From: Roseivivax jejudonensis
GTDB lineage: Bacteria > Pseudomonadota > Alphaproteobacteria > Rhodobacterales > Rhodobacteraceae
Assembly: GCF_900172265.1 (NCBI RefSeq)
Contig: NZ_FWFK01000001.1
Coordinates: 124,001 to 188,000 of the forward strand
Direction of reading: 5' to 3'
DNA: 64,000 bases
The notes below the pieces were generated by a model. It was not told the DNA's origin. It searched no databases and worked only from the letters and a program-made list of their open reading frames with translations. Positions 1 through 64,000 of this stretch are shown one piece after another. The translations under genes were made by a program, and so were the position numbers. Within the stretch, counting starts at the first letter, position 1; each line of letters opens with the position of its first letter.

Positions 1-1
1 C

Positions 2-271
2 ATCTACGTGATGATGCTCAGCGCGACCCTGTCGATGTGGTCCGAACGGTTGTTCCCGGCCATCCCCTCGCTGAGCTTCACCGCCGCGCTCCTGGTCACG
101 GCTCTCGGCAATGTCGGAGGCCCTGCCATTGCCGGCATTGCGGCCGACAGCTTCGGCGCGGTGCCCATGTTCGCCGCGACCGCCGCCGTCGCGCTGGCGA
201 CGGCGCTGGTGCTGAAGCCCGGCATACTCCGGGAACGCCCGGAACCAGAGCCCAAGCCCGCCGCAGCCTGA
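2..271 (+). CDS. MFS transporter, C-terminal fragment
   Basis: The reading frame is open from the window edge, so the start lies outside. The roughly 90 visible residues hold hydrophobic, Ala/Gly/Val-rich stretches that look like the last two or three membrane helices of a major facilitator superfamily permease, including a GNVGGPAIAG segment typical of the C-terminal half. A short charged and proline-rich cytoplasmic tail follows (PEPEPKPAAA). The substrate cannot be told from this piece. It ends about 200 bases before tRNA-Cys. The family call rests on the hydrophobic pattern only, so it is moderate. Confidence 0.6.
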   Translation: MYVMMLSATLSMWSERLFPAIPSLSFTAALLVTALGNVGGPAIAGIAADSFGAVPMFAATAAVALATALVLKPGILRERPEPEPKPAAA

Positions 272-474
272 GGAACCGGCGCGGCCGAGTATGGATTTTC
301 GGTCATTCAAGGCAGGCGCGGCGGCAAGGTCCGCCTCGCGCGGTGCGCGCGTTTCTGCGCCCGCCGCAATTCACCCGGCGAAGCTCCCGCGCGAGACGCG
401 GGCGCCGCACGCGCGTGCGACGCCGATCACCTCTTGCGGCGAGGAAATCAAACGTCTAGGTCATGCAGCACTCT

Positions 475-548
475 GGCGAGTTGGCGGAGTGGTTACGCAG
501 CGGATTGCAAATCCGTGTACACCGGTTCGATTCCGGTACTCGCCTCCA
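475..548 (+). tRNA. tRNA-Cys (anticodon GCA)
   Basis: The acceptor stem GGCGAGT (475-481) pairs with ACTCGCC (538-544). The anticodon loop TTGCAAA places GCA at 507-509, the T arm contains GGTTCGATTCC, and the CCA end is encoded at 546-548. It is the attachment target of the element that follows: its last 14 bases plus two more are repeated at 11370-11385, so the tRNA stays intact after integration. Confidence 0.96.
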
Positions 549-550
549 TT
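535..550 (+). repeat. attL, direct repeat of the tRNA-Cys 3' end
   Basis: GGTACTCGCCTCCATT is identical to 11370-11385. It overlaps the tRNA-Cys 3' end and marks the left border of the integrated element, whose integrase gene sits at the opposite border. Confidence 0.93.
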
Positions 551-563
551 TTACCAGTAAAAT
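548..563. repeat. Inverted repeat at the left attachment junction
   Basis: ATTTTAC and GTAAAAT (7-bp arms, 2-nt centre) start at the last base of tRNA-Cys and lie just inside attL. They could be an integrase or excisionase site. The arms are A+T-rich, so the symmetry is suggestive only. Confidence 0.4.
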
Positions 564-899
564 CAACACCATGCGAGCGCAGGCCCCTCTATGGGTGCCG
601 CCACGAAGCGTTTTCTGAATACCTCGCTTCAAGGCTTTTCGCACCCTCTTAGACTCAGAAGGGGGTTTCTCTCAGGGGCGTTTTCAGGTTATTTAGCGTC
701 AGGCTGCCCGCTCGCCGAAGAGCGGGGTTAAACGGCCTTTGTGCAAGCATCGCAATCGCCGGGGTCGATGCCCGGTTCGTCAGGCTTCCACGCAGCCGCC
801 CGGAAATCGGCAACCTCCGAGCAATGACGATCTCTTCAACGCAGCAAGCGTCGAGGGATCGTGTGCGCACTCCCTCGACCGTTTCGAGAGGAGGCCGTG
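549..899. other. Noncoding left end of the satellite
   Basis: About 350 bases separate tRNA-Cys from the first satellite gene. Frames here have no credible start or family resemblance. Visible structure is the junction inverted repeat at 548-563 and the strong inverted repeat at 851-878 before the AlpA-like gene. It probably holds integrase arm sites and the promoter of the rightward replication genes. Confidence 0.5.
851..878. promoter_or_regulatory. Nested palindrome before the AlpA-like gene
   Basis: TCGAGGGA (851-858) and TCCCTCGA (871-878) are perfect 8-bp arms. The spacer contains the perfect palindrome GTGCGCAC (863-870). The structure ends 22 bases before the start codon at 900, a fitting place for an operator controlling the first satellite operon, perhaps autoregulated by the AlpA-like protein. 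Confidence 0.5.
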
Positions 900-1193
900 A
901 TGCCCCGTCAAGAAGTCGAGCCCGCCCGCTCCTACAACACCGCGCCGGTGAACAGCGCCCGCGCGCGCTCCGATTGGAACACCATGCCCGATTATGACCG
1001 CCTTCCGATGTGGTCGCTGATCGGTGTTTCGGAGGTCTCAATCCTTACCGGCCTATCCCGTACGGCGCTCGATGCGCGCCTTGCGGAAGGCACCTTCCCC
1101 GCTCCCTCCAAGCACGGGAAGAACCGCGTTTGGTCGCTCCAGCAGGTTCGCAATTGGTGCGTCTCCGTCACGGAGGGCGCTCTCAATGGATAA
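900..1193 (+). CDS. AlpA-like helix-turn-helix regulator
   Basis: A 97-residue protein. After a 35-residue polar N-terminus comes a MerR/AlpA-type winged helix (about residues 40-88): IGVSEVSILTGLSRTAL forms the helix-turn-helix, and RVWSLQQVRNW is the wing and helix that usually closes this fold. AlpA-type proteins in P4-like satellites control the integrase/excisionase and early genes. A longer in-frame start at 861 is less likely, because an AGAGGAGG ribosome site sits six bases before the ATG at 900. The last eight bases overlap the next gene (ATGGATAA). The target could be the palindrome just upstream or the shared 14-bp site; neither is shown here. Confidence 0.7.
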   Translation: MPRQEVEPARSYNTAPVNSARARSDWNTMPDYDRLPMWSLIGVSEVSILTGLSRTALDARLAEGTFPAPSKHGKNRVWSLQQVRNWCVSVTEGALNG

Positions 1194-1641
1194 GCAGGTT
1201 ATCGAGCGCAAGACCTCGGTCGAGAAGATGATCGAGGACGCCAACCGGCATTCGCGGCGCCAACAGAGCGCGGAAAAGATTGTTCGCCAAGCTGACAAGC
1301 TGCGACGGGAGACGGCGCAGGACGGCCATGACCCCCGCTTCCCGGAGGGATGGGGCGAGCCGCTGGCCAAGTTCTTCGTCACCTATCGCTTCACAGAGAA
1401 CGGGACGGAAGAGACCGTCCACCCCGTTCGCCCGTCGACCGATCAGTATCTCACAGTCTACCGCTTCGGCGGGTTCGAGGCCACGGCGACCTTCGACAGA
1501 TACTACTTCGGCCCCCACGAAGATCTGAACTGGGAGAGGACGCCGCCGCCTTCCGGCGCTTGGAAAGAAGCCGGGCCGACTGAGAACCGCTCTACGCTCT
1601 GGACGCGTACCCGTTCGACCGGAGGGCAGCGCGATGACTGA
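1186..1641 (+). CDS. Satellite protein of unknown function, 151 aa
   Basis: The start at 1186 overlaps the stop of the AlpA-like gene (ATGGATAA) and has GGAGGG a few bases upstream. Residues 1-45 are charged and probably helical (many Lys, Arg, Glu). The rest is a compact, aromatic-rich segment (FFVTYRF, YLTVYRFGGFEAT, FDRYYFG) that reads like beta strands of a small alpha+beta domain. No family is recognised. It sits between the regulator and the primase and overlaps the primase start by eight bases, so it is translated with the replication gene. A role in replication or its control is a guess from position. Confidence 0.6.
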   Translation: MDKQVIERKTSVEKMIEDANRHSRRQQSAEKIVRQADKLRRETAQDGHDPRFPEGWGEPLAKFFVTYRFTENGTEETVHPVRPSTDQYLTVYRFGGFEATATFDRYYFGPHEDLNWERTPPPSGAWKEAGPTENRSTLWTRTRSTGGQRDD

Positions 1642-3739
1642 CCGCTCGGACCATCGAAACAAAACCGCCCCCAGCGAGGGACCGGGGGCGGGCGAATTTC
1701 ACAACAGCAAGGAGGGGGCTATGCCCCTTGATAGTATCGCTGAAAATGCTGACGGTGGAAAGGTTTATCAGCCTTCAGCCAATCGCGGCAGCGGTAATAG
1801 TGGCGATGTCGACCGCCCGCGCTGGAACTTCCAGACCGAGCTAATTCGACAGCACGACTATCACCACGCCGATGGGACTTATGCCTTCACGACCCAGAAA
1901 GGCCGCAACGGTAGTGGCGAGCAGGTGTGGCGCACGATCCGCAAGAACATGCTCCACCCGAAAGAGCGCTTCGAGCTGGAGGAGAAGCGCGAAGAGTTTC
2001 CCGGCATCGGGGATGAGGATTGGCTTCTCTATCGCCTGCCGGAACTTGTAGAGGCGCGTCAGCAGCCCGATCCGCTCGCCTTGGTCGTTGAGGGCGAGAA
2101 GGACGTGGAGACGGCTCGCGACTTGGGCTTCCCGGCGACGTGCAATCCGTGTGGCGCGCTAAAGTGGCGGCACGAGTTCTCGGAACACCTGCGCGGCTTC
2201 CGCGTGGCGGTCATCCCGGACAACGACGAACGCGGACGCCAGCACGCCGATATGGTTGCGCGCTCCATCGAGGACGCGGCCCACTTGGTCAAGGTCGTCG
2301 AGTTGCCCGGCGCGCAGTCGAAAGGCGACCTGAGCGATTGGGTGGCGAAGCGGCGCGAGAACGGCGAGAGCGACGAAAGCATCAAAGCCGCGCTCAACGA
2401 GTTGATCGAGCACGCTCCGGAGGCTGATCCGCCGAAGCGCAAGAAGGCTCTCGCGCCGAACGTGGATAACGTCGCGCGCGTCATGGAGGACTCACCGGAT
2501 TGGAACCCAGACGGAGAGGCATTGATCGCGTACGACGAGTTCCGGGACGAGATGATGCTACTGCATCCCGTTCCCGGGTCCAGGACGCCCAGATCGACTT
2601 TTCGCCACCGCCAGTGGAGCGACGGCGACGACGTGGCCGCCCAGAGGTGGTTCAACCGCAACGGCTTTCCGCGCGTGGCGAAACTGACGGTTCATGATGC
2701 GGCGGTGAACGTCGCGCAGCAAAACATCATCTCGCCGGTGAAGCACTACCTCGAAGCCCTGACATGGGACGGCCAGAAGCGGCTCGACCGGTGGCTAATC
2801 GACCATTGCGGCGCTGACGTTGACGACGAAGAGGGCGACGCCCCCGGGGCCAAGGCCAAGTTCGTGTCGGAGGTCGGGCGCCGGTTTTTGATATCGGCGG
2901 TGGCGCGGGCCATGGAGCCGGGCTGCAAGGCCGATGCCTGCCTCGTGCTCGAAGGCGCGCAAGGTATCGGCAAGTCAACCGCACTACGCATCCTCGCGGA
3001 CGGGCGTGAGCAGCCCAGCGGGCACCGATCGTGGTTCAATGACTCGCTGCAACAGTTCGTGGGCAAAGACGCGCAGTCCGCTTTGCGCGGCAGTTGGATC
3101 GTGGAACTGGGCGAACTCTCCGCAATGAAGCGCGCCGAGGTTGAACACATTAAAGGCTACCTTTCCCGCCAAGTGGATCGCTATCGACCGGCCTACGGGC
3201 GTAGCGAAGTGGAGATGCCTCGGAGGTGCGTGTTCGCCGGATCGACCAACAAGAGCGACTACCTCAAAGACGAAACGGGCAACCGGCGGTTCTGGCCTGT
3301 CCGCGTCACGACCATCGACCTGAAGAGGCTTCTTGAGGACCGGAATCAGCTTTGGGCGGAGGCGATGCACGCGTTCAAGAAAGGCGAGCCGTGGCACCTG
3401 CGCGGCGACGCTGCCGCCTATCAAGTCCGCGCCGCAGAGCAACGCTCCGAGGAAGATCCATGGTCAACGGTTCTGGATTGCCTGAGCGACGTGAAGGAGG
3501 TCGCCACGAGCGACGTTCTCGAGTTGCTGGGGAAGCCGACCGGCGATCAGTCGAAGCAAGACCAAATGCGCGTCGGGGCGATGCTCCAGCGAGCGGGGTG
3601 GACGACCCGGGGGAAGTTCTCCAGCGGGCCTCGCCGACACTCGCGGAGGTACGTGAACCCCGATCCGGAAGCCAAGAAGGAGATGGATCGCGAGGTGGTT
3701 GAGGAAGCCAATAGAAGGGGCGGAAATGGACCGCTCTAG
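1634..3739 (+). CDS. Toprim primase / VapE-type replicative helicase
   Basis: A 701-residue replication protein. A Toprim domain (about 145-260) shows EGEKD at 153-157 and DNDERG at 196-201, the acidic metal-binding residues of primase Toprim folds. The C-terminal half is a virulence-associated-E (VapE) superfamily 3 helicase/ATPase: Walker A GAQGIGKST (441-449), an acidic Walker B around WIVELGEL, and the hallmark STNKSDYLKDETGNRRFWPV segment. Such proteins replicate satellites from their own origin; an iteron cluster lies just downstream. Two starts are credible: 1634, overlapping the previous stop with GGAGGG upstream, and 1721, behind a near-perfect AAGGAGG. Both forms may be made. The sequence appears complete. 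Confidence 0.85.
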   Translation: MTDRSDHRNKTAPSEGPGAGEFHNSKEGAMPLDSIAENADGGKVYQPSANRGSGNSGDVDRPRWNFQTELIRQHDYHHADGTYAFTTQKGRNGSGEQVWRTIRKNMLHPKERFELEEKREEFPGIGDEDWLLYRLPELVEARQQPDPLALVVEGEKDVETARDLGFPATCNPCGALKWRHEFSEHLRGFRVAVIPDNDERGRQHADMVARSIEDAAHLVKVVELPGAQSKGDLSDWVAKRRENGESDESIKAALNELIEHAPEADPPKRKKALAPNVDNVARVMEDSPDWNPDGEALIAYDEFRDEMMLLHPVPGSRTPRSTFRHRQWSDGDDVAAQRWFNRNGFPRVAKLTVHDAAVNVAQQNIISPVKHYLEALTWDGQKRLDRWLIDHCGADVDDEEGDAPGAKAKFVSEVGRRFLISAVARAMEPGCKADACLVLEGAQGIGKSTALRILADGREQPSGHRSWFNDSLQQFVGKDAQSALRGSWIVELGELSAMKRAEVEHIKGYLSRQVDRYRPAYGRSEVEMPRRCVFAGSTNKSDYLKDETGNRRFWPVRVTTIDLKRLLEDRNQLWAEAMHAFKKGEPWHLRGDAAAYQVRAAEQRSEEDPWSTVLDCLSDVKEVATSDVLELLGKPTGDQSKQDQMRVGAMLQRAGWTTRGKFSSGPRRHSRRYVNPDPEAKKEMDREVVEEANRRGGNGPL

Positions 3740-3760
3740 GCGAGCCGCCTTGGGGCGTCA

Positions 3761-3966
3761 GGCGGCGCGAAAATGGGGTCTAATTGAGACAACTTCTTTT
3801 CGGGCGCGCCGCCCGCGCCGCCTTTTCCTTGGCGTTTCACTGGCAGTCGGTAACAATATGTTATTACTAGTAATTCCTAGGATATGTCTATTAGGGCAGG
3901 CGGCGCGAATATGGGAGGCGGCGCGTTTTACGTGAAACGCGAGCTAGAGGCGGCGCGGGCGGCGCG
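3761..3966. other. Probable replication origin with seven 9-bp iterons
   Basis: GGCGGCGCG occurs forward at 3761, 3899, 3917, 3949 and 3958 and inverted (CGCGCCGCC) at 3805 and 3814: seven exact copies in 206 bases. The inverted pair and the forward cluster flank an A+T-rich stretch (about 3850-3893) suited to strand opening. The third forward copy overlaps a CGCGTTT/AAACGCG inverted repeat (3922-3941). Position directly after the primase-helicase gene, the iterons and the A+T-rich core match satellite and plasmid origins recognised by their own initiator. Nothing here encodes a credible protein. Confidence 0.7.
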
Positions 3967-4067
3967 GCGGCTCTCCTTCCTCCGTCCGGGGCCCCTCCGG
4001 CCCCCTCCCCGCGACAGAGCTGATCGGGGTCTGAGGGTCCGGGCTTTCAAGACTTCTGCGGCGAATT

Positions 4068-4093
4068 GGCAAAAGAAGGGCATTTCTTTTGCC
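4068..4093. terminator. Strong hairpin between origin and packaging genes
   Basis: GGCAAAAGAA (4068-4077) and TTCTTTTGCC (4084-4093) form a perfect 10-bp stem around GGGCAT. No T-run follows, so it is not a standard intrinsic terminator. It could end transcription from the primase gene with help, mark a packaging site, or be a single-strand initiation hairpin. Confidence 0.4.
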
Positions 4094-4114
4094 CCCTACC
4101 CCGAAATCGCCCAC

Positions 4115-4133
4115 GGAGGACCAACCATCCTCC
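4115..4133. repeat. GGAGGA / TCCTCC inverted repeat
   Basis: Six-base arms at 4115-4120 and 4128-4133 enclose seven bases (CCAACCA). It lies between the larger hairpin and the A+T-rich promoter stretch. The purpose is unknown; low information content makes chance possible. Confidence 0.3.
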
Positions 4134-4208
4134 ATATTGTGGGTAAAGTACTTTTAGATACCATATATATACGTTAGCGTTCGGAGTCAGGATCCGCGCA
4201 AACACCCG

Positions 4209-4222
4209 ATAGGACCCCCTAT
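4209..4222. promoter_or_regulatory. Shared 14-bp operator-like site (copy 1, packaging genes)
   Basis: ATAGGACCCCCTAT is identical to 11263-11276 before the integrase. ATAGG and CCTAT are inverted arms around ACCC. This copy ends 37 bases before the start of the terminase gene at 4260. An identical pair of sites before two oppositely oriented satellite operons suggests one regulator, from the satellite or from a helper phage, acts on both. Confidence 0.55.
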
Positions 4223-4259
4223 TTGTGAGCTAGTGTGGCCCAGAAGTCGGAGGAGTGTA

Positions 4260-4646
4260 ATGCCAAAGCCCAGCGTGCCCGAGAAGTTCCGCCCCGGATA
4301 TATCGGGGAGATGGACCGCCGCACGAAGCTGGGCGCGATTATGCAGGCCCGGTGGCAGGAGGTCACGGAAGACCTCGGCGGACCGGACCGGCTTTCCTAC
4401 GCGCAACGCTCGCTGATCGAGCGGGCGCTCTGGCTCGAATACTGGCTACAGGCACAAGAGGCGTCCTTGGGTGAAGGGCGCATTCAGGACTTCGACCCGG
4501 GCCAATGGGTGCAGGCCGCCAATTCGCTGCAAGGCATCTTCTCGCGCCTCGGGCTTGAGCGCCGTTCGCGCGACGTGAAGGACATTACCGACTACCTCGA
4601 CAGCAAGGCGCGGCGCGGACGGTCGCAGAAGGTCGCTCATGGCTGA
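4260..4646 (+). CDS. Candidate terminase small subunit
   Basis: A 128-residue helical protein (EMDRRTKLGAIMQARW, SYAQRSLIERALWLEYWL) with a basic C-terminus (SKARRGRSQK). The start at 4260 has GGAGGA five bases upstream, which rules out the earlier GTG at 4233. It overlaps the large-terminase start by eight bases (ATGGCTGA). Position and size fit a terminase small subunit that recognises the satellite packaging site, but I see no diagnostic motif, so the call leans on context. If right, it would give the satellite its own DNA recognition on top of its own motor. Confidence 0.55.
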   Translation: MPKPSVPEKFRPGYIGEMDRRTKLGAIMQARWQEVTEDLGGPDRLSYAQRSLIERALWLEYWLQAQEASLGEGRIQDFDPGQWVQAANSLQGIFSRLGLERRSRDVKDITDYLDSKARRGRSQKVAHG

Positions 4647-6102
4647 GCCGTCGGTCACGATTGTCGAGGCGATGAGCGACCCAGAGTTGTTCGGCGACAC
4701 CTTCGGGGGCGATAGCTGGGAGGCGTGGAGAGCGCTGCTTGGAGCGTTCTACGGCCTTCCCGTTTCCGCCCGCTCCGAAAAGACCGTCGAGGCCCTTACG
4801 GCGCGCTCCGTGGGCGCCTGTGGCTCCTTCCGCGAGTTGTGGATGGCGATCGGGCGGCGCGGCGGAAAGAGCCACGTGGCGGCGCTCATCGCGACCTATG
4901 AGGCCGTGTTCCGGGACCACCGCCCTAAGCTCTCGCCGGGGGAGTGGGCCACCGTCGCGCTGATCGCGGCGGACCGAGCGCAGGCGCGCACGCTGTTCCG
5001 CTACATCCGGGCGATGTTCGCTCATCCTTTGCTCGCGCCGCTCGTGTTGCGCGAGACCTCGGACAGCTTGGAGCTACGCAACCGGACTGCGATCGAGGTC
5101 CACACGGCCAGCTTCCGAAAAGTCAGGGGCTACACTCTGGCGGCAGTCATCGCGGACGAAATCGCGTTCTGGCAAGTCGAAGGCGCCAGCCCGGACCGCG
5201 AGATCATCACCGCGCTTCGACCCGCGCTCGCGACGCTAGACGGCAAGCTTGTGGCGCTCTCCTCGCCCTACGCGAAGCGCGGGGTATTGTGGGGCGCCTT
5301 CAAGCGCCACCACGGCTCAAACAGCGAGCGGGTCTTGGTCGCGCAGGCGCCGTCACGGACGATGAACCCTACGCTGCCTCAATCTGCCATCGACGACGCC
5401 ATGGCCGAAGACCCGGAAGCGGCGCGGGCGGAGTATCTCGCCGAGTTCCGCACGGACATATCCTCGCTGATCGACCCGGGGCTGGTGGCCGATTGCTCGC
5501 GCCCCAAGCCGCGCGACCTGCCGCCTACGACGGGCGTCCAATACGTCGCCTTCGTGGACCCGGCGGGCGGCGGGGGAGACGAGTTCACTTTGGCGATCGG
5601 CCACCGGGAGGACGACGCGGTGGTGGTGGACCTATCGACCGGGCTCAAGGGCTCGCCAGCCGCGATCGTTGAGGAATACGCGCGCACATTGGGCCGCTAC
5701 GGCGTCCGCCGCGTCGTGGGCGACAGGTACGCGGGCCGCTGGCCGCGAGACGAGTTCGCGAAGCACGGCATCCAGTATGACGTATCGGACCTCGACCGTA
5801 GCGGGCTGTATCTGGAAATGCTCGCGGCGCTCAATTCCGGGCAGGTGGAGCTACCGCCCTGCGAAGTGCTGTCTCGGCAATTGATCGGGTTGGAGCGCCG
5901 AACGAGCCGCAGCGGACGCGATCAGATCGACCATGGGCCCGGAGGCCACGACGACCGCGCCAATGCGGTCGCAGGACTTGTCGCCAACATCGGGCGGCGC
6001 AAGGCGCTCTCGGGAATACTCCTGAAGGCGCGGAACCGGGCCGGGAAACCGGCTGCCCCTCAACCGCAAGAGAGAGGAATGAGATGGAACGAGTGTTTGT
6101 GA
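4639..6102 (+). CDS. Phage-type terminase large subunit
   Basis: A 487-residue DNA-packaging motor and nuclease. The ATPase half has Walker A GRRGGKS (near residue 75), Walker B as hydrophobic residues then ADE (AAVIADEIAFW), and the coupling motif ALSSP. The RNase-H-like nuclease half shows an acidic first strand (FVDPAGGGGDEF), a second acidic position (VVGDRYAG) and the closing HGPGGHDDRANA. All catalytic positions expected of the family are present, so it should be active. Terminases work on a portal, and none is encoded in this element, so it must dock on a helper-phage portal. The next gene starts inside its last 19 bases. Confidence 0.88.
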   Translation: MAEPSVTIVEAMSDPELFGDTFGGDSWEAWRALLGAFYGLPVSARSEKTVEALTARSVGACGSFRELWMAIGRRGGKSHVAALIATYEAVFRDHRPKLSPGEWATVALIAADRAQARTLFRYIRAMFAHPLLAPLVLRETSDSLELRNRTAIEVHTASFRKVRGYTLAAVIADEIAFWQVEGASPDREIITALRPALATLDGKLVALSSPYAKRGVLWGAFKRHHGSNSERVLVAQAPSRTMNPTLPQSAIDDAMAEDPEAARAEYLAEFRTDISSLIDPGLVADCSRPKPRDLPPTTGVQYVAFVDPAGGGGDEFTLAIGHREDDAVVVDLSTGLKGSPAAIVEEYARTLGRYGVRRVVGDRYAGRWPRDEFAKHGIQYDVSDLDRSGLYLEMLAALNSGQVELPPCEVLSRQLIGLERRTSRSGRDQIDHGPGGHDDRANAVAGLVANIGRRKALSGILLKARNRAGKPAAPQPQERGMRWNECL

Positions 6103-6341
6103 CGACGACTGCCGTGCCGATCGACGGCGCGCAGAGGGTCAACGCAGAGCGAACAGAGGCTGAGCCCTCCTACTCGCTGGCCGAGGACTGGGAGCGGGAA
6201 ACCGTCACGAACGACGCGGGTTCGCTAGCCGAGGACTGGGAAGGAGAGCCGGAGCGCACCTGGTCGCCCGATGACGTCCGCGTCCCTTGGGCCAACGGCG
6301 CGAGCGACTACACGCTGGCCGAAGACTGGGAGAAAGAATGA
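6084..6341 (+). CDS. Small protein with three LAEDWE motifs
   Basis: An 85-residue acidic protein built around three copies of (S/T)LAEDWE, at residues 31-37, 47-53 and 77-83; the last is two residues from the C-terminus. Between them the sequence is low in hydrophobics and likely disordered. The start has AGAGAGG six bases upstream and lies within the terminase gene; the stop overlaps the next start (ATGA). No family is recognised. Repeated short amphipathic acidic motifs in a flexible chain usually bind several copies of one partner, and here the packaging context suggests a terminase, portal or capsid protein. That is inference. Confidence 0.7.
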   Translation: MERVFVTTTAVPIDGAQRVNAERTEAEPSYSLAEDWERETVTNDAGSLAEDWEGEPERTWSPDDVRVPWANGASDYTLAEDWEKE

Positions 6342-7021
6342 TGAGTGCCGCCGAGAAATCCAAGACCAAGCCGGATCTGACGATGGTTCGCGATCCCGCT
6401 TCCATCTGGCCCGATCCATTCGAGTGCCCGGACTACCCGCTGACGGTGGCCGGCGAGCGCCTGACGGGCGCTTACAGCCGGGCGCAAGCTGAGCAAAAAC
6501 TGCGGACGTTGTCGAAACAGATGAACGGCAATCACTCACTACATAAGCCGTCTGAGCATGAACGCTCCGCTGCACTGAGCACGCACTTCAAACAGCAACG
6601 CGGCCATGGCCCGGCCCGACCTCTGATGAATGCCCTCGGCTTCACTGACATGGCGCCAACGCAGCAGGGCAAGCTGATTGCTCAAGCCGTTCATCTGCGC
6701 GGGTACTTGAGGAAGCTGGAAGCGCGAGACGCCGAACGCGAGAAGGCCGCTCAGGAACGGCGTGAGCACAAAGCGCGATCCAAGCTGGAGCGCTATTCCT
6801 CGTATGTCGACGGGCTCGAAGCGGAGGCCGACGAGCTACTGGCGAGGGCGGAGCGCTACCGGCAGTTCCTCGCAGACAAGGCCGCGTACCACCGGGTAAT
6901 GGACCTGCGCACGGAGATCGACGCAACGCACCGGGAAGCAGCCACCGCTGCCGCGGAGCTAGGCGAGCCCTCGCCGGACAGGCCCGCGTGGATCGACAAG
7001 CTGACAGCGTTTGCCGACTAG
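6338..7021 (+). CDS. Satellite protein of unknown function, coiled coil, 228 aa
   Basis: The ATG at 6338 overlaps the preceding stop (ATGA), with a second ATG at 6341. The N-terminal part (1-100) is mixed. Residues about 110-200 are strongly charged and helical (RKLEARDAEREKAAQERREH, YVDGLEAEADELLARAERYR), reading as a long coiled coil. The last 25 residues are Pro-rich. No catalytic motif or signal peptide is seen. Its position after the terminase genes would suit a scaffold-like or particle-assembly modifier; that is position only. Confidence 0.6.
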   Translation: MMSAAEKSKTKPDLTMVRDPASIWPDPFECPDYPLTVAGERLTGAYSRAQAEQKLRTLSKQMNGNHSLHKPSEHERSAALSTHFKQQRGHGPARPLMNALGFTDMAPTQQGKLIAQAVHLRGYLRKLEARDAEREKAAQERREHKARSKLERYSSYVDGLEAEADELLARAERYRQFLADKAAYHRVMDLRTEIDATHREAATAAAELGEPSPDRPAWIDKLTAFAD

Positions 7022-7043
7022 CGCGAGACAAGGAGGCCCTGCG

Positions 7044-7238
7044 ATGGAAGAGAACGAGAGTGAGCCCCGGTACGCGCAGTTGCTAGCGCGTATCGAGCGG
7101 GCCGAGGCCGCGATCAAGGCGAAGCAGGAGAAGATCGACGCCATAGCGCGACGGTTGGACGGCCTTGGTACCGACAGATATCTGGCAGGCAGCGCTCAGT
7201 CAGGACGGATCTACCCAGAGACGACCGCAGCTCACTAA
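7044..7238 (+). CDS. Small coiled-coil protein, 64 aa
   Basis: The start at 7044 is set by AAGGAGG at 7030-7036, 22 bases after the previous stop. Residues 8-45 form a heptad-like helix (LLARIERAEAAIKAKQEKID), and the remaining tail is polar. It is the last gene of the rightward packaging operon. No family is recognised; it may pair with the longer coiled-coil protein before it. Confidence 0.6.
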   Translation: MEENESEPRYAQLLARIERAEAAIKAKQEKIDAIARRLDGLGTDRYLAGSAQSGRIYPETTAAH

Positions 7239-7606
7239 AGCGGAGATTTGAGCGCCCGTATGGTGGTGACCCCCTGCAAAACGCTGGTCCATCAGGCACG
7301 CAACGAACAACCCGCATGAGCCAGAACGGTGATTTTCGCGCGAGTACCAGTGGCGCCTACACGCGGCGAGCGCGCTTACCAAAGTCGCTCAGCGGGACGC
7401 GACCCACAAAACGCTTCGCCGGTGGCAGGCATTACCACTGTTGTGCATATCGCAGAGCGTACTTTCGAACGCGCAGCCATCACGCACTCAGCTTAGCCGA
7501 CTTCAAAAACACACACCTACCCACAAGCGGCCCGCCGCTATTGTGATTCTCTTTGCGGTGGCCAGGCATTTCCGACAAACGTCTGGACGTTACCACCCTA
7601 TCGACT
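7239..7606. promoter_or_regulatory. Leader region of the KAP NTPase gene with an imperfect direct repeat
   Basis: No credible gene lies here. CGGTGGCAGGCATTACC (7420-7436) and CGGTGGCCAGGCATTTCC (7556-7573) form a direct repeat differing by one inserted and one changed base, about 136 bases apart, the second ending 33 bases before the chosen start at 7607. They may be operator half-sites of the cargo gene. Confidence 0.35.
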
Positions 7607-9625
7607 ATGGTCGCAACGAAGAGCATTAAGGCGGAACCTTTTTTCATGCATGATGCAGCCCGAAACCAAATTCGACGATTCCTATCGGATTGGGTCAATT
7701 CGCCTGATAATCCAAAATTTGCCGTGATGCTTGAAGGTCGGTGGGGATGCGGGAAGACGCACTTCATTCAGCAAGTTGTGAGCGAACCAAACTTCACAAG
7801 GCGAAAAACCATATATCTTTCGCTGTTTGGCATTAGCAACTTGCAGGATTTTGAGCGACAGCTGTTTTATGCCGGATCATCCAACGCAATACGGATTATG
7901 CATCAGGGGGTCGGCTTTGCCTCGTCACTTTTTTCTGGGGCAATTTCGATTGGGTCTGGAGGTATGTTCTCAGGATCGGCGGACATCGGAAAAGCTGTCG
8001 AAAGCACTTTGGGCCAAGTAACCAAAGCCGCTGATGCAATCAATGAAGCCTTGGTAATAATTGACGACCTTGAGAGGTGCAGTTTTGACCAATCCGAGTT
8101 ACTCGGCGTTCTAAACAGACACATTGAACATGGCAACTCTCGCGTCATCTTAGTCGCAAACACACAGCGAATTGACAACGATCGGTTTGCCGAGTTTCGC
8201 GAAAAAGTAATCGGCCAAACATTCGAAATTCCACCCGACCCTAAGGGCGCTGTCGATGCGTTCATTGCGGAGATGTCGGAGAGTGCTGCAACAACATTAA
8301 TCGTCTCTCGAGCTGAGGGAATTCAGGAACTCTATCGCCTCTCTGGATTCAACAATCTCCGGGCCGTCCGTCAGTTCTTTTGGTTCCTGGCAGGCATGCT
8401 CGAAGCTACAGATCAGAAACTCCAAGAGAATGAAAAACTGATTGACAGCCTTATTACCCAAGCTTTCATTTTCTTTATGGAATTCAAATTGAACCTTGGC
8501 GGCCCAGAAAACTCTTTAACCCCCATTGATCTGTTGCCAGAATTTGGAGGCGACGATCCTGAACTACGAAGCTTCTTTGCATTCAAGATGAAAGAAGACA
8601 CCCCGGACACTCCCAAGCTGAAAGTATTAAAAAAATACAATATTATAAATGGCATCCAGACGGCCATCACAATTCATCAGTGGATTGATATCCTCAATAT
8701 CGGAACTGTCGATGCAGACCGTTTCAACGCCGAACTGGCTGGCGCTCCGGAAGTCAATGGCCCGGATAGCTGGCCGTCTTGGAAACGGCTATGGCATATT
8801 TGGAGCTGGGACTTTTCAGACGGTTCGGCGACAGAATTCAACGCCGACATCGATGATATTCGCAAAGGAATTGAAGAAGGTCGTTATAAAAACCCTCATG
8901 TTGTGATGCACGTTGTAGGGGTAACGTTGATGCTACTCGATGAAGAATTGATCGAAGACATCGAGGGCGGCTGGGTCCATAGGTTCAAGCTTTACATTGA
9001 TGAAATTGTTATTCCTGCGCTTGATCTGGACAGCTTTGATGCGACACGGTGGAGTTTTGATTCAGGTTATGACAATCTAGGTTACGCCCGTCGTGAAAAA
9101 AGCGATTTCATCGAGGTGCTCGATCATCTGAAGCAATCAGCACGTGATTGGTACTCACACTACAAGGCGGAAGCGGTTGCTGGGCACCTCATCGAAACCC
9201 TGAAATCGGATTACTTTGCATTTCTTGGCGACCTTGTGATTGTCAATGGAAAGGGAGATCAAAGATTTCTCAAAGAACCAATTCTTCAAACCATTGACGT
9301 AGATGACTTCGTGAATGCATGGTTGTCGCTAGGCAGGCAAGAAGAGCACTTACTTACGCGTTACTTCGACGAACGATATGATCAAGTGCCGGATTTGATT
9401 TTGACTGAGGGCCCGTGGTGGCAGGGTGTTGCAAATGCGGTTTTAATCAAAATTGATGATGAGCCGGCAATGCCTCGAAAGGCTCAACTACAAGGATTAG
9501 TGGGGGGGATCGAAAGATTGATCGACGACAGACTTGAAAAGGCGCGACTAAGAAGCCTGTTCGTCGAACCAATCTGCAAAATGGAAATCGATCTTAGCTG
9601 GACCTTATCCACCTCACGATCGTAG
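7607..9625 (+). CDS. KAP-family P-loop NTPase, probable defence cargo
   Basis: A 672-residue ATPase. Walker A is GRWGCGKT (about residues 44-51) and Walker B is LVIIDDLERC (149-158), the signature order of KAP P-loop NTPases. A Gly/Ser-rich hydrophobic stretch between them (about 100-125) sits where KAP proteins carry their membrane insertion, though it is weak. The large C-terminal half is all-alpha-like and unrecognised. Base composition is clearly more A+T-rich than every other gene in the window, a sign of separate acquisition. The start at 7607 is chosen because the earlier TTG (7553) lacks support; 7646 is also possible. Single-gene cargo between the packaging genes and integrase of satellites is often anti-phage; that role is inferred. 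Confidence 0.75.
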   Translation: MVATKSIKAEPFFMHDAARNQIRRFLSDWVNSPDNPKFAVMLEGRWGCGKTHFIQQVVSEPNFTRRKTIYLSLFGISNLQDFERQLFYAGSSNAIRIMHQGVGFASSLFSGAISIGSGGMFSGSADIGKAVESTLGQVTKAADAINEALVIIDDLERCSFDQSELLGVLNRHIEHGNSRVILVANTQRIDNDRFAEFREKVIGQTFEIPPDPKGAVDAFIAEMSESAATTLIVSRAEGIQELYRLSGFNNLRAVRQFFWFLAGMLEATDQKLQENEKLIDSLITQAFIFFMEFKLNLGGPENSLTPIDLLPEFGGDDPELRSFFAFKMKEDTPDTPKLKVLKKYNIINGIQTAITIHQWIDILNIGTVDADRFNAELAGAPEVNGPDSWPSWKRLWHIWSWDFSDGSATEFNADIDDIRKGIEEGRYKNPHVVMHVVGVTLMLLDEELIEDIEGGWVHRFKLYIDEIVIPALDLDSFDATRWSFDSGYDNLGYARREKSDFIEVLDHLKQSARDWYSHYKAEAVAGHLIETLKSDYFAFLGDLVIVNGKGDQRFLKEPILQTIDVDDFVNAWLSLGRQEEHLLTRYFDERYDQVPDLILTEGPWWQGVANAVLIKIDDEPAMPRKAQLQGLVGGIERLIDDRLEKARLRSLFVEPICKMEIDLSWTLSTSRS

Positions 9626-9873
9626 CTTAATTCATCGGTCCCCGCCCATCGTTGCTCCGCCAAGAGCTCGGCATAAAACATGACGAGCGCATCCAATTCG
9701 CAGCACTAGTGCCCGCTCTCAACTGAGAGTTCGGCCCTTAGCTTTGAACATCAAAAGCGGCGCAGCGATATATCGTTTCATGGAAGAACTGCGATTTGCG
9801 CTCCGGGCGACCCTCAGATCTTTTGAGTTCAGGCAATTTCGGGAAACGCCAGGCCGCAAGCACGGCAGAAAGC
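9626..9873. other. Gap between convergent KAP and integrase genes
   Basis: About 250 bases between two convergent stop codons. Short frames here have no start support. No clear stem plus T-run terminator is seen. Base composition shifts from A+T-rich back to G+C-rich, so the edge of the acquired cargo probably lies here. Confidence 0.45.
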
Positions 9874-11244
9874 CTAGCAAATCAATCTTCCGGTCGAACA
9901 ATCGGCAGGAAGCTCGCTCAGCGCAAAGTTCGCCCACTCGTCCATCAACGCGCGCCGCTTCTCAACCATGTCCGTTCTGTTGTAGGCTCGCTCCACTGCC
10001 GTTCCGACATTATGCGCGAGGGCCATCTCGACCATCTCGTATGGGTGGCTGGTTTGCTCGGACGCCCAGACGCGGAAGGTGGAGCGGAAGCCATGAGGCG
10101 TCGCGGGGCGTCCCGAGGCCGGATCGACAAGCCCATCCCCGCCCGCCTTCAGATCTGCAGCGTGCATCTTCTTCAGTAGGGCCGCTAGCGTCGCATCGCT
10201 CATCGGCTTCTTGAGCCCGGAGCCCGGCCAGATCAGGTCCATTCCGGCGAAGCGCGGCGAGCCGTTCAGAATTGCGAGCGCCGCCTCAGACAGCGGGACG
10301 CGATGGTCCTTGCTCGCCTTCATTCGCGCCGCAGGGATTGTCCACAGCCCTCGTTCAAGATCAATCTCGCTCCACGTTGCACCGCGAACCTCTCCCGAGC
10401 GGGCCGCAGTCAGGATCAGGAACTCTAGCGCCCGGGACGTCGGCGACGGCTTACGCGCGCGGAGCGCGGCAATGAAGGAGGGCAACCGCGTGAAAGGGAG
10501 CGAGGGCTGGTTCGCTTTCTGACGCACCTTCTCCGGCTTGGGCAGGATGGCGGCGAGATGGTCTTTCCACTGCGCGGGGTTCGGCCCGCCCCGGTGGCCG
10601 CTGGAGATCTCCCGACGGAGGATCATCTCGACCTTCTTGATGCACCGCTGCGCACGCTCGGGCACTGACTGCCAGAGTGGCTTTTCGGTTTTGGTGCCGT
10701 AGCGAATATGGGGGCGTTCGGTAATCTCGATGATTTGGGCGGTTTCGATCTGATCGACCGGCACGTCTCCGATAACTGGGAATGCGAACTTCTTAAGATC
10801 GTTCATCCACTGGCCTTCGTCCTTCGCGTTCGCCGACCCCCGAACCTTGGCGTTGAAGTAGTCCAGCGCCGCCTCTCGGAAGGTCCGAGTGGCCGTCTTT
10901 CGCGGTCCGCTCTCCGACCTCCTCGCGCGCCTCTCCTCAGTCGGATCTACCCCAGCCCACAGCTTATCGAGGACAGTGCGCGCTCGCTCACGGGCAGCAG
11001 CCAGCGTAATATCCGGCCACCGACCTAGGGCGAAGTCTCGGCGCCTTCCCTCGTGGGTTCGGCGTAGAACCCAAGACGCAGACATTGCCTCGCCAGACTC
11101 ATACCGGCGCATCCGAACGTTAAGCGCGAGGCCTGACACGCCCCCTACCCGGACCAGCCCTGGCGCCGTCTTGCCCGCTTCGATTGCGCGGACGCGCTTG
11201 TTCAGAGCAGATACAGTCATCTCGTCTACTGGGCGACGTGGCAT
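9874..11244 (-). CDS. Tyrosine-type site-specific integrase
   Basis: A 456-residue integrase with the N-terminal arm-binding domain of P4-like integrases (LRRTHEGRRRDFALGRWPDITLAAAR, read here in two parts around residues 55-85) and a C-terminal catalytic domain. Catalytic residues are Arg in TAARSGEVR, His and Arg in HGFRSTFR, His in LAHN and the Tyr nucleophile in AYNRTD. It recombines the tRNA-Cys site to insert and excise the satellite. The start at 11244 follows AGGAGGG; a longer start at 11295 would run through the operator-like site at 11263. It is transcribed away from the right border, the usual polarity for satellites. Confidence 0.92.
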   Translation of the reverse strand: MPRRPVDEMTVSALNKRVRAIEAGKTAPGLVRVGGVSGLALNVRMRRYESGEAMSASWVLRRTHEGRRRDFALGRWPDITLAAARERARTVLDKLWAGVDPTEERRARRSESGPRKTATRTFREAALDYFNAKVRGSANAKDEGQWMNDLKKFAFPVIGDVPVDQIETAQIIEITERPHIRYGTKTEKPLWQSVPERAQRCIKKVEMILRREISSGHRGGPNPAQWKDHLAAILPKPEKVRQKANQPSLPFTRLPSFIAALRARKPSPTSRALEFLILTAARSGEVRGATWSEIDLERGLWTIPAARMKASKDHRVPLSEAALAILNGSPRFAGMDLIWPGSGLKKPMSDATLAALLKKMHAADLKAGGDGLVDPASGRPATPHGFRSTFRVWASEQTSHPYEMVEMALAHNVGTAVERAYNRTDMVEKRRALMDEWANFALSELPADCSTGRLIC

Positions 11245-11262
11245 GGAGCCCCTCCTGATCTC

Positions 11263-11276
11263 ATAGGACCCCCTAT
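11263..11276. promoter_or_regulatory. Shared 14-bp operator-like site (copy 2, integrase)
   Basis: ATAGGACCCCCTAT matches 4209-4222 exactly. It ends 18 bases upstream of the integrase start codon, so a bound protein would block or activate integrase transcription or translation. Confidence 0.55.
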
Positions 11277-11369
11277 AAGTGCCCGTCTTTACCACCCGAG
11301 AAAACCCTTCTCGCGCCCAAGATGCGAAAAAAACTCAAGAAAAGCTATTCCGGTTGGGTTGTTGGGGGA

Positions 11370-11385
11370 GGTACTCGCCTCCATT
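11370..11385 (+). repeat. attR, second copy of the tRNA-Cys 3' end
   Basis: GGTACTCGCCTCCATT repeats 535-550 and marks the right border of the element. The base composition and gene style beyond it return to chromosome. Confidence 0.93.
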
Positions 11386-11804
11386 CAAAATCAATGGCTT
11401 GAGCTCCACTGACCGCCCTTTACCGGTGACGGTCGGCGTGTCGCTTCGGACGGGCCATCCGCGGTCGGCCTGCCCACCGGCCACGAAGGTCGGGCGATCC
11501 GATGGGCGGACCAAGCAGCGGCATCTGACGGGAAGAGCCCGAAGCAACGACGCTGCGCCGCGCCTCGGATAGTCGTGACCGGGCTCAGCCAAGACGGCGA
11601 GCCACCCACGGCAATGCCCCGCACGTCAGAAATGACCGATCATGCCCGACGCGCCAAAGCGTCGTCGTGGGACGGCGCGACGGCGCATGTGGGAAAGAGT
11701 GCGGTCAAGCGCGGTGCCATGATGGGTGGCAGGCGCCGACCGCGCGGCCTCTATCCCGGGGCCGGAACCGGCGACCGCGACGCAGCCAGAGGAGGGCCGT
11801 GGTC
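11386..11804. other. Chromosomal gap right of the satellite
   Basis: About 420 bases with no supported gene. Before integration this DNA would have followed tRNA-Cys directly. An AGAGGAGGG ribosome site for the next gene ends it. I see no clear promoter or terminator. Confidence 0.5.
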
Positions 11805-13139
11805 ATGACCGAACTCAAGCCAATCAATCCCGACCATCTGCACGCGAACGTGCCCGGCATAGATCAGTCCGATCGCCGCGTGCCGACGAACCTGCGCCAA
11901 TCAGGGCCGACCTCGGTCGAGCTCCTGATCTCGACACGCGTGCGGAAGTCTCCCTTCTGGCACCTGTCGATCGAGGCCGGGGCGTGGCGCGCGACGGTCT
12001 ATAATCGCATGTACCACCCGCGTGGCTACGTGCGCCCCGAGGAGGGCGGCGCGATGGCCGAGTACGACGCGCTGGTGAACCGCGTGACCCTGTGGAACGT
12101 CGCCGTCGAGCGGCAGATCCGGGTCAAGGGGCCGGATGCCGAGGCTTTCGTCAACTTCGTCATCACCCGCGACGCCACCAAGATCGCGCCGATGCGCGGG
12201 AAGTACTGCATCCTGTGCAACGCGGCGGGTGGCATCGTGAACGACCCGGTCCTCCTGCGTCTTGCCGAGGACGAGTTCTGGTTCTCGATCTCCGACTCCG
12301 ACCTGATGCTCTGGCTGCAGGGCATCAACGTCGCCGAGGCCTGGGACGTCGAAATCGCCGAGATCGACGTCGCGCCACTCCAAGTGCAGGGTCCACTCTC
12401 GGAGGATCTGATGGCCGACCTCGTGGGCGACGAGGTTCGCGAGTTGCCATACTACGGCATGATGGAAGCGCGGATCGGAGGGGTCAGCGTCGTCATCAGC
12501 CAGACCGGCTTTTCCGGTGAAAAGGGCTACGAGGTCTACGTGCGTGACGCCACGCTGAACGCCGAAGCCGTATGGTACGCGATCCGCGGCACCGGCGCGC
12601 GCTACGGACTGCGCGTCATCGCGCCGGCGCATCATCGCCGGATCGCCGCGGGCATCCTGTCGTGGGGACAGGACATGGATTCGGAGACCTCACCGTTCGA
12701 GGTCAATCTCGCCTATCAGGTCCCGCGGAAGAAGACGGCGGAGTACGTGGGCAAGGCGGCGCTGGAAGCGCAGCGCGACCGGATTGATGCCTGCGACTAC
12801 CCGTTCCGGCAGAAGCTCGTCGGCCTTCGGCTCGGCGGTCACCCGATCACCGACTATGCGCCGGACTTCTGGCTCGTTCAGGACAGTGCTGGCGACCGCG
12901 TGGGCTACGTCACCTCGCCTTGGTGGTCCCCCGAGCTCGAGACGAACATCGCACTCGCCTATGTCCCGTGGTCGCTGAGCGAGGTCGGAACGCGACTGCA
13001 GGTAGAGCTTCCGTCAAGCTACGCGCTCGTGGCCGGCCAGCCCGTCCCGGCCGAGGTCTGCGAGATTCCGTTCCGGCCGTCCGTGAACCGCAGCGCCCGG
13101 GAGCGCGCGCGCGAGTCGGGGCGCGACTGGTCGGACTGA
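11805..13139 (+). CDS. DmdA/GcvT-family folate-dependent methyl or formaldehyde transferase
   Basis: A 444-residue protein of the glycine-cleavage-T fold. Segments RQIRVKGPDAEAFVNFVITRD (read around residues 70-90), GGIVNDPVLLRLAEDEFWFS and VQGPLSEDLMADLVGD are laid out as in DmdA, the tetrahydrofolate-dependent dimethylsulfoniopropionate demethylase of marine bacteria, and in aminomethyltransferases. It is longer than DmdA (about 370 aa), so the substrate may differ: another methylated sulfur or nitrogen compound, or an O-methyl aromatic acid, is possible. The start at 11805 follows AGAGGAGGG. It stands alone, with no folate or glycine-cleavage genes nearby. Confidence 0.75.
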   Translation: MTELKPINPDHLHANVPGIDQSDRRVPTNLRQSGPTSVELLISTRVRKSPFWHLSIEAGAWRATVYNRMYHPRGYVRPEEGGAMAEYDALVNRVTLWNVAVERQIRVKGPDAEAFVNFVITRDATKIAPMRGKYCILCNAAGGIVNDPVLLRLAEDEFWFSISDSDLMLWLQGINVAEAWDVEIAEIDVAPLQVQGPLSEDLMADLVGDEVRELPYYGMMEARIGGVSVVISQTGFSGEKGYEVYVRDATLNAEAVWYAIRGTGARYGLRVIAPAHHRRIAAGILSWGQDMDSETSPFEVNLAYQVPRKKTAEYVGKAALEAQRDRIDACDYPFRQKLVGLRLGGHPITDYAPDFWLVQDSAGDRVGYVTSPWWSPELETNIALAYVPWSLSEVGTRLQVELPSSYALVAGQPVPAEVCEIPFRPSVNRSARERARESGRDWSD

Positions 13140-13282
13140 ACACTTCGGTCATGACATGGCGGCGCGCCGGGGTCGGCGCGCCGCAGCGCGTTCCGGCCTC
13201 CTGCTTCGATGTCGCGAGACGGCGGTTGGCTTGCCTCAAGCCCTGGCCGCCGCGCCGATGCCTCGCCGAATGGCGCGTGGCT

Positions 13283-13307
13283 GGAACATTGATCCGAACT
13301 CATTGTT
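13283..13307 (+). promoter_or_regulatory. EcfG-like general-stress promoter before the CBS gene
   Basis: GGAAC at 13283-13287, then 16 bases, then TGTT at 13304-13307. The consensus is GGAAC, 16-17 bases, CGTT, so one -10 base differs. It is 45 bases before the CBS start. Confidence 0.45.
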
Positions 13308-13351
13308 GGCGCGGGTATCGGAAGGACGGCACACCGAAAGGAGGCCATTCG

Positions 13352-13777
13352 ATGCATATCCGAGAGATCATGACAGCGGACCCGATCACGATCACGCCCG
13401 AGAAGACGCTGCGTGAGGCATCCGAACTGATGAGGACCGCCGATATCGGCATCCTGCCGATCGGCGAGAACGATCAGCTCGTCGGCGCGCTCACGGATCG
13501 CGACATCGTGGTGCGCGGGCTCGCCCTCGGCCATGGGCCGGACACGCCGGTCCGCGACGCGATGAGCACCGATGTCCTCTACTGCTTCGACGACGAGGAG
13601 GTCAGCGCCGTTGCCGAAAATCTCGGCGACCAGAAACTGCGCCGCCTTCCGGTCGTCAACCGGAGCAAGCGACTCGTGGGGCTCGTGTCGCTCGGCGATG
13701 TCGCCCTGCAGGAGGACACGAGAGCCGCAGGCGATACCCTTCGCGAGATCGTTCAGGACAGCCGGACCGCAAGCTGA
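13352..13777 (+). CDS. CBS-domain pair protein
   Basis: A 141-residue cytoplasmic protein made almost entirely of two CBS domains: IREIMTADPITITPEKTLREA through VGALTDRDIVVR (about 1-60), then VRDAMSTDVLYCFDDEEVSAV through LVGLVSLGDVAL (about 68-125), read here in short pieces. CBS pairs bind adenine nucleotides and sense energy state. The start follows AAAGGAGG; a longer frame from 12920 is rejected because it reads through the previous gene. It probably shares an operon with the BON gene 29 bases downstream, under a general-stress promoter. Confidence 0.88.
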   Translation: MHIREIMTADPITITPEKTLREASELMRTADIGILPIGENDQLVGALTDRDIVVRGLALGHGPDTPVRDAMSTDVLYCFDDEEVSAVAENLGDQKLRRLPVVNRSKRLVGLVSLGDVALQEDTRAAGDTLREIVQDSRTAS

Positions 13778-13806
13778 TCGAGCGACGGCGCAGAAAGGAG
13801 CGATCC

Positions 13807-14496
13807 ATGGTGCCGAGACACAGCTTCAGGGGGTGGGGCGACCAACGTCCCCATCCCGACGTCGAGCGCGGTTTTCACGGCCGTGGCGATCCGCGCCACG
13901 AGGATCCGCGCGATCCCTACCGGACAGAGCCGGCCGGCTCCGACCGCGAGAGCCGGCTCCGCGAGGCGCACCGCGACCCGGAGCGAGACATGGAAGCTCG
14001 AAGAGAGCGCGAGCGCCAGCATTGGCTGCGATACCATACCGGGCCGTGGCTCGGTCCGGGCATGTATCCCGAGGTCGTCGCCTACCCCTGGGCCGGCACG
14101 CTGGCGCCGCGCCCCGGGGGGCGCAGCGACCGACCGGTCTGGGACAGGGCCGCCGACGAAGTGGCCTCTTGGTTCGGAGACGAGGAGGCCGCCGGGCGTC
14201 GTGAGCGGGACTACTCCGGCGTCGGACCGCGGAACTATCGGCGCTCCGACGCCCGGATCGAGGAAGACGTCAACGACGGGCTGACCGACGACCCCGCGCT
14301 CGACGCAACGGATATCGAGGTCAGCGTTACCGACCGCGAAGTTACGCTGGATGGATACGTGCGCAGCCGCCACGGCAAGCGCCGCGCCGAAGATTGCGCC
14401 GATGCCGTTCTCGGGGTGCAGCACGTGCAGAACAATCTCAGAATAAGAGACTCCGTTTCGGAGTCCGAGGCGTTCGCGCCCGGCAGTTCGACCTGA
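13807..14496 (+). CDS. BON-domain protein with long charged N-terminus
   Basis: A 229-residue protein. The first 130 residues are rich in Arg, Asp, His and Gly (RHEDPRDPYR, RDPERDMEARRERERQHW) and look disordered. Residues about 150-215 are a BON domain: SDARIEEDVNDGLTDDPALD, IEVSVTDREVTLDGYV and the closing VQHVQNNLRI, read in separate pieces. BON domains bind membranes or phospholipids and are usually exported, but no signal peptide is seen, so this copy may be cytoplasmic. AAAGGAG precedes the start. Context is a stress-gene group. Confidence 0.82.
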   Translation: MVPRHSFRGWGDQRPHPDVERGFHGRGDPRHEDPRDPYRTEPAGSDRESRLREAHRDPERDMEARRERERQHWLRYHTGPWLGPGMYPEVVAYPWAGTLAPRPGGRSDRPVWDRAADEVASWFGDEEAAGRRERDYSGVGPRNYRRSDARIEEDVNDGLTDDPALDATDIEVSVTDREVTLDGYVRSRHGKRRAEDCADAVLGVQHVQNNLRIRDSVSESEAFAPGSST

Positions 14497-14933
14497 CCCC
14501 GACTGCACGGAGCGGACCTCCGGCTCGCGCAGAACCATCCCGCCGGTTTGCGCGGGCCGGCCGTCGCCGAAGTTTCGCCGCTCGCCCACACCCGCTCGCC
14601 CACACGTGCCTGTCCGGCGCTTAAGCGAACGCGGAGCGGACAGGAAATGGTGGTTCGTGGCTCGCGCGGCCACGTGATGGCGGCAGACTTCCTCCAAACT
14701 GCATCACGTCCCGAAATCGTGCTGCCCCGATGACGATTGTCGCATTCCGCCAACCCCTTGCGGCGCGCGCGCGAGTGAAAATACGGCGCGGGTTATCGCC
14801 CGGCCGCATTCGGTCTAATGTCTTTTTGGTTCATCCGTATATCGCTGCGGATGCCGATTTGCTTGAACCACACTCCTATTGCGCCGGTCGCGGCTCCGGA
14901 ACCCTATGCACGCACGTTAATGCGCACCGAACA
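14497..14933. other. Gap between convergent stress genes, with a short tandem repeat
   Basis: About 437 bases without a supported gene. CGCTCGCCCACAC occurs twice in tandem (14579-14591 and 14593-14605). The right part is less G+C-rich. No clear terminator is seen. Confidence 0.45.
14579..14605. repeat. Two-copy 13-bp tandem repeat
   Basis: CGCTCGCCCACAC at 14579-14591 and again at 14593-14605, with one base between them. Two copies only; probably replication slippage. Confidence 0.55.
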
Positions 14934-15203
14934 CTAATCGTGGGTCTCCGACCCGGAACTGCCGTTCATGCGTGCCTGCTCGTTGCGGAGAATGTCGCGC
15001 ACTTCCTCAAGAATCTCCGCCTCCCGCTCACTGCCGTTTCGGAGGGCGTCGACCTGTCCGAGTTCGGTCAGGACGGCTTTGAGGAATTGATCCCGACCCC
15101 CGGCCGAATACCCCTGTTCCGCCATGATCTCCTGCAGCTCCTCGCGCCCGATCAGGTTGCCCTCGGGCGTCAGCAGCCGTGATAGGTCGAATGGAACTGT
15201 CAC
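14934..15203 (-). CDS. Small acidic protein of unknown function, 89 aa
   Basis: A soluble, helical, acidic protein. It begins with TVPFDLSRLLTPEGNLIGRE, where GxLIGREEL resembles the opening of small cell-envelope or regulatory proteins, and ends in a Ser/Gly tail. AAAGGAC lies just before the start. It is the only leftward gene of the stress group and has no partner in an operon. No family is recognised. Confidence 0.55.
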   Translation of the reverse strand: MTVPFDLSRLLTPEGNLIGREELQEIMAEQGYSAGGRDQFLKAVLTELGQVDALRNGSEREAEILEEVRDILRNEQARMNGSSGSETHD

Positions 15204-15646
15204 GTCATTGTCCTTTCGAGTGCGTGTGTCGGACGCTGCCGGCGTAGAGGCGCCAGAGCCGCGGACATCAAATCACTCGAAGGGACGCCGTAACGCTCGA
15301 TCGTGGACGCTGGCACTTTGCTCGCCGATGTCTTGGCACAGAGTGCATTTCGGACCCTGCCCTTCATGCCGAAACGTGCTCGATACACTGCCGTTCCTGA
15401 ATGCCGGCTTCTGGCACTCTGCAGATCCACACATCATTTGAGCTGAATGAGCGCCGGTATTGCACATTGATGGCGGACCCGCTCCGCAAACGACCTGAAA
15501 TGATACAAGCGTTTCTCGAACATTTGGCCGTCCCAATCGTTCCTGACTTGGACGCGAGCCGAACCGGACCCATCGACGTCCCGAAAACTGGTCATTCGAC
15601 ACGACAGGATGCAGCCCGTTTCACTCGGCGCGAAAGGAGAAATCTC
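15204..15646. other. Divergent intergenic region before the metallothionein-like gene
   Basis: About 440 bases between divergent small genes. The 15401 frame can be extended leftward but has no start support there. The only signal I can support is the EcfG-like promoter at 15517-15541. Confidence 0.45.
15517..15541 (+). promoter_or_regulatory. EcfG-like promoter before the metallothionein-like gene
   Basis: CGAAC at 15517-15521, 16 bases, then CGTT at 15538-15541: the -10 is perfect and the -35 differs by one base. It lies 106 bases before the start codon. Confidence 0.45.
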
Positions 15647-15871
15647 ATGGCGGAATGTGCACAATGCCACAACGCATACGACAATCTGATGTTTGTCGAG
15701 AAGAACGGCGAACGTTTCGGATTCGACTGCTTTGAATGCGCGATCGAGAAAATGGCCCCCCGCTGCGCGCAATGCGGCACACGGGTCATCGGACATGGGC
15801 TCGAGACCGCCGACTCGGTCTATTGCTGCGGACATTGCGCGCGCAAAGCGGGTGTCGACGCCCGCGCCTGA
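15647..15871 (+). CDS. Prokaryotic metallothionein-like zinc protein
   Basis: A 74-residue protein with four Cys pairs: CAQC at residues 4-7, a CFEC pair near 29-32, CAQC near 40-43, and YCCGHCA near the C-terminus with GHG before it. The FDCFECAI and YCCGHCARK pattern is that of alphaproteobacterial proteins annotated as metallothionein. It likely binds zinc or other soft metals. A longer frame from 15401 lacks support; AAAGGAG at 15633-15639 fixes the start. The EcfG-like promoter upstream would place it in the general stress response. Confidence 0.75.
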   Translation: MAECAQCHNAYDNLMFVEKNGERFGFDCFECAIEKMAPRCAQCGTRVIGHGLETADSVYCCGHCARKAGVDARA

Positions 15872-15918
15872 GCGGCGTTTCATGGACGCGCGGACCGCGC
15901 CGCGTTGAACGCTATTTC

Positions 15919-15944
15919 GGAACGCGGCGCTCGATCGCCGCGTT
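15919..15944 (+). promoter_or_regulatory. Consensus EcfG promoter
   Basis: GGAAC at 15919-15923, 17 bases, then CGTT at 15941-15944: an exact match to the alphaproteobacterial general-stress consensus, 32 bases before the start at 15977. Confidence 0.6.
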
Positions 15945-15976
15945 TTCCAATCGAAGCTATTGAACGGAGGTCTGTC

Positions 15977-16228
15977 ATGCGCGGTCTTCTCGCTTCTGCC
16001 GCAGCATTCCTTGGCATCGGCTATGTACTTGGGCGGAAAGCCCGACGCGGCGAGCCGTCACGCCGGGTTGCATTCCGCCGCTTCGAGGACGGCGGGCCGC
16101 CGGAACAGGCGCACGCCGTCCGCGATGCCGGCCCCTCGACCATGCGCGAGCCCCACAACCCGTGGAGCCGCCGCGACGACGATCTCGATCAGACGTTTCC
16201 GGCGAGCGACGCGACGGCCAAATACTGA
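15977..16228 (+). CDS. Small membrane-anchored stress protein with FPASDA tail
   Basis: An 83-residue protein. Residues 1-20 are hydrophobic (GLLASAAAFLGIGYVLG) and would anchor it in the inner membrane. A basic, Arg-rich stretch follows, and the C-terminus has DLDQTFPASDATAKY, the FPASDA-type tail common in small proteobacterial stress proteins of unknown role. CGGAGG precedes the start. The consensus EcfG promoter just upstream supports expression in general stress. Confidence 0.65.
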   Translation: MRGLLASAAAFLGIGYVLGRKARRGEPSRRVAFRRFEDGGPPEQAHAVRDAGPSTMREPHNPWSRRDDDLDQTFPASDATAKY

Positions 16229-16320
16229 GTATGGCGGCGGCCGCCGGCCGAGCGGTGCAGAACGTCCGTCCGACCGGCGCGGGCTGACAGGTCCGCTCTC
16301 CATCGAGGCGTCAGCGATGG

Positions 16321-17238
16321 TCAACCGTCGCCACGCTCGCGCAGAAACGCCTCAACCGCGTTCCGCGTCGGCATGGGCGCGACCGCGCCGTAGCCTTGCG
16401 TGGACAGCGCGGCCGCCGCATTCGCGTATCGCGCTGCAACGAACGGATCTGAACCGGCGCGCAACTCGGCGAGGAACGCACCGTCAAACGTATCGCCTGC
16501 CGCCGTCGCATCGACAGCCTCCACCGGAAATGCCGCGACCCGCTCCCGGCGATCACCCGCCGCGACGAGCGTGCCGTCAGAGCCGAGGGTGAGCGCGACA
16601 GTTTCGGCGCCGAGCCCGAGGTAAAAGTCGGCGATGGCATCGGGGTCCGACAGTCCGGTGAGCGCTTCGGCATCTTCAAGCCCCGGCAACGCGATGTCGG
16701 CCATCTCCATCGCTGCATGTATGACAGCCCGCGCGCGCGGCAGCGGCCACAGCTTTTGTCGCAGGTTCGTGTCATAGGACACCTTCACGCCGGCCGAGCG
16801 GGCGGCGTCGATAGCGGCGAAGGCCGCATCGCATGACGTGTCGGAGATCGCCTGCGTGATCCCCGACACGTGCAGGATTCCGGCCCGTCCGATCACCTCG
16901 GGGTCGATATCCGAGGGTCGGATCAGGCTCGCCGCCGACCCTTTTCGCAGGTAGCTGAAGCTGTGCCCGTCAGGCCCGTGCGTGATGAAGTAGATGCCGG
17001 TATGAGCGTGCGCGTTGCGCGCCACCGCTTCGGTGTCGATCCCCTCGTTCTTCCACAGTTGCATGAAGCTGTCGCCCGCCGCGTCGGCGCCGAGATGGGT
17101 CAGCACGCCGACGCGCGCACCGGAGCGGCTGGCGGCGACCGCGCAATTCGAGGTATCGCCGCCGTGACCGGCGAGGAAACGCCCGTCCGACTGCTCGTTG
17201 AACTCGAGCATGGGCTCGCCGAAGCACAGGATGTCCAT
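16321..17238 (-). CDS. PfkB-family sugar kinase, 2-keto-3-deoxygluconate kinase type
   Basis: A 305-residue kinase of the ribokinase/PfkB family. The N-terminal GEPMLEFN segment and GGDTSNCAVAASRSG motif are typical of ketodeoxygluconate kinases. The signature DATAAGDTFDGAF near residue 240 carries the catalytic Asp (AGD) and anion hole. It would phosphorylate 2-keto-3-deoxygluconate for aldol cleavage. The start at 17238 follows GCGGAG; 17268 would overlap the preceding stop (ATGA) but adds a ten-residue tail the family does not usually have. It is the last gene of the leftward operon starting with the TRAP genes. Confidence 0.8.
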   Translation of the reverse strand: MDILCFGEPMLEFNEQSDGRFLAGHGGDTSNCAVAASRSGARVGVLTHLGADAAGDSFMQLWKNEGIDTEAVARNAHAHTGIYFITHGPDGHSFSYLRKGSAASLIRPSDIDPEVIGRAGILHVSGITQAISDTSCDAAFAAIDAARSAGVKVSYDTNLRQKLWPLPRARAVIHAAMEMADIALPGLEDAEALTGLSDPDAIADFYLGLGAETVALTLGSDGTLVAAGDRRERVAAFPVEAVDATAAGDTFDGAFLAELRAGSDPFVAARYANAAAALSTQGYGAVAPMPTRNAVEAFLRERGDG

Positions 17239-17264
17239 GTTGATCTCCGCTCCGCTGCGCCGGC

Positions 17265-17915
17265 TCATATGCGGCCGTATTTCGCCAGGCCCTCCTGCAG
17301 CGATCCGGCCTCGATGATCAGGCGGGCCTGTTCGGCTTCGCGCTCGTCGATCTCGCGCGCCATCTCGAGGACTTCCTCGGCCTTGTCGCGCGGGATGACC
17401 ACGACGCCGTCGATGTCGCCCACGATCAGGTCGCCCGGCTTCACCTCGATCCCGTCGACGGTGACCGCGACGTTGGAGGCAACCGTCTTGTAGCGGCCGA
17501 CCGTCGTGCCCGGCGACGCGGAACGCGCGTAAACCGGGAAGTCGTAATCGCCCTTGATCTCGGTGATATCGCGCACCGCGCCGTCCAGAACCGCGGCCTC
17601 GAGCTTGTTGGCGACGGCGCCCGCGGTCATCAGGCCACCCCAGACCGCGACATCGGCTTCGCCGTTGATCGAGATGACGATCACCGACCCCGCATCGGCG
17701 CTGTCGATCAACTCGATCGCGTGCGTCGGCGGATGCGCTTCCTCGGTCGCTTCCTCGAGCACCGTCACGGCCGGGCCGACGATCTTCTTGTCGTTGATGC
17801 GGGGCTTGATCGCGTGGCCGAGATAACCGCGATGCCCGGCGATCTTGTCCATCGCGTCGGCGCAGGAGGCGATCGCGGTATCGCGGAACCCGGCGATGAG
17901 CTGGTCGAGAGTCAT
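17265..17915 (-). CDS. RraA-family protein / 4-hydroxy-4-methyl-2-oxoglutarate-type aldolase
   Basis: A 216-residue protein of the RraA/HMG-aldolase fold: SCADAMDKIAG, a PAVTVLEEA strand, GGLMTAGAVANKLEAAVLDGAVRD (read in pieces) holding the Gly-rich metal and substrate loop, and a VEVKPGD-type IEVKPGDLIVGDIDGVVV end. Bacterial members are divalent-metal class II aldolases that cleave 4-carboxy-4-hydroxy-2-oxoacids to pyruvate or oxaloacetate, or RNase E regulators. The catabolic operon favours an aldolase or dehydratase role. AAAGGACG precedes the start. Confidence 0.78.
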   Translation of the reverse strand: MTLDQLIAGFRDTAIASCADAMDKIAGHRGYLGHAIKPRINDKKIVGPAVTVLEEATEEAHPPTHAIELIDSADAGSVIVISINGEADVAVWGGLMTAGAVANKLEAAVLDGAVRDITEIKGDYDFPVYARSASPGTTVGRYKTVASNVAVTVDGIEVKPGDLIVGDIDGVVVIPRDKAEEVLEMAREIDEREAEQARLIIEAGSLQEGLAKYGRI

Positions 17916-17952
17916 GTTTCGTCCTTTCGTTGGGCGTGGATGGTTCGGAGTG

Positions 17953-18930
17953 TCACGGGCCGTCCCAGCGGTTGACCCAGTTCTCGGGCGCCTCCCCGCG
18001 AAGCACCCGGTCGAGCTCTTGCGCGGCGAGCGTCTGCAAGCGGTCCACCGAAGCCTCGGAATACCAGGCGCCGTGGTCGCTCAGCACGGTGTTGGGGGCA
18101 CGGAACAGCGGGCTTCTCGCCGGGTCCGGCGGCTCGACCTCGAACACGTCGACGCCGGCGCCGAAAATCCGCCCGTCGATGAGCGCCGAGGCCAGCGCGG
18201 CCTCGTCGACGAGCCCGCCGCGCGCAACGTTGACGAGGATCGTCGTCGGTTTCATCAGCGCGATCCGACGTGCGTCGATCACGTGGTGGGTGTCCGGCAC
18301 GAGTGGCGCGTGAAGGCTGATCACGTCCGCCTCTCGGCAGATCGTGTCGGGGTCCGCGGGCGTCGCCCCCGCGGCCGCCATCTCCGTGGCCGGGACGCCC
18401 GGATCGTGGGCGAGCACGCGTGCGAAGCCCATCGCGCGGAACTTCGTCGCCGCGGCGCGCGCGATCCGGCCGAAGCCCAGAAGGCCCAGCACCCCGTCGC
18501 GGCGGCCGGGGATCCGGGCGCCCTGCCCCACGCCCCACGTCCCGGCACGCACGTCGGCGTCGCGCGAGACGATCCGGCGATTGACGGCGAGGTAGAGCGC
18601 GACGGCATGGTCGCTCACCTCGTGCTCGGCGCCATAGTCGGGCACGTTCGCGACGTAGATGCCGGAGGCCCGGGCGCTGTCGAGGTCGATGTTGTCGACC
18701 CCGACGCCGTAGCGCACGACGGCCCGCAAGCCCGGGGCCGCCGCGATTTCATCACTGCCGAAGCGGCGTTCTCGCAGCAGGATCCCGACGGGATCGAGCC
18801 GCGCGAGCGCGGGAACCGCCGCCTCCGTCGCGGGCACCGCGACGATCTCGACACCGTGCTTTGCCAACAGCGCGCGTTCGGTCGCGTAGTCGGCATAGCC
18901 CGGCTCGAGAACGGCGATGACCCGTGTCAT
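17953..18930 (-). CDS. D-isomer-specific 2-hydroxyacid dehydrogenase
   Basis: A 325-residue NAD(P)-dependent dehydrogenase. The Rossmann domain holds GFGRIARAAA, and the catalytic triad is visible as Arg in NVARGGLVDE, Glu in FEVEPPDPA and His in SDHGAWYSE. It reduces a 2-oxoacid or oxidises a D-2-hydroxyacid. It lies between the TRAP substrate-binding gene and the aldolase, so it probably acts on the imported sugar acid or its product. The substrate is not readable from sequence. Confidence 0.85.
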   Translation of the reverse strand: MTRVIAVLEPGYADYATERALLAKHGVEIVAVPATEAAVPALARLDPVGILLRERRFGSDEIAAAPGLRAVVRYGVGVDNIDLDSARASGIYVANVPDYGAEHEVSDHAVALYLAVNRRIVSRDADVRAGTWGVGQGARIPGRRDGVLGLLGFGRIARAAATKFRAMGFARVLAHDPGVPATEMAAAGATPADPDTICREADVISLHAPLVPDTHHVIDARRIALMKPTTILVNVARGGLVDEAALASALIDGRIFGAGVDVFEVEPPDPARSPLFRAPNTVLSDHGAWYSEASVDRLQTLAAQELDRVLRGEAPENWVNRWDGP

Positions 18931-18951
18931 TGCGGCGACCCCCGGCGCGGC

Positions 18952-19965
18952 TCAGTACTGGTCGCGATAGGCCTGCACGGCCTCGTCGAGCCGGTTCGGC
19001 CAGTCTTCACCGATCTCGCCCACGATGTATTCGCGCACGGCCGGCTGAGCCGCCTCGCGGAACTTGTCCTTGTTCTCGGGCGAGACAGGCGTCACCTCGA
19101 GGCCGCGCTCGGCCAGGATCGTCGCCGCGTTCGCGTCCTGCGCCGCGGTCATGCCGCGATGGATCGTGATCGCGATATCGACGCACTGGTTCACGGCGGT
19201 CTGCTGATCGCCCGAGAGGCCCTGATAGAAGTCCTCGTTCATCATGTAGGCGTGCCAAGAGAACACGTGCCCATCGAGCGACACGTAATCCTGGTGCTGG
19301 TAGAGCGATGCATTGAGAATGTTGGTCACCCCGTTCTCCTGCCCGTCGACGACACCCTGCTGAAGTGCGCCGGGAAGTTCCGGCCACGGCACCGGCGTTG
19401 CGGACGCGCCGAGGCTCTCGACGAGGTTCACCCAGACCGGCGCGGTCTGGACGCGGATCTTGAGCCCCTCCATGTCGGCGGGCTCCGCCACCGGGCGCAC
19501 CGAGTTGGTGAAGTTGCGCACGCCGTTGTCGGCCACGCCGAAGGCACGGATGCCCGTCTGCTCGCGCATGTCCTCGAACAGCGCATCGCCGAACTCTCCG
19601 TCCATCACCGACCATGCCATCGCCTGGTCGTCGAAGATGTAGGGCATCGCCAGCACCGAGAACGGCTGGTACGTGCCCGAGATCGGGCCGTCATGCACCA
19701 CACCCATCTGGATGGTGCCGAGCTCCAGCCCTTCCATCACGGTCGGTCCATCACCCAGCTGGCTGGCCGGAAAGATCTGCACGTCGATCGCGTCCGAGGT
19801 CTTGCCCTCGACGCAGCTTTCGAAGGCGAGCGCGGCGGCGTGCTTCGGCGAGCTCATGTCGGCCGACTGGAAATGCGCGTATTTCAGCACGTGCTCCTGC
19901 GCCTGAACGGCGCCGGCGAGCACGGTCGCGGCGGCGGTGGTCGCGAAAAGGGTCTTGTACAGCAT
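18952..19965 (-). CDS. TRAP transporter substrate-binding protein (DctP type)
   Basis: A 337-residue periplasmic protein. Residues 1-22 are a signal peptide ending AVQAQ. The DctP features follow: KYAHFQSADMSSPKH, the ligand Arg in LKIRVQ, and ALQQGVVDGQEN, the segment that closes on the carboxylate. The upstream AGGGAGG fixes the start; a longer frame reaching 21237 belongs to the permease in another frame and is rejected. It works with the large and small permeases encoded immediately upstream in the operon. Confidence 0.9.
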   Translation of the reverse strand: MLYKTLFATTAAATVLAGAVQAQEHVLKYAHFQSADMSSPKHAAALAFESCVEGKTSDAIDVQIFPASQLGDGPTVMEGLELGTIQMGVVHDGPISGTYQPFSVLAMPYIFDDQAMAWSVMDGEFGDALFEDMREQTGIRAFGVADNGVRNFTNSVRPVAEPADMEGLKIRVQTAPVWVNLVESLGASATPVPWPELPGALQQGVVDGQENGVTNILNASLYQHQDYVSLDGHVFSWHAYMMNEDFYQGLSGDQQTAVNQCVDIAITIHRGMTAAQDANAATILAERGLEVTPVSPENKDKFREAAQPAVREYIVGEIGEDWPNRLDEAVQAYRDQY

Positions 19966-19982
19966 GATTTTCCTCCCTGTGA

Positions 19983-21269
19983 TCAGTTGCTGTATCCGAA
20001 GAACTCGGGAATTGCGGTGCTCACCCACGGCACGAAGATCACCAGGAGCAGCACCGCGAGTTCTGCCGCCAGAAGCGGCAGGACGGCACGGGACAGCGCC
20101 TCGAGGCGCAGACGTCCCACGGTCGAAATCACGAAGAGCACCGGTCCGATCGGCGGCGTGACCATTCCGATGGCGAGGTTGAGCACCAGCATCATCGCGA
20201 ACTGGCGCGGATCGATGCCGAACTGGTGCGCGATCGGCGCGAGGATCGGCGTCAGGATGATGAGCGCCGGCAGCGTGTCGAGAAAGAGCCCGCAGAGCAG
20301 CGCGAATATCGCCAGAAGGATGAGCACGAGCGTCGGGTTCTCGGTCAGTCCGCCGAGCAGCGCGGCAAGCTGCTGCGGCACCTGCAGATAGGCCAGAAGC
20401 CAGGCGAAAATCGACGCCATCGCCACGATCAGGAGAACCGAGGATGTGGTCAGTGCGGCATTGACGAACACGCTGTTCAGCTTGCGCCAGGTGGCCTTGC
20501 GGGTCACGAACCCCAGAACGAGCGCATAGGCCGACGCCACCGCCCCTGCCTCGGTCGGGGTAAAGACTCCGCCGAGGATGCCCCCGAGGATCACGAGTGG
20601 CATCAGCATGGCCGGAATCGCCGTCACCGCGGAGCGTCCCAGTTCGCCCGACGTGGCACGATGCTCGCGCCCGCGATAGCCGTGCCGGACCGAGATCACG
20701 TGGTTCACGACTGCGAGCGCGAGGCCCAGCAGGATCCCCGGAAGGATCCCGGCGAGGAAGAGCCCGGCGACCGTCACGTTGCTGTCGGAGATCGCGTAGA
20801 CCACCATCAGGATGGACGGCGGAATGATCGGGCCGATCGTCGCCGTCGCGGCCGACAGCGCCCCGGCATAGTTCTTTTCGTATCCGGCCTCGCGCATCAT
20901 CTTCATCACGATGGCGGACGGCCCGGCCGCGTCGGCCAATGCCGACCCGCTGATGCCGGCAAAGAACATCGACACCAGAACGTTCACGTGGCCGACACCG
21001 CCGCGAATATGGCCAACGAGATCGTTGGCCAGCCGCAGAAGCGTCTGCGTGAGGCCGAAGGCCGTCATCAGCTCCGACGCGAGGATGAAGAACGGCACCG
21101 CCATCAACGGAAACGAGTTTATGCCGCCGAAGATCTGCTGCGTGGCGAGGATCGGGGTAAGCGAGCCGTCGATCAGGATCGCACCGAGACCGGCGACGCC
21201 CATGGTCAGCGCGACGGGAACGCCGAGCGCGAGACACCCGAAGAACAGCAGGAACAGCGCCGTGGTCAT
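19983..21269 (-). CDS. TRAP transporter large permease (DctM type)
   Basis: A 428-residue inner-membrane protein with about 12 hydrophobic segments. Typical DctM pieces are LALGVPVALTMG, SELMTAFGLTQTLLRLA, GISGSALADAAG and the PPSILMVVYA loop. It moves the solute using the sodium gradient. Its ATG overlaps the stop of the small permease (ATGA), so the two are co-translated. Confidence 0.92.
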   Translation of the reverse strand: MTTALFLLFFGCLALGVPVALTMGVAGLGAILIDGSLTPILATQQIFGGINSFPLMAVPFFILASELMTAFGLTQTLLRLANDLVGHIRGGVGHVNVLVSMFFAGISGSALADAAGPSAIVMKMMREAGYEKNYAGALSAATATIGPIIPPSILMVVYAISDSNVTVAGLFLAGILPGILLGLALAVVNHVISVRHGYRGREHRATSGELGRSAVTAIPAMLMPLVILGGILGGVFTPTEAGAVASAYALVLGFVTRKATWRKLNSVFVNAALTTSSVLLIVAMASIFAWLLAYLQVPQQLAALLGGLTENPTLVLILLAIFALLCGLFLDTLPALIILTPILAPIAHQFGIDPRQFAMMLVLNLAIGMVTPPIGPVLFVISTVGRLRLEALSRAVLPLLAAELAVLLLVIFVPWVSTAIPEFFGYSN

Positions 21270-21775
21270 TCGCTCCGCTCCTCAGGATCGAGCGGACCGC
21301 CCGGCTCGAGGAAGTCTCCGCGCACGAAGCTGCGGAAGAACAGGAGCAGATGCAGAATGAAGAGTGCCGCCCCGATCGGAACCGCGAGGTAGGGCACGCC
21401 GCGCGGGATCTGCGTGGCCATCGTCTCCTTGTTCCAGCCGAACTGGACGAATGCGACGCCGTACCAGACGAGCGCCCCCATGAATGCGAGCATCAGGACC
21501 GCGATCGCCGTTCTCAGCCCTTTGCGCGCCATGCCGGGCAGAACGTCCTGCAGGACGGTGATCGCCACCAGCCGGCCCTCGCGCAGCGCGATGCCCGCGC
21601 CGAAGAAGGCACCCGCGATCATCAGGAAGCGCGCCACCTCCTCGCCCCACGCGAAAGAGGTGCCGAAGCCGTAGCGCATGACGACGTTGACGATCACGAC
21701 CGCGAACGTCGCCGCCAGCAAGAGCGCGACAAGCGCCTTGTTCAGGGCCGTCAGGTAGCGGTCGAACGCGTCCAT
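21266..21775 (-). CDS. TRAP transporter small permease (DctQ type)
   Basis: A 169-residue membrane protein with four hydrophobic helices (VALLLAATFAVVIVNVVMRYGF, RFLMIAGAFFGAGIAL, AIAVLMLAFMGALVWYG and the last near 130-150) and the RYGFGTSFAWGEE element typical of DctQ. GGGAGGAAAG precedes the start at 21775. It is the first gene of the leftward operon, 156 bases from the divergent GntR gene. Confidence 0.88.
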   Translation of the reverse strand: MDAFDRYLTALNKALVALLLAATFAVVIVNVVMRYGFGTSFAWGEEVARFLMIAGAFFGAGIALREGRLVAITVLQDVLPGMARKGLRTAIAVLMLAFMGALVWYGVAFVQFGWNKETMATQIPRGVPYLAVPIGAALFILHLLLFFRSFVRGDFLEPGGPLDPEERSE

Positions 21776-21829
21776 CTTTCCTCCCGCGCCGCTGATCCCT
21801 CCCACGGCGCCGGCCCAGAAGACACACGC

Positions 21830-21846
21830 TGGCATACAGTATGTCA
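21830..21846. promoter_or_regulatory. GntR-type operator 1
   Basis: TGGCATACAGTATGTCA is a 17-bp near-palindrome (one mismatched pair) in the gap between the TRAP operon and the GntR gene. Its centre is 26 bases from operator 2. Confidence 0.65.
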
Positions 21847-21855
21847 AGCCGTATC

Positions 21856-21872
21856 TGGCATACCGTATGCCA
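21856..21872. promoter_or_regulatory. GntR-type operator 2
   Basis: TGGCATACCGTATGCCA is a perfect 17-bp palindrome around a central C, and matches the TGGNATNCNATNCCA-like pattern of FCD-subfamily GntR operators. It lies between the two divergent promoters. Confidence 0.7.
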
Positions 21873-21931
21873 TGGATAAATCGCTCGGCACGTGTTAAGA
21901 GCGACGCGTTGCCCCTAAGGCCCGCATTCCG

Positions 21932-22588
21932 ATGAACCGTATCGAACGCCCCAAGTCGCTGACCGAACTCGTGTTCGAAGAGATCAAGGACGAGATCGTC
22001 ACCGGCCAGTTGGCGATGGGTGAAATGCTGTCCGAAACGCGCATCGCCACGCGGCTCGACGTGAGCCGGACGCCAGTCCGCGAGGCTTTCGCGCGGCTCG
22101 AACTGGAAGGTCTCGTCCAGTCGAGGCCGCAACGTGGCACCTTCGTCCTCACGATGGGCAATGGCGAGCTTCAGGACATCTGCGATACGCGCGTTTGCCT
22201 CGAGACGGGCGCGCTGCGCGCCGCCTTCGAACGTGCGCGCACCGACCTGATCGCGGCGCTGCAGGCGATCGTCACCGAGATGGCGCGCGCCCGCGACGCG
22301 GATGCCACGGCAGACTACCTGCGGCTGGACGCCGAGTATCACGAGGCGATCCTGACTGCCTCGCGCAACCCATTCATGGTCGACGCCTACATGACCATTG
22401 CCGCCAAGATGAGCGTCCTGCGCAACAAGCTCGGCAATCACCCCGACCACATGCGCAAGAGCTTCGACGAGCATTGCCGCCTTATCGAACTCCTCGAGGC
22501 CGAGGACCTTTCGGCGGCCACCGATCTTCTGGTCAGCCATATCGGCCGCAAGGAAGGCAGCTACTGGAGCATTCCGGCGACGGAGTGA
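21932..22588 (+). CDS. GntR-family (FCD) transcriptional regulator
   Basis: A 218-residue repressor. The winged helix (about 10-75) has GEMLSETRIATRLDVSRTPVREAF and LVQSRPQRGTFV. The C-terminal FCD domain has the metal- and ligand-binding Asp and His residues (LDAEYHEAIL, DEHCRLIELL). It is divergent from the TRAP/sugar-acid operon, and two matching operators lie between, so it very likely represses that operon and itself until a pathway intermediate binds. Confidence 0.9.
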   Translation: MNRIERPKSLTELVFEEIKDEIVTGQLAMGEMLSETRIATRLDVSRTPVREAFARLELEGLVQSRPQRGTFVLTMGNGELQDICDTRVCLETGALRAAFERARTDLIAALQAIVTEMARARDADATADYLRLDAEYHEAILTASRNPFMVDAYMTIAAKMSVLRNKLGNHPDHMRKSFDEHCRLIELLEAEDLSAATDLLVSHIGRKEGSYWSIPATE

Positions 22589-22737
22589 TCCGGCCCCTCG
22601 AACGGCAGCGGGCCGCGATCGGCTCTCCCCGACCTCCGCCGCGCCGCCGCGCAATGCGGGCGAACGACAATCCTCCGAAACCGGGATCACTGGACAGCCT
22701 GCTTTTCAGGCACAGCGGCGAATTGTGCTGAACGCTT

Positions 22738-22837
22738 GGGCGGATGTCCCCCAGGGATCGCTATGTGAAGTAACGGATGCCCCGCCGGACTTGAGCGATC
22801 GGGTCCCCCGCTTTTTCGGTAGCCGAATAGCAGGGGG
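22738..22837 (+). ncRNA. Candidate riboswitch leader before the ABC transporter
   Basis: A stem GGCGG (22739-22743) / CCGCC (22782-22786) encloses a second helix, GGGATCG (22754-22760) with CGGATGCC (22774-22781), capped by a 13-nt purine-rich loop. A separate hairpin follows: CCCCCGCT (22805-22812) pairs with AGC-A-GGGGG up to 22837. The last arm is the likely ribosome site of the gene at 22844, so the layout is aptamer plus a site-sequestering switch. The downstream genes suggest a purine or ureide ligand, for example the xanthine-binding NMT1 class. I could not run a covariance model, so the class is a hypothesis. Confidence 0.45.
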
Positions 22838-22843
22838 TGCCGC

Positions 22844-23842
22844 ATGTCCGAAGCGCAGACCGTCGAACTGGCTGCCGTCACGAAACGCTATGGCGACGCG
22901 CTCGCAGTCGATGCCATCAGCCTCAAGATCCGCGCCGGCAGCTACTGCTGCCTCCTCGGTCCATCGGGGTGCGGGAAATCCTCCACTCTCCGGATGATCG
23001 CGGGCCACGAGGACGTCAGCGACGGCGACATTCTGATCGGCCCGCGCGTCGTCAACGATGACCCACCCGCGGCGCGCGGCACTGCGATGATGTTCCAAAG
23101 CTATGCGCTCTTTCCCCATCTGAGCGTGGCCGAGAACGTGGCCTTCTCGCTCCGCATGAAGGGCGTGGCGAAAGACGAACGCCTGAACCGCGCGGCACGG
23201 ATGCTGGAACTCGTCTCCATGACCGACTTCGCCGACCGGACACCGAACCAGCTCTCGGGCGGACAGCAGCAGCGCGTGGCGCTCGCGCGCGCGCTCATGA
23301 CCGAGCCTTCGGTGCTTCTGCTCGACGAGCCGCTGTCGGCGCTCGATCCGTTCCTGCGGGTGCGGATGCGCTCCGAGCTTCGGCGCATCCAGTCCGAACT
23401 CGGCATCACCTTCATCCACGTGACCCACAGCCAGGAAGAGGCGATGGCGCTGGCGGACCTCGTGGTCGTCATGAACGAGGGCCGGATCGCACAATCCGCC
23501 GCCCCGCGTGAGATCTACAACGCCCCGCGGACGCCATTCGTCGCGCGATTCATAGGCGGCCACAACATCCTGGAGGACGAGGGCCGCACGATCACGCTGC
23601 GCGCCGACGACCTGTCTATCCTGCCCGAAGCGCGCGCCTCCGAGGCGCGACGCCGGGCGCGGATCAGCGAGATCGAGTACCGGGGACCGGATGTCCGCGT
23701 CGGGCTCGAGACCGAGGCCGGCGAAAGCCTGACAGCGGTCATGGGCGAACGCGACTTCTTCGACAGTCCGCTGACCCGGGGCTCCGATGTCGCCATCGAC
23801 TGGCGCCCCGAGGCGGCCCACGAGCTTTCGCGCGACGGCTAA
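22844..23842 (+). CDS. ABC transporter ATPase (spermidine/putrescine type)
   Basis: A 332-residue ATP-binding subunit: Walker A GPSGCGKSS near residue 43, Q-loop MMFQSYALFPHLS, signature LSGGQQQR, Walker B VLLLDEPLSALDP and switch His in HVTHSQEE. A TOBE-like regulatory tail occupies about 240-330. It powers the two permeases that follow. The Shine-Dalgarno sequence lies inside the hairpin ending at 22837, so translation is probably controlled by the leader. Confidence 0.88.
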   Translation: MSEAQTVELAAVTKRYGDALAVDAISLKIRAGSYCCLLGPSGCGKSSTLRMIAGHEDVSDGDILIGPRVVNDDPPAARGTAMMFQSYALFPHLSVAENVAFSLRMKGVAKDERLNRAARMLELVSMTDFADRTPNQLSGGQQQRVALARALMTEPSVLLLDEPLSALDPFLRVRMRSELRRIQSELGITFIHVTHSQEEAMALADLVVVMNEGRIAQSAAPREIYNAPRTPFVARFIGGHNILEDEGRTITLRADDLSILPEARASEARRRARISEIEYRGPDVRVGLETEAGESLTAVMGERDFFDSPLTRGSDVAIDWRPEAAHELSRDG

Positions 23843-23890
23843 CGCGCGCGCAAGACACGACCACAAAACAAGACCAGCAGGAGAGTGACG

Positions 23891-25150
23891 ATGACGAAGA
23901 TTTCGACCACACGACGTTCCGTTCTGCGCGGTGCCGCGGCGCTCGCCGGCACCGCGGCGTTTCCCGCCCCGTTCGTCCACGCGCAGGAACGCGTGACGCT
24001 GCGCTATCTCTCGACAGCGGTGAACCAGTCCCCCGCGATCGCCGAGAAGGCGTCCGAGGAACTGGGGATCGATATCGAGTATATCGCGGTGAACACCGAC
24101 GAGGTGCCGCGCCGGGTCATCACCCAGCCGAACTCGTTCGACCTCGTGGATTCGGAATATTTCTCGCTGCCGAACCTCGTGCCGTCAGGCAACATGAAGG
24201 GGATGGACGCCAGCCGCATCGACCGCATCGACCAGCTCGCGACCGTCATTTCCGAGGGCAAGGTTGCGGGAGAGGCCGTCGGCTCCGACGGGACAGCGCC
24301 GCACGAGGTGCTTTATCTCGAGGGGCAGGAGTCCACCTCGTTCGCTTCTTCGCCGACCGAGTGGATCACCCTGATCCCGACGACCTACAACGCCGACACC
24401 CTCGGCATCCGGCCCGACCTGATCGACAAGGAGATCAGCTCGTGGGCGTCGCTGCTCGACCCCGATTTCGCCGGGAAAGCATCGATCCTCAACATTCCGT
24501 CCATCGGCATCATGGACGCCGCCATGGCGCTCGAGGCTCGCGGAGACCTGACCTACGGCGACAAGGGCAACATGACGCGCGAGGAGATCGACACCACGAT
24601 CGCGGCGCTGATCGAAGCCAAGCGCGCCGGGCAGTTCCGCGCCTTCTGGTCGAACTTCCAGGAATCCGTGAACCTGATGGCTTCGGGCGAGGTGGTGATC
24701 CAGTCGATGTGGTCGCCCGCCGTCACCGCGGTCCGCACGCAGGGCATACCCTGCGTCTACCAGCCGCTGCAGGAAGGCTACCGCGCCTGGGCGTCGGGCT
24801 TCGGCTTGCCGCGGACGATCGAAGGGCGCAAGGAAGATGCGGCCTACGAGTTCATCAACTGGTTCCTCTCGGGCTGGGCCGGTGCCCACCTGTCCAAGCA
24901 GGGCTACTACCCCGCCGTGCTCGACACCGCGAAGGAATACATGGAGCCCTATGAATGGGCGTACTGGTACGAGGGCGCGGAAGCCGAGCAGGACATCATG
25001 GCGCCCGACGGGCGGCTTCTCGAAGAGGCCGGCGCGACGCGCGACGGCGGTTCCTACGAGGAGCGCATGGGCGCCGTCGCCTGCTGGAACGCGGTCATGG
25101 ACGAGAACCAGTACATGGTCCGCAAATGGAACGAGTTCATCGCGGCGTGA
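23891..25150 (+). CDS. ABC transporter substrate-binding protein (polyamine type)
   Basis: A 419-residue periplasmic protein with a twin-arginine-like signal (STTRRSVLRGAAALAG, cut near FVHAQ), so it may be exported folded. The rest is the extracellular solute-binding fold used by spermidine/putrescine-type importers, with a long Asp/Glu-rich C-terminal part. AGGAG sets the start at 23891; GTG at 23885 is less likely. Its ligand is not fixed by sequence. The linked racemase and deacetylase point to a ureide or purine compound rather than a polyamine. Confidence 0.82.
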   Translation: MTKISTTRRSVLRGAAALAGTAAFPAPFVHAQERVTLRYLSTAVNQSPAIAEKASEELGIDIEYIAVNTDEVPRRVITQPNSFDLVDSEYFSLPNLVPSGNMKGMDASRIDRIDQLATVISEGKVAGEAVGSDGTAPHEVLYLEGQESTSFASSPTEWITLIPTTYNADTLGIRPDLIDKEISSWASLLDPDFAGKASILNIPSIGIMDAAMALEARGDLTYGDKGNMTREEIDTTIAALIEAKRAGQFRAFWSNFQESVNLMASGEVVIQSMWSPAVTAVRTQGIPCVYQPLQEGYRAWASGFGLPRTIEGRKEDAAYEFINWFLSGWAGAHLSKQGYYPAVLDTAKEYMEPYEWAYWYEGAEAEQDIMAPDGRLLEEAGATRDGGSYEERMGAVACWNAVMDENQYMVRKWNEFIAA

Positions 25151-26094
25151 CCGACGCGACCGATACCGCAGCGGAGGTCCGGCCCGCCCGGACCTCCGCC
25201 CGCCGCAGCGGCACGGGCCGCGCGGGCGCCGCACTCGCGCCCTACCTCCAGGCGGCGCCGATGGCGCTCGTCTTCCTGATCTTCTTTGTTCTGCCGCTCG
25301 CGGCGACCATCGTCGTCAGCTTCTGGCAATATACCCAGTATTCGATCGAGCCGGCCCTCACCGCGCAAAACTACGGCGATGTCTTCTACGGCTGCCTTGC
25401 GAACCTGCCGAGCCTCTGCACGACATTCCTGACCTACCTGTCGACCCTGAAATTCTGCCTGATCGTCTGGGCGACGACGCTGACCATCGGGTTCACCATC
25501 GCCTACTTTCTCGCGTTTCACGTCCGGACGCTGAAGGTGCAGGTCATCTGCTTCCTGCTCTGCACGATCCCGTTCTGGACCTCGATCGTGATCCGCATGA
25601 TATCGTGGATCCCGCTTCTGGGGCGCAACGGGCTGGTGAACCAGACGCTGATTTCGATGGGCGTGATCGACACGCCGCTCGAGGGTCTGCTCTATTCCGA
25701 TTTCGCGGTGATCCTCGCGCTGACTCACCTCTACACGCTGTTCATGGTGGTGCCGATTTTCAACTCGCTGATGCGTGTCGACCGGTCGCTGATCGAGGCG
25801 GCGCGCGACGCCGGCGCCTCGGGCGCGCAGATCCTGCGCCATGTGATCGTGCCACTGGCCCGGCCCGGCATCCTGATCGGCTCGATCTTCGTGGTCACGG
25901 TGGTGATGGGCGACTTCCTGACCATCGGCATCATGGGCGGACAGCAGATCGCGTCCGTCGGCAAGGTGATCCAGACGCAGATGCAGTTCCTGCAATTCCC
26001 GCTCGCGGCGGCAAACGCGGTGATCCTGCTGGCAGCCGTGCTCGCCGGGGTCTGGGCGCTGCTCAAGCTCGTCGACATCCGCAAGGAGCTCTGA
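25147..26094 (+). CDS. ABC transporter permease (PotB type)
   Basis: A 315-residue permease with six membrane helices. The GTG start at 25147 overlaps the preceding stop (GTGA); the longer frame is rejected because it reads the previous gene. The permease signature EAARDAGASGAQILRHVIVPLARPG (read in short parts near residue 215) contacts the ATPase. Paired with the next gene it forms the membrane channel. Confidence 0.88.
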   Translation: MTDATDTAAEVRPARTSARRSGTGRAGAALAPYLQAAPMALVFLIFFVLPLAATIVVSFWQYTQYSIEPALTAQNYGDVFYGCLANLPSLCTTFLTYLSTLKFCLIVWATTLTIGFTIAYFLAFHVRTLKVQVICFLLCTIPFWTSIVIRMISWIPLLGRNGLVNQTLISMGVIDTPLEGLLYSDFAVILALTHLYTLFMVVPIFNSLMRVDRSLIEAARDAGASGAQILRHVIVPLARPGILIGSIFVVTVVMGDFLTIGIMGGQQIASVGKVIQTQMQFLQFPLAAANAVILLAAVLAGVWALLKLVDIRKEL

Positions 26095-26098
26095 GCCC

Positions 26099-26977
26099 AT
26101 GACCGAACGCCGCCCCCGCTCCTTCTACGTCCTGGCCTTCGTGTTCGCGCTGTTCCTGATGTTCCTCTACGGCCCGATGATCTCGATCCTCGTGCTGTCG
26201 TTCCAGGGACCCGAGGGCGGTCTCGTGTTCCCGATGACCGGCGTCTCGACCCACTGGTTCCAGCGGCTCTGGGAGGGCGGCGGACAGGTCGAGATCGGCA
26301 GCGCGCTGCGTCGGTCCTTCGTGCTCGCGCTCGTGGTGATGGTGCTGACGGTGACGATCTCGGTGCTGGCCGGGCTGGCGTTCCGGCGACAGTTCCGGGG
26401 CGCGACCGTCCTGCTCTACGTCGCGATCGCGAGCCTGATCGTGCCGTCGATCGTCGTCTCGCTCGGCATCGCGCTCGAGTTTCGCCTGCTCGACGACGCG
26501 ATCAAGGATTTCGGCGCAGCCACAGGCATCGGCTGGATCCAGAACGATTTCGTTTCGGCGCTGGGGCCGTTCACCTCCGGGCTCGGAGCCCACCTGACCT
26601 GGACACTGCCCTTCGGTCTTCTGATCATGTTCGCGGTCTTCAACCGCTTCGACCCGGCCTACGAAGAGGCCGCCCGCGACCTCGGCGCGACGCCGTGGCA
26701 GACATTCCGGCACGTGACGCTGCCGATGATCGCACCGTTCCTGATCGGGGTGGCGGTGTTCGGTTTCACGCTGAGCTGGGACGAACTGGCGCGATCGAGC
26801 CAGGTCATGGGCTCGCAGAATACGCTGCCGATGCAGCTTGCCGCCAAGACCACGACCGTCACCGACCCCGAGATCTACGCGCTTGGGACCGCGACGACGG
26901 GCGGGTCGATCCTGCTGGTCCTCGTCACGTTCACGCTCATCAGCCTGATGCAGCGCGGCCGGGCCAAGCGCGGCTGA
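26099..26977 (+). CDS. ABC transporter permease (PotC type)
   Basis: A 292-residue permease with six helices starting FYVLAFVFALFLMFLYGP. The coupling loop EEAARDLGATPWQTFRHVTLPM (near 185-206) is the EAA motif that meets the ATPase. Four bases separate it from the previous gene, and its stop overlaps the next start (TGATG), so the whole set is one operon. Confidence 0.88.
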   Translation: MTERRPRSFYVLAFVFALFLMFLYGPMISILVLSFQGPEGGLVFPMTGVSTHWFQRLWEGGGQVEIGSALRRSFVLALVVMVLTVTISVLAGLAFRRQFRGATVLLYVAIASLIVPSIVVSLGIALEFRLLDDAIKDFGAATGIGWIQNDFVSALGPFTSGLGAHLTWTLPFGLLIMFAVFNRFDPAYEEAARDLGATPWQTFRHVTLPMIAPFLIGVAVFGFTLSWDELARSSQVMGSQNTLPMQLAAKTTTVTDPEIYALGTATTGGSILLVLVTFTLISLMQRGRAKRG

Positions 26978-27684
26978 TGCGCCTCCACGTCGTCAATCCC
27001 AATGCAAGCGCCGCGATGACCGAGGGCATCGCGCGGGCCGCGTCGGCCGCGGCGCCGCCCGACGCCGCCGTCACCACCACCGGCGCGGCGGGCGGGCCGC
27101 TGTCGATCGAAGGACCGGTCGACGGTGCAATGGCGGTGCCGTGGATGCTGCAACGGATCGAGGAGGCGGAGCGCGCCGGGTGCGATGGCCACGTGATCGC
27201 CTGTTTCGACGATACCGGGCTCGACGCGGCGCGATGCGTCGCCCGTGCGCCCGTCGTGGGGATCGGCGAAGCCGCCTATCACTGCGCGACGCTGATCGCA
27301 GACCGCTTCGCGGTGGTCACGTCGGTTCCCGAGGCGCTGCCGGTGCTGCGCGGGAATCTCGCCCGCTACGGCCTGTCCGCGCGGTGCGCGGGGTTGCGCG
27401 CCGCCGGCGTGCCGGTTCTCGACATCGACGCCGGCACGCCGGAGGCCCTGGCCGCGATCCGGCGCGAAACGCGCGCCGCGCTCGAAACCGACGGCGCGGA
27501 CGCGATCGTGCTCGGCTGCGCCGGCATGGCGACCCTTGCCGCAACGCTTTCGGACGAATTCGGATGCCCGGTGGTGGAGGGGATCGCCGCCGGCCTTTCG
27601 CTCGTCGGCGCGCTGGCGGGCGCCGGGCTGCGCACGTCGAAGCGCGGAGGCTATGCCGCACCGCGGACCAAGGCGGCGCAATGA
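26977..27684 (+). CDS. Asp/Glu/hydantoin racemase family protein
   Basis: A 235-residue enzyme of the aspartate/glutamate/hydantoin racemase superfamily. Both catalytic Cys are present, in VIACFDDTG (near 72) and VLGCAGM (near 178), with the N-terminal RLHVVNPNAS motif. Members racemise allantoin or hydantoins by a two-base Cys mechanism. Start codon overlaps the permease stop (TGATG). Next to a PuuE-like deacetylase and an ABC importer, allantoin racemisation is the most plausible role, not a proven one. Confidence 0.78.
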   Translation: MRLHVVNPNASAAMTEGIARAASAAAPPDAAVTTTGAAGGPLSIEGPVDGAMAVPWMLQRIEEAERAGCDGHVIACFDDTGLDAARCVARAPVVGIGEAAYHCATLIADRFAVVTSVPEALPVLRGNLARYGLSARCAGLRAAGVPVLDIDAGTPEALAAIRRETRAALETDGADAIVLGCAGMATLAATLSDEFGCPVVEGIAAGLSLVGALAGAGLRTSKRGGYAAPRTKAAQ

Positions 27685-27831
27685 CGCCACCGACGGTCCG
27701 GGGATCCGTGTTGCCCCGAATGATCCTTGCGCGAAGATCGCGGCTGCCGGCCGCGCTGCGAAGTGAACAACGTTGGCCCGGCCGCCGGCGCCCCTAGGTA
27801 ACGGCCCGGCCGAAAGAGCGGAGATCCCAGT

Positions 27832-28251
27832 ATGACCGACGACATCATCGCCGAGGCAAAGCGCGTCGTGGCCGCGTATCTCGAGCGGTCCATGGCGAAG
27901 GATGCCGACGGCGCGCGCGGCTACATGGCGCCCGGCTGCGAAATCGTCTTTACCGGCGGTCGCCGCATGGACGGCCCGGAGGATCCGCCCGCATTCAACG
28001 CCAAGCGCTATGCCTCGGTGCAAAAACGCCCCTTGCGCACCGATGCGGTCTGGAACGACGAAGCCGGCGCCGTGCATGTCTGGACCATCGGGCACCTCTA
28101 CGGAAGCTGGCCGGACGGAGCGGCATTCGACGGCAACCGCTACGTCGATTTCTTTGCCGTGCAGGACGGGCTGATCGTGCGCACGGAGGTCTGGAACGAC
28201 AGCGCCGAGATCCTTCTCGCGCGCGCGGGCCTCGCCGAGGCCCCACTGTGA
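27832..28251 (+). CDS. NTF2-like / SnoaL-fold protein
   Basis: A 139-residue protein of the nuclear-transport-factor-2-like fold: AYLERSMAKDADGARGYM helix, a PGCEIVFTG strand, and VDFFAVQDGLIVRTEVWND, typical of SnoaL-type small proteins (each read around residues 15-130). The cone-shaped fold binds small ligands or catalyses isomerisations. Its stop overlaps the start of the deacetylase gene (GTGA). The role in the ureide set is unknown. Confidence 0.7.
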   Translation: MTDDIIAEAKRVVAAYLERSMAKDADGARGYMAPGCEIVFTGGRRMDGPEDPPAFNAKRYASVQKRPLRTDAVWNDEAGAVHVWTIGHLYGSWPDGAAFDGNRYVDFFAVQDGLIVRTEVWNDSAEILLARAGLAEAPL

Positions 28252-29135
28252 AGCTGCCGCATCACGACCGCTTCGACTACGTCCCGATCACACGTCGGCG
28301 CGACTTCACCTGGCCTGGGGGCAAGCGGCTCGCGGTCTATTTCGGGATCAACCTCGAACACTTCGCCTTCGGCGAGGGCCGTGGCGCCCAGCTCGTTCCC
28401 GGAGACATCGAACCGGACGTGCTGAACCACGCGTGGCGCGACTACGGCAACCGCGTCGGGGCGTGGCGGCTGATCGACTTGTTCGACGCGCTGGATCTGC
28501 CCGCGACGGTTCTCGCGAACAGCACCATGTACGATCACGCCCCCGAACTGATGGACGCCCACCGCGCACGCGGGGACGAGATCGCGGGTCATGGCCGAAC
28601 GAATTCCGAACGACAGGACACAATGGCCGAGCCGGAAGAGCGCGCGCTGATCGCCGAGGCGACCGACGTCCTGGCCCGGGCCGAGGGACGTGCACCGGAC
28701 GGCTGGCTCAGCCCGTGGATCGCGGAGAGTTTCGTCACGCCGGATCTGTTGGCCGAGGCGGGATACCGATACACGCTCAACTGGTGCATGGACGACCAGC
28801 CGATCTGGATGCGGACGCGCTCGGGCCCGCTGCTGTCGATCCCGTATCCGCAGGAAATCAACGACATCCCGTCGATCATCGCGCGCAACGACGCGGCCGA
28901 AATCTTTGCCAAGATGATGCTGGAAGATTTCGAGGAGCGGCTCGCCCAGTCCCGGAACCAGAGCCTCGTCATGGGAATCGCGCTTCATCCGTATATCGTC
29001 GGTCAGCCGTATCGGCTGCGCGCGTTGCGTCGGGTTCTCGATCGGATAACCGCCGCGCGCGACGAGATCTGGATCACCCGGGCGCGCGACATCAGTGACT
29101 TGTGCCATGGGTCCTTGCGGGACGTCATCGCCTGA
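28248..29135 (+). CDS. Polysaccharide deacetylase-fold protein (PuuE allantoinase-like)
   Basis: A 295-residue protein of the NodB/CE4 fold. The opening FDYVPITRRRDFTWPGGKRLAVYF (read around 5-28), DYGNRVGAWRLIDLFD and GDEIAGHGRTNSERQD are laid out as in PuuE-type proteins, which hydrolyse allantoin without the usual CE4 metal triad. Starts at GTG 28248, overlapping the previous stop. It would open the allantoin ring or a related cyclic ureide. A sugar deacetylase role is less likely given the lack of a signal peptide. Confidence 0.78.
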   Translation: MKLPHHDRFDYVPITRRRDFTWPGGKRLAVYFGINLEHFAFGEGRGAQLVPGDIEPDVLNHAWRDYGNRVGAWRLIDLFDALDLPATVLANSTMYDHAPELMDAHRARGDEIAGHGRTNSERQDTMAEPEERALIAEATDVLARAEGRAPDGWLSPWIAESFVTPDLLAEAGYRYTLNWCMDDQPIWMRTRSGPLLSIPYPQEINDIPSIIARNDAAEIFAKMMLEDFEERLAQSRNQSLVMGIALHPYIVGQPYRLRALRRVLDRITAARDEIWITRARDISDLCHGSLRDVIA

Positions 29136-29244
29136 AAGCGCATGCCCGCACCGGAGGACACTCTCGGTGCCTCGTGGAACGTGTCGCGCGGTCCGCTCTC
29201 GCCAAGTCGAGGTATATGGAGCCAAGCGACCGACGTTCGGCGCG

Positions 29245-29601
29245 TCACGGGGCGAGCCGAGGCCCGCACCAGTTGAAGTCCTGACCTCGCTCCGCCTGAC
29301 CTTCGAGCAGCGTGAAGCGGCTTGGCGCCGTGATCGTGATCCGGTCTCGGGTCGGTCGGACCTCGCCGTCATACCTTGCCGCGCAGGTTTGCGAGACGAC
29401 GATGCTGTCGCCCTGCGGTTCGGTGGCGTCAATCTCGCACCCGGTGCTCGAGGCGCCGCGCAAACCCACACCGTCGTAGACCCGCCACCTCGCGTTCGCG
29501 GGAGTCTCGCAGGTGTCTCCGGCGATCACCCAGAAGCCCATCGGGATCGGCAACGGACCGTCGAAAACCGCAGCCTGCGTTGCATCGGAGTTCGAGGGCA
29601 C
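29245..29601 (-). CDS. Hypothetical protein, paralogue of the next gene
   Basis: A 118-residue frame from a GTG start. It has four Cys likely to form two disulfides (GDTCETP, GCEIDA, QTCAARY, WCGPR) and resembles the gene at 29614 in the segment around its first Cys. It has no signal peptide from this start, odd for a paralogue of an exported protein; an internal ATG at 29541 is possible. The gap to the upstream stop is 12 bases, so it is probably co-transcribed. It may be a copy that lost its export signal. Confidence 0.45.
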   Translation of the reverse strand: MPSNSDATQAAVFDGPLPIPMGFWVIAGDTCETPANARWRVYDGVGLRGASSTGCEIDATEPQGDSIVVSQTCAARYDGEVRPTRDRITITAPSRFTLLEGQAERGQDFNWCGPRLAP

Positions 29602-29613
29602 GGACGCAACGAC

Positions 29614-29994
29614 CTAGGCCCCATCACATCGAACCAGGACGTCCGTGCGGACGTCCTTCCAGACGAACGTCATCCGGCCCGCCCCGTCTCGTGAATCGAA
29701 CCGGAAGTACTCGCGGGTCCGCGGCTCCACCGCTGCGGCCCCCTCGAGTTGCTCGAAATCGCCGGCGGCGAAAACGACGTCCCCGATCCGTTCGACCTCG
29801 CGGATCTGGGCATTGCCGCCGAACGTGTCGATCCGCCCGGCGGTGATATCGACCCGGGTGACCGAGGTGCCGGGTTCGGCGCAGGCGTCATCGGAGACAT
29901 CCCATGACCCCTCCAGCTCCGACGGGAGTGTCTGCGCCAGCGCGGGAGCGGCCGCGATGACCGCCGCGACGAGCGCTGAAATAGCTCTGATCAT
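29614..29994 (-). CDS. Hypothetical exported protein, 126 aa
   Basis: Residues 1-20 form a signal peptide (ALVAAVIAAAPALAQ). The mature part is small, beta-rich and begins LEGSWDVSDDACAEPG, a lipocalin-like opening (GSW) seen in small periplasmic proteins. It has two Cys (DDACAEP and VRCDGA) that may form a disulfide. Paired with the gene downstream. Function unknown. Confidence 0.55.
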   Translation of the reverse strand: MIRAISALVAAVIAAAPALAQTLPSELEGSWDVSDDACAEPGTSVTRVDITAGRIDTFGGNAQIREVERIGDVVFAAGDFEQLEGAAAVEPRTREYFRFDSRDGAGRMTFVWKDVRTDVLVRCDGA

Positions 29995-30200
29995 CCGACA
30001 CCCGTTTCTTGCTCACGTCATGAAACCTGAAAGCGAATGCGCCGTTCCTCAAAAGGAACACAGGCACGAGCCAGACGCGCGGAAACACGGAGGCGTTGCG
30101 GGGCCCGATGCAGGTGGTCTCGAATTTTACACTTTCCCTATCGCACCACCTGAATTGAAATCGGAAAGCGGTTTGGAACGACGAGATTGGAGCAGAGACG

Positions 30201-30626
30201 ATGCCACAAGAGACGAAACTCATCCTGTGTCCGATCAACCTCAGGCATACCGAGCTGGATTACAGCGAGTATGAGCAAGCGGTGACGATGGCCAAGTTCC
30301 GAGGGGCCAAGCTCATCCTGGCGACGGTCGCCCCGGAGTTCGAGCGCAATCTCAACATCCGCGACGTCGAGGGTTTCTGGAAAGAAGAGTTGCGCAAGTT
30401 CCTGAAGACGCACCCCGCCGATGGCGTCGAGGTGGAAACTGCCGTCCGCAAGGGATCGACCCACCGCGAGATCGTCCGGCTCGCCAAGGAGCGCAAGGCC
30501 GATGTCATCGTCATGAAGTCGGCAAATCCGAAGGTGAAGGACTATCTTCTCGGGACCACCGCCAGCCATGTCGTGGCTTACGCGCCCTGCTCCGTCTACG
30601 TGGTCCGCAGTTACCCGCACGCCTAG
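30201..30626 (+). CDS. Universal stress protein (UspA family)
   Basis: A 141-residue UspA-fold protein: beta strand LILCPINL, helix EYEQAVTMAKFRGAKLILATVAP, and near the C-terminus VIVMKSANPKVKDYLLGTTASHVVAYAPCSVYVVR, where the G-x(n)-G-S/T nucleotide loop is GTTAS (read in pieces). ATP-binding members have GSxG; this loop is shorter, so binding is uncertain. GGAGCAGAG precedes the start. It stands alone and may belong to the general stress response. Confidence 0.82.
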   Translation: MPQETKLILCPINLRHTELDYSEYEQAVTMAKFRGAKLILATVAPEFERNLNIRDVEGFWKEELRKFLKTHPADGVEVETAVRKGSTHREIVRLAKERKADVIVMKSANPKVKDYLLGTTASHVVAYAPCSVYVVRSYPHA

Positions 30627-30946
30627 GCGTCGGGCGCCACGACAGGTCGAAGGGCTCCGCCGCCTCGTTCTTTCGGGTCGACCGGTGGCGTTGGCCCGAG
30701 CGGCGTGTGTGTGCCGCAGTCACGTGGCGAGGTCGATCGCTCGTGCGCGACGAGACGCGCTCGTACCTCCTGCGTTCAAGACGGACGGGCGCGCTGCCAC
30801 TCGCCGATCCGCCGGTGCCGGTGTCGCACGCACTTCTGGGCGCGCGGCGACCCGGACCACCTGAGCCCCTGATCTGGCCCGCAGCTCCGGAGATCGCCAC
30901 GGCCTCGTGCGTCAGGTGGCCCGCCCCGCCTCTGAAATCGTCATCT
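30627..30946. other. Gap between convergent UspA and SRPBCC genes
   Basis: About 320 bases, G+C-rich, between convergent stops. Frames here have no start support or family resemblance, and I see no clear intrinsic terminator. Confidence 0.45.
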
Positions 30947-31381
30947 CTATTCGAGACGCTCCGCAAGCGCACGGATGCCCGCTGCGAACGTGTCCTTTCC
31001 CACGGCCTGCCGGATGTCGGGTTCGTCCTCGGCGCCGACCTCGAACGTGGCCCACCATTCGACGAAGGTTGCGCCGCGCTCCGTCACCGGCGTGCAGCGG
31101 AAGGTGGCGACGTAGTTCTCGATCGGCATTGGCGACACGAGGATCGAATAGGTGAAGGCATGATCGAGATCGCTGAAACTCAGCAACCGCTCGCGCAGAT
31201 GCCCGCCGTCCGACAGGGTGAAGTTGCGCACGCACCCCACCTGATCCGGCGGAAGCCCGTCTTCGATCGTGCTCTCCGCGATCCGGGGGTGCCACTCGCC
31301 GTGGCCGTTGAAATCCCGGGCGAGCGCCCAGACCTTGTCTACGGGGGCCTCGATGATGTCGCTGATATAGACCTTCGCCAT
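30947..31381 (-). CDS. SRPBCC-fold protein (polyketide cyclase/dehydrase-like)
   Basis: A 144-residue protein of the START/SRPBCC fold: IEAPVDKVWALARDFNGHGEWHPRI, a CVRNFTL strand, RLLSFSDLDHAFTYSI and the closing AVGKDTFAAGIRALAERL helix (read in pieces). The fold has a deep hydrophobic pocket for small ligands. It is the last gene of the liv-type operon, starting 11 bases after the TIM-barrel gene's stop. It probably handles a hydrophobic or aromatic intermediate. Confidence 0.8.
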   Translation of the reverse strand: MAKVYISDIIEAPVDKVWALARDFNGHGEWHPRIAESTIEDGLPPDQVGCVRNFTLSDGGHLRERLLSFSDLDHAFTYSILVSPMPIENYVATFRCTPVTERGATFVEWWATFEVGAEDEPDIRQAVGKDTFAAGIRALAERLE

Positions 31382-31392
31382 TCTCTTCTCCC

Positions 31393-32235
31393 TCACTTGG
31401 CCTTGCCGGGTTTCAGCGCCTTGAACTCGCGCGTCTGCGCGATGAGCGCGTTTTCGACCGGCAGCCGCTCCATCGAGCTCGCGCCGTAGAAGCCGTGGCA
31501 GCCGCGGCAATTGTCGAGGATGAACGCCGCGTCGTCGGGCATCGCGATCGGGCCGCCGTGACAGAGCACGATCACGTCGTCGCGCACGGCGCGGGCGGCT
31601 TCGGCGATCGCGTTGATCTCGTCCGCGCAATCCTCGAGCGTCAGGGCGGTCTCCGCGCCGATCGCCCCGCCCGTGGTCAGCCCCATATGCGCCACCACGA
31701 TATCGGCCCCGGCGCGTGTCATCTCTTCGGCGTCGCCGGCGTTGAACACGTAGGGCGTGGTCAGCAAATCCTTGTGCCGGGCCCGAGAGACCAGATCGAC
31801 CTCGAGCCCGTAGCCCATGCCCGTCTCCTCGAGGTTCGCGCGGAACGTGCCGTCGATCAGGCCCACGGTCGGGAAGTTCTGTATGCCCGAGAAGCCGACC
31901 GCGCCCAGCTGATCGAGGAACCAGTCGAAGTTGCAGAACGGATCGGTCCCGTTCACACCGGCAAGGACCGGCGTCTCGCGCACCACCGGCAGCACCTCGC
32001 GCGACATCTCCATGACGATGTCGTTGGCGTTGCCGTAGGCCAGCATCCCCGCGAGCGAACCGCGCCCGGCCATGCGGTAGCGGCCGGAATTGTAGATGAC
32101 GATGAGGTCGATCCCGCCGGCCTCCTCGCACTTGGCCGAGAGGCCCGTGCCGGCACCGCCGCCGACGATCGGCTGGCCGTCGTCGATCATGCGGTGGAAC
32201 TTGGCGAGGATCTCCTCGCGCGGAATGCGGGGCAT
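31393..32235 (-). CDS. PEP-hydrolase-like TIM-barrel protein (Tm-1 C-terminal family)
   Basis: A 280-residue TIM barrel of the phosphoenolpyruvate-hydrolase/TIM-barrel signal-transduction family: [47 protein letters not shown] and [11 protein letters not shown] (short segments). In plants and fungi the same domain is fused to the UPF0261 domain encoded by the gene just upstream. The overlapping start (TGATG) fits a split two-part enzyme. It is one of three TIM-barrel relatives in the window. The true substrate of the family is uncertain. Confidence 0.78.
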
Positions 32236-33440
32236 CACTGACCTCCTGTCGTTGTCTCCCGCCAGGCCGATACGAGCGCGTCGGCAAAGGCGGGATCGTT
32301 GATGTGATGAGGCACGCGCACCAGCCGGCGCGTGTCCGATTGTTCGACCGTGCTCTCGAGCGCATCGAACAGCGCGGCGCGCGCCGCGTCGTCGTGGAAG
32401 GCCGCGCCAGGCGCGTCGAGCGCGGAAACTCCGCCCTCGGGCAGCAGGAACCGCACCGGACCGTCGCAGGCGTTCAGCTTCTGACCCAGCCAGCGGCCCA
32501 TCTCGGCGTTTTCCTCGGCGGTGGTGCGCATCAGGGTGACCTGCGGATTGTGCTCGTAGAACAGCCGGTCGGCATACCGCTCCGGCACGGTGTCGGGCGC
32601 GCCGAAATTGACCATGTCGAGTGCGCCGACGGATCCCACATAGGGCACTTTCGTGCGCGCGATGGCGCCCAGCCGATCCTCGGTCGCCGCGAATACACCG
32701 CCGAACAGGAGGTCGCAGATTTCCGTGGTCGTGGTGTCGATGACGCCCTCGACCAGCCCGGAATCGACGAGTTTCTCCATCGACTGGCCGCCGGTGCCGG
32801 TGGCATGGAAAACGAGGCAATCGTACTCTTCCGACAGCCGCTCTACCGTCTGGCTCACGCATATCGTGGTGACGCCGAACATGGTCAGGCCGAGCGCGGG
32901 CTTCACGTCCGCCGGCGGCACCTCGGCGCGGGCCATCCCGGCAATGGCGCCGGCGGCGTTCGCCATGACCCTGCGCGAGATGCGGTTGAGGCCGCCGACA
33001 TCGGTGACCGAATACATCATCGTCACGTCGGTCGGGCCGACATAGGGCGCGACGTTCCCCGACGCGACGGTGGAGACCATGAGCTTCGGCACGCCGACGC
33101 CAAGCGCGCGCATCGCCGGGGTGATGAGTGCGGTGCCGCCCGAACCGCCGAGACCGATCAACCCCGAGAGATCCTCGCGCGTCGTGACGAAGCGCTCGAA
33201 TGCCTCGGCCATCGCCGCGACGGCGGTGCCCCGGTCGCCGGTGAAGACGCGGGCCGAGCCTTCGGGGTGGTACGCGGCCACCTCGCGCGCCGCGATGTCG
33301 GCGCCATCCGGCGGCGTCTGGGTCGTCGAAAGATCCACGAGCGCGACCTCTGCGCCGGTCGACCGGATCCGGTCGCGGACGTAGTCCAGTTCCGGAAGCT
33401 TCGTGTCGCATGTTCCCGCGAGATAAATGCGTCTGACCAT
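32235..33440 (-). CDS. UPF0261 (Tm-1-like ATP-binding) protein
   Basis: A 401-residue protein of the UPF0261/Tm-1-like family. [19 protein letters not shown] is the family opening, [15 protein letters not shown] and [16 protein letters not shown] are its nucleotide/substrate segments, and [13 protein letters not shown] its C-terminal part (read in pieces). In the tomato Tm-1 protein this domain binds ATP and inhibits a virus replicase, fused to the TIM-barrel domain of the next gene. The bacterial role is probably enzymatic on a small carboxylic substrate. Confidence 0.8.
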
Positions 33441-33453
33441 CGGTCCTCCTCCC

Positions 33454-34167
33454 TCAAGCCTCGGCGGCGACGCCGAGGTAACGATTGCGCAGAGCGCGAT
33501 CGTTCAGCAGCGAGTCCGCGTCCGTTTCGAGCGCGATCTCGCCGTTCATCATCACCATGATCCGGTCCGACACCTGCGTCGCGACGTTCAGGTTCTGCTC
33601 GACCAGAAGAAGCCCGACGCCGGAGCGACCGATCTCGCGCAGGACGTCGACCACGTGATCCACGATCACCGGTGCAAGGCCCTCGGTCGGCTCGTCCATC
33701 ACCAGAAGCCGCGGATTGAGAAGCAGTGCGCGCGAGATCGCCAGCATCTGCTGCTCACCGCCCGACAGGGCCCCGCCGCCGTTCCTGCGCCGTTCCGCAA
33801 GGCGCGGGAAAGTGTCGTAGATGCGCTCGATCGTCCATTCGCCGTCGGGTTTGCCCACGAGTTGCAGGTGCTCATCGACGCTGAGCGAGCGGAACACGCG
33901 ACGTCCCTGCGGAACGTAGCCGACGCCGGCGCGCGCGACCTTGTAGGCGCGCTGTCCACTGATGCGGGTGCCGGCGAGGCGGATCTCGCCCCGCGCGGCC
34001 GTGACAAGCCCCATGATCGCCTGGCAGAGTGTCGTCTTGCCCATGCCGTTCCGCCCGACGATGGACAGCGGCTCCGTCCCCGTCTCCAGCGACAGGCCGT
34101 GCAGGACGTGGCTGGAGCCGTAATAGACGTCGAGGTCCTCGACCTTCAGAAGCGGGTCATTTTCCAT
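33454..34167 (-). CDS. Branched-chain-type ABC transporter ATPase (LivF type)
   Basis: A 237-residue ATPase: Walker [11 protein letters not shown], signature LSGGEQQ, Walker [12 protein letters not shown], and the short tail typical of LivF. Paired with the LivG-type gene upstream, which it overlaps by 11 bases. The import substrate is not set by sequence; family members take branched-chain or aromatic amino acids, or aromatic acids. Confidence 0.88.
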
Positions 34168-34927
34168 GGCGGCCCATGTAGATGTCCTGGATGTCCTGGT
34201 TGGCCGAGATCTCGGCCGGCGTCCCCTCGGCCAGCAAACGACCGTTGTGCATGACGCTCACGTAGTCGACGGCCTTCAGCGCGATATCGAGGTCGTGCTC
34301 GATCAGGATCAGCGTCAGGTCGCGCGGCAGGTCTGCCAGCATCGCCACGAGCGACTCGCGTTCACGCGTCGACAGGCCGGCAGCCGGTTCGTCCAGCAGA
34401 AGCAGTTTTGGCGGATGCGCCAGCGCCATGCCAAGCTCGAGCTGGCGCTGCTCGCCGTGGCTGAGCTCGCTTGCCAACGTGTCGAGCCGGTCGGTCAGAC
34501 CGACGCGATCGGCCAGCGTATCCGTCTCATGCCGGTCGGGCTGATGTTCGGCGCGGGTCCAGATCGCCAGCCGTGGTCCGGTGGCGCCGCGGACCGCGAC
34601 ATAAAGATTGTCGCGCACGGTCATGCCGCCGAAAACCAATGATTTCTGGTAGGTGCGGCGCACCCCCTCGAGCACGCGTCGCTGCGGGGACAGGCCGGTG
34701 ATGTCTTCGCCGAACAGGCGGATCGAGCCCGCGCTCGGGGGAAGGTCGCCGGCGATCATGTTGAAGAGCGTCGTCTTGCCCGCGCCGTTGGCGCCAAGCA
34801 CCGCCCGACGCTCGCCCGGTGCGACGCGCAGGGTCACGTCATCGACCGCCACGAGCGCGCCGAAGCGGCGGGTGAGGCCCTCTACGACGAGGGCCTCCTC
34901 CTTGGTCATGTCGACCGCCTGCATCAC
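34157..34927 (-). CDS. Branched-chain-type ABC transporter ATPase (LivG type)
   Basis: A 256-residue ATPase: Walker A GANGAGKTTL, signature LSHGEQRQLE and Walker B LLLLDEPAAGLS. The AGLSTRERE and LIEHDLDIALKAVD stretches are the LivG hallmark. The start at 34927 overlaps the binding-protein stop (ATGA); an ATG at 34909 would trim six residues. Confidence 0.88.
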   Translation of the reverse strand: MMQAVDMTKEEALVVEGLTRRFGALVAVDDVTLRVAPGERRAVLGANGAGKTTLFNMIAGDLPPSAGSIRLFGEDITGLSPQRRVLEGVRRTYQKSLVFGGMTVRDNLYVAVRGATGPRLAIWTRAEHQPDRHETDTLADRVGLTDRLDTLASELSHGEQRQLELGMALAHPPKLLLLDEPAAGLSTRERESLVAMLADLPRDLTLILIEHDLDIALKAVDYVSVMHNGRLLAEGTPAEISANQDIQDIYMGRHGK

Positions 34928-36189
34928 GACGGGCAGGACGGGTTATCGCGGGACGGCAGGCCCAGTTCCATGTACGCCTCGCGGTCGAGGCCGAGATACT
35001 GGTCGACGTTCTCGATCCGCTCCAGCGGTTCGAGCGCGAGGCTGCCATCCTCCTGCTCCACGACCTCGTTGATGTAGATCGCGGCGGTCGCCTGCCGATT
35101 CTCGTTGAGGCTCACCGTGCCGGTCGGGCTGGTGAACTCGAGGTTGCTGAGCGCCTCGTTCAGTGCCTCGTGGTCGTTCGACAGATCACCTTCCACCTCC
35201 TGAAGCGCGAGGAGCGCGGCCTTGGTGTTGGTGTAGTAGTTCGACGCGAAGAGCGACGGCGACGGAAGCCCCTCGTCCCCGAAGTAGTCCTGATAGCGCT
35301 GGGTGAATTCCTGCCACGCCTCCAGTTCCGCGTTGTCCGACACCGGACCCGAGGACAGAATTCCGGGCAGAAGCTCGCGCGCCGGGCCCTGCGTCGTCAG
35401 GACCGTCTGGTCGGTCACGTTGGTGCCGCCGACGATGGGGAGCTGACCGCCCATCTGCGCGTATTGCGACAGGAAGTTCACCGCATCGGAACCGCCGAGC
35501 ACGACGTACATGCCGTCGACCTCGCCCGCCTCGAGCGGAAGCTGGGCGATCACCGACGAGTAGTCGTTGTTGCCAACAGGCGTGAAGTACTTGTCCTGCA
35601 CGGTGCCGCCGGCTTCGCAGTACGTCGCCATGAAGCCGAAGATCTGCGCGTAGGGGAAAGAGTAGTCCTCGGACACGATGACGATGTTGTCCCAGCCGCG
35701 CTCGTTCACAACGTATTCGCCCAAGGGCGACGTCCATTGCGCGCCCTCGGTGTTGAAGCGGAAGAAGTTCTCGGCCGGGTCCACCAGTGTGGTCTCGATC
35801 GCCGCCGAGCCGCCATTCAGGAACGTCGTTCCCGGCTGCTCCTTGGCGTATTGCGCGATGCGGATACCTTCCGACCCCGAAAGCGGGCCGACGAGGATGT
35901 CCGCGCCGTCCTGTTCGACCAGCCGGCGCGCGGATTCGAGCGCCACGTCCGGGTTGCCGTCCGACGACGCGGTGATGAACTCGATCGGATGGCCGGCGAT
36001 TTCGCCGCCGAACTCCTCGATCGCGAGCTCGACGCCGCGCAGGCCGTCCTCGCCGGGGCCCGCGAACGGGCCTTCGAGCGTGGCGAGCCCGCCGATGGTG
36101 ATGGTCTCGGCGTCCTGCGCGAGCGCGGTGGTGCCCATGAGCGCCGCGACCGTGGCCGCCGTGCCGAGCATGAAGCGTTGTGTGGTCAT
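34924..36189 (-). CDS. ABC transporter substrate-binding protein (LivJ/LivK type)
   Basis: A 421-residue periplasmic binding protein. Residues 1-24 are a signal peptide ending TTALAQ. Type I periplasmic-binding-protein segments follow: ITIGGLATLEGPFAGPGEDGLRGVELAI and DILVGPLSGSEG (short pieces). It delivers the substrate to the LivH/LivM permeases encoded upstream. AGGAGG near 36199 suggests the start at 36189; a longer frame extends into the permease and is rejected. Confidence 0.88.
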   Translation of the reverse strand: MTTQRFMLGTAATVAALMGTTALAQDAETITIGGLATLEGPFAGPGEDGLRGVELAIEEFGGEIAGHPIEFITASSDGNPDVALESARRLVEQDGADILVGPLSGSEGIRIAQYAKEQPGTTFLNGGSAAIETTLVDPAENFFRFNTEGAQWTSPLGEYVVNERGWDNIVIVSEDYSFPYAQIFGFMATYCEAGGTVQDKYFTPVGNNDYSSVIAQLPLEAGEVDGMYVVLGGSDAVNFLSQYAQMGGQLPIVGGTNVTDQTVLTTQGPARELLPGILSSGPVSDNAELEAWQEFTQRYQDYFGDEGLPSPSLFASNYYTNTKAALLALQEVEGDLSNDHEALNEALSNLEFTSPTGTVSLNENRQATAAIYINEVVEQEDGSLALEPLERIENVDQYLGLDREAYMELGLPSRDNPSCPS

Positions 36190-36203
36190 ATCGGAATACC
36201 TCC

Positions 36204-37205
36204 TCATTTGCCGATATCGTCGGTCTTGGGGGCGCCGCCGCGGTCGCGGCGTGCCCATCCGGTCCCCCGCGTCCATGCGCGGCGGACAAGGCCCGTGAGC
36301 CCGTCGGGCGAGAACAGCACGATGGCCAGGAAAACGAGGCCGATCAGTGTGTTGAATCGTTCGCGGGCGATGAAATCGATGGCGAAGTTGTCGACGATCG
36401 TGAACACGAAGGCGCCGACATAGGCTCCCGCCGGGTGGCCGATCCCGCCAAGGACGCCGGCCATCAGCACGTCGATTACCGGGTTCAGCGCGACCGAGCC
36501 GGGCGAGATCGAGGCGTTGAGCCAGACGTTCAGAATGCCGCCGATCCCGGCGATGAACCCCGCCAGCCCGAACGCCAGAACCCTCAGGAGCGGCACGTTG
36601 AAGCCGAGCGCGCGCAGCCGGTCGGGTTCGTCGCGCACGCCCTGCAGCGCGAGGCCGAAGGGTGTGCGCACCACGTGGCGGACGCCCAGGTAGCAGGACG
36701 CGGCGAGCACGACGCTCATGTAGTAGAATGGCAGGTTCGCGCCGAGGTCGAGACCGAGGATCACCGGCGGCTCGACATTGTTGAAGCCGGTGAACCCGTT
36801 GAAGATGTCGTAGTTCTGGAGCGTCAGGTAGTAGAAGGCCATCGCCACGGCGAGCGTGATCATCAGCGTGTAGATTCCGCGTGTGCGCACCGCGACGAGG
36901 CCGATCAGAAGCCCGGCGAGCGTGGCGAGCGCCAGTGCCAGCACCAGCGCTACCGGCCACGGCAGCAGAAGCCCCACCCCACCCGTCGGCGCAGTGAAAT
37001 AGGCGGTCGCATAGCCCGCTACGCCCGCCACGGTCATCTGCGCGAGGCTGAGCATGCCGGTATAGGCGGTCAGGAAGACAAGGCTGAGGACGATGGTCCC
37101 GAAGCCCAGCGTGCGGCCGCCGATCTGCACCAGCCAGAAGCTGTTGACCACGAACGGATAGACCAGCAGCAGGACGATCACCGCGAGAGGGAGGATCCAG
37201 CGCAT
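36204..37205 (-). CDS. Branched-chain-type ABC permease (LivM type)
   Basis: A 333-residue permease with about nine membrane helices. TAYTGMLSLAQMTVAGVAGYATAY and GAYVGAFVFTIVDNFA carry LivM-type cores. Its start overlaps the LivH stop (TGATG). Confidence 0.88.
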   Translation of the reverse strand: MRWILPLAVIVLLLVYPFVVNSFWLVQIGGRTLGFGTIVLSLVFLTAYTGMLSLAQMTVAGVAGYATAYFTAPTGGVGLLLPWPVALVLALALATLAGLLIGLVAVRTRGIYTLMITLAVAMAFYYLTLQNYDIFNGFTGFNNVEPPVILGLDLGANLPFYYMSVVLAASCYLGVRHVVRTPFGLALQGVRDEPDRLRALGFNVPLLRVLAFGLAGFIAGIGGILNVWLNASISPGSVALNPVIDVLMAGVLGGIGHPAGAYVGAFVFTIVDNFAIDFIARERFNTLIGLVFLAIVLFSPDGLTGLVRRAWTRGTGWARRDRGGAPKTDDIGK

Positions 37206-38092
37206 CAGGCGGCCCTCCCCAGAAGGCCCTGCGGCCGCACCGCGAGCACCGCGACCATTATCGCGAAGGTGTAGACGATGCCGTAGGTCGGCGTGTAGGC
37301 GAGCCCGTAGGTTTCGGCCATCGCCACGAGCAGCGCGCCGATCGCCGCCCCTGGGATCGACCCCATGCCGCCCACGATCACCACGATCAGCGACGACAGC
37401 AGGTAGCGCGCGTCCTCACCCGGTGAAACGGACAGGACCGAGCCGCCCACCACGCCGGCCATGCCGGCCAGTCCGGCCCCTATGGCAAAGACGCCGACGA
37501 AGACCAGCGGCACGTTGACGCCCATCGCCTCGAGCATGCGGCGGTCGTCCACGCCGGCGCGGATGAGCATCCCGATACGCGTGCGATTGAGGATCAGCCA
37601 GAGCGCGATGCCGATCACCAGCGCGAAGCCGATCAGCATCAGCCGCGCCATTGCGTAGCGCCCGGCGACGGGCACCGGCACGAATGTCGACACCGCGTCG
37701 GGCAGCGCGATCTGGTAGGCGGAGCCGCCCCATTGCGCCAGCATCAGGTCGGCGGCGACGATGGAGACACCGATCGTCGCCAGAGCCTGTCGCAGATCCT
37801 GTCCCTGCATCCACGACAGGATCGACACCTGCAACGCCGCGCCGGCGGCAGCCACCACGAGACCGGCGGCGAGGATGCCGACGATCCAGCTGCCGGTGGC
37901 CTCCGACACCTCGAAACCGACATAGGCGCCAAGCAGATAGAGCGAGCCGTGCGCCATGTTCACCACGCGCATAAGCCCGAAGATCAGGGAAAAGCCGCTC
38001 GCCACGATGAAGTAGAGCGACGCGAGCGTCAGACCGTTCAGCGTCACGATGGCAAAGAGGCGCCAATTGATGTCGGCCAGCGTCTCGATCAT
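37205..38092 (-). CDS. Branched-chain-type ABC permease (LivH type)
   Basis: A 295-residue permease with about eight helices. LYFIVASGFSLIFGLMRVVNMAHGSLYLLG is the LivH N-terminal core (read in parts), and GVNVPLVFVGVFAIGAGLAGMAG the middle one. It is the first gene of the eight-gene operon. The start at 38092 is chosen because a longer frame adds a basic, hydrophilic tail with no support. Confidence 0.88.
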   Translation of the reverse strand: MIETLADINWRLFAIVTLNGLTLASLYFIVASGFSLIFGLMRVVNMAHGSLYLLGAYVGFEVSEATGSWIVGILAAGLVVAAAGAALQVSILSWMQGQDLRQALATIGVSIVAADLMLAQWGGSAYQIALPDAVSTFVPVPVAGRYAMARLMLIGFALVIGIALWLILNRTRIGMLIRAGVDDRRMLEAMGVNVPLVFVGVFAIGAGLAGMAGVVGGSVLSVSPGEDARYLLSSLIVVIVGGMGSIPGAAIGALLVAMAETYGLAYTPTYGIVYTFAIMVAVLAVRPQGLLGRAA

Positions 38093-38306
38093 GGCCGATC
38101 CGGTCGTGGCGTCTTGGTGCAGCGCATATGCGGCGTCTCCTCCCGGTGGTCTGCGGGCACGACCTCTCCGTCCGGCGACGCGCACCGCGTCGCTGGCCAG
38201 CGCATCCTCGGGGATGCCGCCGATCCGGATTGTCCTCCCGCATCGCGGTGTGGCAGGGCCACGCTCGTCCGCGATGAGTTGAGCATTTCACGCGGAAAGA
38301 CGTTCG

Positions 38307-38334
38307 CTCAACAGGCGGGACGCCTTTTATTGAG
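38307..38334. promoter_or_regulatory. Imperfect inverted repeat in the divergent promoter region
   Basis: CTCAA (38307-38311) and AGGCG (38313-38317) face CGCCT (38321-38325) and TTGAG (38330-38334). It lies between the LivH gene and the short TIM-barrel gene, so it could be the operator of both. Confidence 0.4.
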
Positions 38335-38359
38335 TAAGATTGGGTAACTTTGGTGCGGA

Positions 38360-38995
38360 ATGCGTAGATTCTCCAAATGGCCGATCCACCCCTTCGGCAC
38401 CGCCGCCAACCACCTGCCCGAGGCGATCGTCACCGCGCGCGCCGGCATCCCGGCCATGGAAATGCCGCCAGCCGTCGCGCTGCTGCTGCCGAATGCCGGG
38501 GGCGCCCAGGATGTCCTTGACGATCTCGGCGATGTCGCGCCGCCGGCGCTCGGGCTGTTCCTCGCCGACCCGAACCTGCTGACCGAACGGCTGTCGCGTC
38601 GCATCGCCAGGCACCGCCGGTGGGTCTGCAACTTCCCGAGTGTCGGACAGCACGAGCACGCTTTCAGGCGCTACCTCTCCGAGGTCGATCTCGACCATGC
38701 GCGCGAGATGCGCGTTCTCTCCGATCTCCGCCGCGCCGGTCTGTCCACCATCGCCACGGTATCGACACGCCGCGACGTGGACGTGGCACTCGCCGCACGG
38801 CCAAACGCGCTCCTCGTCGTGCCCCCGGTTCCCGAATTCGCCACCGGAGGAGTCTCTTTGGCGCGCCGGGTCGAGCTGGAGCGTTCGATCGCCAGCCAAA
38901 GCGACGGGCTCCCGATGATCGGGCTGCGCACGGCGGGAGAAGACGCATCCGGCCTCGACGCAGGATTGATGCCCCCGACGGAGCTCAGTCGTTGA
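38360..38995 (+). CDS. Short TIM-barrel relative of PEP-hydrolase family
   Basis: A 211-residue protein. PAVALLLPNAGGAQDVLDDL aligns by eye with PCHAATAMTDAFAAREIL of the fused regulator, and LGLFLADPNLLTERLSRR plus VCNFPSVGQHEHAFRRYL with its GINCWDPD and AVNFPNTTL parts (each piece under 20 residues). So it is a diverged member of the same family, without a clear active site. The start at 38360 has a weak ribosome site. It is divergent from the liv-type operon and its stop overlaps the regulator's stop on the other strand by 11 bases. Confidence 0.6.
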   Translation: MRRFSKWPIHPFGTAANHLPEAIVTARAGIPAMEMPPAVALLLPNAGGAQDVLDDLGDVAPPALGLFLADPNLLTERLSRRIARHRRWVCNFPSVGQHEHAFRRYLSEVDLDHAREMRVLSDLRRAGLSTIATVSTRRDVDVALAARPNALLVVPPVPEFATGGVSLARRVELERSIASQSDGLPMIGLRTAGEDASGLDAGLMPPTELSR

Positions 38996-40712
38996 GCCCG
39001 AGCCGCGCCATTCGGTTGTATAGCGTCTTGCGCGAGATGTGCAGCGCCTCGGCGGTGCGACCGCGGTGGAAGTCGTTGCGCCAGAGCGCCTCTACGATCT
39101 GGCGTTTTTCGAGGTCCGTTGCGGTCTCCGGCTGCGCCTGATCCGCGGTGTTCGCATCCAGAAGCGCTGCGATCTCGGTCCCGCTCACGTCCTCGCTCGC
39201 GCTCCGCGCGACGAGCCCGCCGATGACCCGGTCGAGTTCGGCCTCGTTGCCCGGCCACGGGTGGCGGCGCAGCCGATGAAGGGCGCCCGGACTGAGCTGC
39301 GGCAGATCGGCGGAGCCAAGGCCCGCATCGGCAGCGCGGGCGGCCATGATGTCGGGCAGATCGTCGATGCGTCGCCGTACGGGTGGCATGCGCACTGCCC
39401 AACCGGACAGGAGCCCGACGAGGTCCGGGTGCAGGTCGTCCGGAAAGAGCGGCTCGTCCGCCGCGCGCTCGAACAGGAATATAACCCGCGCCGTGATCCG
39501 CATGCGCCGGCGGCGCCGGGATGTCACGAGCGCGCCGTGCGCGAGGCTGCGCGCCAGTCGCAGCTGCAGCGACGGCAGCGTCCGGTGCATGTCGCGCAGA
39601 ACGATCGTCTCGTTGCCCGGGCTGGTCAGAAGCCCGCTCTCGTAGCCGTCTGCATCGTCGTGCCCGAACAGGCGACGCGACACGCGCGGGCCCGGATCGT
39701 CCCGCCCGTCGATGTGGGGCGCATCCCGCCGTCCGCCGTCGAGCGCGGAGAGGGTCGGCGCGAAGGGCGTGCCCGGCTCCTGCGTGACCGCGATCGCGCG
39801 GCGCGTGCCGGACAGCGCCTCCAGGTGTTCGAGGCATGCGAGCACGGGGCCGGACCGACCGGCGAAGCCGTGACGGCGGCCCCAGCGCAAGAGCGCCTCC
39901 TGCCGCTCGGTGAGCGCGTCCTGACGACGGCCTGCCTGCCGGTACCCCGCGATCCGGTTGGTGACGGATTCCTCGTAGGGCATCCGGTCGAGCGTCGAGC
40001 CTCCGACATAGCCGTCGAGGGTCGCGACCCTCGCCACGTGCCCCAGATCCTCCGCCGACACCACCGGGCCACCTTCCAGCAGGATCTGCGCGCCCGGGTG
40101 GATGCGCCGCACGAGTGCCGCGTAGTCCCGTGCGATCAGGCCGACCTCCTCGAGCGAGGCGCGCTGCGCATGGCCGAGCGAGCCGCCGGCGTTCCATCCG
40201 AAGTTCAGCAGGATCATGTCGATCCCTGCCTCCGCTGCCGCCTGCGCATGTTCGCGCGCCCCGCAATAGTAGAGCGCCCGGTATCCCGCCGACTGCACGC
40301 GCGCCAGCGCCTCGATCTCGCGCCGGAACCCGCGGCCGGCCCGATCGAGGATCTGTCGCATCGCGCGTGGCATCAGGGTGGTGTTGGGGAAATTGACCGC
40401 ACCTGCAAAGCCCTGTTCGGCAACCCGGTCGACAGCGGACTCGGGCGTGAAATCCGGATCCCAGCAATTGATGCCGAGGAGGACGGGCACCGACACACGC
40501 GGGAGGATCTCGCGCGCCGCAAACGCATCGGTCATCGCCGTCGCCGCGTGGCACGGCAGCATGCTCGCGATCGACGGGGCGCCCATGTTCCGCATCCGCG
40601 CGGCATTGACCGCCAGAAGGAGGTCGGCACCTCCGACCTCGGCCGTCTGCGCGGCGATCCCGCTTCCAACGGCGGCGCCAATCAGCAGCCCTTCTGACGT
40701 GTCCTGCGGCAT
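38985..40712 (-). CDS. TIM-barrel domain fused to a degenerate sigma-54-activator core and Fis helix
   Basis: A 575-residue regulator. Residues about 5-255 form a PEP-hydrolase-like TIM barrel (GSGIAAQTAEVGGADLLLAVN, GFAGAVNFPNT, ILLNFGWNAGG). The middle resembles the AAA+ domain of sigma-54 activators: LFGH (348-351), IVLRDMHRTLPSLQLRLARSL (369-390) and HPWPGNEAELDRVI (484-497). But Walker A is absent (AVTQEPGTP near 308-316), the GAFTGA loop is replaced by DDADGYES, and the Walker B DE is RDM. The C-terminus (535-575) is a Fis-type helix-turn-helix (GRTAEALHISRKTLYNRM). It probably binds DNA but cannot activate sigma-54 in the normal way. The start at 40712 has GCAGGA upstream. Confidence 0.72.
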   Translation of the reverse strand: MPQDTSEGLLIGAAVGSGIAAQTAEVGGADLLLAVNAARMRNMGAPSIASMLPCHAATAMTDAFAAREILPRVSVPVLLGINCWDPDFTPESAVDRVAEQGFAGAVNFPNTTLMPRAMRQILDRAGRGFRREIEALARVQSAGYRALYYCGAREHAQAAAEAGIDMILLNFGWNAGGSLGHAQRASLEEVGLIARDYAALVRRIHPGAQILLEGGPVVSAEDLGHVARVATLDGYVGGSTLDRMPYEESVTNRIAGYRQAGRRQDALTERQEALLRWGRRHGFAGRSGPVLACLEHLEALSGTRRAIAVTQEPGTPFAPTLSALDGGRRDAPHIDGRDDPGPRVSRRLFGHDDADGYESGLLTSPGNETIVLRDMHRTLPSLQLRLARSLAHGALVTSRRRRRMRITARVIFLFERAADEPLFPDDLHPDLVGLLSGWAVRMPPVRRRIDDLPDIMAARAADAGLGSADLPQLSPGALHRLRRHPWPGNEAELDRVIGGLVARSASEDVSGTEIAALLDANTADQAQPETATDLEKRQIVEALWRNDFHRGRTAEALHISRKTLYNRMARLGLND

Positions 40713-40836
40713 GCACGGATCCTGCACCGGATCGGGCGGCCGGTCGACCGCCTCGGCCCACGCTCTTCCCGTTGGCGCGCGACGGGCGATGGCCGGGCCG
40801 GACCCTCCCGCCGGCGGTGCAGTGCAATCGAATGCC

Positions 40837-41693
40837 CTAGCGTCCCGCGAAGAACAATCGGTCCGGCGTGTCGACCAGTGCCGTGCGGAACGCGCGCTCC
40901 GACGGGAACCACGCGGCAACGGTGTCGAGCAGCACGGCATCGTCTGGATACGCGTCCGTCGTCTTGGCCATGTTGTGCGGCCAGTTCGTGCCCCAGACGA
41001 TCCGCTCGGGGGCGTGGGCGGCCATGTCGCGAGCGACCTCGGCGACATCGTCGTAGTCGGGCGGGCCGGCGGTGCTGCTCTCGTAGCACGCGGCGAACTT
41101 GAAATAGCAGAAGCCGGTGTCGAGCAGGCGTTTGATCGCCGCCTTTCGCCCCTCGGTCGGGCCATCGAAGATCTTGGCATGGTGATCGAGGATCCACGGC
41201 TGCTTCAACCTGGCGAGGCGCCCCTCTTCCTCCTCGATCCGGCTGCCGTCGAACTGCACGGTCATCAGCCAGCCGCGCGCGCGGGCACGCTCTGCCACCG
41301 CGTCCAGCTGCGACAACGGTACGGCGCCGCCCGGCAGGTCCATGATCCGCGCACCGACCACGCCGGCCGCCGCGAGCCGATCCAGCTCGGCCTCCGACGT
41401 CTCGCCATCGATACAGCCGATGCCGCGCGCCGCCTCTCCCATCTCGGCCAGCGCAGCGAGGAGGTTGCCATGATCCTTCTGCTGGGCGTTACCCTGCGTG
41501 ACCACCACGCGGTCGATGCCGAGCCACGCCATGACCTGTCGGTACTGGTCGGGCGTCGGCAAGTCGCCCGGCGGGTTCGGCGGACCGCCCTCGATCGCCG
41601 GATAGCCCGGCAGGTACATGTGCGTCTGGGTATCGACCACACCGTCTGGCAACCGGGTCCGCGGCGACGCACCGGTGATCTTGCGCACGATGG

Positions 41694-41697
<4 letters not shown>
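40837..41697 (-). CDS. Amidohydrolase, D-galactarolactone isomerase-like
   Basis: A 286-residue amidohydrolase-2 protein. The opening VVDTQTHMYLPGYPA, then LGIDRVVVTQGNAQ, LDHHAKI and VWGTNWPHN carry the barrel histidines and closing loop. It resembles D-galactarolactone isomerases, which shift the 1,4-lactone to the 1,5-lactone for the cycloisomerase gene upstream. Start overlaps the previous stop (ATGA). Confidence 0.75.
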
Positions 41698-43813
<2,116 letters not shown>

Positions 43814-43820
43814 CTATTCC

Positions 43821-44537
43821 CTATCGTCTTATGAGTTCGCGGTAGCGCGACATCGAGTTGCGCAAGTGCGCCTGCATCGCATCACGTGCCGCAGCGGAAT
43901 CGCCCACGGAAACGGCGCTTGCGATCGATTCGTGCTCACCCGCGATCATGTCGATATAAGCGGGATCGCCCCGCTGGTCGCCCCCCGCAAGTGCGGCGCG
44001 CGGAATCATCGACAGGCCCAACACCTCCAGGAACTCGCGGAACCTCGGGTTGTTGGTGGCGTCCGCCACAGCGAGATGGAAGCGCTGGTCGGCCTCTTTG
44101 GTCGACGCCCCGCTTTCCAGACAGCGGCGCATTTCGGCGGCGGCATCGAAGATCGCTTCTTCCTGCAAGGGCGAGCGCCGCTGCGCAGCGAGCGCGGCCG
44201 CCTCCATCTCGACTGCGACGCGCAGTTCCAGCATCTCGACAACCGAAGAAATTCTTTCGTAATCAACGATATGAAACGGCTTTTCCGGCTCCTCCGGACG
44301 CTCCAGAACGAACACGCCGGCGCCCTGACGCGGGGCAACGAGCCCGTCTGCCCGCAATCCGGCGATGGCTTCGCGAACGACCGTGCGCGAGACACCGAAC
44401 CGCTCGGTCAGCCGCGCCTCGGAGGGCAACTTGTCGCCCGGCCGGAACGTACCGTCTGCGATCTCGGCGCCGAGCGCGCCGACAAGTTCAGCCACGAGAT
44501 TGCGCCGCGTCTTGCCCGTTCCCGCGGTCATGTCCAT
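43821..44537 (-). CDS. GntR-family (FadR/FCD) regulator of uronate catabolism
   Basis: A 238-residue repressor. The winged helix (about 10-80) has GDKLPSEARLTERFGVSRTVVREAI and GLVAPRQGAGVFV, and an FCD ligand domain follows (ADQRFHLAVADATNNPRF). It is divergent from the TRAP operon and read toward kdgD. The start is 44537, or 44531 from the second ATG. It likely represses both arms of the uronate pathway. Confidence 0.85.
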   Translation of the reverse strand: MDMTAGTGKTRRNLVAELVGALGAEIADGTFRPGDKLPSEARLTERFGVSRTVVREAIAGLRADGLVAPRQGAGVFVLERPEEPEKPFHIVDYERISSVVEMLELRVAVEMEAAALAAQRRSPLQEEAIFDAAAEMRRCLESGASTKEADQRFHLAVADATNNPRFREFLEVLGLSMIPRAALAGGDQRGDPAYIDMIAGEHESIASAVSVGDSAAARDAMQAHLRNSMSRYRELIRR

Positions 44538-44595
44538 CGTCGTTCTCCCGCTTTGGTTTCAGCGTCATCCTACCTGTTGACAGCTTATGCCACAA

Positions 44596-44608
44596 GTTGT
44601 CATACAAC
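44596..44608. promoter_or_regulatory. GntR operator between regulator and TRAP genes
   Basis: GTTGTCATACAAC is a perfect 5-bp-arm palindrome around CAT; TTGTCATACAA is the FCD-type consensus of uronate repressors. It lies 28 bases before the TRAP binding-protein start. Confidence 0.6.
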
Positions 44609-44636
44609 CTGCATCGAAAGCGGAGGAGACAGCGAC

Positions 44637-45620
44637 ATGACCAAGACCATCACGACCACAGCCCTTGCCGCGCTGATCGCCGGCGCAACGGCTCTGCCCA
44701 GCGCGGCCGAGGAATGGCGCGGCTGGAACATCCACCCCGAGGACTACCCCAACGGCGTTGCCCTCGAGAGCTTCGCAGAGATGGTGGCGGAGCGGACCGA
44801 GGGCCGGATCGAGCCGCAGGTCTACCACAACGGCGTGCTCGGCGCGCAGCCGGACGCGATCGAGCAACTGCGCAACGGCGGGCTCGACTTCGCCAACTTC
44901 AACATGGGCCCGATGGGACAGATCGTGTCGGCCACGAACGTGCTGTCCCTGCCCTTCCTCTTCACCGACCTCGACAACATGCACGAGGTGATGGACGGCG
45001 AGATCGGCGACCGTTTCGCCGACGCTCTGGCCGAGGAAGGCATCATCGCGCTGTCCTGGTTCGACAGCGGCGCGCGCAGCTTCTACAACACCGAGCGCGC
45101 GATCAACACGCCCGCGGATCTCGACGGTCTGAAGTTCCGCGTCATGAACAACGATCTCTACGTGCAGATGGTCGATCAGCTTGGCGGCAATGCAACCCCG
45201 ATGGCGTATTCCGAGGTCTACCAGTCGCTCAGCACTGGCGTCATCGACGGGGCCGAGAACAACTGGCCGTCCTTTGACACGTCCAACCACTTCGAGGTGG
45301 CCGGCTTCTACTCGAACACAAACCACCTGATCCTGCCCGAGTGCATCTGCATCTCGGCCGACACATGGGAAAGCGTGTCCGACGAGGACAAGGAGATCGT
45401 GCGCGAGGCCGCCGTCGCCGCGGCCGAAGAGCAGCGCGAGCTCTGGGCGGACAGTTCGGAGGAAAGCCGCCAGAAGGTGATGGATGCCGGCGTTCAGGTG
45501 AACGATGTCGAAGACCCCGCCGCATTCCAGGAGGCGATGCAGCCGATCTACGACCAGTTCATCGAGAACAACCCCGATCTCGAGAGCTTTATCAACGACA
45601 TCCGGGCCACTCAGAGCTGA
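44637..45620 (+). CDS. TRAP transporter substrate-binding protein for uronates
   Basis: A 327-residue periplasmic protein. The signal peptide ends TALPSAA. DctP features are the ligand Arg in LKFRVMNND and YQSLSTGVIDGAENN, and the FNMGPMGQIVSATN hinge. The setting, uronate dehydrogenase and cycloisomerase genes alongside, points to galacturonate or glucuronate. CGGAGGAG precedes the start. Confidence 0.88.
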   Translation: MTKTITTTALAALIAGATALPSAAEEWRGWNIHPEDYPNGVALESFAEMVAERTEGRIEPQVYHNGVLGAQPDAIEQLRNGGLDFANFNMGPMGQIVSATNVLSLPFLFTDLDNMHEVMDGEIGDRFADALAEEGIIALSWFDSGARSFYNTERAINTPADLDGLKFRVMNNDLYVQMVDQLGGNATPMAYSEVYQSLSTGVIDGAENNWPSFDTSNHFEVAGFYSNTNHLILPECICISADTWESVSDEDKEIVREAAVAAAEEQRELWADSSEESRQKVMDAGVQVNDVEDPAAFQEAMQPIYDQFIENNPDLESFINDIRATQS

Positions 45621-45683
45621 CCCGACGACCGGGCGGCCCTCGGGCCGCCCGGACCGCACCGGCCCCCTGCAGAAAGCGCCGCC

Positions 45684-46199
45684 ATGCTGATCGCCGATGA
45701 ACGCCAGACCCGGGACCCCGCCTACCGCGTCCTCCACGGGATCGCGACGGTGTGCATGGGGATCGCCGGCGTGCAGCTTGTGGTCCTGATCGGGATCTTC
45801 GGCTGGCTGGTTTACGGACGCTACGTGGTCAACGACACGCCGACATGGGTGGAGCAGCTCGCGCTCGTTCTCGTGGTGTGGATCACGTTTCTCGGGGGTG
45901 CCGTCGGCGTCTGGACGAAGTCGCACCTCTCGGTCGATTTCATACGCGAGGCGATGCCGCCGATCCTTTCGGTGCCGCTTCGGTTCTCGGCGCTCTTCGG
46001 TGTCCTGGCATTCTCTGTCGCGCTTGCGGTCTATGGCGGGCAGCTGTCGCTCGACACCTGGGGCCGACAGATCCCGATGCTGGGCGTGCCCGAGGGCGTG
46101 CGCGCCCTGCCGATGGCGATCTGCGGCGTGTTGTCGAGCCTTTTCACCCTCTATCACCTGGTCGAGCATGCGCGCGGCCGCGATCCCCTTCTGGACTGA
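45684..46199 (+). CDS. TRAP transporter small permease (DctQ type)
   Basis: A 171-residue membrane protein with four hydrophobic helices (VLIGIFGWLVYGRYVVND, LALVLVVWITFLGGAVGV and two more). It stabilises the large permease encoded six bases downstream. Its start is 63 bases after the binding-protein stop. Confidence 0.85.
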   Translation: MLIADERQTRDPAYRVLHGIATVCMGIAGVQLVVLIGIFGWLVYGRYVVNDTPTWVEQLALVLVVWITFLGGAVGVWTKSHLSVDFIREAMPPILSVPLRFSALFGVLAFSVALAVYGGQLSLDTWGRQIPMLGVPEGVRALPMAICGVLSSLFTLYHLVEHARGRDPLLD

Positions 46200-46205
46200 A
46201 CACAC

Positions 46206-47483
46206 ATGGGCCTCGCACTTCTCTTCGGCCTCTTCGCGGTCGGTCTCATCTGCGGCATGCCGGTGGCCTTCGCGCTCGGGCTCGCCACGGTGGTCGGCTT
46301 TCTCTACGAGGGCCTGCCGCTCTTCATCGGCTTCCAGCGCGTCCTGTCCGGCATATCGGTCTTCTCGCTCCTTGCGATCCCGTTCTTCATCTTCGCCGGC
46401 GAACTGATGATGCAAGGCGGCATCGCCGCGCGCCTGGTCCGCCTTGCCGCATCGGCCGTGGGATTCATGCGCGGCGGGCTCGGCGTCGTGAACGTCGCCT
46501 CCTCGATGCTCTTCGGCGGTATCTCGGGCTCCGCTGTCGCGGATACCTCCGCGCTCGGCTCGATCCTCGTGCCGGTGATGAAGGAAAAGGGATACGACGC
46601 CGATTACGCGGTCAACGTCACCGTCACATCGTCCGTCGCGGGCGTGGTGATCCCCCCGTCGCACAACATGATCCTGTTCGCCGTCGCTGCCGGGGGCGTG
46701 TCGGTGTCGAATCTCTTCATCGCCGGTATCCTGCCGGGCATCCTGATGTGCCTCATCCTCGGGCTCGTCGCGTGGATCATCGCGGTGCGTCGCGGCTACC
46801 CCGGCGAACCCTTTCCGGGCTTCCGCCAGCTGGGTATCCGCTTCCTGGTCGCGATCCCCGGCCTGATGACCGCGGTCATCATCGTCGGCGGCGTCCTGTC
46901 GGGGGTGATGACGGTGACGGAATCCGGCGCGTTCGGGGCGATCTGGGCGATCCTGGTGACGACGCTCGTCTACCGGGAGCTGACCTGGGACCGTTTCGTC
47001 GCCGCCGTCGTCGCGGCGGTGCGCACCACGGCTCTGGTGATGTTCCTCGTCGCGACAGCTTCGGCATTCGCCTATCTTCTGGCGCTCTACCGGGTGCCGG
47101 ACCTCCTGGCCATGTCGGTGACGCTGATCTCCGAGAACCCGATCATCATCCTGCTGCTGCTGAACATCACCCTACTGGTGCTGGGGATGGTCATGGACAT
47201 GGCTGCGCTCATCCTGATCTGCACGCCGATCTTCCTGCCGGTCGTGACCGACCTCGGCATGGATCCCCTGCAGTTCGGCGTGATCCTGATGATGAACCTG
47301 GGGCTCGGCCTGTGCACGCCGCCGGTGGGGGCCTGCCTCTTTGTCGGGTGCGTCGTGGGCGGCATCCGGATCGAGCAGGCGGTCCGCACGATCCTGCCGT
47401 TCTACGCGGCGATCGTCGCGGCGCTGCTGCTCGTCACCTACGTGCCGTTCTTTTCGATGTACCTGCCCAGCCTCATAGACTGA
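46206..47483 (+). CDS. TRAP transporter large permease (DctM type)
   Basis: A 425-residue membrane protein of about 12 helices. ISGSAVADTSALGSILVP and VVIPPSHNMILFAVA match DctM. It completes the uronate importer. Confidence 0.92.
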   Translation: MGLALLFGLFAVGLICGMPVAFALGLATVVGFLYEGLPLFIGFQRVLSGISVFSLLAIPFFIFAGELMMQGGIAARLVRLAASAVGFMRGGLGVVNVASSMLFGGISGSAVADTSALGSILVPVMKEKGYDADYAVNVTVTSSVAGVVIPPSHNMILFAVAAGGVSVSNLFIAGILPGILMCLILGLVAWIIAVRRGYPGEPFPGFRQLGIRFLVAIPGLMTAVIIVGGVLSGVMTVTESGAFGAIWAILVTTLVYRELTWDRFVAAVVAAVRTTALVMFLVATASAFAYLLALYRVPDLLAMSVTLISENPIIILLLLNITLLVLGMVMDMAALILICTPIFLPVVTDLGMDPLQFGVILMMNLGLGLCTPPVGACLFVGCVVGGIRIEQAVRTILPFYAAIVAALLLVTYVPFFSMYLPSLID

Positions 47484-47501
47484 ACCATTCGGGAGCCTGA
47501 C

Positions 47502-48296
47502 ATGAAACGACTTCTCATCACCGGAGCAGCCGGAGGGCTGGGGCGGATGATGCGGTCACGACTGTCGCACATGGCCGACACCATCCGCCTGTCGGACGTG
47601 TCCGACATGGAGCCGGCGGGTGACGGCGAGGAGGTCGTGCAGTGCGATCTCGCCGACGAGGCGGCTGTGCATGACCTCGTGAAGGATTGCGACGGCATCG
47701 TGCATTTCGGCGGCGTATCGGTCGAGCAGCCGTTCGACCCGATCTGCGCGGCCAATATCCGCGGCGTCTACAACATCTACGAGGCCGCGCGCGCTCACGG
47801 GATGCCGCGCATCCTCTTCGCGTCGTCGAACCACACGATCGGCTACTACACGCAGGACCAGCACCTCGGCGTCGACGACCCGATGAAGCCGGACGGGCTT
47901 TATGGCGTGTCGAAGTGCTTCGGCGAGGCGATGGCCTCCATGTATCACTCGAAGTTCGGGCAGGAGACCGCGATCGTGCGGATCGGCTCGTGCTTCCCCG
48001 AGCCCAAGAACCACCGGATGCTCGCCACGTGGTTCAGCCCCGACGATTTCGTGGCGCTGATCGAGTGCGTGTTCCGCGCTTCGCGGATCGGCTGTCCGAT
48101 CGTATGGGGCGTTTCGGACAACGAAGAGCAATGGTGGGACAATTCCGCCGCGCGCTTCCTCGGCTGGCGCCCGAAGGACAGCTCCGCACGCTTCCGCGAC
48201 AAGGTCGATGCCGAACACAAGCGTCCGCCGGCGGACGATCCGAACGCCGTGTACCAAGGCGGCGCCTTTACTGCGGAACCCATTCACCGCGACTGA
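47502..48296 (+). CDS. udh: Uronate dehydrogenase
   Basis: A 264-residue short-chain dehydrogenase, close to the 265 residues of known uronate dehydrogenases. The NAD loop is GAAGGLGRMM, and the catalytic Tyr/Lys are in YGVSKCFGE with SSNHTIGYY before. It oxidises D-galacturonate or D-glucuronate to the lactone, the first step of the oxidative route. Confidence 0.88.
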   Translation: MKRLLITGAAGGLGRMMRSRLSHMADTIRLSDVSDMEPAGDGEEVVQCDLADEAAVHDLVKDCDGIVHFGGVSVEQPFDPICAANIRGVYNIYEAARAHGMPRILFASSNHTIGYYTQDQHLGVDDPMKPDGLYGVSKCFGEAMASMYHSKFGQETAIVRIGSCFPEPKNHRMLATWFSPDDFVALIECVFRASRIGCPIVWGVSDNEEQWWDNSAARFLGWRPKDSSARFRDKVDAEHKRPPADDPNAVYQGGAFTAEPIHRD

Positions 48297-48312
48297 CCTC
48301 GCAGGAGACTTC

Positions 48313-49833
48313 ATGACCTACCACCCCCACGGCAAGCATCTGATCGCCGGCGAGCGCGTCGGGTCGGACCGCACCTTCTCATCGGAGCCGGCCCACGGCG
48401 AGGCGCATGCCTTTAGCGTCGGCTCGCCCGAGATGGTCGATCGCGCCTGCGAGGCCGCGGAGGCGGCGTTCGACGCCTTCGCCGCGACCACCCGCGAGGC
48501 GCGCGCCGAATTCCTCGACACCATCGCCGCCGAGCTCGAGGCGCGGGTCGACGACATCACCGCGACGGCCATGTCCGAGACCGGGCTTCCGGAGCCGCGG
48601 ATCCGCTCGGTCGAGCTTCCACGCACGGCCAACCAGATGCGGCTCTTTGCGCGCCATATCCGTGACGGCGCCTATCTCGACCGCCGACACGACGCAGCCA
48701 TGCCGGACCGAGAGCCGATGCCGCGCCCGGATCTGCGCATGATCGAACGACCGATCGGCCCCGTGGCGGTCTTCGGCGCGTCGAACTTCCCCCTCGCCTT
48801 CTCGACCGCGGGCGGGGACACGGCCGCGGCGCTCGCGGCGGGCTGTCCCGTCGTGGTCAAGGGCCACGGCGCGCATCCCGGCACCGGGGAGCTTGCGGCC
48901 GAAGCCATCGCGGCCGCCGTCGAGAAATGCGGGATGCCGTCGGGCACATTCAGCCTGATTCAGGGCGGCGACCGGTCTGTCGGTCAGCGGCTCGTGCAGC
49001 ATCCGCTGATCAAGGCCGTCGGCTTTACCGGATCGCTCAAGGGCGGCCGCGCGCTGTTCGATCTCTGCGCGCAACGGCCCGAACCGATCCCCTTCTTCGG
49101 AGAGCTCGGCTCGGTCAATCCGATGTTCCTGCTTGAGCAGGCCGCCGCCGTGCGCGGGGCGGATATCGGAAAGGCTTGGGCCGGGTCGCTGACCATGGGC
49201 GCGGGGCAGTTCTGCACCAATCCAGGCATCGCGGTGGTCCTCGACGGCGCTGGCGCGGACGCGGTGCGAGACGCGGCCAAGGCAGCGCTCGAGGAGATGG
49301 GCCCCCAGACCATGCTGACGAACGGCATCGCCTCGGCCTACAAGGGCGGCGCCGCGGCAATGGCCGATCAGGCCGGCGTCACCGCAATCGTCACCACCGA
49401 GCCGGCCGAGCGCGCGGCAACGCCGTTCCTCTTCGAGACGGACGCGCAGACGTGGCTCGGGAACGAGGCCCTCGGCGAAGAGGTCTTCGGCCCGCTCGGG
49501 CTCATCGTGCGCTGCCGCGACACGACCGAGATGGAAATGGTCGCCCGGACGCTGAAAGGCCAATTGACCGTCACGCTGCACATGGATGACGGCGATGCCG
49601 ATGCTGCGCGCCGCCTCCTGCCGATTGTGGAGCGCAAGGCTGGCCGGATCCTCGCCAACGGCTTTCCGACAGGCGTCGAGGTGGCCGACGCGATGGTTCA
49701 TGGCGGTCCGTACCCGGCCGCCACGAATTTCGGCCACACCTCCGTCGGCACACTGGCGATCCGCCGCTTTCTGCGACCGGTGTGCTTCCAGAACATGCCC
49801 GAGAGCGTTCTGCCGGACGACCTGACGACCTGA
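48313..49833 (+). CDS. 2-oxoglutarate-semialdehyde (2,5-dioxovalerate) dehydrogenase
   Basis: A 506-residue aldehyde dehydrogenase. GASNFPLAFSTAGGD, GFTGSLKGGR and the catalytic Cys in GAGQFCTNPG are present, with the base Glu in ELGSVNP. It oxidises 2,5-dioxovalerate from KdgD to 2-oxoglutarate, ending the pathway in the TCA cycle. CAGGAG precedes the start; a longer frame reading from 48208 belongs to udh. Confidence 0.88.
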   Translation: MTYHPHGKHLIAGERVGSDRTFSSEPAHGEAHAFSVGSPEMVDRACEAAEAAFDAFAATTREARAEFLDTIAAELEARVDDITATAMSETGLPEPRIRSVELPRTANQMRLFARHIRDGAYLDRRHDAAMPDREPMPRPDLRMIERPIGPVAVFGASNFPLAFSTAGGDTAAALAAGCPVVVKGHGAHPGTGELAAEAIAAAVEKCGMPSGTFSLIQGGDRSVGQRLVQHPLIKAVGFTGSLKGGRALFDLCAQRPEPIPFFGELGSVNPMFLLEQAAAVRGADIGKAWAGSLTMGAGQFCTNPGIAVVLDGAGADAVRDAAKAALEEMGPQTMLTNGIASAYKGGAAAMADQAGVTAIVTTEPAERAATPFLFETDAQTWLGNEALGEEVFGPLGLIVRCRDTTEMEMVARTLKGQLTVTLHMDDGDADAARRLLPIVERKAGRILANGFPTGVEVADAMVHGGPYPAATNFGHTSVGTLAIRRFLRPVCFQNMPESVLPDDLTT

Positions 49834-49844
49834 CGACCTGACGC
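49821..49844. repeat. Three-copy 8-bp tandem repeat at the end of the dehydrogenase gene
   Basis: CCTGACGA is repeated at 49821 and 49829, then CCTGACGC at 49837. It overlaps the stop codon region, so slippage could change the C-terminus of the dehydrogenase. Confidence 0.6.
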
Positions 49845-49872
49845 CGCGCGGGCGTCTGCACCACCGACACAC

Positions 49873-49903
49873 AAAGGGCGCCCGGCCGATGCGGGCGCCC
49901 TTT
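49873..49903. terminator. Bidirectional intrinsic terminator
   Basis: AAAGGGCGCCCG (49873-49884) and CGGGCGCCCTTT (49892-49903) form a perfect 12-bp stem with a 7-nt loop. The A and T ends provide a short T-run on both strands. It lies between the convergent uronate and OLD genes. Confidence 0.88.
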
Positions 49904-49974
49904 CAATTGGTTTCATCGGCATCGCCGGAGAATTGAATGCGCCTCCGGGCGCTTCTCCACGGTGCCGAAGGCGT

Positions 49975-52287
49975 CTACGCGGCGACCGCACCGTTCGGTT
50001 CCAGCACGCGCGACAAGAGCCGTTCCCAGGTGTCGAGCGCGCCAGCCGGGAGCGCGCTCGGCGTCAGGTCGAGCAACCGCGCCTTGGCCCGCATGGCGAG
50101 ATCGCGGCGCCAGTCGCCGGAGAGCGTGATCCCTTCCTGTGCCGCCCAGCGCTCGACCTGCAGGACGAGCGGCATGTCGTGACGCACCACGTCGGCAAAG
50201 AGACGGTCCGGTCTGCGCTCGATCCGATCGACCAGCGGCGCCAGGAACTCCGCGCCCAGAAGATCCTCGACCTGTGCCCCGCGCACGCCGATCACCTCGT
50301 CGAGCATCACCATGCGGTCCGATGCGATACCCTCGGCCCGGTGCTGGCTGGTCCCACCCGGCACAGCCGCGCGGCCGGCGGCGATCGTCGGCGGTGTCTG
50401 CGTCGCATCGCCGGCGATCATCCGCACCATCGTCTGCATGATCTCCGGGCCGGCCGCGGGCGTGAAGATCACGTCCCTTGCCGGTCGCAGCCGCCCCTCC
50501 CGAACAAGGATCGTCTTGATCGCGGAGAGGTAGATCTGCTCGGTCGTGCTGGCGACGAGGACCGGCGCGGAACCCAGCAACATGGCGTCCGCCACCGAAA
50601 TGCTCAGCGCAGCCCGCACCGCGAAAGCGGCTCCACGCTTCGTGTCTGTGCCCTCGTCACGGCCCAGATCGGCGCTCACCCGCGTCGAGCCGTCGCGATC
50701 GACAAAGACCTTGCGCGCGCGTTCGAGCCGGTCGGCGCCCACGAGAAAGGGTGAATGCGTGGTGTAAAGGATCTGGTTGTTCGCCGCGAGACCTTCGAAG
50801 AAAAGCGAGAGATCCCGCTGCGCCAGCGGATGCAGCGAATGGCCCGGTTCGTCGAGCAGCAGAACCGCGTTGCGGTGCGCGCCCCGGCTCTCGTGAAGAA
50901 ACACCAGGAAGAAGCTCAGGAACCACTGCAAGCCCGTCGAACGGTTCTCCAGCTCAACTTCCTGAGGGCGTCGCGCGTCTGCCACCCAGATCCGGAAGTG
51001 ATTGCCGTCCGCCTCGAAGCGGAATCGATAGTCGCCCTGCTTCCACCATTCGCCGAAATGCTCTGTGAGCTTCGTGCTCGCGGATTGCAGCAAGATGGAG
51101 CGGGTGCGCTTCGCTTCGGCGATGCGGGCCAGCATCGCCGCGTCTGGCGCGGGCTCGGGCTGGCGCGCACGGTCGAGCCACTTGCGCATCCTGCCCGCCT
51201 GACCGTCGCGGGCAGCCGCCTCGGCCTCGGCCTCCTCGTGAATGTCGCGGAAGTCGCGTCCGAGTTGAAGGATCTCAGACGCTTCGAGGCCGACGAACCC
51301 GAAGAGAACGCGCAGGGTCCGCGCCTTGGCGGCCTCCTTCGCCCCGAGATCCGATCGCTCCATGTTCTCGACGACATGCGGCAGGTAGATCTCGGAGTCG
51401 AGGTTGCCGTAGTTCGAGTAGTAGACGAAGACCGGCATGCGCGAGAGGACAAGCTCGCGCACGGCGTCGATCTGGCCCGGGTCGGGCGCCAGGATGCGCG
51501 CCATGCGCCCCCCGAGACATTTGCGCAGGGCTTCGAGTTCCTGGGCCAGTTCCGATACGCCTTCAGGCGTCTCGCCCGCGTCCGCGGCTCCGGCCTCCGC
51601 CGTGGTCTCTGTCGGCTCCTCTTTCGGCTCCTCGGCGACCAGCGCTCCGACGCGGTTGCGCAGGCGGATCAGGTCGTTGGCCGTAAGCGGCTCCACGCCG
51701 GACAGTTCGTCGCGCACGGCCTCCAGTGTCGCCGTTGCCTCGGACAGCCGATCGACGTCGGCATCGCCCAGCACGGACAGCCGCTCGAGTGCGCCATTCA
51801 CGTCCTCCCGGACTTCGGCGCGGTCGTCGGTCTTGCGGGGCCGATGCAACGGGAAGCTGACGAGATAGCTTCCGTCGAAGCCACGGCTGACCGCGACAAC
51901 CTCGGCCGCCTCCTTGTCGATCCGTGCCAGCGCTGCAATCTCTTCGGCAGCCGCGCCGGTCTCGAATTCGGCGGTGATGAAGTGGAAGGCCTCGGGCGCC
52001 TTGCGGATCGTTCCGAACAGCGCCTTCGGGAAGTCGGAGATCGGATCGATCGCGCCGTCGCCGGCGGGATTGAGCTTCCAAAGCGGCAGGAGAAGGTTGG
52101 TCTTGCCGGACTCGTTCACGCCGATCAGGGCGGTGACGTCATCAAGATCGAGAAACCCGGAGTCGACCACCGACCGGAAATTCGTCACGCGGTACCGGCG
52201 CAATCTGAATTCGGACCGGTCCCGACGGTCCGCGCGCGTCGTCGCGTCCACCACTTCCGCCGGCGCGAATGTCTTGACCTGATGCAT
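49975..52287 (-). CDS. OLD-family ATPase with degenerate Toprim domain
   Basis: A 770-residue protein. The ATPase shows Walker A GVNESGKT (56-63) and Walker B VLLLDEPGHSLHP with TTHSPFL after it, the ABC-type motifs of OLD nucleases. A long charged middle includes a Glu/Ala-rich stretch. Where the Toprim nuclease begins, the expected V-E-G reads VLVASTTEQIYL, so the first catalytic Glu is missing, and the acidic pair MLDEVIG may be the only metal site. It may therefore be ATPase-only. GGGAGG precedes the start. OLD proteins act against phages or as repair factors; context is a dynamin-like GTPase. Confidence 0.78.
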   Translation of the reverse strand: MHQVKTFAPAEVVDATTRADRRDRSEFRLRRYRVTNFRSVVDSGFLDLDDVTALIGVNESGKTNLLLPLWKLNPAGDGAIDPISDFPKALFGTIRKAPEAFHFITAEFETGAAAEEIAALARIDKEAAEVVAVSRGFDGSYLVSFPLHRPRKTDDRAEVREDVNGALERLSVLGDADVDRLSEATATLEAVRDELSGVEPLTANDLIRLRNRVGALVAEEPKEEPTETTAEAGAADAGETPEGVSELAQELEALRKCLGGRMARILAPDPGQIDAVRELVLSRMPVFVYYSNYGNLDSEIYLPHVVENMERSDLGAKEAAKARTLRVLFGFVGLEASEILQLGRDFRDIHEEAEAEAAARDGQAGRMRKWLDRARQPEPAPDAAMLARIAEAKRTRSILLQSASTKLTEHFGEWWKQGDYRFRFEADGNHFRIWVADARRPQEVELENRSTGLQWFLSFFLVFLHESRGAHRNAVLLLDEPGHSLHPLAQRDLSLFFEGLAANNQILYTTHSPFLVGADRLERARKVFVDRDGSTRVSADLGRDEGTDTKRGAAFAVRAALSISVADAMLLGSAPVLVASTTEQIYLSAIKTILVREGRLRPARDVIFTPAAGPEIMQTMVRMIAGDATQTPPTIAAGRAAVPGGTSQHRAEGIASDRMVMLDEVIGVRGAQVEDLLGAEFLAPLVDRIERRPDRLFADVVRHDMPLVLQVERWAAQEGITLSGDWRRDLAMRAKARLLDLTPSALPAGALDTWERLLSRVLEPNGAVAA

Positions 52288-52444
52288 GTTGCTTCCCCCT
52301 CCCGAACAATTCTGACAGCGCCACCACCCTCGACCGACACGGCCGGATCGCGTTGGCTCCGGTCATCGGCGGGTGTCAGTGTGAAAACGCCTCATCTGCG
52401 GTTTTCATCCCGTCCTCGACGGGAGCGCGGTCACAACGGTTTGG

Positions 52445-52738
52445 TCAGGTCGGCCAAAGGGCCGGTCCTTCTCGTTCGGCGCCGCCCGTCATCGCCATCC
52501 GCCGCGACAGGGCCTGGACGAGCGTCGCCTGCAGGCGCGCCGTTTGGCGGCTGGCCGCGGACGCGACGTCGATGGCGTCCATTGCCCGCGACAGTGTCTC
52601 CTTCTGGCGCCAGATCGCGTCGAAAACGGCGCGCATCCGGTCGTCGCGTTCAAGCCGGGCCTCCAGCTCGCACGCCTCTTCCGGCCCCAGTTCCCCGTCG
52701 ATATAGAAATCGATCTCGCACAGATGGGTCAGCGTCAT
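52445..52738 (-). CDS. Anti-sigma-factor-like small protein
   Basis: A 97-residue protein. CEIDFYIDGELGPEEACELEARLERDD is the Y-DGEL-E-E-LExxL pattern of anti-sigma N-terminal domains (read in parts), without the zinc His/Cys set. A helical tail follows, with no membrane segment. GAGGAGATATCG precedes the start. It may hold a sigma factor encoded elsewhere. Confidence 0.6.
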   Translation of the reverse strand: MTLTHLCEIDFYIDGELGPEEACELEARLERDDRMRAVFDAIWRQKETLSRAMDAIDVASAASRQTARLQATLVQALSRRMAMTGGAEREGPALWPT

Positions 52739-52937
52739 CGATATCTCCTCACATGACCGCTGCGATGTCTCTTTGTGCCGGCCCAGCACGACGCGGCCGG
52801 GCCCGTTCGACCACTTCGCGTGCCGCGCGGGGCCGGGACGAGCTGCAAGACCCGCCACGCATCGGCGGCGCGGATGGAAGGACAAACGCGCGACGGCGCG
52901 CCTTCATCCGTGCTGTGCCTGCGAATGCGGCACCGTC

Positions 52938-54356
52938 TCAAACCGCTCTGCGGCGCGGAACGAGAACGTCAGCGCGGTCGGCGGGGGCGACGCGCACCTC
53001 GGCCACGCGTGGCTGGGGCGACGGGCCGCGCGCCTCGGCGCTGCCAAACCGGCCGTAGAGCTCGCTGCGCAGCTGTGGAATCTCCTCCTCGATCAGCTCG
53101 TTGAGCTTGATGCGGTCGGACCGGCTCAGCCGCGTGAAGCTCTGGAGGCCACATTTCTGCGCCACCTCGCGCGCATGGGGATGCACTTGCGACCAGAGCG
53201 CGCGCAGGTCCATGTCGCGGTCCCGCATGAGCAGTTCACGCTCGTAGATCCGCTCGAACACGTCGTCGAAACGGGCCACGAGACGCTTCCTTTCGCGGGG
53301 CAGGATCCCCAGTTCCACGACGAGCGTCAGGATCATGATGACCGCAAGAACCCCGGGCAGCGCGATCAGCATGCCGGTCGCGACAGAGGCGGCCGATGCG
53401 GCGACGAGAATGCCGAGCAAAGCGCATCGCCACTGCGTTCGGATCCGCCTGAACTTGCGCGCCGCGCCGTCGATGACGAAGGCGTGCAGGCGCAGCCGCT
53501 CGGTAAAGGTCTGCATCTGCGTGATCAGGTTGTCGAGTCGGCGCGTCGGTGCGCTTCGGAGCTCTTCGACGAGGCCCCTGCGCGCCTCGTCGAAATCGTC
53601 CACCGGAAGCTTCGAGGCCGGTTTCCCCGCGATCGGAACGAACGTGTTGTATATGAGCGGAAGATCCTTGCGCAACGTGACCTTGCCGAGGTTCCAGCAC
53701 AGCGCGCCGTAGGCACGGGCGAAATCGTGCAGGTTCTGGAACTGATCCATCTTGTTCATGACGATCAGAAGCTTGTGGTCGATACCGCTCAGCGCCTCCT
53801 TGAAGACCTGGAGGGTCTCACCGGTCGTTCCGGGCTTGTCCGGATCGAAGAAGACGATCACGAGGTCCGCACGTTCCGCGAACCAGCGGACCGCGCCTGG
53901 AAAATCGTAGCCGCGCCCGCCCTCGGCCTTGGCCTCGTCGATCATGCCCGGGCTGTCGATCAGCGTGACCGTCCGCAGAAGATCGGCCTGCCGCTGCTTC
54001 AGACGGATGTGACTGACCAGCTGATCCCCGAAATGGCGAAGCCCCTCGTAGGGCAGATCGGGGTTGCTCACCACTGCGGGCCCATCGCGATCCGCGCGAT
54101 CCGCTCCCCAGGTGATGATCGTGAAGCTGTCGTCGGTCGGCGCGACGCCCGTCTTCTGCACCTCTGACCCGAGGAGGTAATTGATGAAGGTCGACTTCCC
54201 CGACGAGTGATTGCCGAGCAGAAGAACCTGCGGCGGGCGGCGCAGTTCTCCGATGGTCGGAGGGCGCCGAAACATGAACTGCTGCGACAGCGGATCGAGC
54301 GGGTCGCCGTAATAGGCGCGGATCTTGTCGGCAAAATCGTCGGTGACATGCTGCAC
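52938..54356 (-). CDS. Dynamin/EHD-like GTPase with membrane segments
   Basis: A 472-residue GTPase. G1 is NHSSGKST (49-56), the switch is APTDDSF, G3 is DSPGM and G4 is NKMD, as in dynamin and EHD proteins. After the GTPase domain a hydrophobic stretch (about 318-350) forms one or two membrane helices, and a helical, basic C-terminus follows. Dynamin-like proteins remodel membranes, and bacterial ones can respond to phage-caused damage. It is encoded with an OLD-type ATPase and small helical proteins on the same strand. Confidence 0.82.
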   Translation of the reverse strand: MQHVTDDFADKIRAYYGDPLDPLSQQFMFRRPPTIGELRRPPQVLLLGNHSSGKSTFINYLLGSEVQKTGVAPTDDSFTIITWGADRADRDGPAVVSNPDLPYEGLRHFGDQLVSHIRLKQRQADLLRTVTLIDSPGMIDEAKAEGGRGYDFPGAVRWFAERADLVIVFFDPDKPGTTGETLQVFKEALSGIDHKLLIVMNKMDQFQNLHDFARAYGALCWNLGKVTLRKDLPLIYNTFVPIAGKPASKLPVDDFDEARRGLVEELRSAPTRRLDNLITQMQTFTERLRLHAFVIDGAARKFRRIRTQWRCALLGILVAASAASVATGMLIALPGVLAVIMILTLVVELGILPRERKRLVARFDDVFERIYERELLMRDRDMDLRALWSQVHPHAREVAQKCGLQSFTRLSRSDRIKLNELIEEEIPQLRSELYGRFGSAEARGPSPQPRVAEVRVAPADRADVLVPRRRAV

Positions 54357-54762
54357 GAGGGTGACCTCTCTCTATATCGTTGGATTTGGGCCGCCACGTC
54401 GCAAGCGGTCAGCCGCTCCTGTCGCAACGGCCGCCTGCGTCCGCGAGGCGCGAGGGACACCCCGCCGACGCGCAGGTCGGCAGGGCGGAAGATCTCGGAT
54501 GTGCCGCCCCCGGTTTGGCACCGTGACCACCGCCGCGGCCATACGTTGCGCTGTCGTCGGGGAGCGGCATGCCGTGGTGAAGGTGCCCACGTCCTCGGAG
54601 CAAAGGCGCCCGATAACGGTCACAGCTTCGGCAGCCGACGACGAACGCCGCTCGGATCAAGCGCAGAGCGTCGCGGGGCCTGAGCGAAGCGGCGAATGCG
54701 TCGCGAACGTTGTTCGATGAGGCACCAGCCGACGACTTCGCTCCGAAATCTCACACACCCGC
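54357..54762. other. Gap before the dynamin-like gene
   Basis: About 400 bases between two leftward genes. The frames here are not supported. A promoter for the GTPase gene is likely in the left part; I cannot place it. Confidence 0.4.
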
Positions 54763-55089
54763 TCAGGCCGCCGCCTGAGCGTCCGCTCTCGCCGTGGCCA
54801 CCGTTTTTGGGGTCGTTGCGTCCTCCGGCGCTGTCTCCAGAAGTTCGACAACATCGCGGCCGATCCGGCGCTGCTCTTCGGCGCGCATCATGAGATCCGA
54901 CACCGCCTCGAACAGCTCTTCCCGGCGCATGCCGATCAGATCGAGTTGCCGGTCGCACAGGCGATCCAGGCTCGCCATGATGGCCGCGATGTCGCCGCGA
55001 AACCGCCAGCTGTCGTAGCGCTCCCGCAGCGAGCGACGCGCGTCGCCGCTATCCACGGCAGCCGAGTGACCGAAAAATCGGGTGAACAT
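54763..55089 (-). CDS. Small helical protein of unknown function, 108 aa
   Basis: A soluble, mostly helical protein (RRSLRERYDSWRFRGDIAAI, DRLCDRQLDLIGMRREELF, SDLMMRAEEQRRIG) with a short Ala-rich tail. The start at 55089 has GGAGGACTACCCC directly before it; an earlier ATG at 55104 lacks that spacing. It lies upstream of the dynamin-like gene, and could be its partner. No family is recognised. Confidence 0.55.
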   Translation of the reverse strand: MFTRFFGHSAAVDSGDARRSLRERYDSWRFRGDIAAIMASLDRLCDRQLDLIGMRREELFEAVSDLMMRAEEQRRIGRDVVELLETAPEDATTPKTVATARADAQAAA

Positions 55090-55628
55090 GGGGTAGTCCT
55101 CCATTGTCGGAAAGAGTCGAGCCACCAACACGGTGACGGGTTCGCGGACCTGCGGAATCGCAGGCGTCGTGGGCCGAACCGGCAGGCAGCATTGGAACGC
55201 GACGATTGCCCGGACGTGAGCGTCGCGCGACCACGGATGAACACGAGAACAGCGCCGCAGCGCCGCCGCCGCAGTGGCGACGCGCCCGCGACCCGAGCCA
55301 GAGGTCCGGCACAAGGTCGTCCGCCGGCACGACGTCGCGGAACGTGTCCGCAGATTTGAGTGCTGTGGCCGTGGTCACGTCGCGTCTCGCTTCAATCGTA
55401 TCGAAGCAAAGACGCGTGCCGGATGGTTTTCATCCGGCACGCGCGAGCAATTGGCGCGAAATAAAAGCTTCAACCGCAAGGGATGAATTCACGGCCCGGC
55501 GCGTAGCGCGTGCGTTCCCAACCGTCTTATCTCCCGGCGGAGGATCTCTCGACCGGGGCCTTTAGCCGAAGCAGAGCGTGCGCGCGGGCCCTTGCGAATT
55601 GCTCTAGTCGCACCGCGCGCGTCCGGTC
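55090..55628. other. Noncoding stretch between the EPS operon end and the small helical gene
   Basis: About 540 bases without a supported gene. It contains the 13-bp stem at 55413-55443. Promoters of the leftward small gene lie at its left end. Confidence 0.45.
55413..55443 (-). terminator. Strong hairpin after the exopolysaccharide operon
   Basis: CGCGTGCCGGATG (55413-55425) and CATCCGGCACGCG (55431-55443) form a perfect 13-bp stem with a GTTTT loop. It lies 190 bases past the last glycosyltransferase gene. On the minus strand only a short TCTTTGC follows, so as an intrinsic terminator it is weak; a stable RNA end or attenuator is possible. Confidence 0.5.
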
Positions 55629-56651
55629 TCAGGCGAGACCGACCTCCGCGCGCCCGGTGCGGCGGGCGACATCGGCTTCTGTCGCCCGATCCAGCAGGTC
55701 TGCCACCAGCCTCGCCCATCCATCGACGCAGGCCGCTTCGGCCGACATATCCGTCGCCGGCATCCGCATCCCTGCCCGCGCCCGCACGATGGCCGATGCC
55801 CATGCCTCGACCGTCATCTCCTCGACGGCGACTGCGCCGTTGGCGATGTGGTCCTTGAGTCCGTCGACGTTGGCGACGAGCAGCGGGCGGCGTGCAGCCA
55901 TCGCTTCGAGCGCGATCAACCCGTAGGGCTCCCAGCGGGAGGGCATCGCCACGAGGTCGCAGCCGGACATCGCCATCGCGGGATCCGCCGCGAAGCCCGG
56001 TAACGAGATCCGTGGATCGCCCGCGGCGAGCGTCTCCAGTGCAGCGCGCTCCGGGCCATCACCGATGAGTTGCAGCCGGAGATCGGGATCGGAGACGGCC
56101 CGGAACGCACGGATCAGGAGGTCGAAACCCTTCTGCTGATCGAACCGGCCGATCGCGCCGATCGTCCGAACCGACCCGCCCGGCACCGGCAAAGCGCGAA
56201 ACGCGTCGAGCGCGACGCAGGGTCGGATCATTTCGAGCACGGACGGCGCCACCAGCCCGCGGCGCACAAGCCAGTCGGCCTGTGCCGCACTCACAGCGAC
56301 GACGCGGTCGAAGAGCGCATAGGCGCAGCGCAGGAGCGTCTGGAACCGACCTGGCGCCGTCACCCGCGCCGCGGCGAACCCGGCGCAATAGCTGTGCTCG
56401 ACATGCACGAGCGGCGTGTTCGGGAACCGCGCCCGAAGCAGCATGAGCCCGGGCAGGCCCCGCCATGATACGGTAAGGTGCGACACGATCACGTCGGCCT
56501 CGATCGGCGCCGTGGCGGGGCGTGTGCGGGACACGGGCACCACGACATGCGTGGCCAGCCGCGCCATGGCGGCATCCGCGGCGATGAAATCGAGATACCG
56601 TGTGACGCCTCCGGGATTGGTGTCGTCGATAAGGTGAACGATGCGAAGCAT
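55629..56651 (-). CDS. Glycosyltransferase family 4
   Basis: A 340-residue GT-B transferase. IVHLIDDTNPGGVTRY is the opening, VEHSYCAGFAAAR a middle strand, and SRWEPYGLIALEAMAARRPLL the sugar-nucleotide EX7E site. It adds a sugar to a lipid-linked exopolysaccharide unit. It is the last gene of the leftward polysaccharide operon. Confidence 0.82.
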   Translation of the reverse strand: MLRIVHLIDDTNPGGVTRYLDFIAADAAMARLATHVVVPVSRTRPATAPIEADVIVSHLTVSWRGLPGLMLLRARFPNTPLVHVEHSYCAGFAAARVTAPGRFQTLLRCAYALFDRVVAVSAAQADWLVRRGLVAPSVLEMIRPCVALDAFRALPVPGGSVRTIGAIGRFDQQKGFDLLIRAFRAVSDPDLRLQLIGDGPERAALETLAAGDPRISLPGFAADPAMAMSGCDLVAMPSRWEPYGLIALEAMAARRPLLVANVDGLKDHIANGAVAVEEMTVEAWASAIVRARAGMRMPATDMSAEAACVDGWARLVADLLDRATEADVARRTGRAEVGLA

Positions 56652-56669
56652 GGCGGGTCTCCTCGAGGA

Positions 56670-57647
56670 TCAGGCGCGGCGCGCGGCAAGTCGCCGGAGC
56701 GCGGTCAGCGGTTTCGGCCCGCAGGCCGTCAGGGCGACGGCGGCAGCGAGCGTGGTGATGGTTTTGGCGGGCTCTTCCCAGAGCGGACGGAACGATGCCG
56801 AAAGCGCGGCGCGGATCCGCGCGAGCGCTTCGGGACCGTTGCCCGAGACGACCGCGCGCCGTGCGAGATATCGCAGCTGGTAGGCACGAGCGGCGGGCGC
56901 GTGGCGGGCCATGAACTCCGGCGCGCACGGGCTCAGCTTGTCGACCATGCGCTCCCACGCCGCGAACTGCCGGACGGTGGCTGCCGACAATCCGCCGGCA
57001 ACGATGCGATAGCGGGTCAGGAGGCCCGGCACGCCCTCGATCTGCCAGTCGGTCATCAGCGCGAAGCGCAGCCAGCACTCGATATCCTCGGACTGGCGGA
57101 AGGTCTCGTCGAACCACCAGTCGCGATGCGTCTCCCCAGCCGGCCGCCATGCAAGGTCGTCGAGCGCCGCGCGGCGCAGCACCGGTGCCGAGCCATTGCC
57201 GACCGGATTGCGGCAGAAGACATGCGCGGCGGTGATGCCGGTCAGCCGTGGACGCTGCGACAGGCCGGTCGGCCGGCCCCTCTCGTCGATCATTTCGGAC
57301 CCGGAGAAGCTCAGCCCGACGCCGGGATTCGCATCGAGATGCGTCACGTGCGCCGCAAGCTTGGCCGGGCGCCACAGATCGTCGGCATCGCAGAACCCGA
57401 TGTATTCGCCGCGCGCCGCGGCGATCCCGCTGTTGCGCGCGCCGGCGAGGCCGCGGTTCGGCTGCTGCACGATCCGGATCCGCGGATCTCCGAGGCTGCG
57501 CGCGATGGCGACTGTCCGGTCGGTCGATCCGTCATCGACCACTATGATCTCGAAGTCGGTGAAGGTCTGCGCACGAAGACTGTCGAGCGTCTCTGCGATG
57601 GTGTCGGCCACGTTGTAGGCCGGAACGATGATACTGGTTTTGGGCAT
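56670..57647 (-). CDS. Glycosyltransferase family 2
   Basis: A 325-residue GT-A transferase: SIIVPAYNVADTIAETL, VVDDGSTDRT, ARNSGIAAARGEYIGFCDADD with the DxD metal site. A helical tail follows. It lies between the GT4 and a second GT2 gene, about 12-20 bases apart, so it is in the same operon. Confidence 0.85.
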   Translation of the reverse strand: MPKTSIIVPAYNVADTIAETLDSLRAQTFTDFEIIVVDDGSTDRTVAIARSLGDPRIRIVQQPNRGLAGARNSGIAAARGEYIGFCDADDLWRPAKLAAHVTHLDANPGVGLSFSGSEMIDERGRPTGLSQRPRLTGITAAHVFCRNPVGNGSAPVLRRAALDDLAWRPAGETHRDWWFDETFRQSEDIECWLRFALMTDWQIEGVPGLLTRYRIVAGGLSAATVRQFAAWERMVDKLSPCAPEFMARHAPAARAYQLRYLARRAVVSGNGPEALARIRAALSASFRPLWEEPAKTITTLAAAVALTACGPKPLTALRRLAARRA

Positions 57648-57659
57648 GTCGGGGAGCTT

Positions 57660-58574
57660 TCAGCTGGCAAATAGCGCGCGGCGCAGCCGGGCGGGCATTA
57701 GGGGCGAAAGAAGCGCGCCGAGCGCGGTCAGCCCGCCCCGGCGCAGGTCGGACAGGAAGCCCGCCGGGCTGGTGGCGAGTCCCGCGGCGGCAAGGCGCAG
57801 GGCTTCGGCGCCGGGCGCGCCGACGCGCAGCGCCCGACGCGCCAGGTAGCGCAGGTGGATCGCCTCCGACCGCGCGTCGGCAACGAAGCCGTGGCGCGCC
57901 GCGGTCGCGATCGCCCGATCCCGCCCGGCCCGCATCGCGGCGAGATCCGAGGACAGCCCGGATACGCTCGTGCGGTAGCGCACCAGCGTCCGGTCGAGCC
58001 CGATCACGCGAGAGCCCTGACCCACGAGGCGAATGAGCCATTCGAGATCCTCGTTGTGGACCATGCCGGTGTCGAAACCGCCGGTCGCGACGAACGCGGC
58101 GCGCCGCACCACGAGGTTGGACATCGTACAGACCGGGTTTTCCCCGAGGAGCGTCGGAACGGACAGGTCGCCAGACGGGACCGTGGACAGCTTGCTCGTC
58201 CGCGCTCCGTCGAGGAAGGCAATCCGCGCAAAAACCGCGTCGACGGCGGGATCCGCGAGCGCGGCAAGGCAGAGTCGAAGTTTGTCGGGCGCCCAAAGGT
58301 CGTCAGCATCGCAGAAGCCGATCACCGACCCACGCGCCTCTGCCACCCCGAGATTGCGCGCGCGGCTCGGGCCCTTTCCGGTGTTCGCTATGACGCGTAT
58401 GCGGGCATCGGCGCGCGCCGCGTGCGCGAGCATCTCCGGTGTCGCGTCGGTCGAGCCGTCGTCGACGCACAGCATCTCCCAGTCGGTGACGCTCTGCGCG
58501 CGGAGGCTGGCAAGGGTTTCGGCCAGCGTGTCAGCGGCGTTGAAACAGGGAACGACGATCGAAACGGTCGGCAT
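57660..58574 (-). CDS. Glycosyltransferase family 2
   Basis: A 304-residue GT-A transferase: SIVVPCFNAADTLAETL, VDDGSTDATPEML, ARNLGVAEARGSVIGFCDADD (DxD). It resembles the neighbour gene closely and probably arose by duplication. Confidence 0.85.
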   Translation of the reverse strand: MPTVSIVVPCFNAADTLAETLASLRAQSVTDWEMLCVDDGSTDATPEMLAHAARADARIRVIANTGKGPSRARNLGVAEARGSVIGFCDADDLWAPDKLRLCLAALADPAVDAVFARIAFLDGARTSKLSTVPSGDLSVPTLLGENPVCTMSNLVVRRAAFVATGGFDTGMVHNEDLEWLIRLVGQGSRVIGLDRTLVRYRTSVSGLSSDLAAMRAGRDRAIATAARHGFVADARSEAIHLRYLARRALRVGAPGAEALRLAAAGLATSPAGFLSDLRRGGLTALGALLSPLMPARLRRALFAS

Positions 58575-58575
58575 G

Positions 58576-59814
58576 TCAGGCCCTTTCGGCGTGAGAGATG
58601 GCGGAGACGGGGCGCAGCGTCGCGAGGGCTGCGCCGATCTGCGTGACCGTGGCGACCAGCAGGTAGCCCCAGGCGATGGCGGTCAGTCCCTCGCGCGCCA
58701 AAATCGCGGTCGTGCAGATCAGTGCGGCGGTAACCCCCAGCGTGACGGCGAACTCGACATGCGCCCTGTCGTCCGCGCGCAGCCATTGCGCCGTTCCGGT
58801 CCAGATCACGCCGGGGATCGCTGCGAGGCAGAGGATGGACACGACATCGGCGATGCCCGCCCAATTCGATCCGAAAAGTACCGGCACGTAGTAGGGCGCG
58901 GCCAGCGCCTGCGCGACCACAAGGCAAGAGATCAGGGCGGTGCTGAGCCCGAGCGCGCCGCGCAGGGCTGCGCGGCGGTCCGTCGCCGAGCAGAGATGCG
59001 GAAAGAGCGCGACCGAAAGAGCCTGCGCGAACGAGTTGGCGAGGCCGAGCCCGGCGTTGAACGCCATGAAGTAGAGGCCCAGCGCCTCGACCCCGAGAAG
59101 AGCTCCGATCACCAGCTTGTCGGCCTGCACGCGCAGCGCCTTGACCACCTCGACGCCCAGAACTGCCCAGCCGAACCGCAGGAACGGCGCGAGCGGGGCC
59201 GGCGCGACCGAGCGGTCCGGCTGCCACGGCTGCAGACGGCGCATGGCGACCAGCCACAACGGTGCGGTCAGAAGGCGCGGCAGGATCAGAGCCAACGGCC
59301 CGGGCACGATGACCGCGAGGCCCGCGGAGAGGACATTCGCCCCCACGACCTGGCCCGCCGCGATCGCAGCTGTCTGGCGCAGCTTGCCCGCCCGCATCGC
59401 CAACCCGCAATGCACGAGGCCCGCCGGCATGAACAGGTACTCGCCGGCAAGGATCGCCACCAGCCAGAACAGCCGGACATCGTCGCTCAGCTGCCAGATC
59501 GCCGCTCCGATGACGAGCTGGAGCGCGAAGAGCGACAGGCACCAGGCCCAGACGATGCGGCGGGCCGTTCGGCAGGTGGCGGCAAGGTCGGACACGTCCG
59601 CGCGGATGATGCGCTGGCCGACGCCGTTCTCCGTCAACGCCTTCAGGATGTCGGCCGCGGCCAGTGCCGTCGCCGCAATTCCGATCGCCGCGGCATCCAT
59701 TGTTCGCGCGACGGCGACGACGACAAGAAGGCGCGACGCCTTCGCCGCGACCTCGGACAAGCAGTAAGCGACAAGGTTGCGGGCGAACGGCGCGAGGCCG
59801 GCACTGAGTTGCAT
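58576..59814 (-). CDS. Oligosaccharide-unit flippase (Wzx/MATE-like)
   Basis: A 412-residue membrane protein of about 12 helices, including RLLVVVAVARTMDAAAIGIAA and DKLVIGALLGVEALGLY. It flips lipid-linked repeat units. The start at 59814 has weak ribosome-site support; the longer frame has a Cys/Arg-rich lead that looks spurious. Confidence 0.78.
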   Translation of the reverse strand: MQLSAGLAPFARNLVAYCLSEVAAKASRLLVVVAVARTMDAAAIGIAATALAAADILKALTENGVGQRIIRADVSDLAATCRTARRIVWAWCLSLFALQLVIGAAIWQLSDDVRLFWLVAILAGEYLFMPAGLVHCGLAMRAGKLRQTAAIAAGQVVGANVLSAGLAVIVPGPLALILPRLLTAPLWLVAMRRLQPWQPDRSVAPAPLAPFLRFGWAVLGVEVVKALRVQADKLVIGALLGVEALGLYFMAFNAGLGLANSFAQALSVALFPHLCSATDRRAALRGALGLSTALISCLVVAQALAAPYYVPVLFGSNWAGIADVVSILCLAAIPGVIWTGTAQWLRADDRAHVEFAVTLGVTAALICTTAILAREGLTAIAWGYLLVATVTQIGAALATLRPVSAISHAERA

Positions 59815-60033
59815 TTTGACGTATCCGGTTCTGGCGGGCTCCGTGCCGGCCGAGATCGGAATAGCCTCAAGCGGTCTGAACTGTCGCGCGCACGGCGGGA
59901 CAGTGCAGCGGCGCAACGGATTGCCTTTGTCACCATTCGGATAGGTCTGCGATCCCGAAGTTCGATGGACGACCTGCCCCGCCCGACCTTAGGGTTTTCT
60001 CAACCATAAAGAGAGCGTTGGAGCAGTTTCCGT

Positions 60034-61251
60034 ATGTCTCGTCGAAGACCCTCCGCGGCGGTCAGTGGCTTGGCCATGCTCGCCCTCGCCGGCTGTGCCG
60101 GGGGGCAGCCGGCCGCCAACCTCGAGCCCGTTTCCGTAGGACGCGCCTACCAGGCGCAGTATCGCGCCTTCGCACGCGACACCGATGGGACGCTGCAGTC
60201 CGAGGCCATGAACGCCGCCCGCTGCCGGCCCTTCGCGGGCGGCGCTGGCAGCGCCGGCGGCAAGATCGGGCGCGTGCTGCCGGCCTCGTTGCGCGGCGAG
60301 CTTCTGTCGCGCGGCGACCTTCTCGATCTGCGGATCGCCGAGGATGAAACGTTCAGCGGCCAGTTCGTCGTGTCCCGCGACGGCACGCTCAAGGTGCCGT
60401 TCCTCGCCCCGATCGCCGCGCAGGGGCGCAGTCCGGGCAGCGTGGCCGCCGAGATCGAAAATGCGCTCGTCGCCGGCGGCTATTACGACGCGCGCCCCGA
60501 TGTCTCGCTGCTGATGATGGATTTTGCGGCCGCCCGCGTCGCGGTGAGCGGCGCGGTCTTCGAACCGAGACCGGTGGATATCGGCGGCGTTGCGGGCGAC
60601 AACGTGGACGACCGTCGGCAGGCCGCGCTCGGGGACTCGACCGAGGGGCGCAACGTGTCCGTCGCGCTTAGCAGCGCGGGCGGCGTGCGGCCCGATGCCG
60701 ACCTGTCGGCCGTCCAGATCATCCGCGGCGGCACGATCTATACGGTCGACCTGCGCGGCGCCATCGACGGCCGGGAATTCGACGACGTGATGCTTCTGAC
60801 CGGAGACCAGGTGGTCGTGCCATCGCGCGACTGCTTTCAGGACGACCTGATGAAGCCGAGCCCGATCAGCCCGCCGGGCATCTCGCTCTATCTTTCGAAC
60901 CTCACGCAACCGGCCACCGGCAACGCGCCGTCGGCCATCGGGCAGACGGTGCGCGAGGTGCCCTACGGCACCCGGTTCATGCAGGCGGTGATCGATGCGA
61001 ACTGCGTCGGCGGCGCGCGCGCGACGAGCGCCGACCGCTCTGCGGCGCTCTTCACTCGCAACCCCGACAGCGGGGTGTCCGCCGTGATCGAGCGTCCGGT
61101 CGAGGACATGCGCCAGCGCGCGGATCGCGACGACTACGACCCCTACCTGCTGCCTGGGGACGCGATCGCCTGCTACGACAGCGGCGTCACCAATATCGGC
61201 GAGGTCGGGCGCCTAATCGGACTCGCCACCGCCTTCACCGTGTTCCGCTGA
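60034..61251 (+). CDS. Polysaccharide export outer-membrane lipoprotein (Wza/OPX type)
   Basis: A 405-residue lipoprotein. The lipobox LALAGC (near 20) marks the acylated Cys. The polysaccharide-export domain shows LSRGDLLDLRIAEDETFSG, SRDGTLKVPFL and ARVAVSGAVFEPRPV, with a SLBB-like part near YTVDLRGAID. It forms the outer-membrane export channel. Its end overlaps the hybrid kinase gene on the other strand by 39 bases. Confidence 0.85.
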   Translation: MSRRRPSAAVSGLAMLALAGCAGGQPAANLEPVSVGRAYQAQYRAFARDTDGTLQSEAMNAARCRPFAGGAGSAGGKIGRVLPASLRGELLSRGDLLDLRIAEDETFSGQFVVSRDGTLKVPFLAPIAAQGRSPGSVAAEIENALVAGGYYDARPDVSLLMMDFAAARVAVSGAVFEPRPVDIGGVAGDNVDDRRQAALGDSTEGRNVSVALSSAGGVRPDADLSAVQIIRGGTIYTVDLRGAIDGREFDDVMLLTGDQVVVPSRDCFQDDLMKPSPISPPGISLYLSNLTQPATGNAPSAIGQTVREVPYGTRFMQAVIDANCVGGARATSADRSAALFTRNPDSGVSAVIERPVEDMRQRADRDDYDPYLLPGDAIACYDSGVTNIGEVGRLIGLATAFTVFR

Positions 61252-63816
61252 GGCACGTCCCGCCCGGTCGACCAGTGCCGCGCGCGAGCGCCGCCAGAGC
61301 GGGCCGAGCGCAATAAGATCGTCGGCCGAGACGGCACCCGTCCTGGCCGCCGTTTCGATCCGCCCCAGCGCCGAACGCATCGCGGCCAGCCCCAAAGTCG
61401 CGCAAGAGCCCGCACAGCGATGCGCGCGCGGTCCGAGGTCGGGCTTGCCGGGGCGCTCTGCGGCCAACGCGGCGATCGCCGCATCGAGTTCGTCGACGAA
61501 CCGATCGATCAGCTCTGCCATGTGTGCCGGCCCGATCGTCGCCCTGAGCGAGTCGAATTGCGCTTCGTCGAGGAGCGGCACCGAGTCGGGCGAAGGAGCC
61601 GGTTCGATCCCGTGCCCGCCGCGCGCGAGGTCGCGCAGCGTGCTGGCCAGAAGCGCACGATCGACGGGTTTGGAGATGCAGCCGTCCATTCCGGCGGCAC
61701 GAAACTTGGCGATCTCGTCGGGCAGGGCGTGGGCGGTGACGGCGATGATCGGCGTGGTTGCCGAAGGGCCGGCGCCGGCGCGGATGGCACGCGCGGCGTC
61801 CTGTCCGTCCATGACCGGCATCGAGATATCCATCAGGATGGCGTCGAAATGACGGGCTTCGGCCCACTCGACGCCGGCACGGCCGTTGACGGCCTCCGTC
61901 ACCACGTGGCCTTCGGCCTCGAGCATTTCCCGCGCGACGAAGCGATTGATCTCGTTGTCTTCCACCAGGAGGACCGAGAGGCCCGGCGGCGTCTCCGACG
62001 GCTCTCCGGCAGTGGCGTCGCGCGCAGGGATCGGCGTCGGGCGATCCTCGACCGGGTCGAGCGGGATGCGGATCCAGAAAAGGCTGCCTTCGCCCAGCTC
62101 GCTTTCGACGCCGATCTCGCCACCCATGAGGCCCACGAGGCGCCGCGCGATCCCGAGGCCGAGTCCCGTGCCGCCGGTTTGCCGCGAATACGACGAGTCG
62201 AGCGTTTCGAAATCGTTGAAGATACGGTCGAGATTGCCGTCGGCGATGCCGACCCCGCTGTCGATGACCCGGAACTCGATACTGTTGTCGCCATCGCCTA
62301 TCTGCTCGACCTCGATGTCGATGGTGCCGCCGCGCGTGAACTTGACGGCGTTGCCGACGAGATTGAGCAGCACCTGACGCAGCAGGCGGGAATCCCCGAG
62401 AACCGCCCGGCCTGGCGGGCCGACCCACTGCCAGCTCAACGCGTTTCCGTTGCTGGCGGCGAGGCTCGCCGTGGTCTCGATCACGCCGTCCAGCAAACGC
62501 TGGATCTCGAACGGGCGACGCTCTGCCGTCAGCTTGCCCGCCTCGAACTTCGACAGGTCGAGTACGTCGTTCACGAGGCCCAGCAGAAGCCGCCCCGAGC
62601 TGACCATGCGATCCAGCAGCTCGGTCTGCCGTTCGGTCAGGTCATGATCGCGCATCAGCTGCATCGTCCCGAGAAGGCCGTTCAGCGGCGTCCGCATTTC
62701 ATGGCTCATCACCGCAAGGAACTCGGCCTTCGCTTTCTCGCCCGCAAGCGCCTTGTCCCGCGCCTCGGTCAACCCTTCCTCGGCGGCCTTTCGGCGCGAG
62801 ATATCGCGGACGAAGGCGACGTAGACGACCTCGCTCTCGTCCTCGGCACGGTCGATCGACATCTCGGCGGGAAACCTGCGCCCGTCGCGGGTGACCGCGA
62901 CGCTCTCGAACACCCGCCGGTCGGCTCGAGGCCGCCGCCCCTCGGCGACAGCGGCCATCGCATCGTCGCGCAGGATCGGCTGAATGTCAGCGGGAAAGAG
63001 CGTCTCGAGCGCGGAGCGCCCGATCAGTTCGCTCTTGGGATAGCCGAAGGTGCAGACCGCGGCGCCGTTCACGTCGACGATGCGACCGGTCTTGTCGCTC
63101 ACCACAATCGCATCGACCGAGGTTTCGACGATCGTCTGCATCCGGGCCCCGGTCTGGCGAAGATCGCGGGCGCGCAACTCGGACAAGCGGTAAAGACGTC
63201 GAAACGACAGCGCGAGCAGCGACAACCCCGCCAGGAGCAGCGCCAGAACCGCGGCCATGACAAGAAGCGTGGTCGTCACCTCGTCGCGCCGCGCGTCCGA
63301 CAACTCGGCGAAGCTGGTCAGCCCGGCCAACGACAATTCCCGCACGTCGTCCGTCAGGGCGCCAACCTCGCGCGCCAGATCGGGAAGCGCCGCGCGCAGA
63401 TCCTCCGGCGGTCCGTCGATCAACGGCACCGTCGCGTCGAGGAAGTCGCGCACGTTCGCCCGAGGCGCGTCGTAGTCCGGGTTCTCGCGCATGTCGCGGA
63501 ACACCTCGCCGCGCTCGAGGGTCGACATGCGACTGTAGAAGATGTCGAACCGGCGGCGCACCACCGGCAGCAGCGACGGATCCCGCTCGGCCTCCAGAAG
63601 GGCGACCTCGAGCTGAAGGAACTCCACGTCGACCTGCGCGAGGCTCCATTGCAGGTTGTCGGAGTTGGCCGTGCTGAGATCGTCGATCTCGCGCAGAACG
63701 AGCCAGCCCATCCCGGCGACGGTCGAGAAGCAGAAGACGAGCAGAGTGACCACGACCGACAGACGCGACCAAAGCGTGCGCCGCGGTGCGATTTCCTGGG
63801 CCGTGGTCGTACTCAT
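61213..63816 (-). CDS. Hybrid histidine kinase (PAS, HisKA, REC, HPt)
   Basis: An 867-residue membrane sensor. TM1 is near 18-40 and TM2 near 185-207, with a helical periplasmic domain between them. Then come PAS (about 225-335), HisKA with the phospho-His in MSHEMRTPLNG, HATPase with NLVGNAVKF and GTGLGLGI, a receiver with phospho-Asp in ILMDISMP, and an HPt with His in AHRCAGS. The layout is BarA/ArcB-like. It follows the gene at 63831 by 14 bases. Confidence 0.9.
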   Translation of the reverse strand: MSTTTAQEIAPRRTLWSRLSVVVTLLVFCFSTVAGMGWLVLREIDDLSTANSDNLQWSLAQVDVEFLQLEVALLEAERDPSLLPVVRRRFDIFYSRMSTLERGEVFRDMRENPDYDAPRANVRDFLDATVPLIDGPPEDLRAALPDLAREVGALTDDVRELSLAGLTSFAELSDARRDEVTTTLLVMAAVLALLLAGLSLLALSFRRLYRLSELRARDLRQTGARMQTIVETSVDAIVVSDKTGRIVDVNGAAVCTFGYPKSELIGRSALETLFPADIQPILRDDAMAAVAEGRRPRADRRVFESVAVTRDGRRFPAEMSIDRAEDESEVVYVAFVRDISRRKAAEEGLTEARDKALAGEKAKAEFLAVMSHEMRTPLNGLLGTMQLMRDHDLTERQTELLDRMVSSGRLLLGLVNDVLDLSKFEAGKLTAERRPFEIQRLLDGVIETTASLAASNGNALSWQWVGPPGRAVLGDSRLLRQVLLNLVGNAVKFTRGGTIDIEVEQIGDGDNSIEFRVIDSGVGIADGNLDRIFNDFETLDSSYSRQTGGTGLGLGIARRLVGLMGGEIGVESELGEGSLFWIRIPLDPVEDRPTPIPARDATAGEPSETPPGLSVLLVEDNEINRFVAREMLEAEGHVVTEAVNGRAGVEWAEARHFDAILMDISMPVMDGQDAARAIRAGAGPSATTPIIAVTAHALPDEIAKFRAAGMDGCISKPVDRALLASTLRDLARGGHGIEPAPSPDSVPLLDEAQFDSLRATIGPAHMAELIDRFVDELDAAIAALAAERPGKPDLGPRAHRCAGSCATLGLAAMRSALGRIETAARTGAVSADDLIALGPLWRRSRAALVDRAGRASAEHGEGGGESD

Positions 63817-63830
63817 GGGATGCGAAGGTC

Positions 63831-64000
63831 CTACTCGGCGACGACAATCCGGTCGAGTTGCCAGATGCTGCGCGAATAGACCACCTCGGTTTGATATTCG
63901 GTGTTGTCGTCGAAGGGATAAACCACCCAGAGCGGCCCCTTGTCGCGCACCGACATCGGCGATCCGTTGTTCAGGTAGGCGATGATCGGACCGCCTTCGA
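63831..64000 (-). CDS. Molybdopterin-oxidoreductase-like protein, C-terminal part
   Basis: The start lies outside the window. The visible 56 residues read GGPIIAYLNNGSPMSVRDKGP, LWVVYPFDDN and YSRSIWQLDRIVV (short segments). This matches the end of sulfite-oxidase-fold proteins that sit before a hybrid kinase in Rhodobacterales. It may be a periplasmic sensor partner of the kinase. No molybdopterin residue is visible in this part. Confidence 0.6.
   Translation of the reverse strand, partial: EGGPIIAYLNNGSPMSVRDKGPLWVVYPFDDNTEYQTEVVYSRSIWQLDRIVVAE

Follow-up and report, generated by a model that had tools for sequence, protein, structure and literature searches.

The window, the 64-kb stretch of DNA that was analyzed, contains a 10.85-kb element (535–11385) that is probably an integrated phage satellite (probability about three in four), from a lineage whose hallmark would be a two-subunit packaging motor of its own. 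On the best reading of the sequences, this motor is the constant core of the lineage, and the portal and tail would be borrowed from a helper phage. This interpretation is based on the attachment sites in a tRNA gene, the gene families, the intact residues of the large terminase subunit (TerL), the recurrence of the element, a TerL clade of its own, and the lack of a credible portal. Portals of family PF04860 outside the element, the pN/pS values of TerL, and related contigs with identical ends also support it.

Satellites are usually classified by what they steal. The presence of an own motor with different shell or tail-ruler parts in relatives points to a way of hijacking phage particles that is little known. 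Among the types described in the consulted parts of the literature, some use the large terminase of the helper, others supply an entire head, and others a capsid gene and a protease together with the small terminase subunit (TerS). Elements that have a complete motor, with or without a head or tail ruler, and that lack a portal would sit between these types, and would make motor-portal compatibility and the control of particle size testable through natural swaps of parts. This novelty is provisional. No description of such elements in alphaproteobacterial genomes was found in the literature searched, and the word satellite is absent from the available portions of two alphaproteobacterial papers (PMC13386836, PMC10783043).

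Integration site and gene content

The element occupies the 3' end of a tRNA-Cys gene and lies between exact 16-bp repeats (Table 1). In the 64-kb window, the repeat sequence GGTACTCGCCTCCATT occurs only as this pair, and the left copy consists of the final 14 nt of the tRNA gene and two further nucleotides. Matches of at least 13 nt to positions 529–552 were obtained in 0/300 dinucleotide shuffles of positions 551–14000, such that the att repeats proposed in the initial annotation are well supported. When the right flank, and the left flank together with the tRNA, were used as queries to search the genus for an empty site, all eight of the other genomes matched at tRNA-Cys. These matches barely extend past the tRNA, and the right flank is non-syntenic. 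The element is present in one of nine genomes of the genus, which is a point against the satellite interpretation.

Table 1. Features of the element and its integration site (positions in the window).
Feature	Position	Strand	Basis
tRNA-Cys (GCA), integration target	475..548	+	ARAGORN
attL, 16-bp direct repeat at tRNA 3' end	535..550	+	
AlpA-like HTH regulator/excisionase, weak family support	900..1193	+	PHROG, Pfam
151-aa protein between regulator and primase	1186..1641	+	No significant family match
Toprim/VapE-type primase-helicase, replication protein	1634..3739	+	Pfam, PHROG
Presumed replication origin, seven GGCGGCGCG iterons at 3761–3966	3740..4259	.	
Small terminase subunit (TerS), probable, 128 aa	4260..4646	+	31-row family upstream of TerL; fold
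Large terminase subunit (TerL), 487 aa	4639..6102	+	phrog_2 (E = 1.7e-24); motifs
85-aa protein, repeated LAEDWE motif	6084..6341	+	No significant family match
C55, 227-aa protein, predicted 100-residue helix	6338..7021	+	Homologs; AF2
64-aa charged protein, helical-looking by eye	7044..7238	+	Sub-threshold matches only
KAP-family P-loop NTPase, candidate anti-phage cargo (PDC-S49)	7607..9625	+	PADLOC
Tyrosine integrase	9874..11295	-	Pfam (E = 1.1e-13), PHROG (E = 2.9e-40)
attR, second copy of 16-bp repeat	11370..11385	+	

Ten genes were called in the element. The integrase, the VapE primase-helicase, and the iterons had been recognized earlier from the sequence, and are confirmed here by Pfam and PHROG matches and by a shuffle test. 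The primase-helicase matches VapE in Pfam (E = 3.8e-75) and a DNA helicase in PHROG (E = 2.8e-96). Its Toprim part is weak in Pfam (0.028), but PHROG primases cover it, as does an NCBIfam model (4.6e-17, residues 131–241). Similarly, the AlpA-like regulator claimed at the same time is supported by a PHROG excisionase/regulator family (E = 1.5e-5), but its match to Pfam AlpA (E = 0.015) falls below the cut-off. On both strands combined, GGCGGCGCG has 19 copies in the whole window, and the cluster of seven in the presumed origin was matched by none of 500 shuffles. The origin region also includes a 19-nt perfect inverted repeat (3805–3823/3948–3966). The KAP NTPase gene, which the initial annotation left unmentioned, encodes a match to PDC-S49 (E = 1.3e-111) and is probably cargo for anti-phage defense. 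Its GC content is 47%, compared with 61–67% in the remaining nine genes.

The terminase pair and its relatives

Both terminase subunits claimed previously are upheld, TerL by its PHROG match and residues, and TerS by position, family, and fold. The ATPase and nuclease residues of TerL are intact in the window, and the exact catalytic columns, read for 14 chosen rows of the alignment, are intact in all 14. By a loose motif count, 65 to 70 of all 85 TerL rows matched each pattern. The product of the upstream gene had no significant match in family searches (Pfam, PHROG, NCBIfam). In a fold search against BFVD, nine of the first 11 rows carried the name terminase small subunit, with a best E-value of 3.2e-3 and no row under 0.001. 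This fold, the gene position, and the 31-row family indirectly suggest that the product is TerS. TerL is under purifying selection in the two close pairs with pS below 0.3 (L019–L021, pN/pS = 0.088; L014–L022, 0.126), and the other nine pairs range from 0.096 to 0.425. The pattern is less clear for TerS (0.12 to 0.85 in 10 pairs, of which the window–L101 pair is probably on the wrong ORF). For pairs that include the window, silent-site divergence is too high for a selection test.

Relatives bounded by att repeats were found in five other genomes of the same family (at tRNA-Tyr, -Cys, -Arg, -Pro, and -Gly) and in two Brevundimonas genomes (at tRNA-Ser). Including that of the window, these eight att-bounded elements range from 8.6 to 12.3 kb. 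In a sample of the order, 10 of 390 genomes were positive, this one included, with a near-full-length TerL in nine and a partial one in the tenth, and with an integrase and tRNA context wherever the contigs permit. The recurrence next to tRNA genes that the initial annotation expected is therefore observed. Searches with the single TerL sequence were less productive, with three of 295 genomes in the family sample (including this genome; two very weak) and no match in a first viral scan. In the TerL tree, for which 85 of 93 rows were used after exclusion of eight rows shorter than 330 residues, the window groups with eight relatives from the family in a nine-row clade (SH-aLRT 100) that contains no portal-bearing loci. 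Very long branches are found in L087 and L108, and L088 had no TerL at the cut-off used. In IMG/VR, two related contigs with identical ends represent units of 9.3 and 9.7 kb, both with an integrase, TerS, TerL, and a tape measure; capsid or portal genes were not recognized in them. Another IMG/VR contig with repeated ends (L063) stands outside the 12 complete units because its TerL is placed at a distance in the tree and a TerS was not found. Some relatives are decayed or cut, as indicated by partial TerLs in L106, L109, and L009.

These gene families, att sites, and the TerL clade bear out the earlier description of a compact element of satellite type that carries replication genes and both terminase subunits. 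The description of the class needs revision in part. The full terminase and the lack of a portal in complete units stand, but sister elements bear capsid, scaffold, or tape measure genes. Judged by sequence comparison, the class is better described as an own motor with a variable assembly part.

Virion genes and a possible packaging route

The terminase aside, searches of Pfam, PHROG, and NCBIfam gave no significant match to structural or lysis families for any of the ten genes. Portal, capsid, tail, and lysis genes had been reported as absent from the element, in agreement with the Pfam and PHROG searches (plus phmmer for the portal), which gave nothing significant. A capsid or portal gene inside the unit had been named as evidence against a satellite; both were looked for in the window element and not found. 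The nearest match of these kinds is that of C55 to Pfam Glucosaminidase (E = 0.049; 14.7 bits, cut-off 30.2). Structural hijack genes of the P4 type comprise Sid, Psu, and the like. No Pfam or PHROG match to such genes was found in the element, although these libraries may hold no sensitive enough models. Among the 796 ORFs of the 12 complete units, phmmer found no credible portal, and the lone match (E = 0.0079), to an 83-aa antisense ORF of L002, was taken as chance. In the control for this search, portals were recovered in nine of 13 contigs, self-matches included. Recovery by the portal of another contig was limited to L047 (E = 2.1e-55) and L070 (via L061), and the contigs without a recovered portal were L020, L023, L024, and L037. 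A PF04860 portal is present in 11 of the 14 genomes searched, in each case outside the element.

The genes that follow TerL vary among the relatives and encode a major capsid protein (phrog_10 or phrog_247), scaffold, tape measure, or head protease, and those in the window encode helical proteins. Homologs of C55 adjoin the same TerL in L102, L033, and L003. Its AF2 model has a pLDDT of 84.5, and C55 is a candidate assembly or size-setting protein. A profile comparison with PDB, a fold search against viral models (no significant match), and comparisons of C55 with C78 and the L021 protein gave nothing useful; the latter two proteins are related to each other (hhalign 96%). On the nine-row tree, the kinds of post-TerL genes change five times, compared with an average of 5.4 for shuffled labels, about half of which have five or fewer. 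These changes fit separate captures, with the little power that nine rows provide. The capsid proteins of L103, L105, and L106 have 35–39% identity to portal-adjacent capsid genes (L111, L112, L114, and L115). A link to gene-transfer-agent capsids was considered and rejected, as the L103 capsid is as close to those of sequenced phages (up to 41%).

As a possible route, a helper phage would enter or be induced, and the AlpA-like protein and integrase would excise the element. The VapE protein would then start replication at the iteron origin and produce concatemers of the element. TerS would choose the satellite's own DNA, and TerL would dock on the portal of a helper procapsid and fill the procapsid. 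Particles would be released by means of helper tails and lysis. The post-TerL genes (C55 here; capsid, scaffold, tape measure, and protease in sisters) may adjust the assembly of heads or tails to suit the satellite. More tentatively, and at somewhat less than even odds, hijacking may operate by part replacement, in which a private TerS-TerL core is combined with one to few interchangeable size or maturation parts, and no portal is carried by complete members. With the same reservation, the parts could be a capsid protein, a scaffold plus capsid, a tape measure, or a head protease, with C55 and C78 as unrecognized size-setters, and such a lineage might be best seen here in Alphaproteobacteria. 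If part replacement is true, the helper portal would be the obligatory docking point shared by the foreign motor, the swapped ruler, and the remaining helper virion.

Known satellites and alternative explanations

The comparisons with known satellites follow the consulted parts of the cited papers. Gram-negative PICIs carry an integrase, an AlpA-type regulator, a primase with an origin, sometimes TerS, and accessory genes (PMC6092414). The element resembles them in part of this skeleton, with a clear integrase, primase, and iterons and with accessory genes, and its AlpA is weak. However, PICIs use the helper's large terminase and have at most their own TerS, whereas TerS-TerL appears to be the core here, with intact TerL residues; a PICI large subunit is unmentioned in the part of PMC6092414 consulted. 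No Pfam or PHROG match pointed to PICI-specific morphogenesis or interference genes. The cf-PICIs supply their own portal, protease, capsid, and connectors and take nothing but the tail from a helper (PMC10690885, PMC13230959). They share both terminase subunits and an integrase with the element, but none of their head genes was recognized in it, and the 12 complete units have no credible portal, a distinction drawn from the available cf-PICI descriptions only. The plasmid satellite PISP of Vibrio has a capsid protein E, a protease, and TerS (PMC13230959). Its assembly genes are likewise few, and that excerpt mentions no portal. Plasmid forms also occur among the relatives here (L007 and L009); TerL, present here, is unmentioned for PISP in the same excerpt. 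P4-like satellites share the integrase/primase skeleton and the idea of head-size redirection, but P4 relies on the terminase of P2 for packaging (PMC10690885), and Sid was not recognized here. PICMI has an integrase, AlpA, a primase, defense cargo, and a small size in common with the element, but integrates next to fis rather than at tRNA-Cys and is described without identifiable packaging genes (PMC10803314). The Streptomyces satellites MulchRoom and MiniFlayer have both terminase subunits, but also a portal, capsid, scaffold, and adaptor, and are described as without obvious replicases (PMC10690885), whereas replication genes are present here. The Pseudomonas satellite AH14b is similar in its integrase, AlpA-like gene, and primase, but a terminase was not found by its authors (PMC4936722). 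In general terms, the element matches a phage satellite in having its own mobility and replication genes and an incomplete virion gene set in an integrated unit; the portal, capsid, tail, and lysis genes of a complete prophage were not recognized in the unit.

Prophage remnants are common, and the element could be a prophage in decay, with its structural genes gone and the integrase, primase, and terminase retained by chance, as the broken or cut relatives L106, L009, and L109 might suggest. This appears improbable because the same reduced plan and TerS-TerL family recur in att-bounded units of narrow size at different tRNAs, with a separate TerL clade and intact catalytic residues. The purifying selection on TerL in close pairs and the two related IMG/VR contigs with repeated ends also argue against decay. 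That a satellite of the usual PICI or P4-like kind acquired terL is unlikely, yet this reading deserves more weight, given the similar skeleton of integrase, AlpA-like gene, primase-ori, and TerS (PMC6092414, in part). However, TerS-TerL is common to the lineage and the replication and post-TerL genes vary, so TerL looks like the core rather than a late addition; furthermore, Pfam and PHROG revealed no marker of P4 or PICI morphogenesis in the window. The two terminase subunits of cf-PICIs (PMC10690885, in part) and the capsid gene in some sisters would also be consistent with a relative of the cf-PICIs whose head genes were lost secondarily. We consider this quite unlikely, as portal, adaptor, and HNH genes were not recognized in the window element (Pfam, PHROG), the sister capsids are of two PHROG families on one TerL clade, and the post-TerL changes fit separate captures.

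The least probable alternative is a chromosomal interference or defense island, in which the terminase would disrupt the packaging of invading phages and the KAP NTPase would provide defense, without transfer in particles. The candidate defense gene and a helper that is not known agree with it, but the integrase, att sites, replication protein, and iterons do not, and recurrence in different tRNAs requires mobility. Alternatively, the portal donor may be a compact head-and-tail element of about 16 kb in the same genome (at about 684–700 kb of the contig), or a gene-transfer-agent-like cluster in relatives, rather than an external phage. The only PF04860 portal found in the genome is in this 16-kb element, and at least one PF04860 portal is present in 10 of the 13 other genomes searched. 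The probability of this explanation is nevertheless as low as that of a decayed prophage; no link was found between the satellite and the 16-kb element, one further portal family sought in the genome gave no match, and their TerLs differ in the best PHROG (phrog_2 in the window and phrog_9 in the 16-kb element), although each also matches the family of the other less strongly.

Integration site and gene content of the element

The element is a 10,851-bp unit bounded by two exact 16-bp copies, the left of which comprises the last 14 nt of the tRNA-Cys gene plus 2 nt. This repeat occurs in those two places only within the 64-kb window, and a match to it of 13 nt or longer was found in none of 300 shuffles of 551-14000. 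The integrase gene starts 74 nt inside the right-hand repeat and is oriented inward. Family searches with Pfam, PHROGs, NCBIfam, and PADLOC covered all 10 called genes. Clear family matches were obtained for VapE, TerL, and the integrase, and the AlpA-like regulator was weakly matched (PHROG, 1.5e-5; Pfam, 0.015, under the Pfam cut-off). In the 520-bp gap between the primase and TerS genes, the iterons consist of a 9-mer present seven times, compared with a shuffle maximum that averages near two. An 85-aa protein with a threefold LAEDWE motif, whose stop codon overlaps the start of the next gene, has no significant family match in Pfam or PHROGs.

The KAP NTPase, probable cargo, is assigned by PADLOC to its candidate family PDC-S49 (1.3e-111). 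Its gene has a GC content of 47%, whereas the other nine genes range from 61 to 67%, which is what late acquisition would lead one to expect. Variable defence genes of P4-like satellites likewise sit in a hotspot (PMC9122126).

Features of the window element and of related loci (repeats listed bound the unit on both sides)
Locus	Position	tRNA gene	Repeat	Feature or gene(s) after TerL (E-value)
Window	475-548			tRNA-Cys
Window	535-11385	tRNA-Cys	16 bp	complete element
Window	6084-6341			85-aa LAEDWE protein
Window	6338-7021			C55, 227 aa
Window	11295 (start)			integrase
L098		tRNA-Tyr	15 bp	C78
L099		tRNA-Cys	49 bp	major capsid protein phrog_247 (1.6e-97) behind scaffold phrog_206 (1.3e-7); tape-measure-like protein
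L100		tRNA-Arg	16 bp	C78
L101				C78
L102		tRNA-Pro	31+18 bp	C55
L102	5026-6333			DNA methyltransferase-like cargo gene of this sister element
L103				major capsid protein phrog_10 (3.2e-64)
L104		tRNA-Gly	16 bp	major capsid protein phrog_247 (3.3e-95) behind scaffold phrog_206 (2.9e-11)
L105				major capsid protein phrog_10 (1.7e-72)
L106				major capsid protein phrog_10 (4.2e-63)
L002 (Brevundimonas)		tRNA-Ser	18 bp	
L003 (Brevundimonas)		tRNA-Ser	15 bp	C55; tape-measure-like protein
L007				head maturation protease
L019				tape-measure-like protein
L021				tape-measure-like protein; neck protein; C78 (distant)
L033				C55

Terminase pair and search for virion genes

The Walker A (GRR(G/A)GK(S/T)) and Walker B (DE) motifs of TerL, as well as the nuclease aspartates in FxD(P/A), GDRY, and DD, are kept in all 14 sequences aligned (the window copy and 13 relatives). 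Across all 11 pairs compared, TerL pN/pS is 0.088 to 0.425, with purifying selection in the two closest pairs (0.088 for L019-L021 and 0.126 for L014-L022); silent sites are near saturation in the window pairs, so the ratio is uninformative for the window copy. For TerS, the range is 0.12 to 0.85 across 10 pairs.

The putative TerS has no significant family match in Pfam, PHROGs, NCBIfam, or PADLOC, and its profile found nothing meaningful among PDB sequences. At 31 hand-picked loci, the ORFs that immediately precede TerL or overlap it are alignable as a single family; in portal-bearing phage loci, the ORF at this place is often of another kind. An AlphaFold model (20 rows) has four helices and a pLDDT of 85.7. 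In a Foldseek comparison with viral models, nine of the first 11 rows bore the name terminase small subunit, none with E <0.001. Our confidence in assigning this ORF as TerS is good, though short of complete.

The initial annotation described an element devoid of portal, capsid, tail, and lysis genes, and this description holds: terminase aside, no significant structural or lysis match was found in Pfam, PHROGs, or NCBIfam. The nearest was a sub-threshold match of the 6338-7021 product to Glucosaminidase (E 0.049). Among 796 ORFs of 12 complete units compared with 41 portal sequences, one chance-like match was obtained (E 0.0079, an 83-aa antisense ORF), with a control weaker than intended. 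These units comprise the eight att-bounded elements, two IMG/VR contigs with repeated ends (L019 and L021), and plasmids L007 and L009 (TerL truncated in L009). Genome-wide, the portal family PF04860 was matched in 11 of 14 genomes, always outside the element, and a second portal family had no match in the window's genome.

A single PF04860 portal was found in the window's genome, outside the window, in a compact element of about 16 kb on contig C6 (approximately 683.8-700 kb; L118:12836 to L110:9745). This element also carries genes for an integrase, tape measure, tail terminator, neck, major tail protein, and capsid. Its TerS-TerL genes, located between neck and tape measure, have best families unlike those of the window. 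A defective prophage, a cf-PICI-like unit, and a helper are candidate readings. The family genomes searched mostly have one strong PF04860 portal each. Among the portal regions retrieved, four (L111, L112, L114, and L115) have a similar capsid gene nearby, suggestive of a gene transfer agent cluster.

Proposed life cycle and comparison with known satellites

The element is integrated, its motor is intact, and it has no recognised portal; everything beyond this we infer. Most likely, the element would excise when a helper phage is active, the VapE protein would replicate it from the iteron origin, and its own motor would package its DNA by way of the helper's portal, filling heads for which the helper would supply most of the other parts.

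As far as the accessible parts of the cited papers go, PICIs carry TerS at most (PMC6092414), whereas TerS and TerL are both present here. The cf-PICIs encode a whole head (described in PMC10690885), unlike this element with no recognised portal, and PICMI is without packaging genes (PMC10803314), in contrast to the terminase pair here. These three and PISP, with capsid protein E, a protease, and TerS (PMC13230959), are the nearest descriptions. No satellite with both terminase subunits yet no portal was met in the partial texts searched; the novelty of such a satellite is provisional.

Relatives of the element and their variable genes

With a search profile built from five TerLs, matches were obtained in the order for 10 of 390 genomes (nine near full length, one partial) and in the class for four of 385, both counts including the window's, and in the genus for one of nine. 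The nine other order genomes all belong to the family of the window's host. Recurrence beside tRNA genes, anticipated by the initial annotation, was borne out in five of these nine, which hold units with repeats on both sides at a tRNA end. In the other four (L101, L103, L105, and L106), a tRNA adjoins the post-TerL genes; the first three run past contig ends, and L106 has only a partial TerL. No repeat of at least 13 bp was found in these four, L025, L027, or L032, among 15 loci tested. The eight bounded elements, including the window's, span 8.6-12.3 kb, and L102 has an integrase (phrog_1, 2.9e-46).

Elsewhere, the profile reached 75 distinct IMG/VR loci (two weak). A scan of genome contigs gave three loci encoding a relative, of which two are in Brevundimonas MAGs and one is on a short planctomycete contig. 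Among 50,697 phage records, eight had any match (best, 32.5% identity over 55%) and none covered 80% of the TerL query. Five plasmid records matched, three of which were inspected: Komagataeibacter pKNA06 (L007); Methylobacterium pM44601 (23 of 58 kb viewed), a record that resembles a plasmid apart from its TerS and TerL; and a Roseomonas plasmid of 9.7 kb that encodes a primase, a resolvase, TerS, and a truncated TerL (L009).

In a quick IQ-TREE phylogeny of 85 TerLs, the window copy groups with those of eight loci from the same family in a clade (SH-aLRT 100) containing no locus with a recognised portal. Satellite-like loci are also found in other parts of the tree, and a single origin is therefore not claimed.

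Post-TerL content varies from element to element (see table). Its four kinds require five changes on the nine-row TerL clade (minimum three; shuffled labels average 5.4), so which kind of part an element carries does not track the TerL tree, nine rows giving little power. C78 is a helical family. The 227-aa window member of family C55 has a predicted 100-residue helix (model based on just three sequences, pLDDT 84.5) and no significant match among PDB sequences or viral folds. Its profile was found in one of 196 order genomes, a sample without the C55-carrying genome of L102, and in IMG/VR solely in L033. Its position corresponds to that of capsid, scaffold, and tape-measure genes in sister elements; C55 may set head or tail size. 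For a 275-aa product of L003:15203-16030, a match (2.6e-8) was obtained to a PHROG whose name is terminase large subunit; by eye the protein is unlike one, and this family is perhaps mislabelled.

Repeated ends of 60 nt in L019 (9398 bp) and 114 nt in L021 (9819 bp) imply that these units, 9.3 and 9.7 kb long, respectively, are circular or concatemeric. Both have an integrase-cluster gene. L021 further encodes a replication initiator, TerS, and TerL, with no capsid or portal recognised. A third IMG/VR contig, L063 (8231 bp; 114-nt repeated ends, implying an 8.1-kb unit), has a distant TerL, alongside which it encodes a phrog_10 capsid protein and one that is ParB-like; no other ORF >166 aa was called and no integrase-cluster gene was seen. 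In K. nataicola pKNA06, the protease gene follows TerS-TerL, and parts of the 25.8-kb circle are duplicated (exact copies of 2895 nt, shifted by 15,209 bp, and of 826 nt, shifted by 15,210 bp).
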